This document shows, piece after piece, positions 1 through 64,000 of a stretch of DNA of 64,000 bases. The DNA comes from Flavihumibacter soli. GTDB lineage: Bacteria; Bacteroidota; Bacteroidia; Sphingobacteriales; Sphingobacteriaceae. A model generated the notes under the pieces. It was not told the DNA's origin. It worked only from the letters and a program-made list of their open reading frames with translations, and did not search any database. The stretch lies in contig NZ_JAAFZB010000096.1 in NCBI RefSeq assembly GCF_010692725.1, positions 1,054,001-1,118,000 of the forward strand, read 5' to 3'. The number at the start of each line of letters is the position of its first letter. Positions within the stretch are counted from its first letter, which is position 1. The position numbers and the translations under genes were made by a program.

Positions 1-1005
1 ACTAAGTATATAAGTTGGAAAATAAACTTTAACTAGAAAGGGAATTATATAATACCCAACTATTGCCAATAGTAACTGGCCAATAAATAAAAATAAAGTA
101 ATTTTTTTAAGATATATCCATAAAGCAATTTTATCATTGTCTTTAGCATACCTATAAGTCATTTGCGGATAGATATAACTTGCAATTGAAGCAGATAGTA
201 TTGTAAATGTGCTCAGTGCATAAAAGCCAAATGAATATAATCCAACAGAGGTTATATCTGCATATTTTAATAACACCAATCTATCCACTGTTGTAGATAA
301 TTCAACTATGTAACTTAAACCAAATATTGGAAGCCCCACTTTTATAAGTTTAAACGCAACTTCCTTACTCCAGACCAATTTGACTCTAATAGGTCTATAT
401 ATATGTAGTAAAAGGACATAAATTAAAATTACTATTATCGACTTAAGTATCAGGCCATAATAGGTGTAATACACCACAAGTACCAAAGTGATCAGGTTTA
501 CAAATCCGTCAGCCATTTGAATTATCGCCAGATTTGAAAAAGAATTTTTCGATCTGAATGTTGACATCAAATAATTCTGATAAAAGCTGATAGCAATAAA
601 TAATGTTATTCCCAACAATCCGAATCTTATTTTAGGATCAATAATTGGCATAAACAAAAAACATAGTACACCGATTAATAATATCGCTATTGAAGAGATA
701 ATTGTTAACAATTGCACGGTTCCTGCAATTTGGTTCGCATCCTCTTCTCTGCCTCTGCCATAGGCAGCGGGCAATTCAAGATTCAATCCATTTATCAAGC
801 CAGCCTGGAGGAAAACGGAATATGTAACTGCGAGGTTTAAAGTTGTCCATAATCCCAGGTCATCCGGGGCGATGAACTTTGCTATTATGAATCCCGCTAG
901 AAGTTGAGCAATTGCTTTAACTATTGATCCACCTGAATATAAAACAGGAGTTTTATATCGTCCAAGTAAATTTTGAAATTTAGCTGCCTGTTTATTAATA
1001 AGCAA
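1..1005 (-). CDS. Wzx-like polysaccharide flippase, 3' end cut by window edge
   Basis: An open frame of 335 codons runs on the minus strand from about 1005 to the left edge without a stop. It encodes a strongly hydrophobic polytopic protein beginning near LINKQAAKFQNLLGRYKTPV. It has repeated membrane segments and a family-typical early stretch (FIIAKFIAPDDLGLWTTLNL), where one helix is followed by an amphipathic LGLW motif. This fits the polysaccharide_synt / MATE-like flippases that move undecaprenyl-linked repeat units across the inner membrane. An in-frame TAG lies at 1054-1056 and there is no early ATG, so I place the start at TTG 1005; the start is uncertain. It lies downstream of the nonulosonate operon, 56 bp after the SDR gene, and would be the Wzx of that locus. 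The visible part is about three quarters of a usual 440-500 residue flippase. The family call is firm, the substrate unknown. Confidence 0.82.
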   Translation of the reverse strand, partial: MLINKQAAKFQNLLGRYKTPVLYSGGSIVKAIAQLLAGFIIAKFIAPDDLGLWTTLNLAVTYSVFLQAGLINGLNLELPAAYGRGREEDANQIAGTVQLLTIISSIAILLIGVLCFLFMPIIDPKIRFGLLGITLFIAISFYQNYLMSTFRSKNSFSNLAIIQMADGFVNLITLVLVVYYTYYGLILKSIIVILIYVLLLHIYRPIRVKLVWSKEVAFKLIKVGLPIFGLSYIVELSTTVDRLVLLKYADITSVGLYSFGFYALSTFTILSASIASYIYPQMTYRYAKDNDKIALWIYLKKITLFLFIGQLLLAIVGYYIIPFLVKVYFPTYILS

Positions 1006-1061
1006 GTTTGATCGGATTAAAAAAGTAGATAATAATAAATCGAAGCTTTGGATCTAGGGAT

Positions 1062-1811
1062 CTATATCGCAGTCCAGCCACCATCAACCATCAAATTATG
1101 GCCGGTAATAAACGAAGCCTCATCTGACAAAAGAAAAGTTACAGCGGGAGCTATTTCTTCCGGTCTGCCCATCCTTTTTAAGGGCGACTTGTTCTCATAC
1201 CTTTCAATAAAAGCAGCTTCCTGCTGATCTTTTATACCACCTGGAGAAACACAGTTTATCCGCACGTTATACTTACCATAATAAGATGCCAGATATCGTG
1301 TAAAATTAACTATTCCACCTTTAATTGCTGAATATGCGGCCGGCGATGTACCTCCGTAGCTTTCGTACAACGTAAAATCATTTCCTACCACTCCGTATAT
1401 TGATGACAGATTAACAATGGACCCAGAGGACTGACCTTTCATATAAACTAACACTTTCTGACACATCAGAAATACACTGTTCATTTGCATATCTACATTC
1501 TTACGCCAGGAGTCAAAAGGAATGTCCTCGAATTTAGCACTCCAATCTTTTGTTCTGGGGTAGGCATTATTTACGAGACCATCAATACGGCCATACTTAC
1601 TAATGACTGCTTTTATCAGTCCATCAACGTCCTTTTCATTTGTAATATCACAATGATAATCTCCTCCTTCATCCAAATTGGTACTAACGCTTATTTCAGC
1701 ATTAATCACAATGGCTCCACTGACCTTCAATTGACTCACTATATGTGTACCAATCAAACCGCTGCCACCCGTCACTATAATCACTTTACCTTTTAGTCGT
1801 TCATTGTACAT
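1062..1811 (-). CDS. SDR-family oxidoreductase, PtmA-like, nonulosonate operon
   Basis: This 249-residue protein is a classical short-chain dehydrogenase/reductase. It has an N-terminal NAD(P) site ([10 protein letters not shown], about residues 14-23), an NNAYP variant of the NNAG motif and an active-site YSAIK with an upstream serine. It ends with [15 protein letters not shown], the usual SDR tail. It overlaps the preceding Gfo/Idh gene by 19 bp and is the last enzyme of the nonulosonic acid operon. From memory, Campylobacter jejuni carries an SDR (ptmA) beside ptmB, ptmE, ptmF and neuB2/neuC2 in its legionaminic acid region, so I read this as the PtmA counterpart. The reaction cannot be read from sequence. 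A role in supplying or modifying the aminosugar precursor is inferred from context. A generic polyol or 3-oxoacyl reductase is less likely given the neighbours. Confidence 0.85.
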
Positions 1812-2710
1812 AGCTTTAATATTTCGAATGCTTCATCAATAGAATTGAATTTCTTTTTCTCACCAACTACTTCGTTTATAAAAAACTTCATTTGATCTTC
1901 ATAAGTATTAATGATCGTATTTGATGATGAATAAATTATTGCCCCATTATACATCACAGTATTTCTTAACAAGTCTACCACAACTGTACCTTCATCCAGC
2001 ACTACTTCCAAATTTCTCTTCGCATCCCGTCTATAGTAGTTTAAAATAATACTTACACAAAACTGCGGATATTCAAACAAGAAGTTGGCATAGTCAATGG
2101 AAGAGATTTCAAGGGTTGATTTACTCGTTTTAGTAGCTGTTACCTTGCTTGGATGACCGAATAACCAATATGTATAATCTACTTCGTGAATCAGATCTAT
2201 ATGTACCCCTCCACCCATTTCCTTGTCAGCACTATAATTTTTCCTGAAATCTGTTCCCGGACGCCATTCAGGCAAATACGAGCCACAATAGCTGTTCACT
2301 TCATTAATACGCTTTCCCTTAATGAACTCTCTTAAAAAATTCATACATCCTAAAAACCGCAGGTTACAGGCTACATAGGTGATTATGTTCCGTTGTGAAA
2401 TTTCCCGGAGAATTTGGACATCATTTGTATCTATGCTGTTAAATAATGGCTTTTCAATAAAAAGTGGGAACCCGAATTGTATAAGATCTAAAATCGTCTG
2501 CTTATGGGATGCTGTGGGGTTTGAAATAATCGCAAAATTTATATTTAACGTGTTAATTTCCTTCAGATCAGTAAGATTAATAATGCGCTCTATATCTTCC
2601 TTTTTACCCGGACTCCGAAGGGCATAGATGATCCCATCAGGCCATAGATTTCTGATAACAGCAATGTGTTTCATGGCAATAGATCCTAATCCCACTATCA
2701 GTACTGTCAT
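1793..2710 (-). CDS. Gfo/Idh/MocA-family oxidoreductase, possible PtmF counterpart
   Basis: The 305-residue protein starts with a Rossmann dinucleotide site ([10 protein letters not shown], about residues 7-16) and contains the family's catalytic lysine motif in [22 protein letters not shown] segment matches the C-terminal Gfo/Idh domain, where the aspartate and histidine line the active site. These are NAD(P)-dependent sugar oxidoreductases. The ATG shares one base with the stop of the cytidylyltransferase gene (TAATG) and its 3' end overlaps the SDR gene by 19 bp, so the three are very likely co-translated. C. jejuni has a gene of uncertain role, ptmF, at the same place; I recall it as the same family but could not check. 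Exact substrate unknown. The length is slightly short for the family (about 320-350), with no sign of truncation. Confidence 0.83.
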
Positions 2711-3432
2711 TATATCGCAGAATCCAGAAGATTATTTTCCATTAAAAAAGACATGATCGTAAAATCAATCGGATGGTCCAAGTCAAAACATACATGAGGC
2801 ACGACGTAAATTAAGGACTTATCGGTGATAGCTTTTTTATTTCGGTCGTCAAAAAAATTTGATCTATAGATATAAAATGATGCATTCATGTCGTATACCC
2901 TGGGTGCAGACTGCCTTGTAAAAAAAGTGCCTGTTTTGCAAGTAGAAAAATATCCCGATTCATTCTGTTCAACCATATTAAAATATGGGTTCCTGTTTGC
3001 AGGACTTACTGAAAAAATATTATAGGCTTCAGGATCATTTTCCAATAGAGTAAACGCTTTCTGGATGTCTTCAATTGTCCTGAGAGGAGATGTAACATCA
3101 AGATCGATAATATATTTATATGAGCGGTTATTCTTGGATTCAGAATATTTCCGCACGTCATTAATTGCATCTATCTTACCTGCTGAATCACCTGATAAAT
3201 AATCAGGTCTGGAATAGTCAATGTCAATATTGAAACCGAATTCCCGTACAATATTCTTTATTTCAATTGAATCGGTTGATAAAACTAAATCAACATCTTC
3301 ATTTTCTGCAGCATAATTACTTGCCGTGTTCAGCGAATAATAGATCAAAGGCTTGCCGTTCAAAACCATGATATTTTTACCGGGTATACCTTTTGATCCA
3401 CCTCTGGCGCATATTGTAATTAAAATGCTCAT
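2710..3432 (-). CDS. neuA: Acylneuraminate cytidylyltransferase (CMP-legionaminate synthetase type)
   Basis: This is a 240-residue CMP-sugar synthetase. The N-terminal nucleotide-binding signature ICARGGSKGIPGKN (about residues 7-20) is diagnostic, and LVLSTDSIEI and DLDVTSPLR match the conserved CTP and metal-binding segments of the NeuA/LegF/PseF family. The enzyme activates a nonulosonic acid with CTP, giving the CMP sugar used by a glycosyltransferase. The operon partners (LegB, LegC and PtmE types) point to legionaminic rather than N-acetylneuraminic acid, which would make it the LegF/PtmB equivalent. It lies 1 bp from the PtmE-like gene and overlaps the next gene by one base. Cytoplasmic. 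The family is certain; the acceptor sugar is inferred. Confidence 0.93.
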   Translation of the reverse strand: MSILITICARGGSKGIPGKNIMVLNGKPLIYYSLNTASNYAAENEDVDLVLSTDSIEIKNIVREFGFNIDIDYSRPDYLSGDSAGKIDAINDVRKYSESKNNRSYKYIIDLDVTSPLRTIEDIQKAFTLLENDPEAYNIFSVSPANRNPYFNMVEQNESGYFSTCKTGTFFTRQSAPRVYDMNASFYIYRSNFFDDRNKKAITDKSLIYVVPHVCFDLDHPIDFTIMSFLMENNLLDSAI

Positions 3433-3433
3433 A

Positions 3434-4483
3434 CTATAGCTTAATATGTTTAATATCTTCCTGCGCTTGCTTGAAGTCCTCGTGTTTGCCTATATCCAAC
3501 CAATAACCTGTTATTGGGTAAGTGATCAGTTTCATCTTTTTCTTCAGCACCGCCTCCATTAATGCTGTTACATCGTAGAAGGTCCCCGGCGGGATCATTG
3601 AAAGCAATTCCCGTTTTAAGAAATAGATTCCTGCATTAGAATAGTAAGTATATCTTGGCTTTTCTTTCAGAGAAGTAGCCAAATTCATTCCATCAACTTC
3701 TAGAACAGCGTATGGAACATCTACATGATATGAAGTGGCTGCAACAGCCATATCAGCCCCTGATGCTTTGTATTCTTTATAAAAATCGGCGAGGTCAATA
3801 TTTGTTAAAATATCACTGTTCATTACTAAAATATCATCAAAGCTAAAATCGTCTATGAGCAGAATAGACCCAATTGTTCCAAGGGGCTGATCTTCGCGGG
3901 TATATTTAATAGTTGCCCCTCTATTGACACCATCACCAAAATAATCTACCAGTTGATCTCCTAAGTAATTTATACTTATATTGATATTTTTAATTCCAAA
4001 CTTGATAAACCGGTCAATATTGTATTCAATAATTGGTTTACCTCCAACTTTAAGTAATGGCTTTGGTGTATTCTGAGTTAAAGGCATTAACCGCTTGCCC
4101 TTTCCTCCCGCCATCAACACAGCATGGGCGGGAATAATCGTATGTTGGTACCTGAAATTCAATATATCTACAATTGCACCATCTTCGGTTAAAATTGGGA
4201 TAATTTTATAATCACGTTTCTTATAATCCTCAAGTTCCTCCAACGAGTAATTGCTCAGCTGAATAGAAACCGGATTCTTCTGTATAAACTTTTTAAGAGA
4301 ATCCTCAAATCCAAGATTACTAATAAACCCCCGCCTCAAATCGCCATCTGTTAATGACCCAATTAATCTGGAATGCTCATCCAAGACAAATAGGATTGAA
4401 TCAGGCGCGAGATCATTTAATTTGGTAAGAGCCGCTCTTACAGAATCATCCTGCTGAATGCAGTGTCTATCTATTATGCTCAT
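3434..4483 (-). CDS. CBS-domain sugar-phosphate nucleotidyltransferase, PtmE-like
   Basis: The 349-residue protein has two parts. Residues about 8-115 form a pair of CBS modules (SILFVLDEHSRLIGSLTDGD in the first). Residues from about 118 form a nucleotidyltransferase with the activation signature LMAGGKGKRLMPLT and KPLLKVGGKPIIEY. The same architecture is described for PtmE of C. jejuni, a glucosamine-1-phosphate guanylyltransferase that starts the GDP-linked legionaminic acid pathway. Its place between neuC and neuA fits that role. The CBS pair probably binds an adenine nucleotide and regulates activity, which is family knowledge. Its start overlaps the end of neuC by 17 bp. The use of GTP and GlcN-1-P here is inferred; a mannose- or glucose-1-phosphate transferase is the alternative. 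Confidence 0.85.
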   Translation of the reverse strand: MSIIDRHCIQQDDSVRAALTKLNDLAPDSILFVLDEHSRLIGSLTDGDLRRGFISNLGFEDSLKKFIQKNPVSIQLSNYSLEELEDYKKRDYKIIPILTEDGAIVDILNFRYQHTIIPAHAVLMAGGKGKRLMPLTQNTPKPLLKVGGKPIIEYNIDRFIKFGIKNINISINYLGDQLVDYFGDGVNRGATIKYTREDQPLGTIGSILLIDDFSFDDILVMNSDILTNIDLADFYKEYKASGADMAVAATSYHVDVPYAVLEVDGMNLATSLKEKPRYTYYSNAGIYFLKRELLSMIPPGTFYDVTALMEAVLKKKMKLITYPITGYWLDIGKHEDFKQAQEDIKHIKL

Positions 4484-5639
4484 CTAAGAGTAAATTGTTG
4501 AATTTCTTGATAACATGTTCTTTCAGATCCACAGACTTAAGGACCTCAATAATTTTTTCACTAACAAAACCCTCCCCATATGGGTTGACAACGTTCCGGA
4601 CCTTTTCTTTAAAAATCTCATTTTTTGCTTGAAGGAAAGCTTCATTTATGCTCTCAACTCGAGGATCACAATTAATTACGCTAGTCGCCTGAATTCTTCC
4701 GGCCTGCCTGTCACCTATATTAATAGTGGGGATCTTTAAGGAGGGCGCTTCTATGATACCACTTGAGCTATTTCCAACTAAGGCATCGCAAACGTTCAAT
4801 AAGGATAAAAATTTTAAAGCCCCTAGAGAAGAAAATGATACTGCTTTACCGGGATGCGTTTTAACATACTGATCTATCATTTCATTTATTATTCTACCAT
4901 TTGTATCAGCATTGGCCTTGGTAAAAATAAAAAGACTTGATTGCTGTTGATCAATAGAATCTAACAGTTGCTGAAACTGTTCCCCGGCGGATATTTTCCC
5001 AAGAGTTGCCGGATGAAATGTTACTTGGTAGTTATACTCTAAAAACCGGACCCCCAGATCCTTCTCCAAATCTTGCTTATTTAATAAGTTCAGATTCTGA
5101 ATATTATCTAAGCCAATTGCGCCTACATTAAATACATGCTTAGGATTTTCGCCCAATTGAATTACTCTATTTCTATAAGCCTCTGTTGAAGTGAAATGCA
5201 AATGGCTCATTTTACTTATAGCGTGACGAATGGCATCATCATATGCACCTTCGGTAATCTCACCACCATGAAGATGAGCGATTGGGATTTTAAAAATTAA
5301 CGCAGCCGACGCTATTGACAACATTTCATAACGATCACCCAACAAGATCAATAAATCAGGGCGAAGATTAGAAAAGGCGTCTGCATACCCGATCATACCA
5401 AGTCCCATAGATTTTACTATGCCTTGAGGGGTATCAGAGGACAGAAGCATTTCTACTTTAGCATCTATTTTTAGACCATCATTTTCAATCTGCTTATAAG
5501 TTAATCCGAATTCTGGCGATAGATGCGCGCCTGTTACTAAAATCTGTAACTGCCAATCCGGTTCCACTAAAATCTTATCAATGAGAGGCTTAAGCAAGCC
5601 ATATTCAGCACGCGTTCCTGTCGCTACGCAAATTTTCAT
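4467..5639 (-). CDS. neuC: Hydrolysing NDP-sugar 2-epimerase (NeuC/LegG type)
   Basis: At 390 residues this is full length for the UDP-GlcNAc 2-epimerase family. It opens with VATGTRAEYGLLKPLI, the standard NeuC start, and has HLHGGEITEGAYDDAIRHAI and the late nucleotide-binding GNSSSGIIEAP segment followed by NIGDRQAGR. Hydrolysing members release the nucleotide and invert C2, giving a free mannose-configured sugar for the next condensation step. In the legionaminic route the substrate is a GDP-2,4-diacetamido-2,4,6-trideoxyglucose (LegG); in the sialic acid route it is UDP-GlcNAc. The neighbouring 4,6-dehydratase and aminotransferase favour LegG. It overlaps neuB by 4 bp (ATGA) and the next gene by 17 bp, suggesting translational coupling. 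Confidence 0.93.
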   Translation of the reverse strand: MKICVATGTRAEYGLLKPLIDKILVEPDWQLQILVTGAHLSPEFGLTYKQIENDGLKIDAKVEMLLSSDTPQGIVKSMGLGMIGYADAFSNLRPDLLILLGDRYEMLSIASAALIFKIPIAHLHGGEITEGAYDDAIRHAISKMSHLHFTSTEAYRNRVIQLGENPKHVFNVGAIGLDNIQNLNLLNKQDLEKDLGVRFLEYNYQVTFHPATLGKISAGEQFQQLLDSIDQQQSSLFIFTKANADTNGRIINEMIDQYVKTHPGKAVSFSSLGALKFLSLLNVCDALVGNSSSGIIEAPSLKIPTINIGDRQAGRIQATSVINCDPRVESINEAFLQAKNEIFKEKVRNVVNPYGEGFVSEKIIEVLKSVDLKEHVIKKFNNLLLDEHNR

Positions 5640-6652
5640 GGCAGTAATTCTATCAATTCATCTTCCTGAAAATCCCTTTTTGCGATTTTTCCGATTACTT
5701 CATCCCACCTATTGGGGGAAATACCATTCCCTGGTCTTTTGACTGTAATATTTTGCTCCGAAAATATTTCACCCTTTCGGATCGGCTTTTGAGCAACAAT
5801 ACTTTTACGCGCGACACTCATATTTTTTTTCTCTGAAACTGATGGTTCTTTAACACCGGAGCCGGATATTGCGATTTCAACATTTCTGATTGCTACTACC
5901 ATTGCCTTTAATTCTTCCGGCTCTAATGATGCGAGATGGTCTGGCCCCTCCATTGTCTTATCGAGAGTGAAGTGCTTTTCAATAACAGCAGCTCCTAAAG
6001 CAACGGCAGCAATTGGCACCTCAATCCCTAAAGTATGATCTGAATAACCAACAGCAGTATTAAATCTATCCCTGATATGAAGCATGGCTTTCAGGTTTAC
6101 ATCGTGCATAGGTGTTGGATATTCCGTATTGCAATGCAGAATAGTAATGTTCGCTTTTGAAATACCTGCAGTTAAAAATACGCCCATTGCCGCTTCAATT
6201 TCCTGAATCGTTGACATTCCAGTAGATATAATCACTTCTTTAAATAATTCAGAAGCTAATCTTAAATAAGGAACATTGGTAATCTCACCGGATGGTATTT
6301 TAACCAGCTCCAGACCTATGTCAGATAAGTATCTTAATGAATCTAAGTCAAACGCGGTAGAGAAAAATTTTACATTTTTTCTCTTACAATAGGAAATCAA
6401 GTCTTCATGATCTTTCACGGATAATTCCAATTTCTTAAGCATTTGAAATTGAGATTCAGCCGCATCCCCTGTATTTAGTATTTGATAATCCGCCTTTTTT
6501 GCGAATTTAGAAACTAAGTTTTCAGATTTGAATGTTTGAAATTTGACGTAATCAACTCCCGCAATTGCCGCTGCATCTATTAGCCTTAGTGCGTTTTCTA
6601 TACTTCCATTATGGTTAACTCCTGCTTCTGCGATTATAATTGTATGTTTCAT
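5636..6652 (-). CDS. neuB: Nonulosonic acid synthase (NeuB/LegI type)
   Basis: This 338-residue protein is a NeuB-family synthase. The N-terminal TIM barrel begins IIAEAGVNHNGS and includes KIPSGEITN and VGYSDHT. The C-terminal about 60 residues form an antifreeze-like SAF domain (SIVAQKPIRKGEIF and ITVKRPGNGISP). These enzymes condense phosphoenolpyruvate with a six-carbon N-acylated sugar to give a nine-carbon keto acid. Given legB, legC, neuD and a PtmE-like gene in the same operon, the likely product is N,N'-diacetyllegionaminic acid or a stereoisomer, not N-acetylneuraminic acid. It lies 3 bp from the acetyltransferase gene and overlaps neuC by 4 bp. Family certain, product inferred. Confidence 0.94.
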   Translation of the reverse strand: MKHTIIIAEAGVNHNGSIENALRLIDAAAIAGVDYVKFQTFKSENLVSKFAKKADYQILNTGDAAESQFQMLKKLELSVKDHEDLISYCKRKNVKFFSTAFDLDSLRYLSDIGLELVKIPSGEITNVPYLRLASELFKEVIISTGMSTIQEIEAAMGVFLTAGISKANITILHCNTEYPTPMHDVNLKAMLHIRDRFNTAVGYSDHTLGIEVPIAAVALGAAVIEKHFTLDKTMEGPDHLASLEPEELKAMVVAIRNVEIAISGSGVKEPSVSEKKNMSVARKSIVAQKPIRKGEIFSEQNITVKRPGNGISPNRWDEVIGKIAKRDFQEDELIELLP

Positions 6653-6655
6653 TAT

Positions 6656-7291
6656 TTAACGCCTTTTTGCTGGGTGACCTATATAAATTCCAGGCTCATA
6701 AATATTTTTTGTTACAACAGCCCCTGCTCCAAGTACAACTTCATTACCTACAACTATATTGTTAGAAATTGTTGTATTACTGCCAACAAAGGTATCTGAC
6801 CCAATCACACAGCCCCCATTCACAATTGCGTGTGTAGAGATATGTGTATAATTTCCAACAACGACATCATGTTCTAAACTACATCCGGTATTCAAAATAC
6901 AATTGTCGCCTATTATTACAGCTGCGTTAATTATCACCCCATGCATTACAATAGTTCCTTTTCCAATTTTGGCATATTTAGAAATATGAGCATTGGGTGA
7001 TATTACCGTAGCTAGCTGAGCCTGATGCTGCTCTAAAAGATGAAATATTTTTTTTCTAATAGCTACTGATTTAATCTGACCAACAGTTATCAGGAAATGA
7101 CAACCTTCCTCTTTATATTTTAAAATATCATTATCGGTTCCAACAATACTGTAATCAAGGATCTTTGTACCAGCTAATTCCTGCCGATCAAGTATCCCAA
7201 CTATTTCATACTCTTCCAAACACTCCAATACATCAATGCATGATTTGCAATGACCTCCGCCTCCAATTAAAATAAGTTTTTGCTTCTTCAT
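6656..7291 (-). CDS. NeuD/PglD-type hexapeptide-repeat acetyltransferase
   Basis: The 211-residue protein has an N-terminal PglD-like sugar-binding fold (LILIGGGGHCKSCIDVLE, about residues 5-22). A left-handed beta-helix of hexapeptide repeats follows (from about residue 105). It contains LEHDVVVGNYTHIS, with the histidine pair used as catalytic base in PglD, and ends in the usual AGAVVTKNI loop. Homologues acetylate the 4-amino group of a UDP- or GDP-linked aminosugar using acetyl-CoA, or O-acetylate sialic acid. Directly after the aminotransferase LegC, the N-acetylation step of the nonulosonate pathway (the LegH role) is the natural assignment. O-acetylation of the finished sugar is the alternative. 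A 63 bp gap separates it from legC. Confidence 0.87.
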   Translation of the reverse strand: MKKQKLILIGGGGHCKSCIDVLECLEEYEIVGILDRQELAGTKILDYSIVGTDNDILKYKEEGCHFLITVGQIKSVAIRKKIFHLLEQHQAQLATVISPNAHISKYAKIGKGTIVMHGVIINAAVIIGDNCILNTGCSLEHDVVVGNYTHISTHAIVNGGCVIGSDTFVGSNTTISNNIVVGNEVVLGAGAVVTKNIYEPGIYIGHPAKRR

Positions 7292-7354
7292 TCAAAGGAT
7301 GGTTTATTGGCCATCAAATTATAGCAATTTAATAAACCGGTTTTATAATTAATA

Positions 7355-8524
7355 TCAAACCCTAAATCCACTTGGAATATTAACAACCCTGTCTGCCAGC
7401 CAAATACTATTAACTAAACTGCCGGACTGGCAATTCTTAAACATGTTCAGGCGAGGTAATAGTTCCCAAACTGGCCGGGTCATTACCCCATTTCTATTTG
7501 AATAATCTAAAAAAGCATTTCTTTCTTCCAGATCGTTAAAAACTAAAGCATTAAGCCAATAATTGGATCTAGCGTTCTCCATTTCGTTTACTAACATGAC
7601 ATCCAAATTGTCAAATGCATTCCTGTAGGCTTTATTCAATTCCCGCTTATTGTCTACAAAATGATTTAACTGCTCTAATTGTGCACAAGCTAAGGCAGCA
7701 TTCAAGTTTGGCATTCTGTAATTATATCCAATCTCATCATGTACAAACTCCCACTTATGAGGGATTTTAGCTTGAGTTGTTAAATGCTTGGCTCTTTTAG
7801 CAAGATTCTCATCATTAGTTACCAATGCACCTCCTCCTCCACACGTAACCGTTTTATTTCCATTAAAACTAAATACGCCCATTCGGCCGAAAACCCCGGT
7901 ATGCTTGCCCCGATAATAACTTCCTAACGACTCTGCTGCATCTTCGATTAAAATAATGTTCCATTCCTCACATATTGTAACGATCTCGTCGATACGGCAG
8001 GGTAAACCAAAGGTATGCATTGGTACACAAGCGCCGATTCTTCTTCCAGTCAGTTTGTTATAGGTGAAGCCATCAGGTTTTTTCTCTGCTGAAGTTTCCA
8101 AAAAAATTCTTAGTGCTGAAGGCGACATCCCTAAGGTATCTCTATCAACATCAATGAAAACAATTTTGGAACCGATATAGCTAATCGCATTAGCTGTCGC
8201 CACAAAGGTGAGAGCCTGAGACAGAACTTCATCTTCTGGTTGCAGGCCCGATAATAACAAAGCGACATGCAGAGAACTTGTTCCATTAACGGTAGCTATT
8301 GCATATTTTGCTCCTGTTATCTCCACCATCATCGATTCAAATCGGTTTACATAGGTGCCCACAGAAGAAACATACGTAGAATCTATAGCATCCAAAACAT
8401 AATTCCTCTCATTCCCGGCAAATACGGGCGCATGTAAAGGAATAAATTCCTGGATTGGGAATTGTTGTTTAACGGAGCTGACGATTGATTTAAAAAGATC
8501 GACATCGATATTAGGTGTTTCCAT
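7355..8524 (-). CDS. legC: LegC-family PLP-dependent aminotransferase
   Basis: This is a 389-residue DegT/DnrJ/EryC1/StrS aminotransferase. The start of the conserved part (FIPLHAPVFAGNERNYVLDA, then DSTYVSSVGTYV) is typical of the LegC subfamily. The PLP-binding lysine is K224 in FSFNGNKTVTCGGGG, and the cofactor aspartate is in IEDAAESLG. It would add an amino group at C4 of the 4-keto sugar made by LegB, using glutamate as donor. The gene starts 1 bp downstream of legB. Both steps are established for C. jejuni legionaminic acid synthesis; assigning them here rests on subfamily resemblance and operon order. Confidence 0.88.
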   Translation of the reverse strand: METPNIDVDLFKSIVSSVKQQFPIQEFIPLHAPVFAGNERNYVLDAIDSTYVSSVGTYVNRFESMMVEITGAKYAIATVNGTSSLHVALLLSGLQPEDEVLSQALTFVATANAISYIGSKIVFIDVDRDTLGMSPSALRIFLETSAEKKPDGFTYNKLTGRRIGACVPMHTFGLPCRIDEIVTICEEWNIILIEDAAESLGSYYRGKHTGVFGRMGVFSFNGNKTVTCGGGGALVTNDENLAKRAKHLTTQAKIPHKWEFVHDEIGYNYRMPNLNAALACAQLEQLNHFVDNKRELNKAYRNAFDNLDVMLVNEMENARSNYWLNALVFNDLEERNAFLDYSNRNGVMTRPVWELLPRLNMFKNCQSGSLVNSIWLADRVVNIPSGFRV

Positions 8525-8525
8525 A

Positions 8526-9524
8526 TTAGATATTATAAATGTCTGCTTTGTAGTGTTTTAAGTTTTCGGATTTTCTAAACCACTCAATTGTTTCAGCTAG
8601 CCCTGTAGTCAAATTATACTCTGGTTTCCATTTTGTATGCAGCATTATCTTTTTGTTCGAACCAAACAATCTGAATACTTCAGACTTTTCAGGCCGTAAC
8701 CGTTGATCATCTGATATGATCCTGGTGGCAGGATTAATTTGCTGAACAAGTTCATTCGCTAAATCTGCAATAGAAATTTCTGTCTGCATAGCAATATTAC
8801 AATCCTGACCAATAAGAGCATCACTTTTTGCAATTTCAATAAATCCGGCAACGGTGTCTTTAACATAAAGAAGATCCCGCGTTGGAGTGAGATCTCCTAA
8901 TTGTATTTCTTCCTTACCATTTAAAAGCTGCGTAATTATTGTGGGAATTACAGCCCTTGCCGACTGCCTTGGTCCATAAGTATTAAAAGGACGCACAATA
9001 GTTAATGGGAGGTCAAAACTTCTGTAAAATGAATCAGCAATGCAGTCTGCCCCGATCTTTGATGCTGAGTAAGGTGATTGCGGCTGTCTCGCATGCTGCT
9101 CATCAATTGGTACATATTGTGCCGTTCCATACACTTCTGAAGTTGATGTTACCAGCACACGTTCCACATTCATATCTTTAGCTGCCTGAATAATATTCAA
9201 AGTACCTTTTACATTCGTATCAATATACGAGTCAGGAGAGTGATAGCTAAATGGTATTGCAATTAAAGCGGCCAAATGGAATACTACATCTATTTCTTTC
9301 ATTGCGGTTCGTACCCCATTCGGATCACGTACATCGCCGGCAAAAATCTCAATTTGAGCGAGTTGATCTCTAGACAGGCTATCCAACCAACCCCAGCTAT
9401 TAAATGAGTTGTAAAACACAAAAGCTCTTACTTTACAACCCTCATCAATTAAGCGTTCAACTAAATGGCTACCTATAAAACCATCAGCTCCGGTGACTAA
9501 CACTCTTTTATTTAATAATTCCAT
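8526..9524 (-). CDS. legB: LegB-family NAD-dependent NDP-sugar 4,6-dehydratase
   Basis: The 332-residue extended SDR has TGADGFIGSH (residues 11-20) for NAD. The subfamily-typical FYNSFNSWGWLD (about 38-48) follows, then catalytic SxxE in TSTSEVYG and YxxxK (Y152, K156). It closes with TRDLLYVKDT. This pattern fits LegB, the dehydratase that makes GDP-4-keto-6-deoxy-GlcNAc as the first committed step of the GDP-linked legionaminic route. It is the first gene of the nonulosonate block, 11 bp after the polytopic membrane gene, so it is probably transcribed with the upstream genes. A UDP-GlcNAc 4,6-dehydratase is the alternative; the PtmE-like partner favours the GDP sugar. Confidence 0.88.
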   Translation of the reverse strand: MELLNKRVLVTGADGFIGSHLVERLIDEGCKVRAFVFYNSFNSWGWLDSLSRDQLAQIEIFAGDVRDPNGVRTAMKEIDVVFHLAALIAIPFSYHSPDSYIDTNVKGTLNIIQAAKDMNVERVLVTSTSEVYGTAQYVPIDEQHARQPQSPYSASKIGADCIADSFYRSFDLPLTIVRPFNTYGPRQSARAVIPTIITQLLNGKEEIQLGDLTPTRDLLYVKDTVAGFIEIAKSDALIGQDCNIAMQTEISIADLANELVQQINPATRIISDDQRLRPEKSEVFRLFGSNKKIMLHTKWKPEYNLTTGLAETIEWFRKSENLKHYKADIYNI

Positions 9525-9535
9525 TACGAATATTT

Positions 9536-11137
9536 CTAAAAATCATTTTTTGAAAAGTAACTAACCTCAACCAATTGCTCAATTTGTGATTCGAAGGTTC
9601 CAGAGGAATAATATTTCAGCGCTAATAAAAACATTATGTCTTTGACTGATGGGTTTTGATTTTTATGATCAATTAACATGTAGTTTTTGATGGGTCCGGT
9701 ATCCTTATATGATTTCATATTATAGTAATCATATTTTGAGAAAGAAGACACATTATAGTCCTTTGCCAATGCCTTTGTCTCTTCCGCTGAGATAATAAAA
9801 TGTGACTGATCCTTTATTGATTTTTTGATTATCCCGGAGAAACAATAAAACGGATATTCTCGTTCTGTTTCGTTTAAATCTCTTGTGTTATCTATTACTA
9901 AAAACGCCTTGCTATGATTTATTATTTTCGAATCAGCAAAAAGGCGTTCCAATGCTAATTGCTTAAACCAAGAAGATATATACTGAATATTCTGTTTAGT
10001 TGTCGATACAATGAAGAATGAAAGTAAAAGTATTAAGACATTCTTCTGAACTAAACTGCTTTTATACATTCCAACCAGCCATACAATTAAAATGGGTGTA
10101 CTTATTCTCAATAGTATCTGGTGTCTTGTTTCATATCCAGAAAATGAAGGATTTTTTCCAACTATGATATACGCAAACGAACATACTATAAAGAAATAAA
10201 TGCCAACTAATAACCAGTTTTTAGATAAGGTAAACTTCAAATTGTAAACGGGAAAATTCTTTGAATCTCTTAAATAGTAGATTAATCCTAGTGAAATGAG
10301 AATAAAAAAAAGAAATAAATAAAAGGAGGAGCTTATTGTACCGAAAATTTCATAGCCCAGTCCAAATAAAGAATTATTTATAGTAGAAAGTAAATTTTTA
10401 GGAAATGCAACCAGACTATAAATAGATATCTCATTATAATTTTCTATTGCGTATAAATTTGAAGGCTTTAAAAATAAATGTCTAAAAGACCAAAATAAAA
10501 ATGGCAGCAATAAAAAGTCCGTCCAGGAAATTAACCTTCGTAGTATAGTCCTTGATACAATCACTTTATCAGCAGCATAATCTATATATATTGCTATAAA
10601 CAAAACAAAACCCAACATTAATACAAGAGTTGAATTAAGAAATGCAAAGGAAATGAAGTATACTACTAAAGATGATAACCTAAAGAATATTCCTCGTTTA
10701 TTCACAAAGAGAATGAAAAAGTAACTTGCTAAAAGAAATAAAAAGAAACCAATTGTATACGGAAGAGAAACCATTAGGATTTTAGCATCATTATAAGGAA
10801 CGAGTGCAAAAAACGTAGTAAGCCAAAATACCTTATACCTATCATTTAGCAATCCAGACAAAATCTTGTAGAAAATTATGATACCTGAGAACTCAACGAT
10901 AAAAGTAGTTACATGATATAAAATTGCGGGACTTGAACTCAGGTTTTGGAGATAATAAGTAATCGGAAGCATAAACTTTGCGCCAACTCCATAGTAGATA
11001 TCCCTTATACCGGAATAGCTCATATTATATATGCACCAATCATCCCAATAAACGCCATTATTGAACAGCATCAAGAAGTTTCCTAGTGCATATAAGAGCA
11101 ATACCAATCCTAAGGAATACTTATTATTCTCTTTCAT
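9536..11137 (-). CDS. Polytopic membrane protein, GT-C-like, third gene of a Gtr-like trio
   Basis: The 533-residue protein has roughly ten hydrophobic segments in its first 390 residues and a soluble C-terminal part of about 140 residues. Directly after the first membrane segment comes WDDW (residues 31-34). An acidic pair in the first outward loop is a hallmark of GT-C glycosyltransferases, which use polyprenyl-phosphate sugars. I do not recognise a named family. Its position after GtrB-like and GtrA-like genes is where phage and O-antigen gtr clusters carry the serotype-specific transferase, so a role in adding a side-branch sugar outside the inner membrane is inferred. The gene is noticeably AT-rich. 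An O-antigen polymerase (Wzy) is an alternative, since no other Wzy is visible in the window. Confidence 0.72.
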   Translation of the reverse strand: MKENNKYSLGLVLLLYALGNFLMLFNNGVYWDDWCIYNMSYSGIRDIYYGVGAKFMLPITYYLQNLSSSPAILYHVTTFIVEFSGIIIFYKILSGLLNDRYKVFWLTTFFALVPYNDAKILMVSLPYTIGFFLFLLASYFFILFVNKRGIFFRLSSLVVYFISFAFLNSTLVLMLGFVLFIAIYIDYAADKVIVSRTILRRLISWTDFLLLPFLFWSFRHLFLKPSNLYAIENYNEISIYSLVAFPKNLLSTINNSLFGLGYEIFGTISSSFYLFLFFILISLGLIYYLRDSKNFPVYNLKFTLSKNWLLVGIYFFIVCSFAYIIVGKNPSFSGYETRHQILLRISTPILIVWLVGMYKSSLVQKNVLILLLSFFIVSTTKQNIQYISSWFKQLALERLFADSKIINHSKAFLVIDNTRDLNETEREYPFYCFSGIIKKSIKDQSHFIISAEETKALAKDYNVSSFSKYDYYNMKSYKDTGPIKNYMLIDHKNQNPSVKDIMFLLALKYYSSGTFESQIEQLVEVSYFSKNDF

Positions 11138-11176
11138 TTGTTCGTATAGAAAATAAACTTTAGTGGATATCTATAA

Positions 11177-11572
11177 TTAAAATTTGGCGATTGATTTATC
11201 AAAAACAAAATATCTGTTCAAGAAAAAACTCAAGATTCCCATCGGTAAGAGCATTATCGCATTCCCTACATATACATTAATGCCAAGGTATTTAAAGAAA
11301 GACAATCCGAAAAGATTACATAAATAAATCAAAGAATAAACGGCAAAAAACCGAAAAATTAACACATTGTCACGACTCCGAAACACGTATGTTCCAATCG
11401 ACTTAAAATTAAACAGAACACCACAAACTGTACTTATTAACAAGGATATTGGGTAACCTATTCCGCAAAATATAAGAAAAGAAAATAAAGTATATCCGAA
11501 AGCCGTATTTATGCAACTCACAAATACAAATCTCATAATTGCATTTTTAAGAAATGGTTTTATTACATTCAT
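11177..11572 (-). CDS. GtrA-family membrane protein (bactoprenol-linked sugar flippase)
   Basis: The 131-residue protein has four predicted membrane helices and the GtrA-family features: FVFVSCINTAFGYTLFSFLI near the start, F-K in the middle, and a C-terminal NRYFVFDK that matches the family's closing RxxVF motif. GtrA proteins are thought to flip a polyprenyl-phosphate-linked monosaccharide to the outer face of the inner membrane. The start ATG overlaps the stop of the glycosyltransferase gene (ATGA, 4 bp), the usual coupling of gtrA and gtrB. The polytopic protein follows 39 bp downstream. Family membership is clear, the sugar unknown. Confidence 0.87.
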   Translation of the reverse strand: MNVIKPFLKNAIMRFVFVSCINTAFGYTLFSFLIFCGIGYPISLLISTVCGVLFNFKSIGTYVFRSRDNVLIFRFFAVYSLIYLCNLFGLSFFKYLGINVYVGNAIMLLPMGILSFFLNRYFVFDKSIAKF

Positions 11573-12519
11573 TGAGTTTCGTTTTCAAAATTAATTCTTA
11601 GCTTTTCAATTACTAAAGGTCGTTTTTTAACCTGAGTCTGAATTGAACCAATATATTCACCTATTACTCCCAGGAAGAATAATTGAACTCCACCAAAAAA
11701 GAAAATTCCAATGACAAGTGGAGCTATACCTAATTGAAAATTATACCAATCCAATAATTTATAAATAAAATACGCAAATGCTATTAAAATACTAAAAATC
11801 GAAACACTAAAGCCAATGAAGCTTGCCAGTCGCAATGGAAGTTTTGAATGATTCACAAACCCTAACATTGCCATATCGTATAGAGTATAAAAATTATTTT
11901 TGGTATTCCCTTTCTCTCGCTTAGGCTGAGTATATTCTATTTCAAGTCTATTAAATCCGAGCTCAGCAATTAATCCTCTAAAGTAAGGATACGGCTCATC
12001 CAATTCACGTAATACATCAATAAACTGTTTATCATACAGCCCGAAACCGGTAAAATTTTTAACTAAATCAGTATCTGATATCTTTGTGATTATGTTATAA
12101 AAGAGTTTTCTGATCATAAACATCACGCGATTTTCCCTACTTTTATTTTTTACCCCAATTACAATTTTATATCCGTTTTCCCAACTTCTGATAAATTTTT
12201 CAATTAAGGAAGGAGGATCCTGAAGATCAGCAACAATTAAAATAACTGCATCACCTTTAGATTGCAATAAGCCATAATAAGGTGATCTTATATGACCAAA
12301 GTTGCGCGCATTTACAATTATTTTAACATTCCTGTCTTCTGCAGCCAGCTCCTTTAAAATTTCTACTGTATTATCAGTTGATGCATTATCTATAAAAATA
12401 TGTTCATATGAATATCCTGGCAATTTAAGAAGCACCTCTCTAACCTGTTGATATAAGTTTGCAACATTTTCTTCCTCGTTATAACAAGGAGTCACGATAC
12501 TAATTAATTTCATTTTCAT
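11569..12519 (-). CDS. GtrB/DPM1-like polyprenyl-phosphate glycosyltransferase (GT2)
   Basis: The 316-residue protein has a GT2 catalytic domain (SIVTPCYNEEENV at the start, IFIDNASTDNT, and a metal-site VADLQDPP around residues 97-103). Two C-terminal membrane helices follow, about 230-257 and 266-291. This is the GtrB / dolichol-phosphate mannosyltransferase layout, which loads a sugar from a nucleotide donor onto undecaprenyl phosphate on the cytoplasmic side. It stands 41 bp after rfbH and overlaps gtrA by 4 bp. The donor is not known; family members often use UDP-glucose. The start may be at codon 3 (MKLISIV). Confidence 0.9.
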   Translation of the reverse strand: MKMKLISIVTPCYNEEENVANLYQQVREVLLKLPGYSYEHIFIDNASTDNTVEILKELAAEDRNVKIIVNARNFGHIRSPYYGLLQSKGDAVILIVADLQDPPSLIEKFIRSWENGYKIVIGVKNKSRENRVMFMIRKLFYNIITKISDTDLVKNFTGFGLYDKQFIDVLRELDEPYPYFRGLIAELGFNRLEIEYTQPKREKGNTKNNFYTLYDMAMLGFVNHSKLPLRLASFIGFSVSIFSILIAFAYFIYKLLDWYNFQLGIAPLVIGIFFFGGVQLFFLGVIGEYIGSIQTQVKKRPLVIEKLRINFENETQ

Positions 12520-12560
12520 TACGTTTATTACGGCAAAGGTGCTCGTGTAACTCCTAAGAG

Positions 12561-13862
12561 TTAATGCAAATAGGATTTAATAACACCATGGATATATTCA
12601 TAGTGAATATTATTTAAACCAGGCCAAACACCCAACCAGAAAGATTGATTCATGATGGTATCTGTATTTGTCAAATCACCCACTACACGATGTCTTATAT
12701 TGGCATAAGCGGGTTGTCGAAGTAAATTACCTCCGAAAAGCAAACGCGTACCAATCTTCTTTTCTTCTAAATGTTGTACCAACATATGACGGTCGTTGGA
12801 ATCGCCTTCACGCAAAGTCAGTAAAAATCCAAACCAGGAAGGTTCGGAATTAGGTGTAGCTTCGGGTAGGATAAATATTTCCTCAAACTCCTTCATTTTC
12901 TCATACAGCAAACCATAATTTTCACGGCGGCGTTGAACAAAATGATCTGCCTTTTTCAGCTGAGATACCCCAAAGGCGGCCTGCATATCTGTAACTTTCA
13001 AATTAAAGCCGATATGGGAGTATGTATATTTATGATCATAACCATATGGTAGAGATCCAAGTTGCTGGGAAAAGCGGCAACCGCATGTATTATCTTTTCC
13101 GGGCTCACAATAACAATCCCTGCCCCAGTCTCTGAAGCTTTCTGCCAATTTAGCTAATTCAGGATTATTGATCACTACCGCTCCTCCCTCACCCATTGTG
13201 ATGTGGTGTGCAGGGTAGAAGGAGAAAGTTGAAATATCCCCAAAAGTGCCTGTTTTCTTTCCTCTGAATGTTGCTCCTAATGAATCGCAATCATCTTCAA
13301 CTACCCACAGATTATACTTTTTGGCTACACGCATAACCTCATCGAGATCAAAAGGATTTCCTAAAGAATGGGCAATCATAATGGCCTTTGTTTTAGGGCT
13401 CACTGCCGCTTCGATCATTTCCGGTTTTACATTATGAGTAGCGATGTCAACATCTACAAAAACGGGAATTGCACCAAACTGAATTATGGGATTTATGGTT
13501 GTCGGGAATCCTGCAGCCACTGTTATCACTTCATCCCCCGGCCGAATAGCCCGGTCACCCAATTTAGGTGACGTTAAAGTATAGAATGCGACTAAATTTG
13601 CTGAGGAACCCGAATTTACCAATAATGCTTTATTGGCTCCAAAATATTGAGCGAACTCATATTCAAATTGATTAGAATAACGGCCTGCAGTCAGCCACCC
13701 GTCTAAAGCTGCATCAACTCCAAACAAAATATCTTCCTCATCCAATACCTTGCCCGTAACAGGTATATAGTTCTCTCCGGGAATAATTCTCTGTGTTGAC
13801 TTGATCCTCGCAATTTCACGCAGGCTCTTCTCTAAACCGGGCTGGTTAATGTTTTGTAACAT
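12561..13862 (-). CDS. rfbH: CDP-4-keto-6-deoxyglucose 3-dehydrase (E1)
   Basis: This 433-residue protein is the PMP-dependent iron-sulfur dehydrase of 3,6-dideoxyhexose synthesis. Two features set it apart from ordinary aminotransferases of the same fold. The PLP lysine is replaced by histidine in [15 protein letters not shown] (H219/H220). A cysteine cluster in [17 protein letters not shown] (C250, C252, C260, C262) supplies the [2Fe-2S] ligands. With an E3-type reductase it removes the C3 hydroxyl of CDP-4-keto-6-deoxy-D-glucose. Length is normal for RfbH. It lies 42 bp after the thiamine-diphosphate enzyme gene and completes the CDP-dideoxyhexose set with rfbF and rfbG. Confidence 0.95.
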
Positions 13863-13904
13863 GGATTTCTAAAATGTAATAACTACTAAAAAATGTAATG
13901 AGAA

Positions 13905-15623
13905 TCAGGTGCCTTCCATGTCGATGGGCTTAGCAAATGGTTCCATTTCTGTTATCGGCCTCCCGAATGCAAGTTTGGGATATGTGTTCGTGTGGGGATC
14001 AATCATCACCTGTAACAATTGCGGTTTATTACGGTTCTCATCAACCCATAACCAAGAAACTGCCTCTTCAATCTCATCGGGACTACTGATTGTTTTTGAA
14101 TCTATTTGATATGCAGAGGCAACTTTTTCAAAATCAGGAGCACTGTAGCCCCAATAAGTTGATTGATAGCGTGACTCGAAATAACTATCTTGAAACTGCC
14201 TGATCATACCAAGCGTTCTATTGTTCATCACGATTATTTTGACCGGAAGTTTATTCCTGACAATTGTCTGCAATTCTTGTATATTTAATTGCATACAACC
14301 ATCGCCTATGATTGCAACTACTGCTGCATTGTTGCAAGCGATGCTTGTGCCAATCGCTGCTGGTAATGCAAACCCCATTGCACCCATGCCGCCAGAGGTG
14401 AAAAAGCTTTGACCTTTTACAATTTCTAAAGATTGAGCAGCCCACATTTGATGGCTGCCAACATCAGCTAAGTAGGCAACTGCGCTCTTACTCGCGGCCG
14501 ACAATTCATGTATAAATATATTGGGATTTATACCTGTTGGCTGAAGCTCATTAATATCCGGCCATTTACTCTTCAAATCTTCAATATAGAGTGTCCAGGC
14601 TTCAGGTTCAGTAAATCTTAAGGTCTGAATGTGTTTAAAAAAGGCTGGAAAAAACACTCTTAAATCGAGTAAAACCGGGATACACCCTTTAACGCGATTA
14701 TTTATTTCGCCTTTTTCACAGTCAACGTGATAGATCTTCCTGTTTCCAATGAAGCCTGTATCGGCACCGGTTTGTCTGATATCAAGTCTGCTTCCCAGAA
14801 CAATCAGGAGATCACATTCTCCAAACGCTATATTAGCCCATCTATTACCGTAGCTACCGATAAAGCCCACTCTAAGTCTATCATCAAAAGACATTGCGTC
14901 CAATGCAAGCAAAGTGGTTATTACCGGAATTTGTGTAGTGTAAACGAACCGGTCGAACTCCGCCTGCGTAGAAGAAGACTTCACGCCCCTGCCAACCAAA
15001 ATTAAAGGTCGCTTAGCTTTTTTAATGTCTGAAATCAAATCGTCAAAGACGCCTTCTGAAGAGAACTCTATCGTTCGCTCGGTGTTCTGAAAGAATTTTG
15101 GCTCAATATCAGCACGCTGAACATCCATAGGAATATCAATAACCACCGGCCCGGGCCTCCCTTCTATTGCAATTTGGAAGGCCTGCTCAAAAATTGACGG
15201 GATTTCACTAGCATCATTAATTTGAAAACAAGCTTTCGTAATTGGAGTCGCCATGGCAATAATATCCGTTTCTTGAAAACCCAGCTGACGGATGGCCTTT
15301 TCGCCTTTTAATTCATGCCGGTTTACCTGGCCGGTAATAAAAATCGCCGGAGAAGAATCGAAGAAGCAGCTTCCAATGCCAGTCAACAAATTTGTTGCCC
15401 CGGGACCACTCGTTGCCATCGCTACGCCTGGTAATCCTGTCACCCGCCCATAAGCATCAGCAGCGAAGGCAGCTGATTGTTCGTGATGCATCGTGACTAT
15501 GTTTATTGACGTACGTTGATTTATAGAATCTAAAAGATGTGTTATCATACCTCCCGATAGCTCAAACACACACCTTATTCCCTTATTTTCTAAAAAATCA
15601 GCTATAAAATCTGATGCTTTCAT
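13905..15623 (-). CDS. Thiamine-diphosphate enzyme, acetolactate-synthase-like, candidate YerE
   Basis: The 572-residue protein has the three-domain layout of acetolactate synthase. The N-terminal pyrimidine-binding domain carries the catalytic glutamate E48 in MHHEQSAAF. A central FAD/NAD-like domain follows (LILVGRGVKSSS). The C-terminal diphosphate-binding domain has GDGCMQLNIQEL ending in VMNN. No regulatory subunit gene or ilv genes are nearby. It sits inside the CDP-3,6-dideoxyhexose block and overlaps the reductase gene by 4 bp. In Yersinia, YerE is a related flavin/TPP enzyme that transfers an acetyl unit from pyruvate to C4 of CDP-3,6-dideoxy-4-keto-glucose on the way to yersiniose. 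That role fits this context well but is inferred. Ordinary acetolactate synthase is the alternative. Confidence 0.8.
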   Translation of the reverse strand: MKASDFIADFLENKGIRCVFELSGGMITHLLDSINQRTSINIVTMHHEQSAAFAADAYGRVTGLPGVAMATSGPGATNLLTGIGSCFFDSSPAIFITGQVNRHELKGEKAIRQLGFQETDIIAMATPITKACFQINDASEIPSIFEQAFQIAIEGRPGPVVIDIPMDVQRADIEPKFFQNTERTIEFSSEGVFDDLISDIKKAKRPLILVGRGVKSSSTQAEFDRFVYTTQIPVITTLLALDAMSFDDRLRVGFIGSYGNRWANIAFGECDLLIVLGSRLDIRQTGADTGFIGNRKIYHVDCEKGEINNRVKGCIPVLLDLRVFFPAFFKHIQTLRFTEPEAWTLYIEDLKSKWPDINELQPTGINPNIFIHELSAASKSAVAYLADVGSHQMWAAQSLEIVKGQSFFTSGGMGAMGFALPAAIGTSIACNNAAVVAIIGDGCMQLNIQELQTIVRNKLPVKIIVMNNRTLGMIRQFQDSYFESRYQSTYWGYSAPDFEKVASAYQIDSKTISSPDEIEEAVSWLWVDENRNKPQLLQVMIDPHTNTYPKLAFGRPITEMEPFAKPIDMEGT

Positions 15624-16537
15624 CGCTGCTTATGTTTTATGTAGTACTGAACTGTGCGATCTAACGCTTCATTGAAATCAGTAAATTTTACTTTGCCCAA
15701 TTGTTTTTCTATTTTTTCGATTGAACCCTCTACATGCATTGACTGGTTTTTTCGATATGGAATTGCTCCAAAGTTCAACTTAAAACTTGGATTTATTTCA
15801 TTTTTTATGAGTTCTAATAAAGATCTCAACGTTCGAACTTCATTGGATGAAATGTTATACACCCCTGATTCGACATCCTTATGGATTATATTAGCAATGA
15901 CGTCCGAAAGATCCTGCACATACATATAGGCATATTTCTGTTCCCCATAAGTCAGATCCATCTGCTGTTCACTCAACATTTTACTTATGACTGAAGGTAT
16001 TAACCAGGTGGAATCTTCCTTTTCGCCAAACACTGCAAAAACTCTTAACCACACCCACTTGATCTCATTCAGAGACGCAAATGATTTTAAAATTTCTAAT
16101 GAAGCTAATTTGACAGTTCCGTAGGCACTAATAGGTGACGTCGTCTCTAACTCGGAGACTTTGCCATTGATTAAACCATATTCAGCCTGTGATCCTAGGA
16201 AAATAAACCTTTTCAATTTAACAGCCGTTCCGATTTCTAATAATGAGATCAAGAACGGTATATTCCTTCCTTGTTCACTCCAATCATCCCGGGAATCCGC
16301 AGTCACACCGATCCAAGCACTATGTATAATTATATCAGGTCTTTTTTCAATTATTTCCGCTTGCCAGCTTCCCTCATCCAGAGCAACCCAGTCTATTCGT
16401 TCTGAGAATTCTAAGCATCTCCATGGATCCGACTCGATCCTCTTTAAGCCGATAACGTGGAAATTCTGATTGACTAAATTCTCGGCAATGTGCGAACCAA
16501 TAAATCCTGTTATTCCTGTTATTAAAACCCTAAGCAT
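15620..16537 (-). CDS. NAD(P)-dependent sugar reductase/epimerase, candidate YerF
   Basis: The 305-residue extended SDR has ITGITGFIGSHIAENL at the N-terminus, an active-site serine/glutamate in LGSQAEYG and YGTVK as the YxxxK motif. The C-terminal substrate domain is shorter than in most epimerases. It lies between rfbG (8 bp overlap) and the thiamine-diphosphate enzyme (4 bp overlap). In related loci this slot is taken by the final reductase of the dideoxyhexose pathway: abequose, paratose or colitose type, or YerF for yersiniose. The adjacent YerE-like enzyme makes a YerF-like reduction of the acetyl side chain the best guess. A 4-keto reductase making a plain dideoxyhexose is the alternative. 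Confidence 0.78.
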   Translation of the reverse strand: MLRVLITGITGFIGSHIAENLVNQNFHVIGLKRIESDPWRCLEFSERIDWVALDEGSWQAEIIEKRPDIIIHSAWIGVTADSRDDWSEQGRNIPFLISLLEIGTAVKLKRFIFLGSQAEYGLINGKVSELETTSPISAYGTVKLASLEILKSFASLNEIKWVWLRVFAVFGEKEDSTWLIPSVISKMLSEQQMDLTYGEQKYAYMYVQDLSDVIANIIHKDVESGVYNISSNEVRTLRSLLELIKNEINPSFKLNFGAIPYRKNQSMHVEGSIEKIEKQLGKVKFTDFNEALDRTVQYYIKHKQR

Positions 16538-17618
16538 CTAAGTACTTTAAGATTTGTGATTTCGTGAATTCATTAATGCTTAAACGATCATCGAAAAATT
16601 TCGTATACCAATCGAAGGACATTTTTACAGCAGTCCTTGCATTCAATTTGGGCTCCCAATTTAGTTCCGCAATTGCCTTGCTGATATCCAATTTTAATAA
16701 TCCGGCTTCATGGAGTTGGGTTCCGGAGTTCTCGATCCTGTAACTACCGCTTCCCCATGAGGCTATCGATAGATTCACCATATCTATTACAGGCAAAGCA
16801 TCCGTTCCATAAGGACCAAAATTATAGGCTTGACTGTAGCTCTCAGGATTGCTATTCAAGCTCATCCCTAACAGTAAATAAGCCACAATAGGTTCCAATA
16901 CATGTTGCCAGGGACGTACCGAAGCAGGATTTCGAATAACAACCTCTTCGTTCCTAGATAGGGACCTTATAATGTCCGGGATTAGTCGGTCTTTGGACCA
17001 GTCGCCACCTCCAATAACATTCCCTGCGCGAGCTACAGCTATCGCCTTCTGATGCTGGCTATAACTCTTGATACTGAAAAAAGAGTTTCTATAAGAGTCA
17101 ATGATAATTTCAGCGCAAGCTTTACTGGCACTGTAGGGATCATACCCTCCTAACCTGTCTGATTCACGATAAGGATGGTACCATTCGTTGTTGTGGTATA
17201 CTTTATCGGTAGTGACTAAGATGGCTGAACACTTGTGTTGAAGTAAGGCCAATGCATCAAGTAAGTTCGCCGTACCTACAGCATTTATTTCGAATGTCTC
17301 CGATGGTATCTCGTAAGAAAGCCTTACCAGAGGCTGGGCAGCCAAATGGAAAATAAAATCGGGCTGAAATTCAGAAACTGCATTCATTAATGCTTTTCGA
17401 TCTCTTAAGTCTGAAATTATGGAATCGCAAACCTTATCTCCCTCAATTAAATTATAGAGGTCAATTTCATTTTGCGGAACAAGAGCAAACCCTCTAACTT
17501 CAGCGCCTAAAATGCTAAGGGTTTTTAATAACCACGCTCCCTTAAAGCCTGTATGCCCTGTTAAAAAGACCTTTTTCCCTTTATAACACTCCTTTAGCTT
17601 ATCAAAAATTTTTACCAT
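16530..17618 (-). CDS. rfbG: CDP-glucose 4,6-dehydratase
   Basis: This is a CDP-glucose 4,6-dehydratase of about 362 residues. It has the NAD site VFLTGHTGFKGAWLLK, the catalytic YSASKACAE, and the RfbG-typical ARAGNVIGGGDWSKDRLIPD and RPWQHVLEP segments. It converts CDP-glucose to CDP-4-keto-6-deoxyglucose. I place the start at ATG 17618 (MVKIFDKLKECYKGKK), which overlaps rfbF by 7 bp. An upstream in-frame start at 17648 would add ten residues (MGYRKLTLEN) and overlap rfbF by 37 bp, and is less likely. The 3' end overlaps the reductase gene by 8 bp. Confidence 0.94.
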   Translation of the reverse strand: MVKIFDKLKECYKGKKVFLTGHTGFKGAWLLKTLSILGAEVRGFALVPQNEIDLYNLIEGDKVCDSIISDLRDRKALMNAVSEFQPDFIFHLAAQPLVRLSYEIPSETFEINAVGTANLLDALALLQHKCSAILVTTDKVYHNNEWYHPYRESDRLGGYDPYSASKACAEIIIDSYRNSFFSIKSYSQHQKAIAVARAGNVIGGGDWSKDRLIPDIIRSLSRNEEVVIRNPASVRPWQHVLEPIVAYLLLGMSLNSNPESYSQAYNFGPYGTDALPVIDMVNLSIASWGSGSYRIENSGTQLHEAGLLKLDISKAIAELNWEPKLNARTAVKMSFDWYTKFFDDRLSINEFTKSQILKYLDA

Positions 17619-18385
17619 ATTTTCCAGGGTGAGCTTCCTGTATCCCACATTTCATTTAAATCATGCTTATCTTTTAAAGTATCCATTGGACGCCAAAACC
17701 CATAATGCTTGAAGGCATTCATTTTTCCGGAAGAGGCAATTTCCTGCATAGGCTCATGTTCCCATACTGTAGAGTCCCCATCTTTTATATAATCAAAGAC
17801 TCCGGGCTCGCAAACCATATATCCACCGTTTATCCATGAGCCATCCCCCTTAGGTTTCTCTAAAAACGAACGAACCTCATTTTCAGATGACAAATCTAAA
17901 GCGCCAAATCTCCCTGATGGCTGAACAGAAGTAACTGTAAAGAGCTTGCCGTGGTCCATATGGTAATCCACCAGTTCTTTAATGTTGATATCTCCAACCC
18001 CGTCACCATAGGTTAACATGAATGTTTCATCATTTATATACTTCCTGATACGCTTTATTCTACCTCCGGTCATAGAATTATCACCTGTGTCTACCAGAGT
18101 GATTTTCCAGGGTTCAGCTTCAGATTCGTGTACCTCGATCGCGTTATTTTTTAGATCAATGGTCACATCTGACTTATGTAAGAAATAATTTGCGAAATAC
18201 TCCTTTACTACATATCCCTTATAGCCCAGACATACGATAAAATCGTTGAAACCATAGGTGGAGTATATTTTCATTATATGCCACAAAATTGGCATACCGC
18301 CAATTTCCACCATTGGTTTAGGCCTTACCACCGTTTCCTCAGATAACCTGGTTCCTAAGCCCCCGGCTAAAATAACTACCTTCAT
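17612..18385 (-). CDS. rfbF: Glucose-1-phosphate cytidylyltransferase
   Basis: This 257-residue nucleotidyltransferase has the signature VILAGGLGTRLSEET followed by RPKPMVEIGGMPILWHIMK, the standard RfbF/AscA start. FMLTYGDGVGDINI and WMRPMDTLKDK-like (here WRPMDTLKDK) segments further support it. It forms CDP-glucose from CTP and glucose-1-phosphate, the entry step of the CDP-deoxysugar block. It overlaps rfbG and follows the FNR-type reductase by 15 bp. Cytoplasmic, normal length. Confidence 0.95.
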   Translation of the reverse strand: MKVVILAGGLGTRLSEETVVRPKPMVEIGGMPILWHIMKIYSTYGFNDFIVCLGYKGYVVKEYFANYFLHKSDVTIDLKNNAIEVHESEAEPWKITLVDTGDNSMTGGRIKRIRKYINDETFMLTYGDGVGDINIKELVDYHMDHGKLFTVTSVQPSGRFGALDLSSENEVRSFLEKPKGDGSWINGGYMVCEPGVFDYIKDGDSTVWEHEPMQEIASSGKMNAFKHYGFWRPMDTLKDKHDLNEMWDTGSSPWKIW

Positions 18386-18400
18386 ATTATTTATATTAAT

Positions 18401-19432
18401 CTATATCTTGAGATAAACATTATCAGAAAGAGGATGGCTGCAGCATAATAAATATTCATCTTGTTGCAGATCTGCCCTGTTTTTCGCAAGTCCTATCATT
18501 TTAACTTCACCACTTAAACAAATAGCTTTGCAAGTACTGCAATTGCCCGTTTGACAAGAGTAAGGTAATTCCAGTCCTGCGTCTAGACCAGCCTCCAATA
18601 TGCTCTTGCCTTTTATTATTTCAAGTGTATGTTCTATATTTAGATATTGTAATTTAATTGTGTGAGTATTTATCTCGTTAAAATCTTTTGGGTCTTTAAT
18701 CAACTCAAAATCTTCAAAGAAGATGTTATCCTGAAGCACCTTTAGTTCATTTAACGCAGCTTTAACCGATTCTTTCAAACCGGCAGGACCACAGATATAA
18801 TGTTGCGAATTACCTGTATCCACTCCATTGAGAATGCTTAATGCATATTCTTCATTAATTCTCCCTTCAATAATATCAGGATTATCTTCTCTGACAGTGA
18901 GTTGTGTAAAAAAATGCCATACTTTGAACTGCTTGGGGTATTTTATTAATAAATCTTCAATTTGACTTAAAAAGATAGTTGATTCATGATTTCGGTTCCC
19001 ATAAATTAAATTAACAGCTAATAGTGAGTTTGAAATTAAAACTTCTTTTATCAAAGACAGTAATGGTGTTATACCACTCCCTACGCCCCAGAAGTAGATT
19101 GAAGTAATATTCTCTTTGGCCTCATAAACAAAATCGCCCAAAGGTTCAATCACTTCTATTGAATCCCCTATTCGCACAAGGTCATGAATATGATTAGAAA
19201 CAATACCACTTGGAATTCTTTTTATAGTGACTAAAAGATGAGAATCAACACCAGGAGTTGAAGAGAAAGAATATGGCCGTACATATCGTCTGCCATTTAT
19301 TCTAAAAATTAAAGAAAGATACTGCCCTGCTCTGTATTTTATTTTTCGTAAGGAAGGCTGATTAAAACAGAGAGTCAGGGTGTCATTTGTTTCTTTTCGA
19401 ATACCGACAACCTTTAACGTATAATTTCTCAT
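18401..19432 (-). CDS. FAD / [2Fe-2S] NAD(P)H reductase, candidate E3 partner of RfbH
   Basis: The 343-residue protein has an N-terminal FAD domain (YRAGQYLSLIF, then RPYSFSS for flavin binding) and a central NAD(P) domain (FWGVGSGITPLLSLI and HYICGPAGLKESV). The C-terminal plant-type ferredoxin domain has cysteines C293, C298, C301 and C330 or C331 (SCQTGNCSTC and LLCC). Next to rfbF, rfbG and rfbH its job should be electron supply to RfbH, as done by CDP-6-deoxy-delta-3,4-glucoseen reductase (AscD/E3). The domain order is unusual: as I recall, AscD carries the ferredoxin domain at the N-terminus, whereas this is the PaaE/Hmp-like order. It lies 1 bp from the Wzz gene. Confidence 0.86.
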   Translation of the reverse strand: MRNYTLKVVGIRKETNDTLTLCFNQPSLRKIKYRAGQYLSLIFRINGRRYVRPYSFSSTPGVDSHLLVTIKRIPSGIVSNHIHDLVRIGDSIEVIEPLGDFVYEAKENITSIYFWGVGSGITPLLSLIKEVLISNSLLAVNLIYGNRNHESTIFLSQIEDLLIKYPKQFKVWHFFTQLTVREDNPDIIEGRINEEYALSILNGVDTGNSQHYICGPAGLKESVKAALNELKVLQDNIFFEDFELIKDPKDFNEINTHTIKLQYLNIEHTLEIIKGKSILEAGLDAGLELPYSCQTGNCSTCKAICLSGEVKMIGLAKNRADLQQDEYLLCCSHPLSDNVYLKI

Positions 19433-19433
19433 T

Positions 19434-20606
19434 CTAAGCCATTATGCTTTTGAAAATTCTCTTAGAGAATAAAAACATTACCGTAAATAAACCCCCTAAA
19501 AATCCCCCAAGTAAAAGTCCCTTTAGTTTTCCAAATTTTTCCTTTTGCAATGGCAGCACTGGCCTGTCAATAACCTGAATCAATGGCGTTTCCTTTCTTA
19601 AGGAAACTTTTGAAATCTCCAAATTTTTCACCAGTTCCGTCAATATAGCTTGGTTTGCCTGGACGTCAACTTGTCTTCGCTGCGAAGGCACACGCAATAT
19701 TTGCCGTGAGGGGTTCGGATTTGGGTTTACATCTAATGATGCTGCAACCCCTGAAAGTGCTCCATTTAATTGTCTTCTTACAGAATCGGTCTGGTGCTGC
19801 AGAATGCTTACGTTCTGATAAGATTTTTTAGTTTTCGTTTCGACATAAAAATCAGCAACCTCTTTTACTAAAATCTCCGTAAAGTATTTGGAAAACAATT
19901 CATTGCCTGAATTAACCTTTACGGATATGATGCTCAGTTTTTTGTCAATCTTAGCTACCGACAAATTACTTTTTGTTAAAGTTTTATGAAATTCCCCTAT
20001 TAAACTATCCTGAGTTCGTGTGAATTGTTTCGGATCATTGCCTACCTCGAAAAGCAAATTCTTGAACTCAGGTTTATCCTTCCATTTATCACGAAGCTGA
20101 TTGAAATCAATATAAAGTTCAACCAATGTTTGCTTTTTCCCATTTACATCGACAGGGGTCAGAAGCGTTTTTTGAATCATGGTGCGCGACTTCATCAGTA
20201 CCAAAAGATTATCTCCTGAAAAAGCGCCCCCACCAGAACCACCCAAGTCGAAACCAAACTGACTGGCCAAACCCAAAGCGCCGCCCAAACCACCGCCACC
20301 TGCTTTGTCATCTTCCAAAGCAAAACTTAACTCCGCTGTATACACCGGTTTCTTGTAAAAGGCGTATGCCAAGCCTATCAATGCGCCGATAATTCCGGCT
20401 ACAAAAATAACAAACCACTTAGACAGTATGTAGTTCCACCATTCACGGATTCTAAGAATTAACTCCTTTAGAGAGATCTCATCATCATTACCTGAATTCG
20501 TGTTATTTAGAATCTCTTTAGGAGACGTGTCAGAATTACCCGCCCCTGCACTTTCTTCTCTTGAAGAAAATGTCAAGAAATCTCCCTGCTGATCGTTACT
20601 TATCAT
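19434..20606 (-). CDS. Wzz-type polysaccharide chain-length/co-polymerase protein
   Basis: The 390-residue protein has a cytoplasmic N-terminal tail of about 55 residues and a first membrane helix at about 60-82 (FVIFVAGIIGALIGLAYAFY). A large periplasmic part with coiled-coil-prone stretches follows, with a final helix at about 363-382 preceded by a proline-containing DRPVLPLQKEKFGK. This is the polysaccharide co-polymerase layout. A glycine-rich insert after the first beta strands (AGGGGLGGALGLASQFGFDL) is common in Bacteroidetes members. There is no C-terminal tyrosine kinase domain. It controls length or export of the polymer together with the SLBB protein whose gene lies 1 bp upstream. 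Confidence 0.88.
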   Translation of the reverse strand: MISNDQQGDFLTFSSREESAGAGNSDTSPKEILNNTNSGNDDEISLKELILRIREWWNYILSKWFVIFVAGIIGALIGLAYAFYKKPVYTAELSFALEDDKAGGGGLGGALGLASQFGFDLGGSGGGAFSGDNLLVLMKSRTMIQKTLLTPVDVNGKKQTLVELYIDFNQLRDKWKDKPEFKNLLFEVGNDPKQFTRTQDSLIGEFHKTLTKSNLSVAKIDKKLSIISVKVNSGNELFSKYFTEILVKEVADFYVETKTKKSYQNVSILQHQTDSVRRQLNGALSGVAASLDVNPNPNPSRQILRVPSQRRQVDVQANQAILTELVKNLEISKVSLRKETPLIQVIDRPVLPLQKEKFGKLKGLLLGGFLGGLFTVMFLFSKRIFKSIMA

Positions 20607-20607
20607 A

Positions 20608-23124
20608 TTATTGGATCAGGTTTAATAAAATTACCGCAAGCGAAGCTAAACCAGCGCTAATGCTCACTAATTCTCCAGGAGTGAGTTTGCGCTTCGCATC
20701 CTTCGTAGGCACAAAAATTTCTGCTCCTGGCTGAACGCCGGGATAATTATTAAAAAACAACAAGGCTTTCCTGGTGCTTTTAACAGAGCCGTTGGCATAA
20801 ACAATATATGATCTGCTTTTCGACGAACGGTCAGAGAAACCACCGGCTTCAGAAATATATCTTTTAAATCCTTTGCCATTGTCATAAATTATAGAATTAG
20901 GAGATAGTACTTCACCGCTAACCTTGATAGTCTGGAGCTGCTTCGGCACGCGTATCGTGTCGCCCTCTTCCAGCGTCAGATCATAATCGGAACCAGGCTT
21001 TGCAAGGATTTTTTCAAGGTTAATCCCCACATAGATATTTCTGATGACTTCCTCATCAACCAATTTGGTTGTGTCAGTAGAATCTCTCTGCAGGCGTTGA
21101 AACTTCCGAAGCCTTTCCAGTTCTTCGGTCTTGCTATCTAGTTCATTCTTTTTTGCTGACTTTTTCGACCCTGGTCCTGGACGCTTCAAAGAGGCTCCTT
21201 TTGTATAGGCAAGCGCCGTCAAACCTCCCGCTCTTTTAACGAGGTCGGATATGCGCTCGTCCTTACGGACTACCGTGTAGGTTCCGGGGTAAAGAACTTC
21301 TCCTTCTATACGTACCTGTCTTTGCACTTCATAGCCGGTCTCACCCCGCACAGACACAATATCAAAAGGCTGAAGAATAAATTTATTGCCCATGACCTTC
21401 AGATTCGAATCCACGTCAACCTGATAAACCCTCGCGGTGATTGCAGAGGTCGACAGTACATTACTGTTATCTACCCTTCTTGAAATTTCTATTCTTGTGG
21501 GACTGGCACCTTCTTTAAAGCCGCCGGACTTAATGATTAAGTCTTCCAGGCTCATTCCTTCAGAAAAATCAAATGTTCCAGGCTCACGCACTTCGCCATC
21601 TATGGAAACCTTGTATTCATCGCGAAGTTCAAAAATGGAAGCGATGGTCACTATATCTTCTCTTTGCAACGGAATATCAGGGCTGGTGCCTGCAAGTATC
21701 TTATCTAAATCAAATGATATCAACTGCGAACTGTTATCAGCCTTCAGCCTTGTAATATATCCGCGCGACATGAAGGCATCTTCGGTCACTCCTTCTGCTT
21801 TCTGAATGAGCAGGCTGAGAGTCATACCTTTTGCAAGCTCAAACTGCCCGGGACGAAACACAGCCCCTTCAATGGTCACCCTATTCTCGAAGCGATCAAG
21901 GATTGGCTCGGCAAAATATTTATCACCGTTTTTAGGCTGATAACTACCGAATTCAGAGGCAAAAACATCTGTGATGCGTCTCTCGCGATCCGTATTTTGG
22001 AGAATTTTAATGCGGGCACTATATGCCTGGGTGGTAAAACCACCCGCAAAACTAATCACATCCTGTAATGATTCACCCTGTACAGCTTCAAAAATTGCAG
22101 GCCGCTTCACTTCGCCGGTAAACTCAACGCGGATCTTATAAGTGGGAACACGTATAATGTCTTGATCCTGCAGGCGGATGTTATTTGTTTGAAACCCTTT
22201 GAGCAGGAACTCATAGACATCGAGTTTACCAACAACACGGTTATTCCGAATAATTTCTATTTCCCGGAAAGAACCGTTTTCTGTAGGACCGCCTGAAGCA
22301 TACAAAGCATTGAAAGCGGTTGCGAGCGAAGGCAGTGTATAAGAGCCCGGCTTCACCACCTCTCCAAGGAGGGTCACCCGGATGCTTCTGATATTACCTA
22401 TACCGATGGTGACCTGTGTGCGGCCGCTCCGTATTCCCGGATAGGTAGACGCCAGCCTTGACCGAATCCTTTGCGTGGCCTGGTCAACCGTTAGGCCGCT
22501 AACCGCTATGATACCTGCATATTCAACCCGGATGGTTCCTTCGGGACTAACTTCAAGTTTATAATCCGCCTCGTTGTCCCCGGTGATATTAATCACGATC
22601 TCATCATCCGGACCAATCATGTAATTCCCAGGTGTTGCAATACGCAGATTGGGTTCGAACGTCAGGTTACTATTTTTGAACAAACTGGCACCGAAGATCT
22701 TCGATTTCAATTCGAGCAGAGCCTTTTCAGCCTCAGTTTCAGGCTCCGGCTGATCGTCCTTGAGCGTATCCTGCTCGAAGTTCAGTTCACGACCGGAAGA
22801 TTTCCTGGTCTTAGACGCTGGATCAGAGCTATCCTTCTCTTTCTGGTCGTCCTGCTTTTTAATCTTTTCAACCCGTTCCCTGAGCTTTCTGATTTCCTCC
22901 GGCCTCATACCCCTCGCTTGCGCTACCTGCTCCAGTTGGGCATCCGACAAACCGGTGGACTCCACCTGTCTCATGAATGAGCGAATCTGCTCATCCGAAA
23001 GATCGTCCACCCGGACAGTAGCTAAGTTTTGAGTATTAATGGTTTGCGAAACTGCAGGAACAGTAACCAGCACCGCAAAAAGCAGTATGATTATTCTGCA
23101 AATTCGTTTGTGTGTAATAGCCAT
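20608..23124 (-). CDS. SLBB-domain polysaccharide export protein (Wza-like)
   Basis: The 838-residue protein has a signal peptide (hydrophobic residues 9-24, then VSQ). A charged, coiled-coil-prone region of about 110 residues follows. A Poly_export domain begins with YMIGPDDEIVINITG (about 168-182). It carries a series of SLBB modules recognisable by repeats of GEVxxPGxY/F (VTLLGEVVKPGSYTL, VEFTGEVKRPAIFEA, VTIEGAVFRPGQFEL, VSIDGEVREPGTFDF, VRIEGEVLYPGTYTV, IKVSGEVLSPNSIIY). It ends in a hydrophobic helix. This is the large Bacteroidetes form of Wza, an outer-membrane or periplasmic channel for capsule or exopolysaccharide. It pairs with the Wzz-type protein encoded next. Confidence 0.93.
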   Translation of the reverse strand: MAITHKRICRIIILLFAVLVTVPAVSQTINTQNLATVRVDDLSDEQIRSFMRQVESTGLSDAQLEQVAQARGMRPEEIRKLRERVEKIKKQDDQKEKDSSDPASKTRKSSGRELNFEQDTLKDDQPEPETEAEKALLELKSKIFGASLFKNSNLTFEPNLRIATPGNYMIGPDDEIVINITGDNEADYKLEVSPEGTIRVEYAGIIAVSGLTVDQATQRIRSRLASTYPGIRSGRTQVTIGIGNIRSIRVTLLGEVVKPGSYTLPSLATAFNALYASGGPTENGSFREIEIIRNNRVVGKLDVYEFLLKGFQTNNIRLQDQDIIRVPTYKIRVEFTGEVKRPAIFEAVQGESLQDVISFAGGFTTQAYSARIKILQNTDRERRITDVFASEFGSYQPKNGDKYFAEPILDRFENRVTIEGAVFRPGQFELAKGMTLSLLIQKAEGVTEDAFMSRGYITRLKADNSSQLISFDLDKILAGTSPDIPLQREDIVTIASIFELRDEYKVSIDGEVREPGTFDFSEGMSLEDLIIKSGGFKEGASPTRIEISRRVDNSNVLSTSAITARVYQVDVDSNLKVMGNKFILQPFDIVSVRGETGYEVQRQVRIEGEVLYPGTYTVVRKDERISDLVKRAGGLTALAYTKGASLKRPGPGSKKSAKKNELDSKTEELERLRKFQRLQRDSTDTTKLVDEEVIRNIYVGINLEKILAKPGSDYDLTLEEGDTIRVPKQLQTIKVSGEVLSPNSIIYDNGKGFKRYISEAGGFSDRSSKSRSYIVYANGSVKSTRKALLFFNNYPGVQPGAEIFVPTKDAKRKLTPGELVSISAGLASLAVILLNLIQ

Positions 23125-23194
23125 TTAAGTATTTATCTTTTTTTGCGCAAGTGGCAGATAGTAGAAGAAGAAGTAATTTGTTAAATTGGTTTAT

Positions 23195-24331
23195 TTATTC
23201 GAAATAATTCATCACCGTGAAACCACCTTGTTTAAGATATTCGTCCTTTTTCATTAAATGAAGATCTGAACCGACCATATCCTTTATCAGTGCAGCAAGA
23301 TCATATTTGGGTTTCCATCCCAGCTTGGTATTAGATTTAGAAGGATCACCTATAAGCAGGTCAACTTCTGTAGGACGGAAGTACTTGGCATCCACCTTTA
23401 CTACTGTTTGTCCCAGCTTTAGCTGTGATGTATTGATCCCCAGTTCAGCACACTTCTCATCATCAAAGTTAATGATCACGCCTTTTTCGTTTTCGTCCTT
23501 GCCGCTGAATTCAACTTCAATACCCAGCTCAAGGAAACTCATCCGGATAAAATCACGAACCGTGGTAGTAACGCCGGTAGCGATAACGAAATCCTCAGGT
23601 TTCTCCTGCTGAAGGATGAGCCACATTGCTTCGATGTAATCCTTTGCATGGCCCCAGTCTCGTTGTGCAGAAAGGTTGCCAAGATACAGACAGTTTTGAA
23701 GCCCCAAAGCTATTTTAGCTGCGCCACGGGTTATCTTCCGTGTTACAAAAGTTTCCCCGCGTATTGGACTTTCATGATTGAACAGGATACCATTGCACGC
23801 ATACATTTTATACGCCTCGCGATAATTGACTGTTATCCAGTAGGCATACATTTTTGCTACCGCATAAGGTGAGCGGGGATAAAATGGTGTAGTTTCACTT
23901 TGAGGAACAGCCTGAACCAGGCCATATAGTTCTGAAGTTGATGCCTGGTATATCCGAGTCTTTTGAGTTAATCCAAGCAAACGAACTGCTTCTAATATTC
24001 GGAGTGTACCTATACCATCAGCATTAGCAGTATATTCAGGTGTCTCGAAACTTACCTGAACATGGCTCATTGCCGCAAGATTATAGATCTCATCAGGCTG
24101 TACTTCCTGAATAATACGAATCAGGTTGGTGGAGTCGGTAAGATCTCCGTAGTGAAGCTTGATGTTTAGATTTTCTTCATGCGGATCTTGGTAGAGGTGA
24201 TCAATACGATCGGTATTAAATAAGGAACTCCGGCGCTTAATGCCATGAACAAAATATCCTTTTTTTAGCAAGAACTCAGCCAGGTATGCCCCGTCCTGTC
24301 CTGTGATTCCTGTAATTAAAGCAATCTTCAT
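23195..24331 (-). CDS. gmd: GDP-mannose 4,6-dehydratase
   Basis: The 378-residue enzyme has the NADP site [17 protein letters not shown], the catalytic TSELYG and [10 protein letters not shown] (YxxxK), and the family block [13 protein letters not shown]. It makes GDP-4-keto-6-deoxy-D-mannose, precursor of GDP-L-fucose, D-rhamnose, perosamine or colitose. The usual partner GDP-L-fucose synthase (fcl) is not in this window, so the end product is open. It is separated from rfbA by 242 bp and from the SLBB gene by 70 bp. A TAnnTTTG element lies upstream, so it may begin its own transcript. Confidence 0.96.
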
Positions 24332-24444
24332 TAAGTGATAATATGTTTTTAGGTTAGTCAGCTGATCAGCACACCTGATTTATTACGTTAAAAAAAAAGT
24401 GGTACTGAACCAAATGAGGGATAAATCCCCAAGATAAAGCGCTG

Positions 24445-24452
24445 CAAAAGTA
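24445..24452 (-). promoter_or_regulatory. Candidate Bacteroidetes -7 promoter element upstream of gmd
   Basis: The minus strand reads TACTTTTG here, matching TAnnTTTG, about 113 bp before the gmd start. It sits in the 242 bp rfbA-gmd gap. No TTG lies at the 17-23 bp spacing expected for the -33 element, so support is partial. Confidence 0.35.
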
Positions 24453-24573
24453 TTATTTTTAATCGACTATTTGAACTGCAATTTTCAAAACCTTGAGCCT
24501 ATACTGCCCGATAAGCCAGAAAATGGAGCACCCACCCCGAAGATGCTAACGGTATTTGAAATCCCAGCTGTGC

Positions 24574-25434
24574 TTATTTTACCAGGTTATTAAGATATTG
24601 ACCATAGCCACTTTTTTTCAGTGGTTCAGCAACCTGCTGCAGTTCTTCTCTGGAAATAAAACCCATCCGGAAGGCAACCTCTTCTATACACCCGATCTTC
24701 AATCCCTGGCGCTCTTCGATCACCTGCACAAACTGGCCGGCCTGCATCAAGGATGCGAAAGTACCTGTATCAAGCCATGCAGTACCACGGCTCAAAACAC
24801 CCACTTTCAGCTTTCCAAGCCGGAGGTATTCTTTATTGATATCCGTGATCTCATATTCACCACGCGGGGATGGCTCAACATTTTTAGCAATCTCCACAAC
24901 CGAATTATCATAGAAATACAAGCCGGGAACTGCATAATGCGATTTCGGATTCTCAGGTTTTTCTTCAATAGAGATCACATTATTATTCTCGTCGAATTCC
25001 ACCACGCCGTAGCGTTCCGGATCAGAAACCTGATATGCAAACACTACTCCTCCATCGGGGTCGTTCATCGTTTGCAGCAGCCGGGATAATCCGTCACCAT
25101 GAAATATATTGTCTCCCAGGACCAGTGCAACTTTATCCCTTCCGATAAATTTTTCCCCAATCACAAATGCCTGTGCCAGGCCGTTAGGCTGTTCCTGCAC
25201 CGCATAGGAGATATCGCAACCTATCCGGCTGCCATCTCCCAGCAGCTTCTCAAAATTCGGGAGATCATGAGGAGTTGAGATGATCAGAATCTCCCGAATA
25301 CCCGCGAGCATTAGAATGGACAAGGGGTAGTAGATCATCGGCTTATCATATACCGGCATCATTTGTTTGCTGACAGCCAGTGTGAGAGGGTGAAGCCTTG
25401 TACCTGAACCTCCTGCTAAGATTATTCCTTTCAT
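24574..25434 (-). CDS. rfbA: Glucose-1-phosphate thymidylyltransferase
   Basis: This is a 286-residue RmlA. The signature [14 protein letters not shown] is followed by [18 protein letters not shown], and [20 protein letters not shown] and GTAWLDTGT are all at the usual places. It forms dTDP-glucose from dTTP and glucose-1-phosphate, the first step to dTDP-L-rhamnose, and is normally inhibited by the end product. It is the last gene of the rfbBCDA group, 15 bp after rfbD. Confidence 0.97.
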
Positions 25435-25449
25435 GCTAGTATTGAGTAA

Positions 25450-26328
25450 TTAGTATTTAGTGGTTGGATCACTATTCCTTAAATTCGATATACATTTCGC
25501 TAAACTCTCTCTCCAGTAGGGTATCTCTATCTTCATTGCAGCCTTTATTTTAGCTTTGTTCATTACGGAGAATGCGGGCCTTCTAGCCCGTGTAATAAAT
25601 TCCTGGCTTGCTACCGGCGAAACCTCTACGGGCATCTCGCTCAGCTCAAAGACAGCCTTTGCAAAGTCGTACCAGGAAGCGACACCTTCATTACTATAGT
25701 GATAAACACCATATTCATTACTCCCTATCTCAATAATATGGAGTATACATGCTGCCAGGTCGATAGCATAGGTAGGAGTTCCAACCTGATCAGAAACAAC
25801 ATTCAAACTGCTCCTTTCACTACCAAGCCTGCGCATCGTTTTAACGAAGTTATTACCGTATTCTGAATAAAGCCAACTCGTTCGTAGAATAAAATATTTA
25901 CCTGTTTGCTCGGCAACGACCGCCTCGCCTTCCAGCTTGGTTAATCCATAGACGTTTACCGGTTCAGCAAGATCGGCTTCGTTCAATGGCAATACTGAAT
26001 TACCGGCAAACACGAAATCTGTAGACACATGTATCAGGACGGATCCGAATTCATTACAAAGGCGTGCCAGATTGAAGGCCCCATCTCTGTTTATTCTCCC
26101 TGCTAATTCAGGTTCATCCTCCGCCTTATCAACTGCGGTATAGGCAGCACAATTAATTACATAACCGGGTCTTTCCCTTCCAAAAATTTCACGTAGTAAT
26201 TGGACATTCAGGATGTCGGCAGATTCCTTATCTGGGAACACAAGACGCTGCAGTTGCGTTTCTTTAGCCACTGCTTTCAGGCATTGACCAAGCTGACCCG
26301 ATGCTCCGAACACTATGACTTTAATCAT
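25450..26328 (-). CDS. rfbD: dTDP-4-dehydrorhamnose reductase
   Basis: This is a 292-residue RmlD. GASGQLGQCL binds NADPH, NCAAYTAVDKAEDE and STDFVFAG are characteristic, and VYGLTKLEGE carries the YxxxK motif. It reduces dTDP-4-keto-L-rhamnose to dTDP-L-rhamnose. The start overlaps the end of rfbC by 4 bp and rfbA follows 15 bp downstream. Confidence 0.95.
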   Translation of the reverse strand: MIKVIVFGASGQLGQCLKAVAKETQLQRLVFPDKESADILNVQLLREIFGRERPGYVINCAAYTAVDKAEDEPELAGRINRDGAFNLARLCNEFGSVLIHVSTDFVFAGNSVLPLNEADLAEPVNVYGLTKLEGEAVVAEQTGKYFILRTSWLYSEYGNNFVKTMRRLGSERSSLNVVSDQVGTPTYAIDLAACILHIIEIGSNEYGVYHYSNEGVASWYDFAKAVFELSEMPVEVSPVASQEFITRARRPAFSVMNKAKIKAAMKIEIPYWRESLAKCISNLRNSDPTTKY

Positions 26329-26876
26329 AGACCGCTTTTATACAATTCAAAACCGGGATTTTCCCGGTCCTTGTCAGAAACAAGAATGTCGGCTTCCGGA
26401 AGCTGCCAGTCGATACTTAAAGTCTTATCATTATAAAGGATTCCGCCCTCCGATTGCCTGTTATAATAATTATCGCACTTGTAGAAGAATTCCGCATTTT
26501 CGCTCAGAACAGCAAAGCCATGGGCAAAACCCTGCGGAATAAATAACTGCAGCCTGTTTTCTTCACTCAGTTCTATTGAAAAGTGCTTCCCGAAAGTTGA
26601 CGAGTGCGGGCGCAAGTCTAATGCAACATCTAGCACGGCACCCTTTAAAACTCTTACAAGTTTGGCCTGGGCATGCTCACCCTTCTGAAAATGCAGGCCG
26701 CGAATAACACCGTACGAAGAATATGATTGATTATCCTGAATAAAGTTGACTTCTTGCCCGACCAAGTCATTGAATCTCTTTTGGTTGAAGCTTTCAAAGA
26801 AAAACCCTCTCGGGTCGTCGAAAACTATGGGCTTTAGCAGAAAACAGTCCTGCAAAGGGGTCTCAATTAGTTCCAT
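26325..26876 (-). CDS. rfbC: dTDP-4-dehydrorhamnose 3,5-epimerase
   Basis: This is a 183-residue cupin-fold RmlC. DPRGFFFESFNQKRF, VRGLHFQ with the catalytic histidine, VLDVALDLR with the aspartate partner, and IPQGFAHGF are the standard markers. It epimerises dTDP-4-keto-6-deoxyglucose at C3 and C5. It starts directly after rfbB with no gap and overlaps rfbD by 4 bp. Confidence 0.96.
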   Translation of the reverse strand: MELIETPLQDCFLLKPIVFDDPRGFFFESFNQKRFNDLVGQEVNFIQDNQSYSSYGVIRGLHFQKGEHAQAKLVRVLKGAVLDVALDLRPHSSTFGKHFSIELSEENRLQLFIPQGFAHGFAVLSENAEFFYKCDNYYNRQSEGGILYNDKTLSIDWQLPEADILVSDKDRENPGFELYKSGL

Positions 26877-27932
26877 CTATCTTTCCGTGTATTGCTTCTC
26901 GTAATAGGTCTGGTAATTGCCGGAGGTTACATTATTTAGCCATTCCTCATTGGAAAGAAACCAGTCAACGGTTTTTTCCAGGCCTTCTTCAAACTGCAAG
27001 CTCGGTTTCCAGCCTAAGTCATTCTGAAGTTTCGACGAGTCAATTGCGTAACGCAGGTCATGGCCCGCACGATCAGTGACATAAGTTATCAGCTTCTCAG
27101 AAGTACCGGCATCACGGTCTAACTTTTCATCCATGATCTTGCAAAGCAAACGGATCAGGTCAATGTTTTTCCATTCGTTATGTCCACCCACATTATAGGT
27201 GGTACCGCTTTCGGCATTATGAAAAATCACATCGATCGCCCGTGCGTGATCTTCTACCCACAACCAGTCACGAATATTCTCACCCTTTCCGTAGACCGGA
27301 ATAGGCAGATTATTCTTGATGTTATTTATTGAAAGAGGAATTAATTTCTCCGGAAAATGATAGGACCCATAATTATTCGAGCAATTAGAGATTACAGCAT
27401 TTATACCGTAGGTATCCTGGTAAGCTCTTACAAAGTGGTCAGAACTCGCTTTCGATGCCGAATAAGGGCTGTGTGGATCGTAAGCGGTTTCTTCGGTGAA
27501 TAAGCCGTCTTCACCCAATGTTCCATAAACTTCATCTGTGGAAACATGGTAGAACCGTTTATTCTCATAATCACCTTTCCAATGTTTCCTTGCAGCATTA
27601 AGCAGGTTAACGGTACCCACAATATTGGTCATTACAAAATCAAGTGGATTGGTAATTGACCGGTCAACGTGCGATTCAGCAGCTAAATGAATCACCGAAT
27701 CGAATTTTTCTGCAGTAAACAGTTCATCAATAAACGCGGCATCTACGATATCGCCTTTTATAAACCGGTAATTCGGCTTATCCTGAATGTCCTCAAGATT
27801 AGCCAGGTTCCCAGCATAAGTAAGCTTATCCAGGTTGACTAACTGGTAGTCTGGATACTTGTTTACAAAGAGTCTGACCACATGAGAACCAATGAAGCCG
27901 GCACCACCGGTAATTAAAATCTTTTTCAACAT
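26877..27932 (-). CDS. rfbB: dTDP-glucose 4,6-dehydratase
   Basis: This is a 351-residue RmlB. ITGGAGFIGSHVVRLF binds NAD, AAESHVDRSI and STDEVYG are diagnostic, and YSASKASSD carries YxxxK. It converts dTDP-glucose to the 4-keto-6-deoxy sugar. It is the first gene of the rhamnose group and probably the promoter-proximal end of the whole minus-strand polysaccharide locus. A 124 bp gap separates it from the housekeeping genes to the right. Confidence 0.97.
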   Translation of the reverse strand: MLKKILITGGAGFIGSHVVRLFVNKYPDYQLVNLDKLTYAGNLANLEDIQDKPNYRFIKGDIVDAAFIDELFTAEKFDSVIHLAAESHVDRSITNPLDFVMTNIVGTVNLLNAARKHWKGDYENKRFYHVSTDEVYGTLGEDGLFTEETAYDPHSPYSASKASSDHFVRAYQDTYGINAVISNCSNNYGSYHFPEKLIPLSINNIKNNLPIPVYGKGENIRDWLWVEDHARAIDVIFHNAESGTTYNVGGHNEWKNIDLIRLLCKIMDEKLDRDAGTSEKLITYVTDRAGHDLRYAIDSSKLQNDLGWKPSLQFEEGLEKTVDWFLSNEEWLNNVTSGNYQTYYEKQYTER

Positions 27933-28056
27933 CTAGTTTCAATCAATCGGCGAAATTAGTAAAAACCTAGGGGTTCTCAATATTAAAAGCATTACTCTAA
28001 GAGGTAATCCAAACCTGGCAAAGGCACAATTTCTTATCATTTACGCATTAAGAGAA

Positions 28057-28632
28057 TTACGTCTTCGCTGATTCCAGCCTTACCTTTTCTTCAAGCTCAC
28101 GGTACCAGTCAGCTCCATATTTGCGAATAAGTGGTTCCTTCAAAAATTCGTAAACAGAAACTTTCAATTCGTTGCCGAAGGCACATGCAGGGCTGCAGAT
28201 GTTCCAGCGGTCATAGTGCAGAACGTCGAACTCGGGATAATTGGTTATGCGAATTGGATAAAGGTGACAGGAGATTGGTTTTTTCCAGGCTATTTTCCCA
28301 TCCTCATATGCTTTCTCAATAGCGCACTTTGTTATGCCATTTTCCCAGGTTACATAAGCGCATTCCTTGCGGGTATCCACACAGGGGGTTGTATAATCGC
28401 CTTCAAAATCCTTGACAAAAGTTCCGTTTTCCTCTATTGTCGCGATGCCTTTTTCGGTCATATATGGCTTAACATGCGGATAGATCTCATCCAACACAGC
28501 CAGTTCCGAAAGTTCCAGAGGTGCGCCGGAATCACCTTCGATGCAGCAGGCGCCTTTACATTTGTTAAGATTACAGACAAAGTTCTCTACCACTACGTCC
28601 TCATGCACCAATGTGCTCTGTACTTCGATCAT
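28057..28632 (-). CDS. DUF3109-family Cys-rich protein
   Basis: The 191-residue protein has a cysteine pattern typical of DUF3109 and of the YkgJ-like metal-chelating proteins: FVCNLNKCKGACC near the N-terminus, then PCVDTRKEC, ITKCAIE, PISCHLYPIR and ICSPACAFG. The clustered cysteines suggest binding of a metal or iron-sulfur cluster. No enzymatic function is established that I know of. It has no signal peptide and is probably cytoplasmic. It lies 8 bp after the DUF3108 gene, so the two may be co-transcribed. Confidence 0.85.
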   Translation of the reverse strand: MIEVQSTLVHEDVVVENFVCNLNKCKGACCIEGDSGAPLELSELAVLDEIYPHVKPYMTEKGIATIEENGTFVKDFEGDYTTPCVDTRKECAYVTWENGITKCAIEKAYEDGKIAWKKPISCHLYPIRITNYPEFDVLHYDRWNICSPACAFGNELKVSVYEFLKEPLIRKYGADWYRELEEKVRLESAKT

Positions 28633-28640
28633 TGTTTTTC

Positions 28641-29414
28641 TTATTGAGCAGCCATTAAAGGAAACTTAAGCCCGGACGCGTCGGTCAATTCCATGGTAAC
28701 CGAACCAACGAGTATCTCTGCATGGGCTTTTACAGGAATTCGGTTATTATCATCAGTGATCCAGAGATAGAGCTTACTGCCTTTGCGAAAAATACGGCCC
28801 GATTGAATGGAGGGACTAAACTTTAGGCAATTAAATGTACCCAAAGGGGTTTTAACCCTTTCCTTACCCACATACTGAACGGTCAAATTCGCCACCGAAT
28901 CATCGAGGAAGTAATCCATTGTAAATTTATCACCCGGGCGAATTTTTGTCAGGTCAAGGCTCCGTGCAAAATAATAGGCCGACACGATGTCAAAGGTCTG
29001 CCCATCGCCTTTAAAGTCGCCCTTATTTGTAACAATTCTCTTTTCCCTTTGATAGAAGCGGGCTTTATCATTCCGGCGATAATTTGCCTCGCGAATATTT
29101 TCAGTGTAGAGGTATGGAACAAGTTGTGTTTTATCAATATAGGAGTCATAGCGGTTTCTCACTTTATAAAACACGTTGAACGAACCCGCGGTGCGGCCTT
29201 CAGCTGTAAGTTGAAAAACGGGACGGTTATCGAATTTGACGTCCGTATCCTTAACTTTTAACGTCGCCTCTGCCGCAGTCATAAAACCATACTTGAAACG
29301 ATATTTCAACTCTTCACCTGCCTTGAATACCGGCTCTTTTCTATTAGACAATTCCTGGGCAAACAAGGTTATCGTAAAAAATGATAGGGTAAGTAGTAGT
29401 ATTAATTTCTTCAT
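28641..29414 (-). CDS. DUF3108-family exported protein
   Basis: The 257-residue protein begins with a clear signal peptide (KKLILLLTLSFFTITLFAQ). The mature part starts with FKAGEELKYRFKYGFM, a segment characteristic of DUF3108, and continues as a beta-rich domain. Function unknown; the family occurs in the periplasm or outer membrane of Bacteroidetes and Proteobacteria. The upstream gap of about 90 bp to the DUF2480 gene shows no clear terminator. Confidence 0.82.
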   Translation of the reverse strand: MKKLILLLTLSFFTITLFAQELSNRKEPVFKAGEELKYRFKYGFMTAAEATLKVKDTDVKFDNRPVFQLTAEGRTAGSFNVFYKVRNRYDSYIDKTQLVPYLYTENIREANYRRNDKARFYQREKRIVTNKGDFKGDGQTFDIVSAYYFARSLDLTKIRPGDKFTMDYFLDDSVANLTVQYVGKERVKTPLGTFNCLKFSPSIQSGRIFRKGSKLYLWITDDNNRIPVKAHAEILVGSVTMELTDASGLKFPLMAAQ

Positions 29415-29505
29415 AACTTAAAATTGATAATTACAGCAAAACACTGATACGTCCCCTGTTTTAGACCTGAAAAATGAAAGAAAGATTAATTGCAAACGGA
29501 TAGCA

Positions 29506-30021
29506 TCAATCCTTTCTTTTATAAATAGGGACAGTCGAACACGGCTCCCCATACATAATGCTTTTCGCAATTCCGATAAGTTTTGAGCTTATCTGTACAA
29601 AAGCTGACACCGGCACAGCGATATCGCCGCAACCTTTAACTACAACACGCTGATCCCTATATTTTTCCAGATCAAGCCTGTTTAGGGCCTGTTGGAACAA
29701 CAGCGTTTCAAGAGTTTCCAGATCGCCAAAAGTTACTGAGGCAGCATAGGGTGCAAGTTTAGCCGAAAGCAGCATATAAGCCCATGTAGGCACGATGGCA
29801 TCTGCAGAACAAATGATGGCTACATGCTTACCAATGTATAGTGACCAATCATGTTCTTTAACAAATTCCCGAAAATCCTTTTCCCTAAGCATTAGCCCAT
29901 GGAAGAGATTATCTTTAATATCGTACAAAATCCTTTCTCCTTCCGGATAAAGGTCAGCGAGGTCAAAACTAACCAAACCACTCTGTGCAACTTTGTTTAC
30001 TATATTTTCCTGGATCTGCAT
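29506..30021 (-). CDS. DUF2480-family protein
   Basis: I place the start at ATG 30021 (MQIQENIVNKVAQSGLVSFD), giving 171 residues that match the Bacteroidetes DUF2480 family from its first residues. An in-frame start at 30120 would add 33 residues unlike the family. Further conserved pieces are DIKDNLFHGLMLREKDFREF and CSADAIVPTWAYMLL. No signal peptide or membrane segment. The function is not known; residues near ADAIVPTWAY could form a small active site, but nothing supports a reaction. It follows the PpiD-like gene by about 117 bp. Confidence 0.82.
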   Translation of the reverse strand: MQIQENIVNKVAQSGLVSFDLADLYPEGERILYDIKDNLFHGLMLREKDFREFVKEHDWSLYIGKHVAIICSADAIVPTWAYMLLSAKLAPYAASVTFGDLETLETLLFQQALNRLDLEKYRDQRVVVKGCGDIAVPVSAFVQISSKLIGIAKSIMYGEPCSTVPIYKRKD

Positions 30022-30138
30022 CTCGTTTCCTGCTGGTTTAGATAATAGAACGCTCCAATGATTTGTGAAAGCTGGTTCAAAAAAAAATCCGGAAGTGCTG
30101 TTAAGCTCTTCCGGATACAAAGTTAATGATTTATGATG

Positions 30139-32250
30139 TTAAAAGAATCTCACGCGATTGTCTTTAATAGCCGCCTGATCACGAAGGGCTTTGAACGCCT
30201 CTGAAGCAGCCCGCTGAACCAATGCCTGCGCCAACTGCACTTTTTGCTTGTAGACATTACTTAACGGGGCCGGACTACTGAATCCTTCCACCGCAAATAC
30301 ATATGCCCCAAGTTCCCCTTTTACCGGCGTTGATAGTTTCTTCGGCTGTGAACCAAACACCGCCCCGATCACTTTGTTCTCCTGACCTACACCTGGTATC
30401 ACTGGATTAGCAAACACAATATTCTGAACGGGAACTGCCGGTTTTCCAACTTTTTGAGCAACCTGATCGATACTTGAAGTTCCGTTCAATGCTTTACTAA
30501 GTTTCTCAATCTGCATTTTTGCTTTAACATCTGTTTTTACCACAGATTCAATCTGGCTCTTCACCTGCTCAAGGGGAAGGAAGCCTTTTTCATTGATGTT
30601 TGACAGTTTGGCAACGACAAATTTGTTGTCAGTCTCAAAAACCTGGTTCGAAACATCTTTGCTATCAGCTTTAAAAGCCCAGCGAATGATCTCACGCGGA
30701 TTATCCAACCCGACTACTGATCCCTGGTTCGCAGTCACATTTTCAGCCAATAATTTCCGGTATCCACCCTTCTTAACAAGTTCATCAAATGCTTTCGCGT
30801 CATCCGCCGAGCTTAAGAATGCTGATGCTTTGGAATAGGCGTCCTGCTCAGTCTTGCTGCTGCTTGCCAATACCTTGTCAATGACCGCCGCTTTCACCAA
30901 ACGTGAAGATCCCTTCTGAGATTCAATCCGAATAACGTGCACTCCAAACTGCGTGTTGATAACCTTCAGATCTCCTGGTTTACCGTTAAAAACCGCATCG
31001 TCAAACGCCGGGACCATTGCACCACGGCCGAAGGTTCCCAGGTCTCCGCCTTTTTCCTTAGTACCATCTGTACCAAACTTTGCAGCCAGTTCGGCAAATG
31101 ATGCACCCTTTTGGATCAGGTTTTTAATTGAATCGGCTTTCGCCTTTGCCTTATCAATACCGCCTTCGGTAGCCGGGTTAATTAATATGTGACTTGCTTT
31201 AACGGAATCAGGACCAATCTTGGAATCAATCACCTTCGCCACGTAATATGTGCCGTTATTGTACACCGGTCCTACAAAAGAGCCAGCAGCTGCATTGAAT
31301 ACTAACGAATCAATTGCCGGATCAAGTTGTCCCTTGCGAACATAAGATACCGGAATTTTAGCATCCGAATTCATAGCAACGAACATTGAATCGTTTTTGG
31401 TGGTCTTCAACTCAGCCAGCAACTTCTCAATCTGCTGTTTTGCTTCAGCTGAATCAGACTTGGATGGATTGGCATCGAAAACCACATATTCAAATGTGCG
31501 TGTTTCTTCCGCGTTCTTGAATCTTGATTTATTTTCGTTGTAATAGTTCTTGTAATCCTCGTCAGTCAGTTTAACCTGGTTATCAGGTATCGACGCATAG
31601 TCAAGATTCACGTAACGGAAGCTGGCAAGTTTATTCCGCTGGGTGTAATCCTCACGTGCTTCCAATGAAGTCACGTACAGGCTGTTTTTAATTATATTGC
31701 TATACTTTTCTGCCAGTTTATTCTGGCGAATGCTCACAAGGAACTGAGTCCATTGCTTGCTGATTTCGCTGTTCGGATCCTGGGACTTAACGTTCTCAAG
31801 GAATGAATTAAGTTGAGCGCGATTAACCTGTCCGGTTTGCGGATCACCAAAATTCTGAACAACCTGTGGATCCGGATTCTTACCTGAGATCATATCGTTC
31901 AGTTCGTTTTTACCAACCTGTAAACCCAGGCGGGCAACCTCTTTTTCCATCAGTATCTGAGAGACAGTCTGATTCCAGGTATTTTCAACCACATAAGATG
32001 TCATCTGAGCATTTAGATTGCTCTGACCCATCTGTTGTTTAAAGTTGTTGGCATTCGCCTCCACTTTCTGATTAAATTCCTCAATGGAGATTGTCTCCCC
32101 CGCTACTTCCCCGACCACATTCTGGCTGGCCTGCCAAAAAGGAGTACCAACTTGTACTGCATCGCCCAATAAAAAGGCAACAATTGCAAAACCGATTGCC
32201 CCTACAATTATTGCACCGGCACGATTTCGCAAAAAACTCATTATTCCCAT
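30139..32250 (-). CDS. PpiD-like membrane-anchored peptidylprolyl isomerase
   Basis: The 703-residue protein has one N-terminal membrane anchor (GAIIVGAIGFAIVAFLLGDA, about 12-31) and a SurA_N-type chaperone region (VVGEVAGETISIEEFNQKVE). A parvulin domain follows at about 350-445 (KASHILINPA, GGDLGTFGRGAMVPAFDDAV and FGVHVIRI). A second, degenerate parvulin-like region follows. This is the PpiD/SurA periplasmic folding factor of Bacteroidetes, helping outer-membrane protein assembly. The gene order with LptC, an outer-membrane barrel and coaX is common in Sphingobacteriaceae as I recall. The start could be codon 4 (MSFLRNR). Confidence 0.9.
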   Translation of the reverse strand: MGIMSFLRNRAGAIIVGAIGFAIVAFLLGDAVQVGTPFWQASQNVVGEVAGETISIEEFNQKVEANANNFKQQMGQSNLNAQMTSYVVENTWNQTVSQILMEKEVARLGLQVGKNELNDMISGKNPDPQVVQNFGDPQTGQVNRAQLNSFLENVKSQDPNSEISKQWTQFLVSIRQNKLAEKYSNIIKNSLYVTSLEAREDYTQRNKLASFRYVNLDYASIPDNQVKLTDEDYKNYYNENKSRFKNAEETRTFEYVVFDANPSKSDSAEAKQQIEKLLAELKTTKNDSMFVAMNSDAKIPVSYVRKGQLDPAIDSLVFNAAAGSFVGPVYNNGTYYVAKVIDSKIGPDSVKASHILINPATEGGIDKAKAKADSIKNLIQKGASFAELAAKFGTDGTKEKGGDLGTFGRGAMVPAFDDAVFNGKPGDLKVINTQFGVHVIRIESQKGSSRLVKAAVIDKVLASSSKTEQDAYSKASAFLSSADDAKAFDELVKKGGYRKLLAENVTANQGSVVGLDNPREIIRWAFKADSKDVSNQVFETDNKFVVAKLSNINEKGFLPLEQVKSQIESVVKTDVKAKMQIEKLSKALNGTSSIDQVAQKVGKPAVPVQNIVFANPVIPGVGQENKVIGAVFGSQPKKLSTPVKGELGAYVFAVEGFSSPAPLSNVYKQKVQLAQALVQRAASEAFKALRDQAAIKDNRVRFF

Positions 32251-32394
32251 ATCTAACTTTTATTTTATTTCTCAAAAAGAGGCGCAAGATACACTTTTTG
32301 AAAAAATATACTAAGACAAAATTCTGATTACCAGTAACTCTTTATTCATACCTCAGAACGTTTGTTTTTATTGCTGAATGCCCCAGCACTAACC

Positions 32395-32958
32395 TCAGAA
32401 CCCCTGCTTCTCCGTTAAACTTAAATCACCCGTCGACTGGGTAATCTCATAATATGAAAAGTTCTGGTTCGCCCAGAAACTTGTTCCATAAATCGTGTTA
32501 CCCTGTGACGTAACACTTACCATTTTACCGGACGTGAAACGTCTCTTGTTCTCGTCCCAGATAAGTTCATCCGATTTAAATGTCTCCCGCTTCTCATTCG
32601 TTGCGACCACATTACGCCTGAGTTCCACCTGCTTTTCGTTTTCCCGCCGCAGGGCATAATCCGCAACAACCCGGCTATTCTCCTTCATAGCCGGATTAAA
32701 GAAGATAATGGTCACCCCCTTCTTCATCTCATAATAGGGATTCTGGGTCTTAAAGTGAAGAAGCTCCGGAGTGATTAGCTTAGCTTTAACTTGTGCGGAA
32801 TCGCTATATATGATCTCCACCCCTGTGGATTTATCGACAGGAACAGATACCTTTTTTGATGACACTTCCTCTACATCCCGGAGGTCATTTTCACAGGAGG
32901 TCGCTGTTAACAAACATACCGCGAACAGGCTGCCGAAGATGTAGACCCTGGATTTCAT
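32395..32958 (-). CDS. lptC: LPS export periplasmic protein LptC
   Basis: I place the start at ATG 32958 (MKSRVYIFGSLFAVC), giving 187 residues with a lipoprotein signal ending at LLTATSC. An upstream in-frame start at 33003 would spoil the signal and overlap the barrel gene by 35 bp. The mature part has VEIIYSDSAQVKAKLITPEL and ANQNFSYYEIT, typical of the LptC jellyroll family in Bacteroidetes. It would carry lipopolysaccharide from LptBFG towards LptA and the outer membrane. A 10 bp gap separates it from the upstream barrel gene. Confidence 0.85.
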   Translation of the reverse strand: MKSRVYIFGSLFAVCLLTATSCENDLRDVEEVSSKKVSVPVDKSTGVEIIYSDSAQVKAKLITPELLHFKTQNPYYEMKKGVTIIFFNPAMKENSRVVADYALRRENEKQVELRRNVVATNEKRETFKSDELIWDENKRRFTSGKMVSVTSQGNTIYGTSFWANQNFSYYEITQSTGDLSLTEKQGF

Positions 32959-32968
32959 GGATGTATTT

Positions 32969-34255
32969 TTAATCAAATTTTGGTTTGATGAACCATCTGT
33001 CATTCATGGTGAAACCAAGAGTCAGATTAAGATAACGTTCGCGTATCAGGTTGTTTTCAAGTGTGCCGCGCTGTCCGATCTCTGCCGCAAAATTGACCCT
33101 GTAAAAAGTGCTCCGGTTTGATTGCAGAGGCAGCCCAAGTCCAAAAGTTAAACCATACTGATCGATATCATAATTGTTGATGTTCACATATGTCTTATCA
33201 TATTTGAACCCGAAACGGTACTCTACAAGCTTAAAATAATTACTTACAGATGTTGGGTCGGGAGTAAATTGTCCCCCAACGGCAAAACCATACGTGTCGT
33301 TTAATCCCGGGTCATCAGTGCCCGACCTGAAGTCAGACCACCTGGCATAAGAAACATCAGCACCCACCAGCCAATAGTCTGTCTTCTGGAACGCAAATCC
33401 AAAACTATGTGAAAGAGGTAAATGCAATTTTTTAGTCTCACCCTCTGTGAATGTTGTGTCAAGGGCCGGTGATTCGTTACCCACTGAAAAATCCTTTGTG
33501 TAGCGGGTAGTAGTCGTAACATTTTTCGATGTAAGGTCGCTGCCTGCATTCCCTGAGTAGCCTATGACGAGCTTGGTAGTTTTCGAAAGGTTACCCTCAT
33601 ACTGAAGACCATAATCAAAGCTTAAGCCGCTGACACTTTTACCTTCCTCAATGCGGGAGTTAAGAGCGCCAAGGTCTTCAGGAAATTCAGCCGAACGTTT
33701 ATGCTTGATGTTTCCGAATAAATAGCCAGCATTAAATCCAAAATTCAAATTTTTTCCAATACCAAATCCATAGCCTAAATACGCCTTGGATAAGCCGCCG
33801 TCACCACTGTAAATATAATCCACCTTGGATCCGGCAACAGTACCCGAATTTTTATACTCGTACCCGGTTAAACTGACCGGCAATAGGCCAAAACTGATCG
33901 CTGACTTAGCATTAACCGGCACACCGATAGCGAGATGGTTCAGGGTAGCATTGAAGCTATTTTCTGAGATATCCCCCTTGCTTAACTGTCTCAGATCTGT
34001 AGTAAGTCCAATATCAAATGTCGTTAGCTGAATAGCTGAATAAGAAGCCGGGTTAGACAGGTTAATATTGCTATACGGACCCGGCTTGCGGAAACCATTG
34101 CTTAATCCGGTAGCCTTGTTCTGAGGAAGAAGTAAGCTCCTGAGCTCCCCCAAACCAAACTGTGAATAAGGTGAGCTGGATGTATTTTGAGCAGTTGCCG
34201 AAACCGTTGAAAGAAGGAATGCTGCAAATGCAATATTTTTAAAAATTTTAATCAT
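32969..34255 (-). CDS. Outer-membrane beta-barrel protein of unknown function
   Basis: The 428-residue protein has a signal peptide ending in VSATAQ. The rest is a long alternating hydrophobic/polar pattern rich in glycine and aromatics, as in beta-barrels (FGFNAGYLFGNIK, YGLTFGLGLPL), finishing with LNLTLGFTMNDRWFIKPKFD. SSPYSQFGLGEL at the mature N-terminus and PASYSAI are frequent in this Bacteroidetes family. I do not recognise a named function. It overlaps coaX by 8 bp and precedes lptC, so a role in envelope assembly is possible but not shown. Confidence 0.78.
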   Translation of the reverse strand: MIKIFKNIAFAAFLLSTVSATAQNTSSSPYSQFGLGELRSLLLPQNKATGLSNGFRKPGPYSNINLSNPASYSAIQLTTFDIGLTTDLRQLSKGDISENSFNATLNHLAIGVPVNAKSAISFGLLPVSLTGYEYKNSGTVAGSKVDYIYSGDGGLSKAYLGYGFGIGKNLNFGFNAGYLFGNIKHKRSAEFPEDLGALNSRIEEGKSVSGLSFDYGLQYEGNLSKTTKLVIGYSGNAGSDLTSKNVTTTTRYTKDFSVGNESPALDTTFTEGETKKLHLPLSHSFGFAFQKTDYWLVGADVSYARWSDFRSGTDDPGLNDTYGFAVGGQFTPDPTSVSNYFKLVEYRFGFKYDKTYVNINNYDIDQYGLTFGLGLPLQSNRSTFYRVNFAAEIGQRGTLENNLIRERYLNLTLGFTMNDRWFIKPKFD

Positions 34256-34991
34256 TATTTTGATAGATAACTTCGTTTAAGCCAATTAGAACCAAATGCG
34301 GCTCGGTTTTGAAAGTGTGGGCAAAGATGCTATTTTTCAGCCGAGTATCAAAGTAGTTTGCATCCCCCCCACATAGGATGATCTGAAGATCCGGGTAATG
34401 CGAACTGTAAACTTCTATAAAGCCCTTAACCTCCAGAAATGCACCGTTCTGCACACCAGAAAGCATAGAAGTAACGGTATCATGACCGTGCCAGTCATAG
34501 AATTGTTCATCCAGGTTTATCAAAGGCAGACGGCCTGTTAGCATATGCATAGCATTGAACCGCATCGCCAAGCCCGGAGAAATGCTGCCGCCGCTATATT
34601 CTCCGCTTGAATCCACAGCGTCATAGGTAATACATGTCCCTGCATCAATACTGAGACAGTTCCGGTCAGGATATAAAGAACGTGCTCCTATTACCCCTGC
34701 AAGCCGGTCAAGACCCAGCGTTTCAGGAGTTCGGTAGCTAAGATTAATCTTCTTTTGGGCAGTAGCTGAAAACCGGGTATAGCGTGTTCGGTCGATCAGT
34801 ACCGCTTCCAGTGTGCTGATGTCGTCCCTTACAGATGAGATTATACTGCCTGTGATCTCGTTCTGGTCAAGAAGCCTGTTTATGAGGACTCGATCAGCAG
34901 ATTCATGGGTTTCAAAATGACAGATTTCCCGGTTATTGAACACGGCTAGCTTAGTACGTGAATTACCAATATCAACAACCAGGTTTGCCAT
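34248..34991 (-). CDS. coaX: Type III pantothenate kinase
   Basis: The 247-residue protein has the three marks of CoaX: an ATP-binding VDIGNSRTKLAVF at residues 5-17, TLGLDRLAGVIGA, and SIDAGTCITYDAV with the catalytic aspartate. It phosphorylates pantothenate in coenzyme A synthesis and is cytoplasmic. It shares one base with the stop of purQ and overlaps the barrel gene by 8 bp, so purQ, coaX and the barrel gene are probably one transcript. Confidence 0.95.
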   Translation of the reverse strand: MANLVVDIGNSRTKLAVFNNREICHFETHESADRVLINRLLDQNEITGSIISSVRDDISTLEAVLIDRTRYTRFSATAQKKINLSYRTPETLGLDRLAGVIGARSLYPDRNCLSIDAGTCITYDAVDSSGEYSGGSISPGLAMRFNAMHMLTGRLPLINLDEQFYDWHGHDTVTSMLSGVQNGAFLEVKGFIEVYSSHYPDLQIILCGGDANYFDTRLKNSIFAHTFKTEPHLVLIGLNEVIYQNND

Positions 34992-35683
34992 TAAGCATTG
35001 ACCGTTTTTAATATCGATTCGAATATCCCTAAGCCATCCTGGTTTGCAAGAATGGAATCAGCTGCTCGTTCCGGATGCGGCATCATACCAAAAACATTAC
35101 GAGTTGAATTACAGATACCGGCGATATTAACAAGTGAGCCATTGATATTCGAATCCTGCGTAATATTTCCTGCCTCATCACAGTAACGGAACAAGATCTG
35201 ATCGTTATCCTGCAGCCCTTTCAACACATCCGCATCTGCAAAATAATTTCCTTCGCCATGGGCTATCGGAATCATCAAAGGCTTTTGAAGGTCAAGGCCT
35301 GAAGTTATCAGTGAGTTGTTTGTTTCCGTTTTGAGGTAAACATTATGACAGATAAATTTTCGGTTACTGTTATGGAGTAGCGCCCCGGGAAGCAAACCGG
35401 CTTCCGTCAGTATCTGAAAACCGTTACAGATGCCCATCACATATCCGCCCTTACCGGCAAACTGAATTACCTCCTGCATCAGCGGAGAAAACCGGGCTAT
35501 CGCGCCTGACCGCAGGTAATCACCGAACGAAAAACCGCCAGGCAAGATAATAAAGTCCACGCCCTGAAGGTCATGATCTTTATGCCAGAGACGAACAACT
35601 TCCTGCCCCATAATATGTTCCAGCACGTAGATTACATCTTCGTCACAATTAGAACCAGGGAAAATAACAACTCCAAACTTCAT
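34991..35683 (-). CDS. purQ: Phosphoribosylformylglycinamidine synthase, glutaminase subunit
   Basis: The 230-residue class I glutamine amidotransferase opens with FGVVIFPGSNCDEDV. It has the nucleophile cysteine in GYVMGICNGFQIL and the catalytic histidine/glutamate in MMPHPERA. PurQ feeds ammonia to PurL in purine synthesis. PurL is not in the window. Length is normal for a stand-alone PurQ. A TAnnTTTG element lies just 5' of the start. Confidence 0.95.
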   Translation of the reverse strand: MKFGVVIFPGSNCDEDVIYVLEHIMGQEVVRLWHKDHDLQGVDFIILPGGFSFGDYLRSGAIARFSPLMQEVIQFAGKGGYVMGICNGFQILTEAGLLPGALLHNSNRKFICHNVYLKTETNNSLITSGLDLQKPLMIPIAHGEGNYFADADVLKGLQDNDQILFRYCDEAGNITQDSNINGSLVNIAGICNSTRNVFGMMPHPERAADSILANQDGLGIFESILKTVNA

Positions 35684-35687
35684 GAAG

Positions 35688-35695
35688 CAAAGCTA
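35688..35695 (-). promoter_or_regulatory. Candidate -7 promoter element upstream of purQ
   Basis: The minus strand reads TAGCTTTG, matching TAnnTTTG, ending 4 bp before the purQ ATG. If used, transcription would begin at or next to the start codon. No matching -33 TTG at 17-23 bp was seen. Confidence 0.3.
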
Positions 35696-35807
35696 TTCAA
35701 TTTTTAAGACTGACGAAGAGTGCATTTGTTAAAAAAGGTTAAACGGAGTCGCATTTTGGAGTTGCATAACGAATATTTATGCTTGGGATCATCCGGCCGA
35801 CTCCTTC

Positions 35808-36791
35808 TCAGAATATTTGAAAATAGATGATTGTAAATAAAAGCAGAAGATAAAGACATTCATAAACCCATCTCTTCTTCCCTGCCTGCACAAAATAGTA
35901 GGCCATCATTACTGCTGCCGGCGGTGCACAAAGCAAGAAATGATATAACCGGAAATCAGACTTGAGGTAAAAGGATATCAGGCCAAGGACCAGCATAAAA
36001 AATAGAAGCTGGTAAGACTTTCGGGTTTGCACAAAGCTTCTGAAAAAATTACTCCTAAGTTGAAAGATTCCCAGGGCAAGTATCATGACTACAGGAATAA
36101 GCACCAGATAGTCATACCAGTTAATACGAAAATTTACCGGGAAAGGTGCAGCCAATGGAAGCCATATTTTATAAAAAAGTCCCAGGGAATTATGCCAGTA
36201 ATAGTAAACGGCCAGGAAAAAGAATACTGTGATGAATCCGATAATTCCCGCCAGCCATTCACGCCAATAGAAAGGCCGGAATATCAGGAGACTTATCCAG
36301 AGCAGGGGCATCATTGCAATGAATGGGAAATAGATCAGGGTACCAAGGGCGACCATCATTCCGAGGTCAAACATCACAGCTCGTGCGTCATCCCTTCTGT
36401 AAATACTCAGAAACTTTTCAATCATCCAGAGAAGAATGAAATTACATATGAGGGTGGGGCTCAGAAGAATAAAAGGTGTGAACAGGCTACTGGCCGTAAC
36501 GAAAAGTAAAGCCGGCAGAAACGTTGGCTTACCTAGCAGGTTATACCCGTTAACGATCTTGTTAAATATGAAAGCCTGGAGAAGCGTGATAGCCAAGCCA
36601 ATTAGAATGTTGGCATAGGGAGTAAACGCGGTTTCCAGCGGAATAGCAATCAGGAACCGGGCAAATGGTTCAATGAAGTCAAAATTTAATTTTTCGGGTA
36701 GTTGCAATAATACACCCGCTCTTAGTAACAGGGCAATTCCGATTAAAAGCAGAATATTTATTGGATTAAGACTTCGAAATTGTTTAATCAT
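35808..36791 (-). CDS. DUF6427-like polytopic membrane protein
   Basis: The 327-residue protein has about nine to ten membrane helices and very few polar stretches. The start (MIKQFRSLNPINILLLIGIA) and a central RRDDARAVMFDLGMMVAL segment resemble the Bacteroidetes family DUF6427. The function is not known. It is probably co-transcribed with the MurG-like glycosyltransferase gene, whose stop lies 33 bp upstream. The family assignment is from memory and moderately sure; that it is an inner-membrane protein is clear. Confidence 0.72.
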   Translation of the reverse strand: MIKQFRSLNPINILLLIGIALLLRAGVLLQLPEKLNFDFIEPFARFLIAIPLETAFTPYANILIGLAITLLQAFIFNKIVNGYNLLGKPTFLPALLFVTASSLFTPFILLSPTLICNFILLWMIEKFLSIYRRDDARAVMFDLGMMVALGTLIYFPFIAMMPLLWISLLIFRPFYWREWLAGIIGFITVFFFLAVYYYWHNSLGLFYKIWLPLAAPFPVNFRINWYDYLVLIPVVMILALGIFQLRSNFFRSFVQTRKSYQLLFFMLVLGLISFYLKSDFRLYHFLLCAPPAAVMMAYYFVQAGKKRWVYECLYLLLLFTIIYFQIF

Positions 36792-36824
36792 GCTGATCTG
36801 GAGAACACGGTTTGCTTGGCAATA

Positions 36825-37847
36825 TCAATATAAAAGGCCAGATGAAAGAAATGAGCCACTCACACTGTATTTTTTCACCAGGTTATTGACAATTTGTTCC
36901 GTTTCATTGAGGAAATTGGTCTGTACCATAAACGGTCCGGAAAGCCATCTCCGAAGAGCGGGAACGGACTCGTGATCAAGGTGATGCAAAACAGGGACGC
37001 CCATCTGGCGGGCGGCTTCGGCATTGCATTGTTGTTCAAACTGGTTCTTCATAGGTATCATCATAACCTTCTTACCAAGAAACAAAGCTTCTGATGGGCC
37101 TTCAAATCCTCCGCCTGTGAGCAGGCCATGAGAATGTACAAGGCTGTGGTTGAATTCCTGATTTGATACCGGGTTCACCCAGACGTTCTCCTGCCGGTAT
37201 TTTATCTGGGAATGTTTGGAAAAAACCTCCCATTTCACTTCCGGTATTTGTTGCAGGTATGGCAGCAAATGCTTGTCGTCAAAAGAAGGCAGGTAAACAG
37301 TAATATGTCCGCAGTCTGTAGATTCCTGGTTACGAATCTCGCTGCGAATAACCGGCGTGTGAATAAAATCATCATACGGTTTGAAGTGAAATCCGATGTG
37401 ATGAGTGGTGGGTGCATAATAACGAAATATCAGTTCTGCCCAATTAAAGCTGTTGGGTGGCCGCGGTGTCTTTTTTGAAATGAACGAGGCCTGATGGCTG
37501 AGGGAAACGCTCGGTAAACCCTGTAACCTGCAGCCCCAGGCAGTAACAGGTTCGAAATCATTAATGATCAGATCATACTGTTTTAACGGAAGAGACGTTA
37601 TATCTTTTCGCAACTGGAAAAGGTTCATATGACGATATGTCTTCCAGTTATTAACCCCGCCCTTTTTTCCAAAGATGAAACTAAAACCATGAAAACGGTA
37701 TGCCAGGGGCTGATCCAAAGTAACATCAGCTTGTGTCCCGCTTACCAGCAGATCCACTTGTCCGTGCTTTTCCAACAAGGGAACAATCTCCCTTGCCCTG
37801 CTTATATGGCCGTTACCGGTTGCTTGTATGGCAAATAAAATTTTCAT
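36825..37847 (-). CDS. MurG-like glycosyltransferase family protein
   Basis: The 340-residue protein starts ILFAIQATGNGHISRA, the GHxxRA loop typical of GT28/MurG-like glycosyltransferases. It has a C-terminal nucleotide-sugar half with GLLTGGGFEGPSEALFLGKK and MIPMKNQFEQQCNA. These proteins often glycosylate lipids such as diacylglycerol. The substrate here is not evident. No membrane helix. It sits between a DUF6427-like gene and a DinB gene, neither of which clarifies its role. Confidence 0.8.
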   Translation of the reverse strand: MKILFAIQATGNGHISRAREIVPLLEKHGQVDLLVSGTQADVTLDQPLAYRFHGFSFIFGKKGGVNNWKTYRHMNLFQLRKDITSLPLKQYDLIINDFEPVTAWGCRLQGLPSVSLSHQASFISKKTPRPPNSFNWAELIFRYYAPTTHHIGFHFKPYDDFIHTPVIRSEIRNQESTDCGHITVYLPSFDDKHLLPYLQQIPEVKWEVFSKHSQIKYRQENVWVNPVSNQEFNHSLVHSHGLLTGGGFEGPSEALFLGKKVMMIPMKNQFEQQCNAEAARQMGVPVLHHLDHESVPALRRWLSGPFMVQTNFLNETEQIVNNLVKKYSVSGSFLSSGLLY

Positions 37848-37996
37848 TCAATGGTTGCTTTTCAAAAGCATGTATCCTGCAGCTCCTCTACATTTATCTA
37901 TTCAGCGCCATGAAAGACATGAACAGCAATCTGGCGAATATCCCAAAATATATCTGGATTGATGAAGTGCCAGGAAATTTTGCTCCTGTCAGACCG

Positions 37997-38569
37997 CTAT
38001 CCTCTTTCCTGCTCTGTGCGAATATTGTCTATCCCGTTAACATCAATCATCTGGCCAAGCATTGAGTGAATGCGCTCTAACTGCATCAAGTGATGTTTTG
38101 TATGTATCTGGATAAACCGGAACCATTGAACTGCATTCAAGAGCCCTAGTCGCGGGTGCTTGATCTTCTGATTTGCTGAGGCTTTAGTTACGTAGGGCGC
38201 GACTTGCTCAAGCCTCGACCGGAACTTAACTATCAGATTGCGAGCCTCCTCTTTCGATATTTTCTTGACCATGGCCGCGATCCGCTCCGGAGCTTTGATC
38301 CTCCCGGGAGGAAACCGTCCCGCCAACAGAATCAGAGCCGCCAGCCAATTGATCCGTGCGGAAGTTTTTCCGGCGGTTCCATTAATACATTTCTCAGCTG
38401 CTACCAGCGAACCCAGGTTAGACTGAAAAATATGGGAGTAAACCTCGGCGTAGGACCAAATGCCAACAGCCGGGCTGCGCTGAAATTCCTCCTCTGTCAG
38501 CGCCTCAAGAAAATTTGAATATTTATCAACGTAAGTTAGCAGGGAGCGGTATTGTGACTGGAAATTCAT
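37997..38569 (-). CDS. DinB-family putative metal-dependent protein
   Basis: The 190-residue protein fits the DinB/YfiT four-helix family. WSYAEVYSHIFQSN near residue 40 and IQIHTKHHLMQLERI near the C-terminus give the three-histidine metal site typical of the fold. Members include thiol transferases, but many have no known reaction. It overlaps the upstream HAD phosphatase gene by 4 bp and is probably translated with it. Confidence 0.82.
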   Translation of the reverse strand: MNFQSQYRSLLTYVDKYSNFLEALTEEEFQRSPAVGIWSYAEVYSHIFQSNLGSLVAAEKCINGTAGKTSARINWLAALILLAGRFPPGRIKAPERIAAMVKKISKEEARNLIVKFRSRLEQVAPYVTKASANQKIKHPRLGLLNAVQWFRFIQIHTKHHLMQLERIHSMLGQMIDVNGIDNIRTEQERG

Positions 38570-39255
38570 AGTATCTCCATTAACTCCCTGAGTTCGACTA
38601 TTTCATGCTTCACATCCTCGGGTTTTTCTTTACCCTCAGGATTGAAGAATATTGCCTTCATGCCAAATGCCTGTGCACCACGAATGTCCGCTTCTATACT
38701 ATCACCTATCATCAAACTTTCGCTGACAGTGGCGCCAGCGCCCGCAAGAGCGTGCTCAAAGATGGCCTTATCCGGTTTGTTGCAGCCCACACATTCTGAA
38801 ATTACCACCGTGCGAAAATACCTGCCTAACCCGGTTTTCTCAACCTTCATCTCGGTAGACTCCTGGAAACCATTTGATATCAGGTGAAGCTTGTATTTCG
38901 CGGATAAATATGTTAAGGTTTCATGTGCATGAGGAAACAAATTAGTTTTTGTAGGGCAGATCCGCACATAGTCATCTTCAAAACTACGGGGAACCCTGTT
39001 CACTTCAATTCCCATATCCGCAAAGGTTTTTGAAAAGCGGGTTTCGCGTAAAAATTCCTTGGATATCTTACCAAGATGATAGTCTGCCCATAAAGCATGA
39101 TTGTTGCGGGTATACACTTCGATAAACGCATCAGCAGAATGCAGGCCGATATCCTTAAGCGAGTATAATTGATACAATTCCTGGAGAGTCTCTTCAGCAT
39201 TCCGATCAAAATCCCAAATTGTATGATCGAGGTCGAAAAATATATGATTTGTCAA
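38566..39255 (-). CDS. YjjG-family HAD nucleotidase
   Basis: This HAD-superfamily phosphatase has the nucleophile motif FFDLDHTIWDFDRN, the YjjG-type cap, LISNGFQ (motif II), a conserved lysine in GCNKPDKAIF and MIGDSIEADIRGA (motif III/IV). Members dephosphorylate noncanonical pyrimidine nucleotides. No ATG precedes the catalytic motif. The frame is open to TTG 39279, but its first codons lie inside an octamer-repeat tract. I prefer TTG 39255 (TTG ACA AAT CAT), giving 229 residues and a family-like start. The start is uncertain. It overlaps the DinB gene by 4 bp. Confidence 0.85.
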   Translation of the reverse strand: MTNHIFFDLDHTIWDFDRNAEETLQELYQLYSLKDIGLHSADAFIEVYTRNNHALWADYHLGKISKEFLRETRFSKTFADMGIEVNRVPRSFEDDYVRICPTKTNLFPHAHETLTYLSAKYKLHLISNGFQESTEMKVEKTGLGRYFRTVVISECVGCNKPDKAIFEHALAGAGATVSESLMIGDSIEADIRGAQAFGMKAIFFNPEGKEKPEDVKHEIVELRELMEIL

Positions 39256-39279
39256 TTTGTTAATTTGATAATTTGCCAA
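39248..39279 (+). repeat. Octamer repeat tract, four copies of TTTGNNAA
   Basis: Four consecutive 8-base units read TTTGTCAA, TTTGTTAA, TTTGATAA and TTTGCCAA. The tract covers the probable start codon of the YjjG-like gene on the opposite strand. A related tract in inverse orientation lies at 39428-39463. Confidence 0.8.
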
Positions 39280-39427
39280 TGCGGATTCAAATGAAGTGAT
39301 TGTGGTTTGTTAATATGGCCAGCCGTTAAACGCTATCTTGAATGCCCAAAATTAAGGAAATATATTCGGGGATTACCAGCCATAGTACATACGCGAAATG
39401 AAAAGCAATAATTTTTCGTACGCCCCA

Positions 39428-39463
39428 TTGACTCATTAACGAATTGGTTAATCGGCAAATTGA
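39428..39463 (-). repeat. Degenerate octamer tract, inverse of the one at 39248
   Basis: On the minus strand the units read AATTTGCC, GATTAACC, AATTCGTT and AATGAGTC, then AATG. This matches the period and wording of the tract at 39248-39279 read on the plus strand. It begins just after the upp stop. The 150 bp between the two tracts holds no gene I can support. Confidence 0.6.
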
Positions 39464-39464
39464 G

Positions 39465-40136
39465 CTATTCCTTTACACCATACGCCAGGTCGCCCGCGTC
39501 GCCAAGCCCCGGGACTATATAGGCTTTAGTAGTCATCTCTTCGTCGATCGCCCCCAGCCATAACCTGGCTTTGGGGAGATTGGCTTTTACGTGTGCTACA
39601 CCCTCAGCACTGGCAATTACAGAAACAATATGAAGTTCCCTGATTTTGTATTGACGGAGTAATTCCTTGCAGCATAACACCATACTCATACCGGTCGCAA
39701 GCATCGGATCAGCTACAATCACGATCTTATTGTTCAAAGTGGGGGTCGAAATGTATTCCATTTCAATTTCAAAATTTCCGGCCTTTGTGACCTTGCGATA
39801 TGCTGAAATAAAAGCCGAATCTGCCCGGTCAAAGTAGTTCAGTAAACCCTGATGCAACGGGATTCCGGCCCTTAGAATCGTTGCCAAAACCGGTTGTTCT
39901 GTTAAGATCGGAACTGTGGACGTTCCCAGGGAAGTCTCAAACTCAGTGTCAATATACTCCATGCCTTTGCTTATCTCATAGGCAAATATCTCACCCAACC
40001 GCTCCATATTTTTTCTGAATCGCATTGAATCCTGCTGAATTTGTGCATCGCGTAATTCCGCGAGAAAATGGTTGGCTATCGATGAAGTATCACTAAGTAA
40101 AAATTCCATGCAGCTGAGGTTTGATGTATAATTCAT
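39465..40136 (-). CDS. upp: Uracil phosphoribosyltransferase
   Basis: The 223-residue protein has the PRPP-binding loop IVADPMLATGMSM and the uracil-binding C-terminus GLGDAGDLAYGVKE. RAGIPLHQGLLNYFD is also typical. It salvages uracil to UMP. The N-terminus is about ten residues longer than usual Upp (208-212), and an internal start at codon 11 or 24 is possible. It is divergently oriented to uvrB across a 349 bp gap. Confidence 0.93.
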   Translation of the reverse strand: MNYTSNLSCMEFLLSDTSSIANHFLAELRDAQIQQDSMRFRKNMERLGEIFAYEISKGMEYIDTEFETSLGTSTVPILTEQPVLATILRAGIPLHQGLLNYFDRADSAFISAYRKVTKAGNFEIEMEYISTPTLNNKIVIVADPMLATGMSMVLCCKELLRQYKIRELHIVSVIASAEGVAHVKANLPKARLWLGAIDEEMTTKAYIVPGLGDAGDLAYGVKE

Positions 40137-40381
40137 TAAAATTAGAAAAGTTTGATAAAAACGCGCCTGAACCGGTTTTTCTTTTTAGAATAATCGACGA
40201 ATCATCATTATATCACTCCAGTGTACAGACTTACCTCTATCACCCCCGGGAATTTATCATATTTATGTCATCAAAGCGCAATTCAGTCAAATCTTGAAGC
40301 CTTGTTAAACTAAAATTTAAATTTCATCGTATTTATATCTGAACATTATACATGGATGTTCATAAATAAGGTTTGATTCGG

Positions 40382-40414
40382 GGGAGTTGCTAAAAAGCAG
40401 CTCCCTTGTTTTTT
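40382..40414 (+). terminator. Intrinsic terminator-like hairpin in front of uvrB
   Basis: GGGAGTTGC (40382-40390) pairs with GCAGCTCCC (40397-40405), nine pairs with one G-U, around a six-base loop TAAAAA, and is followed by TTGTTTTTT. No plus-strand gene lies upstream, so it may end a small RNA or act as a uvrB leader attenuator. Confidence 0.7.
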
Positions 40415-40430
40415 GTAACAAATCCGAATG

Positions 40431-40459
40431 TTGAGGGTTATTGCATTCCGAACCCTCAA
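40431..40459. repeat. Inverted repeat, 9 bp arms
   Basis: TTGAGGGTT (40431-40439) and AACCCTCAA (40451-40459) are perfect inverted arms around an 11-base loop, 27 bp before the uvrB start. The following bases are TTCTAGTTTGTT, only a weak T-tract. It could be a second terminator or an operator. Confidence 0.5.
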
Positions 40460-40470
40460 TTCTAGTTTGT

Positions 40471-40478
40471 TATATTTG
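40471..40478 (+). promoter_or_regulatory. Candidate -7 promoter element of uvrB
   Basis: TATATTTG matches TAnnTTTG and ends 7 bp before the uvrB ATG. The nearest upstream TTG is 27 bp away, outside the usual spacing. If active, the message would have almost no leader. Confidence 0.35.
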
Positions 40479-40485
40479 ACTATTC

Positions 40486-42516
40486 ATGGAATTTAAGCTT
40501 ACCTCAGAATACCAGCCAACGGGCGATCAGCCGGAGGCTATTCGTCAGTTAGTAGAAGGAGTTAACAGGGACGAGAACTACCAGACCCTTCTGGGTGTTA
40601 CCGGGTCCGGCAAAACCTTCACCGTAGCAAATGTCATTCAGCAAACCCAAAAGCCTACGCTCATCCTCAGTCATAACAAAACCCTGGCGGCTCAGCTGTA
40701 TGGGGAGTTTAAACAATTCTTTCCGGAGAATTCGGTTAACTATTTCGTTTCATATTACGATTACTACCAGCCGGAAGCCTATATCGCTACGACCAATACT
40801 TATATAGAAAAAGACCTGCAGATCAATGAAGAGATTGAAAAACTAAGGCTGCGAACAACATCCTCGCTCATGTCGGGCAGACGTGACGTGATCGTTGTAT
40901 CCTCTATCTCCTGTATTTATGGTATGGGTAATCCGGAAGATTTCTCCAATTCTGTATTCCGGTTTGCCGTGGGAACTAAAGTAAGTCGTAATGCGTTTTT
41001 ACACCGCCTGGTTGAGATCCTCTATTCACGAACTACCACTGATTTCAGGAGAGGAACCTTTCGGGTCAAAGGAGATACAGTGGATATCTACCCGGCCTAT
41101 ATGGATTTTGCTTACCGGGTTTCTTTTTTTGGAGATGATATTGAAGAGCTAACTTCAATTGACCCCGCGACTGGCAAAACAATTGAGAAGATGACGCACC
41201 TGGCCATCTTTCCCGCAAATCTATTCGTAACTCCTAAAGAGCGCTTCACGCAATCCATCTGGTCGATACAGGAGGAACTGGAATCAAGGAAACAGCAGTT
41301 TGTTAATGATAAGCGATTTCTGGAAGCAAAACGGCTTGAAGAACGGGTTAATTACGACCTTGAGATGATCAGGGAGCTCGGTTATTGCAGCGGTATTGAA
41401 AATTACTCTCGTTTTTTCGACGGTCGCCTTCCCGGGATGCGACCCTTCTGTCTCCTGGATTACTTCCCGGAGGATTACCTGATGGTCATTGATGAAAGCC
41501 ATGTAACGGTTCCACAGATCAGGGCTATGTACGGAGGCGACCGCTCACGTAAGCTGGCATTGGTGGATTATGGATTCCGCCTGCCAGCCGCACTTGATAA
41601 CCGGCCTTTGAACTTCAACGAATTTGAAAAGCTGGCACCGCAGACCCTGTATGTAAGCGCCACTCCGGGCGACTATGAACTTGAGAAAACCGAAGGCGTA
41701 GTTGTCGAGCAGGTGATCAGGCCCACCGGACTACTGGATCCAACCATTGAGATCAGACCTGTTGTGAACCAGGTAGATGACCTGCTGGATGAAGTCGACA
41801 AGACGATCAAGATGGGAGATCGTATCCTGGTGACGACGCTTACCAAGCGTATGTCCGAGGAACTCACCAAGTACATGGACCGCCTGGGAATTAAAGTACG
41901 ATATATACATTCAGAAGTTAAAACCCTTGAACGGGTGGAGATCCTCCGCGGCTTACGCCTGGGTGAGTTTGACGTGCTGATAGGTATCAACCTGCTGCGC
42001 GAGGGACTGGATCTTCCGGAAGTTTCACTGGTTGCAATCCTGGATGCTGATAAGGAAGGCTTCCTGCGCTCGGAAAAGTCGCTCATTCAAACCATTGGTC
42101 GTGCCGCCCGGAATGACCGGGGCAGGGTGATCATGTATGCCGATACCATCACGGACAGCATGCGGGTGACGATCGATGAAACCAACAGGCGCCGGGACAA
42201 ACAGATCGCCTATAACTTGGAGCATGGCATTGTACCAAGGACCATCGGTAAATCCCGCGAAGCGATCATCGAACAAACGTCGGTAATGGACTTCAAAGGT
42301 GGCGTACAGAAAGCATATATTGAAAAAGAGATGACAGACAGCCTCGCCGCAGATCCTATCGTACAGTATATGACCAAACCGGAACTTCAAAAATCTATCG
42401 ACAAAACGAAAAAGGACATGGTCACAGCCGCCAAAGAAATGGACTTCTTATTAGCAGCCAAACTTCGGGACGAAATGTTCGCGCTGGAGAAAGTGATGGA
42501 GGAAAGGTTTAATTAG
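40486..42516 (+). CDS. uvrB: Excinuclease ABC subunit B
   Basis: The 676-residue UvrB is full length. It has Walker A in GVTGSGKTFT, the damage-binding beta-hairpin region (YFVSYYDYYQPEAYI), DESHVT as motif II, and helicase motifs V and VI (GINLLREGLDLPE, TIGRAARN). A C-terminal UVR domain binds UvrC (KKDMVTAAKEMDFLLAAKLR). It is the DNA-damage verification helicase of nucleotide excision repair. The start follows the family (MEFKLTSEYQPTGDQPEAI). It is transcribed away from upp. Confidence 0.98.
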   Translation: MEFKLTSEYQPTGDQPEAIRQLVEGVNRDENYQTLLGVTGSGKTFTVANVIQQTQKPTLILSHNKTLAAQLYGEFKQFFPENSVNYFVSYYDYYQPEAYIATTNTYIEKDLQINEEIEKLRLRTTSSLMSGRRDVIVVSSISCIYGMGNPEDFSNSVFRFAVGTKVSRNAFLHRLVEILYSRTTTDFRRGTFRVKGDTVDIYPAYMDFAYRVSFFGDDIEELTSIDPATGKTIEKMTHLAIFPANLFVTPKERFTQSIWSIQEELESRKQQFVNDKRFLEAKRLEERVNYDLEMIRELGYCSGIENYSRFFDGRLPGMRPFCLLDYFPEDYLMVIDESHVTVPQIRAMYGGDRSRKLALVDYGFRLPAALDNRPLNFNEFEKLAPQTLYVSATPGDYELEKTEGVVVEQVIRPTGLLDPTIEIRPVVNQVDDLLDEVDKTIKMGDRILVTTLTKRMSEELTKYMDRLGIKVRYIHSEVKTLERVEILRGLRLGEFDVLIGINLLREGLDLPEVSLVAILDADKEGFLRSEKSLIQTIGRAARNDRGRVIMYADTITDSMRVTIDETNRRRDKQIAYNLEHGIVPRTIGKSREAIIEQTSVMDFKGGVQKAYIEKEMTDSLAADPIVQYMTKPELQKSIDKTKKDMVTAAKEMDFLLAAKLRDEMFALEKVMEERFN

Positions 42517-42526
42517 ATTTGACATG

Positions 42527-42547
42527 TGAGATATGAGATTTGAGATA
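42527..42547. repeat. Inverted partner of the 14-bp repeat array
   Basis: The plus strand here reads as the reverse complement of the words TCTCA and AATCT/ATATCT used in the array at 42576-42652. The two could pair as a long imperfect hairpin after uvrB. Confidence 0.5.
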
Positions 42548-42575
42548 CTAATCCTTTCAATATGCAAAGCCAATA

Positions 42576-42652
42576 TCTCATTTCTAATGTCTCAAATCTA
42601 ATGTCTCAAATCTAATGTCTCATATCTAATGTCTAATATCTAACATCTAACC
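42576..42652 (+). repeat. Tandem array of a 14-bp unit, TCTCAAATCTAATG
   Basis: Five full units and a partial one run head to tail: TCTCATTTCTAATG (42576), TCTCAAATCTAATG (42590 and 42604), TCTCATATCTAATG (42618), TCTAATATCTAACA (42632) and TCTAACC (42646). The array ends 1 bp before the ywbE start codon, so it forms the whole immediate upstream region of that gene. Confidence 0.88.
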
Positions 42653-42653
42653 A

Positions 42654-42854
42654 ATGAACGGCCAAAACAGAAAAGACATTTACCCCGGACTTGAAGTTGA
42701 GATTATACTCAAGAAAGACCAGCGAAGCGGCGCCCGGACCCGGGGAATCGTACAGGCCTTATTAACCAGCTCGGCTTTTCATTCAAGAGGAATAAAAGTG
42801 CGTTTGGAAGACGGCCAGGTGGGCAGGGTGATCGAAATTATTGGCGAGGTATAG
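42654..42854 (+). CDS. YwbE-family small protein
   Basis: The 66-residue protein matches the YwbE/DUF2196 family over its length. It has YPGLEVEIILKKDQRSGARTRG, split here as YPGLEVEIILKK and TRGIVQALLTSS, and ends HSRGIKVRLEDGQVGRVIEI. The fold is probably a small KOW- or SH3-like barrel. Function unknown; an RNA- or ribosome-related role is only a guess. It is preceded directly by the 14-bp repeat array. Confidence 0.87.
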   Translation: MNGQNRKDIYPGLEVEIILKKDQRSGARTRGIVQALLTSSAFHSRGIKVRLEDGQVGRVIEIIGEV

Positions 42855-42932
42855 CCATAGCACCCGGTCATCTTTAGATCATAAATGAAAGCGCTGAATC
42901 CCTCAATGAAACATATCTAAAAATATATCGTC

Positions 42933-42940
42933 TATATTTG
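42933..42940 (+). promoter_or_regulatory. Candidate -7 promoter element upstream of the DUF4834 gene
   Basis: TATATTTG matches TAnnTTTG, 16 bp before the ATG at 42957. No TTG at the expected -33 spacing was found. Confidence 0.4.
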
Positions 42941-42956
42941 TATATAATTTCATTTC

Positions 42957-43205
42957 ATGGCATTAATAAAATTTCTCTTCATTACGATATGTGTCCTGTG
43001 GTTATTAAAGATGGTTGCCCGCCTTTTATTACCCATGCTTTTTCAGAGTATGATAAAAAAAGCGCAGAACCATGCCAGCCAGCACTATCAGCAACAGCCC
43101 CCGCGTCAGGAAGGAAAGATTAAAATCGACTTTATCCCGCCACGGCCGAAAGAAGAAAAACTCAACAAAGCCGGTGACTTTGTTGAGTACGAGGAAGTAA
43201 AGTAA
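42957..43205 (+). CDS. DUF4834-like small membrane protein
   Basis: The 82-residue protein has one N-terminal membrane helix (ALIKFLFITICVLWLLKMVA, residues 2-21). A charged, glutamine- and proline-rich tail ends GDFVEYEEVK. This resembles the Bacteroidetes DUF4834 family. Function unknown. The tail is probably cytoplasmic given the lysine and arginine residues after the helix. Confidence 0.75.
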   Translation: MALIKFLFITICVLWLLKMVARLLLPMLFQSMIKKAQNHASQHYQQQPPRQEGKIKIDFIPPRPKEEKLNKAGDFVEYEEVK

Positions 43206-43326
43206 TCCCGTATCTAAACCAATAAGTTTCGGGTTCCATTTTGTGCAAAACTTCTGTCTTCTTCTCGCGCTAACAGTCTGTAAATAATTCTACCTTACCT
43301 CAGAACTATTTCACCCTGATACTGTT

Positions 43327-43830
43327 ATGGACGGAATTCTTTTCAATGAAAGGCAAAGATTTAACCAATGGTGGCTTTGGCTGATCCTGCTGGCAATTAA
43401 CGCAACTCTATTGGTGGGCCTTTACAACCAAATCTTCAACCACCGGCAGTTCGGCAATAGCCCTATGGATGACAGCGTATTGGTGATTGTCTCAGCCTTT
43501 ACATTTGCCTTCAGTGCCTTATTTTTCTGCTTCCGTCTCGATACCCGAATAAAAGACGACGGAGTTTACGTAAGATTTTTCCCGTTTCATCTTTCATTTA
43601 AGCACTATTCCTGGGAAAGTATTTCCAGAGCTGCTGTCAGGCGTTACAACCCTATCATCGAGTACGGCGGCTGGGGATTGCGTCTGGGCGCTTTCGGCAA
43701 AGCCTATAACGTTTCCGGCAACTATGGTCTTCAGCTGGAATTTCCCGATAAGGGCAAGCTGTTAATTGGTACCGGTAAGCCGGAGAAACTCAGGAAGACC
43801 CTTGAAAGCATGCCCCTGCATAATCATTAA
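43327..43830 (+). CDS. Small membrane protein with PH-like C-terminal domain
   Basis: The 167-residue protein has two membrane helices (about 18-35 and 53-72) followed by a soluble, beta-rich domain of about 95 residues. Its sequence (DTRIKDDGVYVRFFPFHLSF, YSWESISRAAVRRY, GLQLEFPDKGKLLIGT) resembles bacterial PH-like domains. No catalytic motif is visible. I do not recognise a named family. It stands alone between the DUF4834 gene and yfhO with gaps near 100 bp on each side. Confidence 0.72.
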   Translation: MDGILFNERQRFNQWWLWLILLAINATLLVGLYNQIFNHRQFGNSPMDDSVLVIVSAFTFAFSALFFCFRLDTRIKDDGVYVRFFPFHLSFKHYSWESISRAAVRRYNPIIEYGGWGLRLGAFGKAYNVSGNYGLQLEFPDKGKLLIGTGKPEKLRKTLESMPLHNH

Positions 43831-43894
43831 TTTGTCCCAAATCCCTTATTTGCACTTAACTGGAATAAGAGCAGCTAAGATTTCAGCTTTTTTC

Positions 43895-43902
43895 TATTTT
43901 TG
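43895..43902 (+). promoter_or_regulatory. Candidate -7 promoter element of the yfhO-like gene
   Basis: TATTTTTG matches TAnnTTTG, 22 bp before the ATG at 43925, a plausible leader length. No -33 TTG at standard spacing. Confidence 0.4.
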
Positions 43903-43924
43903 GCGTTCAATTAATTAATACAGA

Positions 43925-46414
43925 ATGAATAATTGGTTTCAACGCAATGGCATACACCTGGCCATTATCGGAGTATTTATCGCCTTATGCTTCGTTTATT
44001 TCAGTCCGGTTATGCAGGGAAAAGCCTTGCCACAATACGATGTCCTGCAGGCTCAGGCCATGCAGAAAGAGATTATGAAGGTCAAAGCTGAGACCGGCAC
44101 GGCCCCCTTATGGACCAATGCCATGTTCGGCGGGATGCCTGCTTACCAGATATGGGCGCAGTATCCTGGCAACGTTACCACCTATGTCATTTCATTCTTT
44201 AAGACGGTATTCCCCAATCCCGTAGATACCGTACTGTTATATCTCCTGGGTGCTTACCTGTTATTTAGCGTGTTGCGCGTTAAACCATGGCTTGCAGCGG
44301 CGGGCGCTATAGCATTCGCTTTTTCCTCATATAATTTTATCATTATCGAAGCAGGTCACAGCAATAAGGCTATGGCCATCGCTTTCTTCGCACCCATTCT
44401 GGCGGGTATCATTCTTACCTTCAGGAGGCAGTATTTGCTGGGCGCGGCCCTAACCGCTCTGTTCCTGGCAGTTGAGATCCGTACGAATCATATACAGATG
44501 ACTTACTATCTCTTCATCGCGCTTCTTATTTTTATTGGAATAGAACTGTATCATTCGATAAAATCGAAAACGCTGAATGATTTCGGGAAAGCATTTGGTT
44601 ATCTGTTTGCAGCTACCCTGCTTGCGATGGCGGTAAACGCCGGAAACCTCTGGACCACCTACGAATATGGTCAGGAATCTATCAGGGGCAAATCAAATAT
44701 CACCACAGACAACCTCCAGCCAAATAATGGCCTTGATCGGGATTATGCCTATCAATGGAGTCAGGGCGTTGGTGAGAGTATTACCTTCCTCGTTCCTAAC
44801 GCTTATGGCGGCGCTTCAACCCCTCAATTAGATGGGGATTCGGAAGTAGCGAAAACCCTTATCGGGCGGGGTGTACCTGCAGATCAGTCGGCGGCCTTTG
44901 CCAAACAGCTTCCAACCTATTGGGGCGACAAGACCTTTACCTCGGGCCCGTGGTATTTCGGAGCTATCATTTGTTTCCTTTTCATCTTCGGACTCTTTAC
45001 TGTCAGCAGCAGAATGAAATGGTGGATACTGGCCGCGACCCTCCTCAGCCTGTTCCTTTCTTTTGGCAAGCACCTGCCTTTTATTTCGGACTTGTTTTTC
45101 AACTACTTCCCGCTTTACAATAAGTTCCGGGCGGTTGAATCGACCCTGGTTATCGCAGGATTCCTGATACCTGTCCTTGCGATACTGGCAGTGAACGAAG
45201 TTACTTCAGGTAAGAAAACCGCTGCGGAACTTCAGAAAAAACTTTTTTATTCGCTTTATATCACAGGCGGAATATTGCTTCTGATCGTTCTTATACCGAA
45301 TGTTATTTTTGGCTTCAAGGCCTCAAACCACCAGGAGTTTGTTGAGCAATTGATGCAGATCACCGGCGGTGACAGAGGCTTTGCAGAGGCTATCGGCAAC
45401 GCCCTGGTTCAGGATCGCATCAGTCTGGCCAGGATGGACGCTATACGCTCACTTCTATTTGTGCTTCTGGGTGCAGGTATTGTCTGGGCGCTGATAAAAC
45501 AAAAAATTGGTTCCCAGCTTGCATTCATCATACTTGGCGCTGCAATATTATTTGACATGTGGAGCGTTGACAGGCGTTACCTGAACAATGATAAGTTTGT
45601 TGAGAAACGCGTTATGGAGCAGCAATTCCAGGCTCGGGAAGTGGATCAAATGATCCTGCGCGACACAGACCCTAACTACCGCGTTCTCGATTTAACCATC
45701 CCGACCTTTCAAAGTGCCAACGCAACTTTCTTCCATAAGACTGTCGGCGGTTATCATGCGGCAAAATTGAAACGTTTCCAGGAAGTTCTTGATAAACAAT
45801 TCAATAATTCGATTAATGAAGATGTGCTGGATATGCTGAACACCAAGTATGTTATCACAGCAGATCAGAGCGGTCAATCACAGCGGATGGCTACGCGCAG
45901 TACAGCGGCAGGTCATGCGTGGTTCGTTTCCCAGGTTACTTACGTAAAAGATGCGGACCAGGAAATGACAGCGATCAGCAGTTTTGATCCTAAAAAAGAA
46001 GCCTTCGTTAACGATGAATTCAAGTCATTGATCGACCAGAAAAAACTTGGTCAGCCTGCAAATGCATCTATTAAACTTACCAGCTACAATCCCGATCATC
46101 TAACCTATGAGTATACTGCTCCAGTTGATGTTGTCGCGGTCTTTTCAGAGGTTTGGTATGACAAGGGCTGGAATATGTATGTAGACGGCGAATTGAAACC
46201 TCATTTCCGTGCTGATTACATATTACGTGCAGCTCAGCTGCCGGGCGGCAATCATAAGGTTGAATTTAAGTTCGAGCCTAAATCCTATTATACAGGCGAA
46301 ACCATTTCACTAATCGCCTCCATTCTCCTGGTTCTTACCTTAGGCTTTGCGATCTACACCGAGGTTAAAAAGCCCCGCGAGGTAAAGGCAAAAAAAGCAG
46401 TGAAAGCAGCTTAA
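43925..46414 (+). CDS. YfhO-family membrane protein (GT-C-like)
   Basis: The 829-residue protein has about twelve to thirteen membrane helices and a soluble domain near residues 550-790, then a last helix and a lysine-rich tail. The first outward loop has LPQYDVLQAQAMQKE and WTNAMFGGMPAYQIW, typical of YfhO/DUF6044-type GT-C proteins, where acidic residues in this loop would be catalytic. In Firmicutes, YfhO helps glycosylate lipoteichoic acid; Bacteroidetes members are uncharacterised. The gene ends in a strong terminator shared with the convergent glycosyltransferase gene. Confidence 0.87.
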   Translation: MNNWFQRNGIHLAIIGVFIALCFVYFSPVMQGKALPQYDVLQAQAMQKEIMKVKAETGTAPLWTNAMFGGMPAYQIWAQYPGNVTTYVISFFKTVFPNPVDTVLLYLLGAYLLFSVLRVKPWLAAAGAIAFAFSSYNFIIIEAGHSNKAMAIAFFAPILAGIILTFRRQYLLGAALTALFLAVEIRTNHIQMTYYLFIALLIFIGIELYHSIKSKTLNDFGKAFGYLFAATLLAMAVNAGNLWTTYEYGQESIRGKSNITTDNLQPNNGLDRDYAYQWSQGVGESITFLVPNAYGGASTPQLDGDSEVAKTLIGRGVPADQSAAFAKQLPTYWGDKTFTSGPWYFGAIICFLFIFGLFTVSSRMKWWILAATLLSLFLSFGKHLPFISDLFFNYFPLYNKFRAVESTLVIAGFLIPVLAILAVNEVTSGKKTAAELQKKLFYSLYITGGILLLIVLIPNVIFGFKASNHQEFVEQLMQITGGDRGFAEAIGNALVQDRISLARMDAIRSLLFVLLGAGIVWALIKQKIGSQLAFIILGAAILFDMWSVDRRYLNNDKFVEKRVMEQQFQAREVDQMILRDTDPNYRVLDLTIPTFQSANATFFHKTVGGYHAAKLKRFQEVLDKQFNNSINEDVLDMLNTKYVITADQSGQSQRMATRSTAAGHAWFVSQVTYVKDADQEMTAISSFDPKKEAFVNDEFKSLIDQKKLGQPANASIKLTSYNPDHLTYEYTAPVDVVAVFSEVWYDKGWNMYVDGELKPHFRADYILRAAQLPGGNHKVEFKFEPKSYYTGETISLIASILLVLTLGFAIYTEVKKPREVKAKKAVKAA

Positions 46415-46431
46415 TACTGCACCTTCAGCAA

Positions 46432-46473
46432 ACAAATAACCCCGCCGATCTTTAGATCAGCGGGGTTATTTGT
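46432..46473. terminator. Bidirectional intrinsic terminator
   Basis: ACAAATAACCCCGCCGATC (46432-46450) pairs with GATCAGCGGGGTTATTTGT (46455-46473) with a single mismatch and a four-base loop. The arms start with A/T runs on both sides, so it can end the yfhO-like gene on the plus strand and the glycosyltransferase pair on the minus strand. Confidence 0.92.
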
Positions 46474-46531
46474 TATATGGAATTTCATTCACGGGCATAT
46501 CATAAACCCTTAAATCCCAGAACCCAGCCCC

Positions 46532-47287
46532 CTAATCGTTTGTTCTACCGTGTTTCAGGTAATAAAATGCCAGCTTAAGGGCAATTACCGCATGGTTCAG
46601 AATATTAGGGACAAGTCCATAGTGTCTGGTAAAAATATTGAATCGCTCTTTCAGGCTCTGCATATGCTTTGCCTTCGACATACCCCCAACCAGATACTTC
46701 GCTACATACATATTTGTATTCACAATGATTACAGCTTTCTTCGCTGCCTTGATGATCCAGTCGATATCTGCGCTTAAATGGTAGCGGCTGTCAAACGGAT
46801 CCGTTAAGTCGCGCCTGATATAGATTGCCTGGTGACTGACGCTCATTCCCTGTTGAAAGCTTTTCCAGGTAAAAGTATTCGGTGCCTTGTGTCTGCGCTG
46901 CCCAATGCTTTTCCATTCCTGGTCAAACATTTCCGTTTCGCCGTAATAGATATCTGCGTCTGGTGCCGAGTCGAAAACACGGCTCACCGTATCCTGCGCA
47001 TAGATCTCATCCCCGGAATTCATAAACAGCACATAATCTCCTGTTGCCAGGGCCAGGCCTTTATTCATCGCATCGTAGATCCCTCCATCGGGTTCCGAAA
47101 TAAAAGAGGAAAGCTGATGCCGGTATTTTTCGACAACCTGAACTGTCCCGTCCGTCGATTCTCCGTCAATAATGATATATTCTATGTCAGGATATTTTTG
47201 GTTTAAAACCGACAGCATCGTCCGTTCAATGTCCCGGACATTATTATAGACGATAGTTATAACTGAGAGCTTAGGCTGGAACATCAT
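46532..47287 (-). CDS. Glycosyltransferase family 2
   Basis: The 251-residue protein has a GT2 domain: LSVITIVYNNVRDIERTMLS at the start, IDGESTDGTVQ for nucleotide binding and FMNSGDEIYA as the DxD-like metal site. It lacks membrane helices. The pattern resembles colanic-acid WcaA/WcaE-type transferases. It overlaps the upstream GT4 gene by 17 bp, so both probably act on the same glycan. Sugar and acceptor unknown. Confidence 0.9.
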   Translation of the reverse strand: MMFQPKLSVITIVYNNVRDIERTMLSVLNQKYPDIEYIIIDGESTDGTVQVVEKYRHQLSSFISEPDGGIYDAMNKGLALATGDYVLFMNSGDEIYAQDTVSRVFDSAPDADIYYGETEMFDQEWKSIGQRRHKAPNTFTWKSFQQGMSVSHQAIYIRRDLTDPFDSRYHLSADIDWIIKAAKKAVIIVNTNMYVAKYLVGGMSKAKHMQSLKERFNIFTRHYGLVPNILNHAVIALKLAFYYLKHGRTND

Positions 47288-48539
47288 TTTTGAGCAGGGA
47301 ATTATAAAGCCTGATATGCTGCGCAGCGATTACCGGTTCTGAAAATCTGTCCATAACAGTCTGCCGCGAGTTCCTGTTAATCGTCTCCCTGTCCTTACTT
47401 CTGTATAACCAATAGATACCCTTCGCCAGATCCTCAGACGACTTGTACTCCGCCAGGTATCCATTATACAGGTGATCCACCATATCGGGGATCCCGCCTG
47501 TTTTAAAGCCCGCTACGGGAGTTCCGCAGGCCAGGCTTTCCATAACGGTATAGGGAAGATTATCTTCCAGTGAAGGCGCCAGGAAGACGTCGGCAGCACT
47601 GTAGCATTCAGCCAGATCGCTTTCATTATCGATCCTGCCGAGGAAAGTCGTTTTTACAGGAAATTCAGGCACGTTCTCCCTGTCGCGGTTACCAAAAACA
47701 ATCAATTCGATGTCGCCGGCAGGAATCTCTCCAGAGATTATCTCCAGTGCTTCCAGCAAATAAGACGTTCCCTTATGCAGATCATTCCGTGATGGCATAA
47801 AACCGCTTAACATGATAAACTTATCTTTCGAAATACCCAGCGCCTCCCTGGCCTGTGTCTTATCGATCGGCCGAAAAGTGTTCGTATTGACACTGTTGGG
47901 TAGCTGATGTATCGTTCTGTCGCCTAATAGCTTACTGCGCTTTACCGAATTGGCCATCCAGACGCTGGGGGCAATTATCTCGAACTCTAAACGCGAATAT
48001 GCCTTTTGCTTTTGCTTCCAGATCCGATGAGACCAATCGTCAGGGGCCGATCTCTTTAGCAGTGGGCAGTTCCCGCATTCGTTCTCAAAATGATTGCATG
48101 CGTATCGCACGTGACATCCGCCGGTGAAAGCGTTACTGTCATGGAAGGTCCATACTATCGGCTTATTTAAGCTCTTCAACTTTGCCAGGTCTGCCGGTCT
48201 CAGAAAACCGTGGTTGATCCAATGAATATGAAGCAGATCCGCGTTGAGTATTGCCGGATGATCCGAAATATCCGTTCCCCAAAACGGAAATGAAAAAGGG
48301 GTCTTCAAGGGCTTAAGTAACAATTTCGCCATAATCCGCTCGAGGATGATACCGGCAGCTGTGATCCCCCGGCGTACGAACGAGCCTGATATGGTATTCC
48401 CTGAATTATGTTTATCAAACGAAAAGTTAACCCACAATTGTGAATCGACACCTTCCTGCTGTAAAGCGTGATTCAAGCGGCCGGCAGCTTTGCCTGCCCC
48501 GCCGTTATCCCTGTACGTATTTAAGTGTAGTACTTTCAA
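47271..48539 (-). CDS. Glycosyltransferase family 4
   Basis: The 422-residue protein starts at TTG 48539; there is no in-frame ATG nearby. The N-terminal half has VLHLNTYRDNGGAGKAA and a cysteine-rich patch (FTGGCHVRYACNHFENECGN, then CPLL) known from WcaC-like transferases. The C-terminal half has LSGFMPSRNDLHKG and the GT-B signature APSLEDNLPYTVMESLACGT. It transfers a sugar from a nucleotide donor with retention. It probably works with the GT2 gene it overlaps by 17 bp. Confidence 0.88.
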   Translation of the reverse strand: MKVLHLNTYRDNGGAGKAAGRLNHALQQEGVDSQLWVNFSFDKHNSGNTISGSFVRRGITAAGIILERIMAKLLLKPLKTPFSFPFWGTDISDHPAILNADLLHIHWINHGFLRPADLAKLKSLNKPIVWTFHDSNAFTGGCHVRYACNHFENECGNCPLLKRSAPDDWSHRIWKQKQKAYSRLEFEIIAPSVWMANSVKRSKLLGDRTIHQLPNSVNTNTFRPIDKTQAREALGISKDKFIMLSGFMPSRNDLHKGTSYLLEALEIISGEIPAGDIELIVFGNRDRENVPEFPVKTTFLGRIDNESDLAECYSAADVFLAPSLEDNLPYTVMESLACGTPVAGFKTGGIPDMVDHLYNGYLAEYKSSEDLAKGIYWLYRSKDRETINRNSRQTVMDRFSEPVIAAQHIRLYNSLLKNDVPA

Positions 48540-48609
48540 TGGCGCTAAAATACATTATTTTAAAATTGATAGGCCGTTCTGTATTTTAACGCTTTAAATC
48601 TAAACTTAA

Positions 48610-51600
48610 ATGAAAACTTTTTATAGTACTCTGCTTGTGCTTGCCGCAACTGCGTCTTCAGCACAGCAGTCTCCTCACTTTGCCTCTTACCCGGCTTTGA
48701 GTCCGGACGGGAAGACTGTCGTCTTCAGTTACGAAGGCGATCTCTGGAAAGCCAATCCCGACCAGAACAATGCTGTACGCCTCACCGCAATGCAGGGTGA
48801 TGAAACAAACGCCAAAATTTCGCCTGACGGGAAATGGCTTGCTTTCTCTTCTAACCAGTTCGGGAACAATGACGTTTACCTGATGCCTTTAGCAGGCGGA
48901 GATGTAAAGCAGCTGACATTCCATGACGGCAATGATGAAGTGGATTCCTGGGCATGGGATTCGAAACACATCTACTTTACTTCCGGGAGATATAATAACT
49001 ACGCCGGCTACTCTATAACAATAGCCGGTGGTACGCCAAAGCGACTTTTTGGCAATTATTTCAATACCGTGCATAATATTGCCGAACATCCGAAGACCGG
49101 CGAAATATTCTTCAATGATACCTGGGAGAGCAAGAACTTCGCGCAGCGTAAACGCTATAAGGGCGCTTATAATCCCGACATCCAGTCGTACAACCCGAAA
49201 ACCGGTAAGTACACACAATACACCGATTATGACGGAAAGGATTTCTGGGCAACGATAGACCGCAATGGCAATGTCTACTTTGTTTCTGATGAAGCCAATG
49301 ATGAGTATAACCTGTATACCATGCAGAATGGCAAGAAGACACAGCTAACTAACTATAAAACTTCCATTAAACGACCTTCCGTTAGTGCGAACGGCGAGAA
49401 GGTGGCGTTCGAACGGGACTACCAGGTATTCATCTATGACGTTGCTTCTAAAAAGACAGAACCTCTGCAGCTAAATATCTTCCGGAATAATATTTTAAGC
49501 AAGGAGCAGGACTTCGATATTAAGAACCTGATCGAAAGTTTCGACGTTTCTCCCGATGGCAGAAAACTGGCTTTTATTTCCCGGGGCGAGATCTTTGTTT
49601 CAGACATCGATGGCAAGTTCATCCGCAAGCTTGAAAAACCTGAGGAACGGGCCCTTGAAGTAAAATGGCTGAAAGACAACCGAAGTTTGTTGTTTAACCA
49701 GACCAGCAAGGGATTCCAAAACCTGTATACCATCGCCGCAGACGGATCAGGCAACCTTAGACAGCTGACCGATGATGCAAGAAACAACAGGAGCATTACC
49801 CTCAATTCAGACCGCAGCATGGCGGTATATCTAAGCGGCCGGGATGAAGTGCGCACCGTGAACCTGGCAGACTTTAAAAGTAAGACCATCGTTAAAGATG
49901 AGATCTGGGGCTTTCAAAACTCAGCACCATATATATCCCCCGATAAAGAACACGTTTTGTTTACAGCTATCCGGAATTTCGAACAGGACATCCTGGTGCA
50001 CAACCTGAAAACAGGAAAAACCGTTAACCTTACCAACACCGGTGTTACCGAGACCGATCCTTACTGGTCTCCCGATGGTAAGTATATCTATTTCGCATCC
50101 AGCCGGACGAAACCTGCCTATCCTTACGGCCTCCAGGATCCGCGCCTTTACCGGGTAGCCCTCGAAAATATGGATGCCCCCTACCGCATGAACAAGTTCG
50201 ACGAGTTGTTCAAACCGGAGGAGAAAAAGGAAGAACCAAAAACCGCCGATAAAAAAGGAGCGGCTAAGCCTGAGGAAAAGCCGGCTAAGCCAGTCACTAT
50301 CGATGCCGAAGGATTTATGAAGCGTGTTGAAATGGTAGGGCCTTCATTCGGCAGCCAGTATGGGCCTTCGGTTTTCCAAAAGAACGATAAAACCTACATC
50401 TATTACGCGACCAATCACGACCAGGGTAAGAACGCGATCTATCGGACCATAATGGAGCCTTTCGAGAATTCAAAAACCGAAAAAGTGAGCGATGCCGGGG
50501 GATTTGAAATCGTTGATAACAACGGTAAGGTTTATATGCTTATCTCAGGTGCCATTAATAAATATAACGCCGAAACCAATAAGCTCGACAAACTGGACAT
50601 GAGTTACAAATTCAGACGCAACCTGTCAGCAGAGTTCAACCAGATGTTTTACGAAACATGGGCCAACCTGGATGAAAATTTCTATGATGAAAAGATGCAT
50701 GGCCTCGACTGGAAGAAAGTTGCTGAACAATACAGTGCTTATCTGCCCTATGTAAATACCCGCGGTGATTTGAGGATCCTGCTAAACGACATGCTCGGCG
50801 AATTAAACTCCTCGCATCTTGGATTCACTTCTTTCGGAAGCGAGGAGCAGCCCCGGCTGACATACCGGACCATGGAGACCGGAATTATCTTCGACGAAGA
50901 AAATCCCTACCTGGTTGACCATGTCGTTAAAGCCAGCAACGCTGACCGGAAAGATATTGATATCCGCAAAGGCGACCGGCTTATTAAGGTTAACGGCGAG
51001 GAAGTCAATAAGGATCAGGACAGGAATTACTACTTTACAAAGCCCTCGCTGGATGCCGAAATGAGCCTGACCTTCGAACGGTCCGGCAAAAACATCGACG
51101 TTAAATTTCATCCTCAATCCTCGTCGCAATTGCGCGGTAACCTGTATGACGACTGGATAGAAACGAATCAGAAACGCGTTGACACAAAAAGCGATAATCG
51201 TATTGCTTACGTGTATATGAAAAACATGGGTACCAGTGAACTTGAAAGCTTTCTCATCGATATGGTCTCCGAAGCCTCTCAAAAAGATGCCCTTATCCTG
51301 GATCTGCGCTATAATACCGGGGGCAACGTTCATGACGCGGTACTGAACTTTCTTTCACAGCGGCCTTACCTGCAATGGAAATACCGCGGCGGGGCCATCA
51401 CTCCCCAGCCTAATTTCGGGCCTGCTGCCAAGCCAATTGTGCTTCTTATCAACGAGCAATCCTTAAGCGATGCCGAAATGACCGCTACAGGATTTAAAGC
51501 CTTAAAACTGGGAAAAGTGATCGGAACCGAAACCTACCGGTGGATCATTTTCACCTCCGGTAAGGGTCTCGTTGACGGCTCGTTCTACCGTTTACCTTCA

Positions 51601-51750
51601 TGGGGATGTTATACCCTTGATGGAAAGAACATTGAGAAGGAAGGCGTTAAACCCGATATTTATGTCAAGAATACTTTCAAAGACCGGCTTGAAGGCAAAG
51701 ACCCCCAGCTTGACCGGGCAGTTGATGAGATACTCAAAGAATTAAAATAA
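48610..51750 (+). CDS. Tricorn-like S41 peptidase, exported
   Basis: The 1046-residue protein has a short signal peptide (about 19 residues ending in SSAQ). Two beta-propeller parts rich in TolB/PD40 repeats follow (LSPDGKTVVFSYEGDLW, ISPDGKWLAFSSNQ, WSPDGKYIYFASSR). A linker rich in lysine, glutamate and proline lies near 540-580. A PDZ region and a C-terminal S41 peptidase domain complete it. The active-site residues line up with archaeal tricorn: S735/H736 in NSSHLGF, S953 in NEQSLSDAE, and a glutamate at 1009 or 1011. The GT-GG segment common in C-terminal processing peptidases is replaced by GTETYRW. It is probably a periplasmic peptide-degrading enzyme. Stand-alone gene with its own terminator. 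Confidence 0.92.
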   Translation: MKTFYSTLLVLAATASSAQQSPHFASYPALSPDGKTVVFSYEGDLWKANPDQNNAVRLTAMQGDETNAKISPDGKWLAFSSNQFGNNDVYLMPLAGGDVKQLTFHDGNDEVDSWAWDSKHIYFTSGRYNNYAGYSITIAGGTPKRLFGNYFNTVHNIAEHPKTGEIFFNDTWESKNFAQRKRYKGAYNPDIQSYNPKTGKYTQYTDYDGKDFWATIDRNGNVYFVSDEANDEYNLYTMQNGKKTQLTNYKTSIKRPSVSANGEKVAFERDYQVFIYDVASKKTEPLQLNIFRNNILSKEQDFDIKNLIESFDVSPDGRKLAFISRGEIFVSDIDGKFIRKLEKPEERALEVKWLKDNRSLLFNQTSKGFQNLYTIAADGSGNLRQLTDDARNNRSITLNSDRSMAVYLSGRDEVRTVNLADFKSKTIVKDEIWGFQNSAPYISPDKEHVLFTAIRNFEQDILVHNLKTGKTVNLTNTGVTETDPYWSPDGKYIYFASSRTKPAYPYGLQDPRLYRVALENMDAPYRMNKFDELFKPEEKKEEPKTADKKGAAKPEEKPAKPVTIDAEGFMKRVEMVGPSFGSQYGPSVFQKNDKTYIYYATNHDQGKNAIYRTIMEPFENSKTEKVSDAGGFEIVDNNGKVYMLISGAINKYNAETNKLDKLDMSYKFRRNLSAEFNQMFYETWANLDENFYDEKMHGLDWKKVAEQYSAYLPYVNTRGDLRILLNDMLGELNSSHLGFTSFGSEEQPRLTYRTMETGIIFDEENPYLVDHVVKASNADRKDIDIRKGDRLIKVNGEEVNKDQDRNYYFTKPSLDAEMSLTFERSGKNIDVKFHPQSSSQLRGNLYDDWIETNQKRVDTKSDNRIAYVYMKNMGTSELESFLIDMVSEASQKDALILDLRYNTGGNVHDAVLNFLSQRPYLQWKYRGGAITPQPNFGPAAKPIVLLINEQSLSDAEMTATGFKALKLGKVIGTETYRWIIFTSGKGLVDGSFYRLPSWGCYTLDGKNIEKEGVKPDIYVKNTFKDRLEGKDPQLDRAVDEILKELK

Positions 51751-51754
51751 TCCG

Positions 51755-51783
51755 GAAGGCTCGCTAAGCGGGCCTTCTTTATT
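51755..51783 (+). terminator. Intrinsic terminator after the tricorn-like gene
   Basis: GAAGGCTCGC (51755-51764) pairs with GCGGGCCTTC (51768-51777) around TAA, with one G-U-type pair, followed by TTTATT. It lies directly after the stop codon and 14 bp before the next gene. Confidence 0.85.
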
Positions 51784-51796
51784 ACTTTTGGATCAC

Positions 51797-52546
51797 ATGT
51801 CAAACCTGTTAACCGACCGCAGTTTCTGGACCCGCTACTGGGAATCGAAATCCGACCTAGCTTTCCAAGTTCCCCGCGACTACCTTTTTCACCAACAGCT
51901 GGAAGATATTGTCAGGCGTGAAAATATTCAGGCCGCTATTGAGCTTGGTGGCTTCCCGGGTTATTACACCATTTTTCTGAAAAAATATTTCGGTGTTGAA
52001 AGCACCCTGTTTGATTACTTCGTTCATCCGGAGATCCTTCATTCCGTTCTGGATAAAAATGGCCTGTCAGAAAAAGATATCAGCATTATCGAGTCCGACC
52101 TGTTTGAATATGAACCGGAAAAGCAATATGACCTGGTATTAAGCTGCGGACTGATCGAGCACTTTGAAGATACCCGGGACATCATTGCCCGTCATCTCAG
52201 GTTTCTGAAGCCAGGCGGGACACTGTTTATTACGCTGCCAAACTTCCGAAGCGTGAACGGCTGGGTACAAAAGACCTTCGATAAGGAAAATTACCTGAAG
52301 CATAATATCAATTGTATGGACCCGGTGCTTTTGGAGGGCATTCTGAAAGACCTCAACCTGGAGGTCAGAAAAGCCGGTTACTGGGGACGATACAGCGTAT
52401 GGCTGGAGAACAAAAAGGAAAAATCAGCTTTAGTCAAAGCCTTTATAAAAACCATCTGGCTTGCCGGGAAGATCGCGACTAAGATCATCCCTGTTGAGTC
52501 AGGATCATTATCTCCCTATATCGTGCTGGAGGCTAAGAAAAAGTAA
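51797..52546 (+). CDS. Class I SAM-dependent methyltransferase
   Basis: I take ATG 51797 (MSNLLTDRSFWTRYWESKSD) as the start, giving 249 residues; a TTG three codons earlier is the alternative. The SAM site is in AIELGGFPGYYTIFL, followed by YDLVLSCGLIEHFED and LRFLKPGGTLFITLPN, all typical of Methyltransf_11/12. The substrate is unknown. WTRYWE and neighbouring glycan genes suggest a sugar or lipid. It shares one base with the start of the rhomboid gene. Confidence 0.88.
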   Translation: MSNLLTDRSFWTRYWESKSDLAFQVPRDYLFHQQLEDIVRRENIQAAIELGGFPGYYTIFLKKYFGVESTLFDYFVHPEILHSVLDKNGLSEKDISIIESDLFEYEPEKQYDLVLSCGLIEHFEDTRDIIARHLRFLKPGGTLFITLPNFRSVNGWVQKTFDKENYLKHNINCMDPVLLEGILKDLNLEVRKAGYWGRYSVWLENKKEKSALVKAFIKTIWLAGKIATKIIPVESGSLSPYIVLEAKKK

Positions 52547-54090
52547 TGCCCTGGCGCTGGGGATACTCGCCCAAAACAGAGAAATACATTCCGCTGGCAG
52601 ATTTCCCGGCTGACCGTTACCTGGTTGTAGCACTCAAGGTGATTGAAAACCTGGGCTGGAGCCTGAGCCATGTATCTGAATCAGGGATCATCGCTTATAC
52701 TAGTCTATCATGGCAGTCCTACAGCGAAGAAGTTTCCATACGCATTAGTGCTAATTTTGCCATTGTTAAAAGCGAGTGTGTTGGTATTCAGATGCTCTTT
52801 AACGACTACGGCAAGAATGAGCTGAATCTCCAAAAATTCTTTGACGAGTTTGAATATGCGGAATTCCACTTGAAGGACAGCTGGGACGAAAATCTTAAAA
52901 ACTTAACTCTTCGCACTTCAGAGAACGATGACAGCTACTTCAACCGTGCGCCACTGGCTGCAAAAGAAAAAATAAAGAATGTTCTTTACCTTTTCTATCC
53001 CCGCAAGGGATACCTCCTTACGCCGATAATTGTTAGCCTGAATATTCTGTATTGGCTTATCTCCTTTGCACTCCTGGGTTTTCGAGCTATCCCATTCGCC
53101 CATACCGGAGTCCCGGCCAGTTTCTATAACGACTTCCTGAATATTATCGGGGCTAACAACCGGTACCTGGCTCTATCAGGAGAATACTGGAGGTTATTTA
53201 CCGCAATCTTTATTCATATCACGATCAGTCACTTATTCTCCAACATGTACGCATTGGTTTATATAGGCCTGATGACAGAGAATAAGATCGGAAGCAGGCG
53301 CTTTCTTGCCATTTATATCCTTTCAGGACTGGCGGGCAGTGCAAACAGCCTGCTGTTTCATCCTTCAGGATACATGATAGGTGCGTCAGGGGCTATCATG
53401 GGCATGTTCGGAGCTTTCCTTGCCCTTCTATTAAGTTCAGGTTTTGAAAAGCATGCGCGGAAGGCCATGTTTATCAGTACTGCCTTAGTAATCGCCCTGA
53501 TGTTGCTGAACGGATTTTCGAAAACCGGCGTTGACAACGCAGCTCACATCGGCGGATTAATCTCTGGTTTTGTTATCGGCGTTATCTGCCAATATGAGCT
53601 GAATAGAAACAGTCGCTCACTAACTTATAAAGCCTATAGTCTGGCAGGACTTCTTTCGGCCGTTTACATCGCGGGCATACTCTACCTCACTCCAAACTAC
53701 GAAGTAGAAAAATTTGAAGCTCTTGTAGCGAAGTACGTCGAAAATGAGTTCAGTACCAATTCGGCTTTTAACTATACCTACGGAACTACAAAAAAAGAAA
53801 AACTCCGTCAGCTGCAAAAAGAAGGCGTCAATGTCTGGAAGAGCAATGTCGATATCTCGGCTAAAATGCGACGGCTGTACCTGCCTGCAGATGCAAAGAG
53901 AAAAGCTATCCGGCTGGAAAAGATTGCCAGGCTTCAGCATCAAAGCATGATCTATCTCTACAGGGAAGCAGATGAAGAAACAACGAAATACCGCGGCGAG
54001 ATAAACCGCATCACAAAAAAAATGAATGAGGTATTGAAAGCCGGGAACGATGATTTGCCTGAGGGGGACAGCTATTTCTTAAACTTCTGA
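52546..54090 (+). CDS. Rhomboid-family intramembrane serine protease
   Basis: The 514-residue protein has a soluble N-terminal region of about 155 residues and six to seven membrane helices between 158 and 380. A charged C-terminal region of about 130 residues with coiled-coil character follows. The rhomboid residues are present: HITISHLFSN (H224, H229, N233), catalytic S281 in GASGAIMG and H334 in AAHIGGLISG. The N-terminal and C-terminal extensions are larger than in basic rhomboids. Substrates unknown. It shares one base with the methyltransferase gene and overlaps the convergent glycosyltransferase gene by 19 bp. Confidence 0.92.
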   Translation: MPWRWGYSPKTEKYIPLADFPADRYLVVALKVIENLGWSLSHVSESGIIAYTSLSWQSYSEEVSIRISANFAIVKSECVGIQMLFNDYGKNELNLQKFFDEFEYAEFHLKDSWDENLKNLTLRTSENDDSYFNRAPLAAKEKIKNVLYLFYPRKGYLLTPIIVSLNILYWLISFALLGFRAIPFAHTGVPASFYNDFLNIIGANNRYLALSGEYWRLFTAIFIHITISHLFSNMYALVYIGLMTENKIGSRRFLAIYILSGLAGSANSLLFHPSGYMIGASGAIMGMFGAFLALLLSSGFEKHARKAMFISTALVIALMLLNGFSKTGVDNAAHIGGLISGFVIGVICQYELNRNSRSLTYKAYSLAGLLSAVYIAGILYLTPNYEVEKFEALVAKYVENEFSTNSAFNYTYGTTKKEKLRQLQKEGVNVWKSNVDISAKMRRLYLPADAKRKAIRLEKIARLQHQSMIYLYREADEETTKYRGEINRITKKMNEVLKAGNDDLPEGDSYFLNF

Positions 54091-54992
54091 TTGATATAGC
54101 GTTTAAGCCTGAGCCATAAATTTCCTTTCCGGTTCTTCAAAAAGTTCCGGATACACTTATATGCCTCCGTGTTCTCTTCAATCAGATCAGGGAAACAGGT
54201 GATGGGTTTATGGTTGACCACCACATTGTAAATATCATTTACCCCTGAATGAACGCCCGATCCGTCGTGACCTATATTGTTTATCAGCGATTCTGAAGGA
54301 TTCAGGGTAAGGCCGCCTTTCAAAAAGATGGAAGCATACCACCTTATCGCCCAGGAGTTATTCTTTCCCGCTTTAAATTCACGCATCTGCTTCCAGAAAT
54401 TCATTGTCCGGTCAATAGAGAAATCACTGATCTTCTTTGAATTGAATTGCTGCATCAGCTTGTCAATGTCCGGCTCAAAATGGTTCCATGCACGCTCCCA
54501 GGTTGCCCAACCCCAGCTTGTAGCAGCACGGTAGAAGAAGGTCTCCGGCAGATCAATTGTTTTTTCTTCCGCATCTCCGCCTAAAGGATACATGTAGGCG
54601 CCGATATGCATCACCTTGTCTTCTCTTTCATATCGCCTCAGCGCATCATTGAAGTACTGAAGGGTATAGGGTGAGCTGATCAGGTCATCTTCAAAAACGA
54701 TCACCTTCCCGTATTCTTTGACAAGGCGCGTAACGCCATCAATAATAGAAGCTGCAAGACCAAGATTCTTGGGCCGCTCCACAATCTCAACTTTCTTAAA
54801 CCCGCTTACCGTCTTTAAAAACTCCCGTACTTCTTTAACATTTGTTTCATCCTGAGGGCTCGTAGCAGCATCCGAAAAAACAAATAACCTTGATTCGTCC
54901 GCTAAAAGGTTCTGCTGTAAAAATTTTATTGTTCGGCGTGTATGCTCAGGACGGTTATAAACAAATAAAGCGATGGGAGCCAGGTTTTGCAT
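54072..54992 (-). CDS. Glycosyltransferase, GT2/GNT-I-like
   Basis: The 306-residue protein starts APIALFVYNRPEHTRRTI and has VIVFEDDLISSPYTL, an EDD metal site, and SWGWATWERAW, features of a glycosyltransferase group resembling eukaryotic GNT-I. No membrane helix. It is the first of a convergent minus-strand group with a methyltransferase and a flippase. The sugar is unknown. Its 3' end overlaps the rhomboid gene by 19 bp. Confidence 0.87.
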   Translation of the reverse strand: MQNLAPIALFVYNRPEHTRRTIKFLQQNLLADESRLFVFSDAATSPQDETNVKEVREFLKTVSGFKKVEIVERPKNLGLAASIIDGVTRLVKEYGKVIVFEDDLISSPYTLQYFNDALRRYEREDKVMHIGAYMYPLGGDAEEKTIDLPETFFYRAATSWGWATWERAWNHFEPDIDKLMQQFNSKKISDFSIDRTMNFWKQMREFKAGKNNSWAIRWYASIFLKGGLTLNPSESLINNIGHDGSGVHSGVNDIYNVVVNHKPITCFPDLIEENTEAYKCIRNFLKNRKGNLWLRLKRYINQKFKK

Positions 54993-55099
54993 TATGCAGT
55001 GAAATTAATTCATGTATTGGCCAGCCGGTTAATTCTTATACCCGTCAGAACACTGAACAGATTTATAAAGCCTTAGTTTTATCAGGCGACCGCGAAATA

Positions 55100-55744
55100 T
55101 TAAATGTTCAGGCAATTGTTACTCCTGTAAAAAACGCTTGTCGATTTCCGGTAAAATAAACCAGGAGAAATGCCACTAAAAGTGAGCTCTTTGAACCCCA
55201 GGGCAATGAGCGAATGCAACGCAGGGTGATAAAACTCGCGTTCGGAATCATCCAGAACGATCACTCCGGAATCGGTAAGCGCATTAACTGCTTGTGTGCA
55301 GCAATTGACACGATCCCGGCCATCCACAATGATGACATCAAATTTTTGATCCGCGGTGAGCGGCATGCGGCAATAATCTCCATCAGGTACAAGGGCGCAA
55401 TAGATCATTTCAGAATTGCCGGGCTTGGATGACGCGATCTTGTTGTACCAGTCCTGATCATGTTCTACGGACACAACCTTCCCCGCAAGTTTTGCATAGA
55501 ACAAGGTCGAGTTCCCTGAACCAAATTCAAAAACAGCATGCTCCTTTTTTATCCTGTCTTTAATAAAATCAATGAATGAATATGTTACCCAGGGTATGGG
55601 ATTTCCATTTTCGTCCTGGGGAGATTTACTTTTCAGGGTATTAAACCAGCCAATTTCTGCGAGGTAACCTTTTACTCCAAACGATAAAAGAGAACGAAGT
55701 TTGGCAGGCTGCAGCAGGCTGTTATAAGATAATATGCGTTTCAA
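55100..55744 (-). CDS. SAM-dependent methyltransferase, FkbM-like
   Basis: The 214-residue protein has a SAM site in AVFEFGSGNSTLFYAKLAG followed by VVSVEHDQDWYN, and FDVIIVDGRDRVNCC as the motif near the active site. It is a small class I methyltransferase of a type often found in polysaccharide loci. Substrate unknown. The start overlaps the flippase gene end by 4 bp. Confidence 0.82.
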   Translation of the reverse strand: MKRILSYNSLLQPAKLRSLLSFGVKGYLAEIGWFNTLKSKSPQDENGNPIPWVTYSFIDFIKDRIKKEHAVFEFGSGNSTLFYAKLAGKVVSVEHDQDWYNKIASSKPGNSEMIYCALVPDGDYCRMPLTADQKFDVIIVDGRDRVNCCTQAVNALTDSGVIVLDDSEREFYHPALHSLIALGFKELTFSGISPGLFYRKSTSVFYRSNNCLNI

Positions 55745-57063
55745 CGATTGAGTAGTTTTTGAATTAAAGAAATTAAAAATAATGATTTCAGCATCATTAT
55801 TCCCTGCTCCCGGGTTTGCCTGAATAATAAAATGGAGAATGTGGCGGCAAAATAAGCAATCAGCGTCGATATTGATGCGCCTACCCCGCTATAAAGCGGT
55901 ATCAGCCAAAGATTAAGGAGAACGTTCACCACCGCCCCAATGATGGTGCGCTGCAATGAGATGAGGGTATATCCCTCCGCAAGCAAGTACTGACTGCTTG
56001 CGCTTCCAAGAAAAACAAATACGCCCGACCAGATATGTATTGCCAGCATCAGCCCCGCACCTTCGTACTGGTCGGTATATATGAGCCTAATGATCAGGTC
56101 TGCTCCAACGCTGACGATCAGCGCCACAGGCAGACTCATACCGATCAAAAGATCATACAGGTTCTGCAGGCGCTTATAATACCTCGGCAGGTCTGTTTTA
56201 CGGGCATGAATAATCGCAGGAAAAACGGATGTGACAATCGCTACCGGGATAAAGAACCAGGCTTCACTGATCCGGGCAGCTGCACTGTAGATCCCAACGG
56301 CCTCACTGCCCTTCGTCTTCAGCATAACAATATCTATCTGCATATATAACGACACCATGACGGCACTAAGAATAAGCGGCCATGATTGTCGAAGCAGGCC
56401 CTTTGCCTGATCTGAATCAAAACGCCACCGGGTGATATCCAGCAGGGCTCTGCGGTGATAAATAATGATCAGTCCGATAGCGAGCATGAGGGCGTCTGCG
56501 GCCAGCGCTATGGCGAACCAGATCACCGGCAGGTCGAGAACGACGAGCAGAACTTTGATCCCGGCCGAAACCACCAGACACACGTTCTGCACCTGCACGA
56601 CAAATTTCGACTGAACCTGCGACTGAAAATAAGAATCGATGATATTGAAACTCTTGAACAAGGATGCCAGGCCGCAAAAAGCGATCAACATCGCCAGTGA
56701 TTCATCTTTAATCTCGGCCCTGCTCCGGAACCATAAATAGATCAGCACTGCCAGTGGTATCAATAAAAGATTAACCGCCACCCGCATCCAGAATGCGGAA
56801 CCCAGGATCGCGTTCTTATCCTCAGGCCTGTTGATGATCTCCCGAATGATAAAGCTATCCAGCCCGAGTGCGCCTACAGCTGCGAAAATACCCGTAAACG
56901 CAATTGCGAAGCTCAGATCACCGAATGACTGCGGACCGAGGTAGCGGGCAATAATGAACCCGACCAGCATGCTCAGAACCCGCCCCAGCATTAGCCAGGC
57001 TGTGTTTTTAAAATACTTTTCAAAAGCATTCTGATCGAAACCTGGAATGGCGGGTATCTTCAT
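55741..57063 (-). CDS. Oligosaccharide flippase (Wzx-like), second copy
   Basis: The 440-residue protein has about twelve membrane helices and typical MATE-like flippase features (GRVLSMLVGFIIARYLGPQS, split as GFIIARYLGPQSFGDL, and GVYSAAARISEAWFFIP). It would move an undecaprenyl-linked glycan across the inner membrane. With the methyltransferase and glycosyltransferase genes downstream it forms a small glycan group separate from the large left-hand locus. Full length. Confidence 0.92.
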   Translation of the reverse strand: MKIPAIPGFDQNAFEKYFKNTAWLMLGRVLSMLVGFIIARYLGPQSFGDLSFAIAFTGIFAAVGALGLDSFIIREIINRPEDKNAILGSAFWMRVAVNLLLIPLAVLIYLWFRSRAEIKDESLAMLIAFCGLASLFKSFNIIDSYFQSQVQSKFVVQVQNVCLVVSAGIKVLLVVLDLPVIWFAIALAADALMLAIGLIIIYHRRALLDITRWRFDSDQAKGLLRQSWPLILSAVMVSLYMQIDIVMLKTKGSEAVGIYSAAARISEAWFFIPVAIVTSVFPAIIHARKTDLPRYYKRLQNLYDLLIGMSLPVALIVSVGADLIIRLIYTDQYEGAGLMLAIHIWSGVFVFLGSASSQYLLAEGYTLISLQRTIIGAVVNVLLNLWLIPLYSGVGASISTLIAYFAATFSILLFRQTREQGIMMLKSLFLISLIQKLLNR

Positions 57064-57144
57064 TTTCAGGGCAAATGTAACAGAATTTTGTTGTCATAGT
57101 CTGATGCATCACCTTAGAAGTAATAGGTCAGGCAAGGGACAAGT

Positions 57145-57180
57145 TAAGGTCAAGTCCTTGAATTCATGGACTTGACCTTA
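57145..57180. repeat. Perfect 13-bp inverted repeat
   Basis: TAAGGTCAAGTCC (57145-57157) and GGACTTGACCTTA (57168-57180) are perfect inverted arms around a ten-base loop. Further imperfect complementary words (AGGTCA/TGACCT, GGGAC/GTCCC) lie outside the arms. It sits in the 230 bp gap between typA and the flippase gene; there is no T-tract, so it does not look like a plain terminator. Confidence 0.75.
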
Positions 57181-57247
57181 TCATGACCTGAACCAGTCCC
57201 CTGTAAATTCTGTAATAAAACATTGGGTCCGGTTTGACATAATAAAA

Positions 57248-57273
57248 AAGGACCGCCTTTTCTGACGGTCCTT
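57248..57273 (-). terminator. Intrinsic terminator of typA
   Basis: On the minus strand AAGGACCGTC pairs with GGCGGTCCTT (ten pairs, one G-U) around AGAAAA, followed by TTTTTTATT. It lies 23 bp after the typA stop. Confidence 0.9.
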
Positions 57274-57295
57274 CAATTATTTAATAGCCTGTGGC

Positions 57296-59104
57296 TTAGT
57301 TCTGGAACTTCTTGGCATTGATCTTACGCTCATTCTCCTGAAGGTAGATCTTACGCAGACGCATGCTTTTAGGCGTGATCTCAATATATTCGTCAGCCTG
57401 AATGTACTCCATCGCTTCCTCTAATGAGAATTTGATAGCAGGAGCAATACGGGTGTTATCATCTGTTCCGGAAGCACGCATGTTAGTGAGTGCTTTACCT
57501 TTCACCAGGTTAACAACCAGGTCATTATCGCGGATGTGCTCACCCATGATCTGACCTTCGTATACATCAACACCCGGATCAACGAAGAAACGTCCGCGGT
57601 CCTGTAGCTTGTCGATAGAATATGCAGTCGTCTGACCTTTTTCCATTGAAACAAGAACACCGCTCAGACGGCCTGGAATTGTTCCTTTCCATGGCTCGTA
57701 ACCTTTAAAACGGTGTGCCATGATCGCCTCACCACCAGTAGCGGTTAATACGTTATTACGCAGACCGATAATTCCACGGGCCGGGATCTCGAACTCAAGG
57801 TGCTGAAGATCGCCTTTGGGCTCCATGATCAGCAGCTCACCTTTACGCTGTGTAACCAGTTCAATTACTTTACCGGATACTTCAGCTGGAACGTCTACGA
57901 TCAGAGTTTCTATTGGCTCGCACTTAACTCCGTCAATTTCCTTGATGATAACCTGCGGCTGACCTACCTGCAATTCGTAACCTTCGCGGCGCATTGTCTC
58001 AATCAATACTGACAAATGCAGAATTCCGCGTCCGTACACAAGGTATGAGTCAGGAGACTCCGTTTCTACTACTTTAAGGGCAAGATTTTTTTCCATCTCC
58101 TTGTACAAACGCTCTCTTAAGCGCTGAGATGTTACGAATTTTCCTTCCTTACCGAAGAATGGGGAGTTGTTAATCGTGAACAACATATTCATCGTCGGTT
58201 CGTCGATATGAATAACTTCCAGTTGCTCCGGATTCTCGAAATCAGCGATAGTATCGCCGATATCGAAGCCATCGATACCAACAACGGCACAAAGATCACC
58301 CGATTTAACTTCCGTAACCTTCACTTTACCCAATCCTTCAAAAACGTAAAGTTCTTTGATACGGGTCTTTTGTATTTTCCCGTCCCGCTTAACTAATGAT
58401 ACAGGCTGGTTTTCTTTAATTACACCACGGGCAACACGGCCGATAGCGATACGACCGACAAACGACGAGTAATCCAAAGAGGTGATCTGCATTTGCAGAG
58501 TTCCCTCAGAGATTGGTGCAGACGGGATGAATTCCAGGACAGCATCCAGCAAAGGTGTGATGTCTTCAGTCTGGTTCTTCCAGTCGGTGCTCATCCAGCC
58601 GTGTTTTGACGAACCGTAAAGCACCGGAAAATCAAGCTGATCTTCGGTCGCTTCCAGGTTAAAGAATAACTCGAACACTGATTCGTAAACTTCCTCTGGA
58701 CGGCAGTTCTCTTTATCTACCTTATTTACTACAACGATGGGCTTCAGACCAAGGGCTAAAGCTTTCTGGGTAACAAAACGCGTTTGCGGCATGGCACCTT
58801 CGAAGGCATCAACAAGCAGGATCACTCCGTCAGCCATTTTCAGGACACGTTCTACCTCCCCGCCAAAATCGGCGTGACCAGGAGTATCAATAATGTTAAT
58901 CTTAACGCCTTTATAATTTACAGAAACGTTCTTTGAAACGATGGTGATCCCCCGCTCACGTTCCAGGTCGTTATTATCAAGTATCAAATCACCAGTGGCC
59001 TGATTGTCGCGAAACAGGTTTGTCTGATGTAAGATCTTGTCAACCAGTGTGGTTTTACCGTGGTCAACGTGTGCGATGATCGCAATATTCCGGATATTTT
59101 GCAT
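57296..59104 (-). CDS. typA: Translational GTPase TypA/BipA
   Basis: The 602-residue GTPase has G1 in [15 protein letters not shown]2/G3 in RERGITI and [11 protein letters not shown], and G4 in [12 protein letters not shown]. The EF-G-like domains and the BipA C-terminal domain ([26 protein letters not shown]) follow. It binds ribosomes and supports growth in stress or cold. Full length, start [16 protein letters not shown] as in the family. Stand-alone gene with its own terminator. Confidence 0.98.
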
Positions 59105-59129
59105 GCAAAAACTACTATGAAATTTTTTG

Positions 59130-59137
59130 CAAAGGTA
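59130..59137 (-). promoter_or_regulatory. Candidate -7 promoter element of typA
   Basis: The minus strand reads TACCTTTG, 25 bp before the typA ATG, a plausible distance. No TTG at -33 spacing was seen. Confidence 0.4.
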
Positions 59138-59208
59138 ACTCTAATATTCCGAAATTCTATACTCGCTGATTCTTAAAGTGTTCTGACAAAAATAAATCGA
59201 ATTAAAAT

Positions 59209-59216
59209 TACCTTTG
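59209..59216 (+). promoter_or_regulatory. Candidate -7 promoter element of the Cys-rich peptide gene
   Basis: TACCTTTG matches TAnnTTTG and ends 4 bp before the ATG at 59221. The same octamer is used for typA on the other strand. Upstream TTCTGACA at about 59181 is only a weak -33. Confidence 0.4.
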
Positions 59217-59220
59217 TGGC

Positions 59221-59385
59221 ATGGGAATCCAGGAAATAATTGTGGCCATTATATTTGCCGTGGCGCTGGTTTATTTAGGTCGTATGGTTTACCGCAGTCT
59301 TACCTCAGAGAAAGGCTGTGCGAGTAATTGCGGAAAATGCGGTGCTGATTTTTCTAAGGTAAAGATCCCGGAACAGAAAGGCTGA
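59221..59385 (+). CDS. FeoB-associated-type Cys-rich membrane peptide, 54 aa
   Basis: A 54-codon gene encodes one membrane helix (IIVAIIFAVALVYLG, about 6-20), a short basic stretch and a cysteine knot CASNCGKCGADF. This matches the FeoB-associated Cys-rich membrane protein family. The helix and three cysteines at this spacing are distinctive. feoA and feoB are not in the window, so the link to iron transport is by family only. Its stop abuts ispF, which is on the other strand (59386). A TAnnTTTG element lies just upstream. Confidence 0.8.
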   Translation: MGIQEIIVAIIFAVALVYLGRMVYRSLTSEKGCASNCGKCGADFSKVKIPEQKG

Positions 59386-59865
59386 TCAGATTTTTTCAAT
59401 AAGGCAGACAGCATAAGCTACCACGCCCTCTTCTCGGCCTATAAAACCCATCGTTTCGTTGGTGGTTGCCTTAATAGAAATATCTTCTTCGCTGATGTTC
59501 CCTGCCTTCGCAATATTTTTCTTCATTTCGGGAACGTGCGGATTTATCTTAGGCTCTTCCAGGCAAAGCATTGCATCTATGTTGCCGATCGTCCAGCCCT
59601 TTTCATTTAATAACTTAACGGTTTCCTCAAGCAGAACCAAGCTGCTGATGCCTTTCCAACGTTCATCCGTGTTTTTAAAGTGATGGCCGATATCCCGGAG
59701 GTTCGCGGCGCCGAGCAGCGCATCACATATCGCATGCAGAAGCACATCGGCATCCGAATGACCGAAAGCTCCGGAATGATGTTCAAGCTTTACCCCGCCA
59801 ACATAAAATGGATGATTGTATTCAAGCTGATGGACGTCAAATCCAAAGCCAACCCTGATCTTCAT
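59386..59865 (-). CDS. ispF: 2-C-methyl-D-erythritol 2,4-cyclodiphosphate synthase
   Basis: The 159-residue IspF has the metal-binding FGFDVHQL (D and H) and HSDADVLLHAICDALLGA with the third ligand. The C-terminal IKATTNETMGFIGREEGV is also characteristic. It makes the cyclic diphosphate in the non-mevalonate isoprenoid pathway as a trimer. It lies 3 bp downstream of porV and probably shares its transcript. Confidence 0.97.
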   Translation of the reverse strand: MKIRVGFGFDVHQLEYNHPFYVGGVKLEHHSGAFGHSDADVLLHAICDALLGAANLRDIGHHFKNTDERWKGISSLVLLEETVKLLNEKGWTIGNIDAMLCLEEPKINPHVPEMKKNIAKAGNISEEDISIKATTNETMGFIGREEGVVAYAVCLIEKI

Positions 59866-59868
59866 ATA

Positions 59869-61041
59869 CTACTTCTTCTCAAAATTAAATATCAGGGAAA
59901 AACGGAGAGTCTGAGCCAGGGGACTCTCATGCTGATTAGCTAACAGGTACGCAAAATCCAGGTTGAATACATTGTATTTCAACCCCGCGCCTACGGTGAC
60001 GTACTGACGATCGCCTTTTGTGGGATGCTCATAGAAATAACCGGCACGAACAGCAAATTGCTTATTGTACCAGTACTCGGTGCCTAATGAATAACTGATC
60101 TCATGCAACTCTTCTGAAAAACCGCCGGGCGCATCAGAAAAAGATCCAAAGATCCCTGAGGGTACAGAACGGTCAGGATCTTTACCGCTGATGATAACTC
60201 CGTTCTCATCCAGGACCGGGCTGGTAGGAACAAGCAGCTTATTCATGTCCAGGGCAACGGTAAATGTATTCAGGTCATCCAGATTGAAAGTGGTGGCACC
60301 GCCCAGCTTCAGGTTGGTTGGCAAAAATGACTTTGGTGCCGCATCAGAATAACTCACCTTCGTGCCAATGTTAGAAATGTTAAGTCCGAAAGCTACTTCA
60401 GCATCCTTTCCCAGGAGAACCGTGCCATTACGGAAGTAAGCCGATACGTCAGCCGCGAGGGCAGAAGCCGGCCTGATCTCCTGCCCGTTAAATTGCCCGT
60501 TGCTCAGGCTGGAAAGAATGTATCTAACCGCCGTTCCCAGGGAGAAATTATCTCCGAACCGCCTCGCAAATGTACCGTCTATGGCAAACTCATTAGGGCT
60601 GTAAATGCCGATATCCTGCTGGTTATCATCCGTAAGCTGAATGGAACCGTAAGAGAAATACCGCAGTGAGCCGCCGATCGTGTTACGATCATCCAGCCGG
60701 TGATAAACCGAGAGATATCCCAGATCAATATCGGGCACCAGGTTTCGGAGCCACGGGGTATAAGAAACAGCAAAACCAGTTTGATTTTCGACGAAAGCGA
60801 GCTTAGCCGGGTTCCAGTGTAATGAGTTAGCATCCGACGATATGGCTACTCCGACGTCCCCCATCGCGCCCGAGCGGGCATCAGGAGCGATCAGCAAGAA
60901 CGGTGCGGCCGTTTGTATTGTATTGTAGTATTTTCCGTCGCTTTGCGGCACATCCTGCGCCAGGGAAGATGAGGTCCAGGCCAGTAAAAGCCATATTGCA
61001 CTACCAACAGAAAATTTATTTATAGGCATAGAGGGAGACAT
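59869..61041 (-). CDS. porV: Type IX secretion outer-membrane protein PorV
   Basis: The 390-residue protein has a signal peptide (SVGSAIWLLLAWTSSSLAQ). Its mature start YYNTIQTAAPFLLIAPDARS and GAMGDVGVAISSDANSLHWN are hallmarks of PorV. The rest is a beta-barrel pattern, ending LAQTLRFSLIFNFEKK. PorV is the shuttle or acceptor that carries type IX cargo from the translocon to the attachment machinery. The start may be codon 5 (MPINKFSVG), because a promoter element lies 8 bp before codon 1. Confidence 0.93.
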   Translation of the reverse strand: MSPSMPINKFSVGSAIWLLLAWTSSSLAQDVPQSDGKYYNTIQTAAPFLLIAPDARSGAMGDVGVAISSDANSLHWNPAKLAFVENQTGFAVSYTPWLRNLVPDIDLGYLSVYHRLDDRNTIGGSLRYFSYGSIQLTDDNQQDIGIYSPNEFAIDGTFARRFGDNFSLGTAVRYILSSLSNGQFNGQEIRPASALAADVSAYFRNGTVLLGKDAEVAFGLNISNIGTKVSYSDAAPKSFLPTNLKLGGATTFNLDDLNTFTVALDMNKLLVPTSPVLDENGVIISGKDPDRSVPSGIFGSFSDAPGGFSEELHEISYSLGTEYWYNKQFAVRAGYFYEHPTKGDRQYVTVGAGLKYNVFNLDFAYLLANQHESPLAQTLRFSLIFNFEKK

Positions 61042-61048
61042 TTCAAGT

Positions 61049-61076
61049 CAAAAATAGGATTAATTATTTACCACAA
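61049..61076 (-). promoter_or_regulatory. Bacteroidetes-type promoter of porV
   Basis: The minus strand has TTG (61074-61076), a 17 bp spacer and TATTTTTG (61049-61056), matching the Flavobacterium TTG-17/23-TAnnTTTG consensus. The -7 element ends 7 bp before the first porV ATG. It is the only candidate here with both boxes. Confidence 0.6.
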
Positions 61077-61381
61077 TAGAGTACTACAATGTAATAAAAT
61101 TTGCATCTTTTATTTAATATGAAAAACAAGAACTTACATTAAAGGTAATATAACCTTCCAAAAGAATCCCATTTGTGCAATTCAACCGCCAAACTAACTG
61201 AATATCTGTGAACAAGAGATTTTGTCGTATTAATTATAAAAAATCCGCCGTCCCATGTAACTCTTTTAATAAATTTTCGTTTGAATGTAGAAGCTGAATA
61301 ATATTTTATTCTGTATAAGTTACGTTTGGGATATTCTTCCGAATTAGTATTTTTATAGATTAATTGCTCATTTTACATCCA
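61077..61381. other. AT-rich divergent porV-gldJ intergenic region
   Basis: About 300 bp between the porV promoter and gldJ hold no supportable gene. The region is AT-rich and has TACGTTTG at 61321-61328 on the plus strand, a possible -7 element 53 bp before gldJ. No strong hairpin was seen. Confidence 0.5.
61321..61328 (+). promoter_or_regulatory. Candidate -7 promoter element of gldJ
   Basis: TACGTTTG matches TAnnTTTG, 53 bp before the gldJ ATG at 61382, which is a normal leader length. No TTG at -33 spacing was seen. Confidence 0.4.
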
Positions 61382-62998
61382 ATGATTAAAAAATCAATAG
61401 TATTTGCGTCTGCTTTTCTGGCTCTTGCCGTTATCGGAACCAGCTGTAAGCAGCGACAGGCCTCTTCTAAGACCGGGATGGCATATAATGACAAGTATAA
61501 TGGCGGTTATGAGGTGCATAAGAAAATTCAACCAGGACCTGGTCCGGGCTTGGTAGCTATAGAAGGTGGTACTTTCGTAATGGGAGGCTCGCTTAATCAG
61601 GATTTAGGCTATGAATTTGACAATGTACGTCGCCGGGTTACTGTGGCTTCATTTTATATGGACGAAACTGAGGTAGCTAACGTCGACTGGTTAGAATACC
61701 TGTACTGGATCAAACGGAACTTCCCACAGGATGGCGAGTACTATTACAATGCCTTACCTGATACACTGGTTTGGCGTCAGCCTTTGTCTTACAACGAGCC
61801 ATATGTAAACAACTATTTACGTCACCCTGCCTTCCAGGATTATCCCGTGGTTGGTATAACATGGGAACAAGCTAACGCTTACTGCGAATGGCGTACTGAC
61901 CGGGTGAACGAAGAGATCCTTCGTCAAAAGGGAGTGTTGCTAGATTATAAGACCTTAGCCGGTGGCGGCAGAGGAACTTCAGGCGGCACAACTACAACAA
62001 CTGCCACTTCATCTGAGCCCTTCAATACAGATATCTACCTGAACGGACAATTTACCCGTGAACAGGATGGAAAAAAGATGCCAAAAGACCTCAACCCTAA
62101 TGCTACAGCATCGGCCGGAGCAACAACGGGTAAAGGCGGCCCAACACGTCAGGTCAGACTGGAGGATGGTGTTCTGAAACAACCCTATCGTCTTCCTACT
62201 GAGGCTGAGTGGGAGTATGCAGCCCTGGCTTTAGCAGGAAATACTGAGTATGAAAATATCTCTGACGGTAAGATATATCCATGGAATGGTTTAGGTGTTC
62301 GTTCTCCTAAGAAAAAAACTCAGGGTATGATCCTTGCCAACTTTAAGCGTGGTGAAGGTGATAACATGGGTACCGGTGGTTACCTGAATGATAAAGCGGA
62401 CATTACCGCTCCTGTAATAGCTTACATGCCAAACGATTTCGGTTTGTATAACATGGCAGGCAACGTTAATGAGTGGACCGCTGACGTTTACCGTAAGCTT
62501 TCTTTCGAAGACTTTAATGACTTTAACCCCTTCCGTGGTAATGAATACGTAAATAAGCGTTTGGCCGACAGGGACAAAGGTTTATATGCTAAAGACAAGT
62601 ACGGACGTCCTATCAAGGATCCTGCAAAGACTGCTAAGAAGCAATCATGGCAGGAGCTTCAGAACGACGTAGCTAAAGTAGACACATCAGCTATCGCCGG
62701 TAAGCCATACAATCCCGATTTCAGAGGCCACCTGGATACTGTTAATCAGCAATTATATGGTGTGACAACCCTGGTTAATGACCGTTCAAGAGTATTCAAA
62801 GGAGGCTCATGGAATGACAGGGCTTACTGGTTAAACCCAGCTACACGTCGCTTCATGCAGCAGGATGAATCAGGAGCTGAATTAGGCTTCCGATGTGCCA
62901 TGACGCTTGTAGGTGCACCTGAGATCTTCACAGCCGGTAAACCACACTTTAACCAGCCTAAATCGGTGGTTAAGAAAAGTAGCAAGAAAGGCAAATAA
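61382..62998 (+). CDS. gldJ: Gliding motility / type IX secretion lipoprotein GldJ
   Basis: From ATG 61382 the protein has 538 residues. It starts with a lipoprotein signal (SIVFASAFLALAVIGTSC). The main part is a formylglycine-generating-enzyme-like (SUMF1) domain: IEGGTFVMGGSLNQDLGYEF, FYMDETEVANVDWLEYLYW, YRLPTEAEWEYAA, NMAGNVNEWTADVY and KGGSWNDRAYWLNPATRRFM. The domain is not expected to be an active FGE. These features match GldJ, which stabilises GldK and is needed for gliding and type IX secretion in Flavobacterium. A TTG six codons upstream is a less likely start. A perfect terminator follows. The usual murF neighbour is absent here. Confidence 0.93.
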   Translation: MIKKSIVFASAFLALAVIGTSCKQRQASSKTGMAYNDKYNGGYEVHKKIQPGPGPGLVAIEGGTFVMGGSLNQDLGYEFDNVRRRVTVASFYMDETEVANVDWLEYLYWIKRNFPQDGEYYYNALPDTLVWRQPLSYNEPYVNNYLRHPAFQDYPVVGITWEQANAYCEWRTDRVNEEILRQKGVLLDYKTLAGGGRGTSGGTTTTTATSSEPFNTDIYLNGQFTREQDGKKMPKDLNPNATASAGATTGKGGPTRQVRLEDGVLKQPYRLPTEAEWEYAALALAGNTEYENISDGKIYPWNGLGVRSPKKKTQGMILANFKRGEGDNMGTGGYLNDKADITAPVIAYMPNDFGLYNMAGNVNEWTADVYRKLSFEDFNDFNPFRGNEYVNKRLADRDKGLYAKDKYGRPIKDPAKTAKKQSWQELQNDVAKVDTSAIAGKPYNPDFRGHLDTVNQQLYGVTTLVNDRSRVFKGGSWNDRAYWLNPATRRFMQQDESGAELGFRCAMTLVGAPEIFTAGKPHFNQPKSVVKKSSKKGK

Positions 62999-63015
62999 GA
63001 AAATTCAATATATTG

Positions 63016-63048
63016 AAAAGGGATCTTCAGAAATGAGATCCCTTTTTT
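63016..63048 (+). terminator. Intrinsic terminator of gldJ
   Basis: AAAAGGGATC (63016-63025) and GATCCCTTTT (63037-63046) are perfect arms around an 11-base loop, followed by further Ts. It lies 18 bp after the gldJ stop. Confidence 0.92.
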
Positions 63049-63309
63049 GCGTCTGGCAGGATTCACGTGATGTCAAATATCATTATGAATAGTTGCCTTC
63101 CTGGAAGGTTAAAAACGTTCTACACTTGCCAGGACAAGCAGAGGGTTCATAACAGTTAGCTCACTATTACATCAGTTGAAGCAGCTCTTCCGTATCCAGG
63201 CAAGATTTTACCGTACAGCTTGTCCTTAAATGCAGAATGCCCTGAAGTAAATACTTCAGGGCATTCTGGCTAAAAGATTTACTTGTTACTTCAAGGAATC
63301 GTTATATAC
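63049..63309. other. Convergent gldJ-susD gap without a gene
   Basis: About 260 bp with no supportable coding sequence. The longest ATG frame seen is under 35 codons. The only clear structure is the palindrome at 63233-63268. Confidence 0.55.
63233..63268. terminator. Perfect 17-bp palindrome between gldJ and susD
   Basis: CAGAATGCCCTGAAGTA (63233-63249) and TACTTCAGGGCATTCTG (63252-63268) are perfect inverted arms with only two bases between. It lies 41 bp beyond the end of the minus-strand susD-like gene. There is no strong T-tract, but position and stability suggest a transcript end. Confidence 0.7.
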
Positions 63310-64000
63310 CTAATAGCCCGGGTTCTGAACAAGCTCACTGTTAGCCCGCATCTCTCTCTCCGGTATAGGAAACACCATTGCCGGGCTATTATAAGCGAAG
63401 GTACCTGTTGAACGCTTGGTTCTTCTCAGATCGTGGATTCGTGACCCTTCAAATGCAAGTTCCAGTTGTCTCTCTGATAAGATATCATTAAGATTTATTG
63501 TTGCTAATGGGGCGGCACCGGAGCGCACTCTGATCAGATTAACGTCGCTAATCGATGTACCGCCAACGGCCGTTCCTAGTCTGAAATTACATTCCGCTCT
63601 TGTCAGATACATTTCAGCTAACCTTATTACAGGGATATTCTGTCCAAAGGTCTTCCATTTGCCTGTGTATAAATTTCCGGGACGAGCACCAACGCCGGTA
63701 TAGATCAAATCCCTGCCCCGTGCATCGGTACTTGAATAAAGGGCCTGGAAAGGCGAATTTACTCTTAGGTCAGCACGACCAATGCCTTCAAGGCTTGCAT
63801 AGAAGGTAGTTAAGCCATCATTTGAGGTTCCTGCATTATTCTGATCATTCTGCTCTACTTCAAACAATGTTTCGCTCGTACGCTTGTTTGAGAAAACAGA
63901 TTCGAGTGTTGCACTCAATTGAAAGCGGGAGTTAGCAATGATCGTATTAGCATCTGCGAGTGCCTCTGCATACTTGCCCATGGCCAAATAAACTCTTGAG
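63310..64000 (-). CDS. SusD/RagB-family outer-membrane lipoprotein, 5' part cut by window edge
   Basis: The frame is open to the right edge, so only about the last 230 codons are seen. The first visible part, SRVYLAMGKYAEALADANTI, is the TPR-like segment of SusD. IPVIRLAEMYLTRAECNFRL, ERQLELAFEGSRIHDLRRTK and the ending FPIPEREMRANSELVQNPGY are the standard C-terminal markers. SusD proteins cap a TonB-dependent SusC transporter and bind oligosaccharide or peptide at the cell surface. The matching susC should lie beyond the edge. Ligand unknown. Confidence 0.95.
   Translation of the reverse strand, partial: SRVYLAMGKYAEALADANTIIANSRFQLSATLESVFSNKRTSETLFEVEQNDQNNAGTSNDGLTTFYASLEGIGRADLRVNSPFQALYSSTDARGRDLIYTGVGARPGNLYTGKWKTFGQNIPVIRLAEMYLTRAECNFRLGTAVGGTSISDVNLIRVRSGAAPLATINLNDILSERQLELAFEGSRIHDLRRTKRSTGTFAYNSPAMVFPIPEREMRANSELVQNPGY

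Follow-up and report, generated by a model that had tools for sequence, protein, structure and literature searches.

A predicted yersiniose-type branched-sugar gene cluster in Flavihumibacter soli lies beside a Gtr-like module whose GtrB clade tracks sugar-branching ThDP enzymes

More than 200 YerE-like enzymes are known by sequence, and for most of them the structure of the sugar has not been identified (PMC12247030). Yersiniose has been reported from Burkholderia, Budvicia and Pseudomonas (an excerpt of PMC4753412), from Vibrio fischeri (an excerpt of PMC7940393) and from Legionella (a title cited in PMC7867332), and an excerpt of PMC4509608 records homologues of ddhA-D, yerE and yerF in Pseudomonas WCS417. 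The 64,000-nucleotide stretch of Flavihumibacter soli DNA analysed here (the window) is predicted to encode the same set of activities as the Yersinia/Pseudomonas yersiniose pathway (ddhA-D, yerE, yerF), and its YerE-like enzyme groups with the P. protegens protein. In a comparison made without Yersinia sequences, the window is set apart by its gene order (E3-A-B-SDR-TPP-C), by a reductase with the 2Fe-2S domain last, and by what lies downstream, a Gtr-like module and genes of legionaminic type. Vibrio fischeri, which belongs to another phylum, resembles the window in the sugars concerned: its O-antigen combines yersiniose with a legionaminic-type acid (excerpt of PMC7940393), the products of the two pathways predicted here. 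GtrA-GtrB-Gtr serotype-conversion systems likewise line up a polytopic protein with GtrA and a GtrB-like GT2 enzyme, but the window module is tied to CDP-dideoxy-sugar genes and ThDP enzymes, and its polytopic protein had no match to a known family.

Table 1. Features of the window, with the evidence for each assignment
Feature	Coordinates	Strand	Basis
Nonulosonic (legionaminic-type) acid genes: LegB, LegC, NeuD-, NeuB- and NeuC-type, nucleotidyltransferase, PseF-like cytidylyltransferase, SDR	1062..9524	-	NCBIfam
533-aa polytopic protein, candidate periplasmic glycosyltransferase	9536..11137	-	position only
GtrA-like flippase	11177..11572	-	PF04138, E 2.8e-11; 4 bp overlap with GtrB-like gene
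GtrB-like polyprenyl-phosphate glycosyltransferase (GT2)	11569..12519	-	PHROG 841 'GtrB-like O-antigen conversion', E 2e-72
ddhC/rfbH, E1 dehydrase	12561..13862	-	NF011936, 695.6 bits (cut-off 423)
YerE-like ThDP carboligase (TPP enzyme)	13905..15623	-	best structure 5ahk, tree, residues, AF2/Foldseek
Extended SDR, proposed branch-ketone reductase (YerF-like role)	15620..16537	-	PF01370
ddhB/rfbG, CDP-glucose 4,6-dehydratase	16530..17648	-	TIGR02622, 450.2 bits (cut-off 278.45)
ddhA/rfbF, glucose-1-phosphate cytidylyltransferase	17612..18385	-	TIGR02623, 427.7 bits (cut-off 300.25)
E3-type reductase (ddhD role)	18401..19432	-	FAD domain, NAD domain, C-terminal 2Fe-2S domain (Pfam)
Wzz/GNVR-like, polysaccharide export	19434..20606	-	Pfam
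SLBB/Poly_export Wza-like, polysaccharide export	20608..23124	-	Pfam

The ORF list places all six genes of the block where the initial annotation had them, closely spaced on the minus strand in the order E3-ddhA-ddhB-SDR-TPP-ddhC. The short overlaps described for the SDR and TPP genes are also present, at 8 bp (SDR/ddhB) and 4 bp (TPP/SDR). The listed GTG start of ddhB produces a 37-bp overlap with ddhA; an in-frame ATG at codon 11, ending at 17618, reduces this to 7 bp and may be the true start. The annotation had read rfbF, rfbG, rfbH and the E3-type reductase as a pathway to CDP-3,6-dideoxy-4-keto-glucose, and this assignment is upheld: DdhA, DdhB and DdhC all score above the curated cut-offs of their NCBIfam equivalogs, and the motifs of DdhC agree. 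DdhC carries a histidine where LegC, an aminotransferase also encoded in this locus, has the PLP-binding lysine, and its cysteines (Cys192-X57-Cys250-X1-Cys252-X7-Cys260) have what we take to be the E1 dehydrase spacing. In the E3-type reductase, the Pfam domains run FAD_binding_6, NAD_binding_1, Fer2, with a Cys293/298/301/331 motif, and the top NCBIfam match, PaaE, is under its cut-off. Classical E3 enzymes (AscD/DdhD) have the 2Fe-2S domain first. The window protein departs from this architecture with its C-terminal Fer2 domain, and despite the domain order it may have the same role.

By its sequence features the window TPP enzyme is YerE-like and not an acetolactate synthase. Its best solved structure is 5ahk (468.8 bits; the next reaches 316.9 bits), which is deposited as an acetohydroxy acid synthase and which we take to be PpYerE, the YerE of P. 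protegens. Residue 479 of 5ahk is a valine, matching the valine named for PpYerE in a review (PMC12247030). In a careful tree, in which the program flagged long branches, 28 YerE-type rows including PpYerE grouped with support of 97/93, separately from seven IlvB rows (100/100) and six JanthE-type rows (100/100). The window clade is sister to PpYerE both here (26 rows) and in a quick tree (80 rows). The window enzyme shares with PpYerE 44% identity, the catalytic glutamate (Glu48, 82/82 YerE-type rows), the GDG motif for ThDP (Gly440 in 81/82, with one gap) and the YerE-specific residues: 11 alignment columns are invariant in 82/82 YerE-type rows, and the same residue occurs in 0/7 IlvB rows. 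At three positions it has Ser257 (S/T/A in the group), Tyr258 and Phe477, where the IlvB rows have Met (7/7), His (7/7) and Trp (6/7); the Met/His/Trp positions of AHAS presumably form the acceptor site. Thus the phylogeny check proposed with the annotation found no firm grouping with biosynthetic acetolactate synthases, and the reading of the TPP gene, with its adjoining SDR, as a YerE-type carboligase gene is borne out.

The sub-cut-off score against the acetolactate synthase equivalog TIGR00118 (484.1 against 538.35), the tree and the residues led us to reject acetolactate synthase identity for this protein. That a biosynthetic or catabolic acetolactate synthase simply sits in the polysaccharide locus here is very improbable. 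The protein is AHAS-like over its full length, as the TIGR00118 score reflects, and its AF2 model (pLDDT 84.8), for which Foldseek returns 5ahk as top match, fits AHAS structures nearly as well. However, no acetolactate synthase small subunit adjoins the TPP gene in the window ORF list, and the same genome encodes a separate IlvB (37% identity to the TPP enzyme). The gene is moreover flanked by ddhA, ddhB and ddhC, the CDP-dideoxyhexose context of YerE-like lyases, and among 80 related loci, 62, 60 and 63 respectively hold homologues of these three genes. The window enzyme very probably carries out carboligation on a CDP-4-keto sugar.

These 80 loci were kept from 395 stretches that encode relatives of the TPP enzyme in a scan of genome contigs. 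Their ranking used a 45-residue fragment from the window clade, which tilts the sample towards that clade, and many are MAGs. The exact six-gene order is found in 22 of them (Pedobacter, Flavobacterium, Mucilaginibacter and one Sphingobacteriales MAG), with the E3-type reductase in the same place in 22/80, and the 8-bp ddhB/SDR overlap is kept in 21 of the 22. Since both order and overlap recur, the grouping is more than chance, and we discarded chance clustering as an explanation. Two loci labelled Actinomycetes (L033) and Chloroflexi (L036) have identical TPP rows, so at least one of these taxon labels is doubtful. Yersinia, Pectobacterium and Mycobacterium were not represented among the 80 loci kept of the 395. 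All matches on plasmids and phages were below 60% identity to the window TPP protein, and among the annotated matches listed all were acetolactate synthases. The interest originally attached to a branched octose made outside Yersinia and its relatives has been overtaken, given the published reports of yersiniose and YerE-like enzymes elsewhere and the 395 stretches found here.

The SDR beside the TPP gene has the GxxGxxG and Tyr139-x3-Lys143 motifs and probably acts on the branch ketone. It could instead be a 4-ketoreductase leading to an unbranched 3,6-dideoxyhexose of the abequose or paratose type, with the TPP enzyme acting elsewhere, but we consider this quite improbable. SDRs of this superfamily do perform 4-keto reductions. 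Against this, the SDR tracks the TPP gene and not ddhC: it occurs in 4/151 genomes of the window's family, all four with the TPP gene, that is, in 4/7 TPP-bearing and 0/10 ddhC-bearing, TPP-less genomes (Fisher p 0.015, kinship ignored). It also lies immediately before the TPP gene in 26/80 loci, comprising the 22 six-gene and four five-gene blocks. In the other 3/7 TPP-bearing family genomes it is absent at the cut-off, and in at least two of them other SDRs take that place.

The donor side of the TPP enzyme resembles YerE and AHAS, making pyruvate the probable donor and a two-carbon branch likely. Val388 (79/80) and Phe116 (80/80) are conserved in the window clade as in PpYerE and IlvB, whereas the corresponding residues are Asn/Ser/Met and Val/Asp in 6/6 JanthE-type rows; donor type was thereby judged against two references only, PpYerE and JanthE. 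YerE-like enzymes that use longer or hydroxylated ketoacids (ErwE/JanthE-like) do exist (PMC12247030), and such a donor would give the same pathway a longer branch. We regard this as unlikely here. The window clade is only 44% identical to PpYerE, and JanthE was the sole long-donor protein compared; yet the window enzyme falls outside the JanthE group, and the two donor-side residues changed there are retained. One JanthE-type cluster (L143) has genes resembling HpcH/HpaI aldolases and DHQ synthases, and no match to either was seen among the window genes scanned (NCBIfam, Pfam). A different ketoacid donor, raised as an option by the initial annotation, is therefore not supported so far.

Taken together, the product of the cluster is quite probably a yersiniose-type CDP-3,6-dideoxyhexose whose C4 bears a two-carbon branch; this assessment covers the sugar pathway alone. 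DdhA would form CDP-glucose, DdhB would convert it to the 4-keto-6-deoxy sugar, and DdhC with the E3-type reductase would take off the C3 oxygen. The YerE-like enzyme would then decarboxylate pyruvate on ThDP and join the resulting acetyl group to the sugar at its C4 ketone, and reduction of the branch ketone by the SDR would leave a hydroxyethyl branch. In the proposed continuation, the GtrB-like GT2 would exchange the CDP on the sugar for undecaprenyl phosphate, the lipid-linked sugar would be flipped by GtrA, and the 533-aa polytopic protein would place the sugar on a surface glycan. This glycan would probably also contain a legionaminic-type acid. Among the nonulosonic acid genes, LegB, LegC, NeuB, NeuC and NeuD score above NCBIfam cut-offs, and the nucleotidyltransferase, cytidylyltransferase and SDR score below. 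The export neighbours are as compatible with a capsule or EPS as with an O-antigen.

The window has the GtrB (PHROG 841) and GtrA (PF04138) of a Gtr glycan-decoration module. The 533-aa protein had zero matches in Pfam, NCBIfam and PHROG; Trp31-Asp32 after its first helix is conserved in the two relatives found, and its AF2 model (mean pLDDT 41.2) is too poor for use. JanthE-type enzymes (8rph) and their family f18 relatives are likewise ThDP carboligases beside ddh genes with the same GtrB clade in the cluster; most f18 members are 32-34% identical to the window enzyme (blastp), and their donor-side residues differ. In a family of 86 genomes, nine carry the GtrB clade, nine a JanthE-type enzyme and eight both (Fisher p 1.5e-9, kinship ignored), so that the enzyme is present in 8/9 GtrB carriers and 1/77 non-carriers. 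The sole carrier without it has a split transketolase adjoining GtrB. The surrounding stretch contained a ThDP branching candidate in 7/9 GtrB carriers and 0/10 GtrB paralogues, and a GtrA-like gene in 8/9 of the carriers. The 12 loci of the first GtrB comparison had been preselected for a GT2 match; neither the carrier set that followed nor the 86-genome count was so preselected, but the nine carriers are the same in both. Around the paralogues, ddhA, ddhB or a ThDP gene occurred in 0/10 stretches, a control on which we dismissed chance proximity, and a distant (28-29%) ddhC match occurred in 2/10. In the genomes examined, the GtrB clade tracks sugar-branching ThDP enzymes of three types, YerE, JanthE and split transketolase. 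In the GT2 tree the root was placed on the paralogues, and two fragments (L120, L126) were left out; the GtrB beside the YerE-type gene of L056, a 44% outlier, was classed with the paralogues.

We found no published precedent for this link in the literature searched, and the tie between a Gtr-like module and branched-sugar genes appears to be the new part. To us it is evenly balanced whether branched sugars pass from CDP to a lipid carrier and are attached on the outer side of the inner membrane. We propose more tentatively that a distinct GtrB clade is dedicated to ThDP-branched CDP-3,6-dideoxy sugars, regardless of the type of branching enzyme. It is also conceivable, though somewhat doubtful, that an ordinary cytoplasmic glycosyltransferase adds the sugar as in Yersinia, with GtrA, GtrB and the 533-aa protein carrying a different one, for instance glucose. 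UDP-glucose is the substrate of characterised GtrB enzymes, and we know of no CDP-sugar-dependent GtrB-like polyprenyl-phosphate glycosyltransferase. A GtrB homologue above 250 bits lies within the flanks of only 12/80 YerE-type loci, so most do without a nearby GtrB, and the window's own genome is the single carrier of the clade among 151 genomes of its family. What speaks against cytoplasmic transfer is that the clade follows ThDP branching enzymes of all three types across the genomes examined, whereas the paralogues in such genomes do not (0/10).

YerE-like enzymes are wanted as biocatalysts that yield chiral tertiary alcohols. The block conserved in Pedobacter, Flavobacterium and Mucilaginibacter makes a clear prediction and occurs in hosts that can be cultured. 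The GtrB clade can serve as a marker gene for further branching enzymes, and has already led to a split transketolase outside Streptomyces. Its association with these enzymes suggests a route by which branched sugars may reach the surface, and the CDP-sugar lipid carrier is directly testable. If the proposal holds, the window GtrB clade would be the first CDP-sugar-dependent polyprenyl-phosphate glycosyltransferase that we know of, and branched sugars would serve as interchangeable decorations, added singly to surface glycans on the periplasmic side.

The six-gene block runs in the order E3-ddhA-ddhB-SDR-TPP-ddhC. The initial annotation had read here rfbF, rfbG, rfbH and an E3-type reductase with a TPP enzyme and an SDR between them; gene order and NCBIfam scores bear this out, with ddhA, ddhB and ddhC all surpassing their cut-offs, and the overlaps it described were found at 8 bp (ddhB/SDR) and 4 bp (SDR/TPP). 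In ddhC, judged against LegC of the same locus, His replaces Lys, and the cysteines follow the pattern Cys-X57-Cys-X-Cys-X7-Cys, which we take to be that of an E1 dehydrase. The reductase differs from the classical E3 enzyme in that its 2Fe-2S domain is C-terminal. The block is a genuine YerE-type cassette of a known kind that is widespread in Bacteroidota.

Locations of the features discussed
Feature	Location	Strand
Six-gene block	window 12561-19432	-
ddhA	window 17612-18385	
SDR	window 15620-16537	-
TPP enzyme (YerE-like ThDP carboligase)	window 13905-15623	-
GT2 (GtrB-like)	window 11569-12519	-
533-aa polytopic protein	window 9536-11137	
Third ThDP enzyme of the window genome	G000:C96:1176138-1177838	
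Split transketolase	5240-6917 in L146 (G044:C51:103000-112797)	
JanthE-type cluster	1290-6577 in L143	

The TPP protein scores below the NCBIfam acetolactate synthase cut-off. Among solved structures the closest is the Pseudomonas protegens entry 5ahk, at 468.8 bits (next, an Arabidopsis AHAS, 316.9); this entry, which we take to be PpYerE, is also the top fold match of the protein's AlphaFold2 model (pLDDT 84.8). Residue 479 of the 5ahk chain is valine, in agreement with V479 of PpYerE in the review PMC12247030. A phylogeny against YerE and IlvB had been proposed initially; in a 41-row tree the enzyme groups with PpYerE among 28 YerE-type rows (97/93), separate from 6 rows of the donor-variable JanthE type (100/100) and 7 IlvB rows (100/100), and a quick 88-row tree concurs on its placement, long branches being flagged in both. 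Eleven alignment columns hold one residue in 82/82 YerE-type rows and 0/7 IlvB rows. The enzyme carries Ser, Tyr and Phe at the Met/His/Trp positions of the AHAS acceptor site. At the donor-side positions it shares Val388 and Phe116 with PpYerE and IlvB, and 6/6 JanthE-type rows have other residues there, which, as judged from sequence, would make pyruvate the likeliest donor and speaks against the different ketoacid suggested initially. The genome encodes a separate IlvB (37% identity to the TPP enzyme). A third ThDP enzyme, 28% identical, lies ~58 kb beyond the window end.

Scanning genome contigs with a YerE-specific fragment yielded 395 stretches encoding relatives, of which the best 80 were retained; many of these are MAGs, and judging by the record titles, which 3 of the loci lack, they represent 13 phyla. 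Among these best 80, ddhA, ddhB and ddhC homologues are present in 62/80, 60/80 and 63/80, some of the loci stopping early at contig ends. The exact six-gene order recurs in 22 of the best 80 (7 Pedobacter, 7 Flavobacterium, 7 Mucilaginibacter and 1 Sphingobacteriales MAG), and a further 4 have five genes without the window-type E3. Krug 2024 reportedly lists YerE-like enzymes. The TPP gene is found in 7/151 genomes of the window's family and 3/395 drawn across the phylum (window genome counted in both), and in none of the other listed genomes of its genus. In family f18 (86 genomes), an enzyme of PpYerE type (L152, G342:C24; 49% identical to PpYerE, 42% to the window's) lies beside ddhA, ddhB and ddhC, which indicates that both YerE lineages are present in this phylum. 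The initial annotation considered such branching noteworthy outside Yersinia and its relatives, but yersiniose and YerE-like enzymes beyond Yersinia are already known; the literature consulted comprises PMC12247030, PMC4753412, PMC10338323, PMC7940393, PMC7867332, PMC4509608 and PMC6436433.

Within the same six-gene block in L013-L082, ddhA falls into two classes of identity to the window's (~77-89% and ~58-62%) while ddhC holds at 84-89%, so that ddhA seems to have been replaced independently. The window GT2 is 70-71% identical to that of two Cytophagales loci (L084, L091), the 71% relative belonging to a Cytophagaceae MAG, but the TPP enzyme is only 48% identical to the same two loci; the window cluster thus has the look of a mosaic, in which a Gtr module acquired on its own adjoins a sugar block of Sphingobacteriaceae type.

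In the window's family, ddhC occurs in 17/151 genomes, including all 7 that bear the TPP gene. The SDR (E at most 1e-50) occurs in 4/151, every one TPP-bearing, and thus in 4/7 TPP-bearing versus 0/10 ddhC-bearing TPP-less genomes (Fisher p 0.015), which indicates that it accompanies branching rather than dideoxyhexoses as such. The 3/7 TPP-bearing genomes without this SDR at that threshold count against a fixed partnership, and a different SDR occupies its place in loci L078 and L153, which suggests that finishing steps are exchangeable.

The block is followed by the GtrB-like gene (PHROG 841, E 2e-72), GtrA (PF04138) and a 533-aa polytopic protein with no family match, for which only two relatives were found, in L022 and (partial) L146, both adjoining the same GtrB clade. 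In 12 genomes selected for having a GtrB-like GT2 close to a YerE-type gene, the best GT2 shows 54-71% identity and the remaining matches 25-44%, bar two second-copy pieces in one genome; in a GT2 tree rooted on paralogues, best copies and other GT2 split at 100/100. In one of the 12 (G541), the best copy sits away from the YerE-type gene, in another cluster that contains a JanthE-type enzyme (L151); the YerE-type gene is instead adjoined by the copy with 44% identity. Searching 395 phylum genomes for GtrB irrespective of context (E up to 1e-85) gave 9 further carriers, all in f18. Their fetched stretches contain a ThDP branching candidate in 7/9 cases (six JanthE-type, one split transketolase), ddh genes in 6/9 (counting neighbouring stretch L164 for L144) and a GtrA-like gene in 8/9. 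The other two show no ThDP branching candidate, one stopping near the gene and one having transposases beside GtrB; in each of these genomes, however, a JanthE-type gene is found on a different contig, in one case together with ddhC, ddhB and ddhA. Across the 86 f18 genomes, 9 carry the GtrB clade, 9 the JanthE type and 8 both, the exceptions being G044, where GtrB goes with the split transketolase, and G307, an 85% complete genome that has the JanthE type but no GtrB. Ten GtrB-paralogue stretches contained no ddhA, ddhB or ThDP gene. Against a module link count the presence of GtrB above 250 bits within the flanks of just 12 of the best 80 YerE-type loci, and of the GtrB clade in 1/151 genomes of the window's family, solely the window's own.

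The split transketolase of L146 lies between ddhA-ddhB-ddhC and SDR-GtrA-GtrB. The review PMC12247030 gives 13 putative ketone-branching split transketolases, all from Streptomycetes, so that this one, which would attach a hydroxyacetyl branch, would be a first for CDP-dideoxyhexose clusters. L143, L145, L148 and L149 hold JanthE-type clusters in f18; in L143, the only one annotated that far, the enzyme is followed by genes for an SDR, DHQ-synthase-like and HpcH/HpaI aldolase-like proteins and another SDR, which suggests a made-to-order hydroxy-ketoacid donor.

Upstream of the window block lie Wza- and Wzz-like export genes, and downstream legionaminic-type acid genes. The Vibrio fischeri O-antigen contains yersiniose together with 8-epi-legionaminic acid (PMC7940393). 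The literature searched, covering few subscription journals, returned only the V. fischeri work for yersiniose with Bacteroidetes, and nothing for GtrB with dideoxyhexose, GtrA/GtrB with acetolactate synthase, or transketolase with dideoxyhexose. As far as that literature goes, the coupling of branched CDP-sugars to the GtrB clade would be new, and it is testable.
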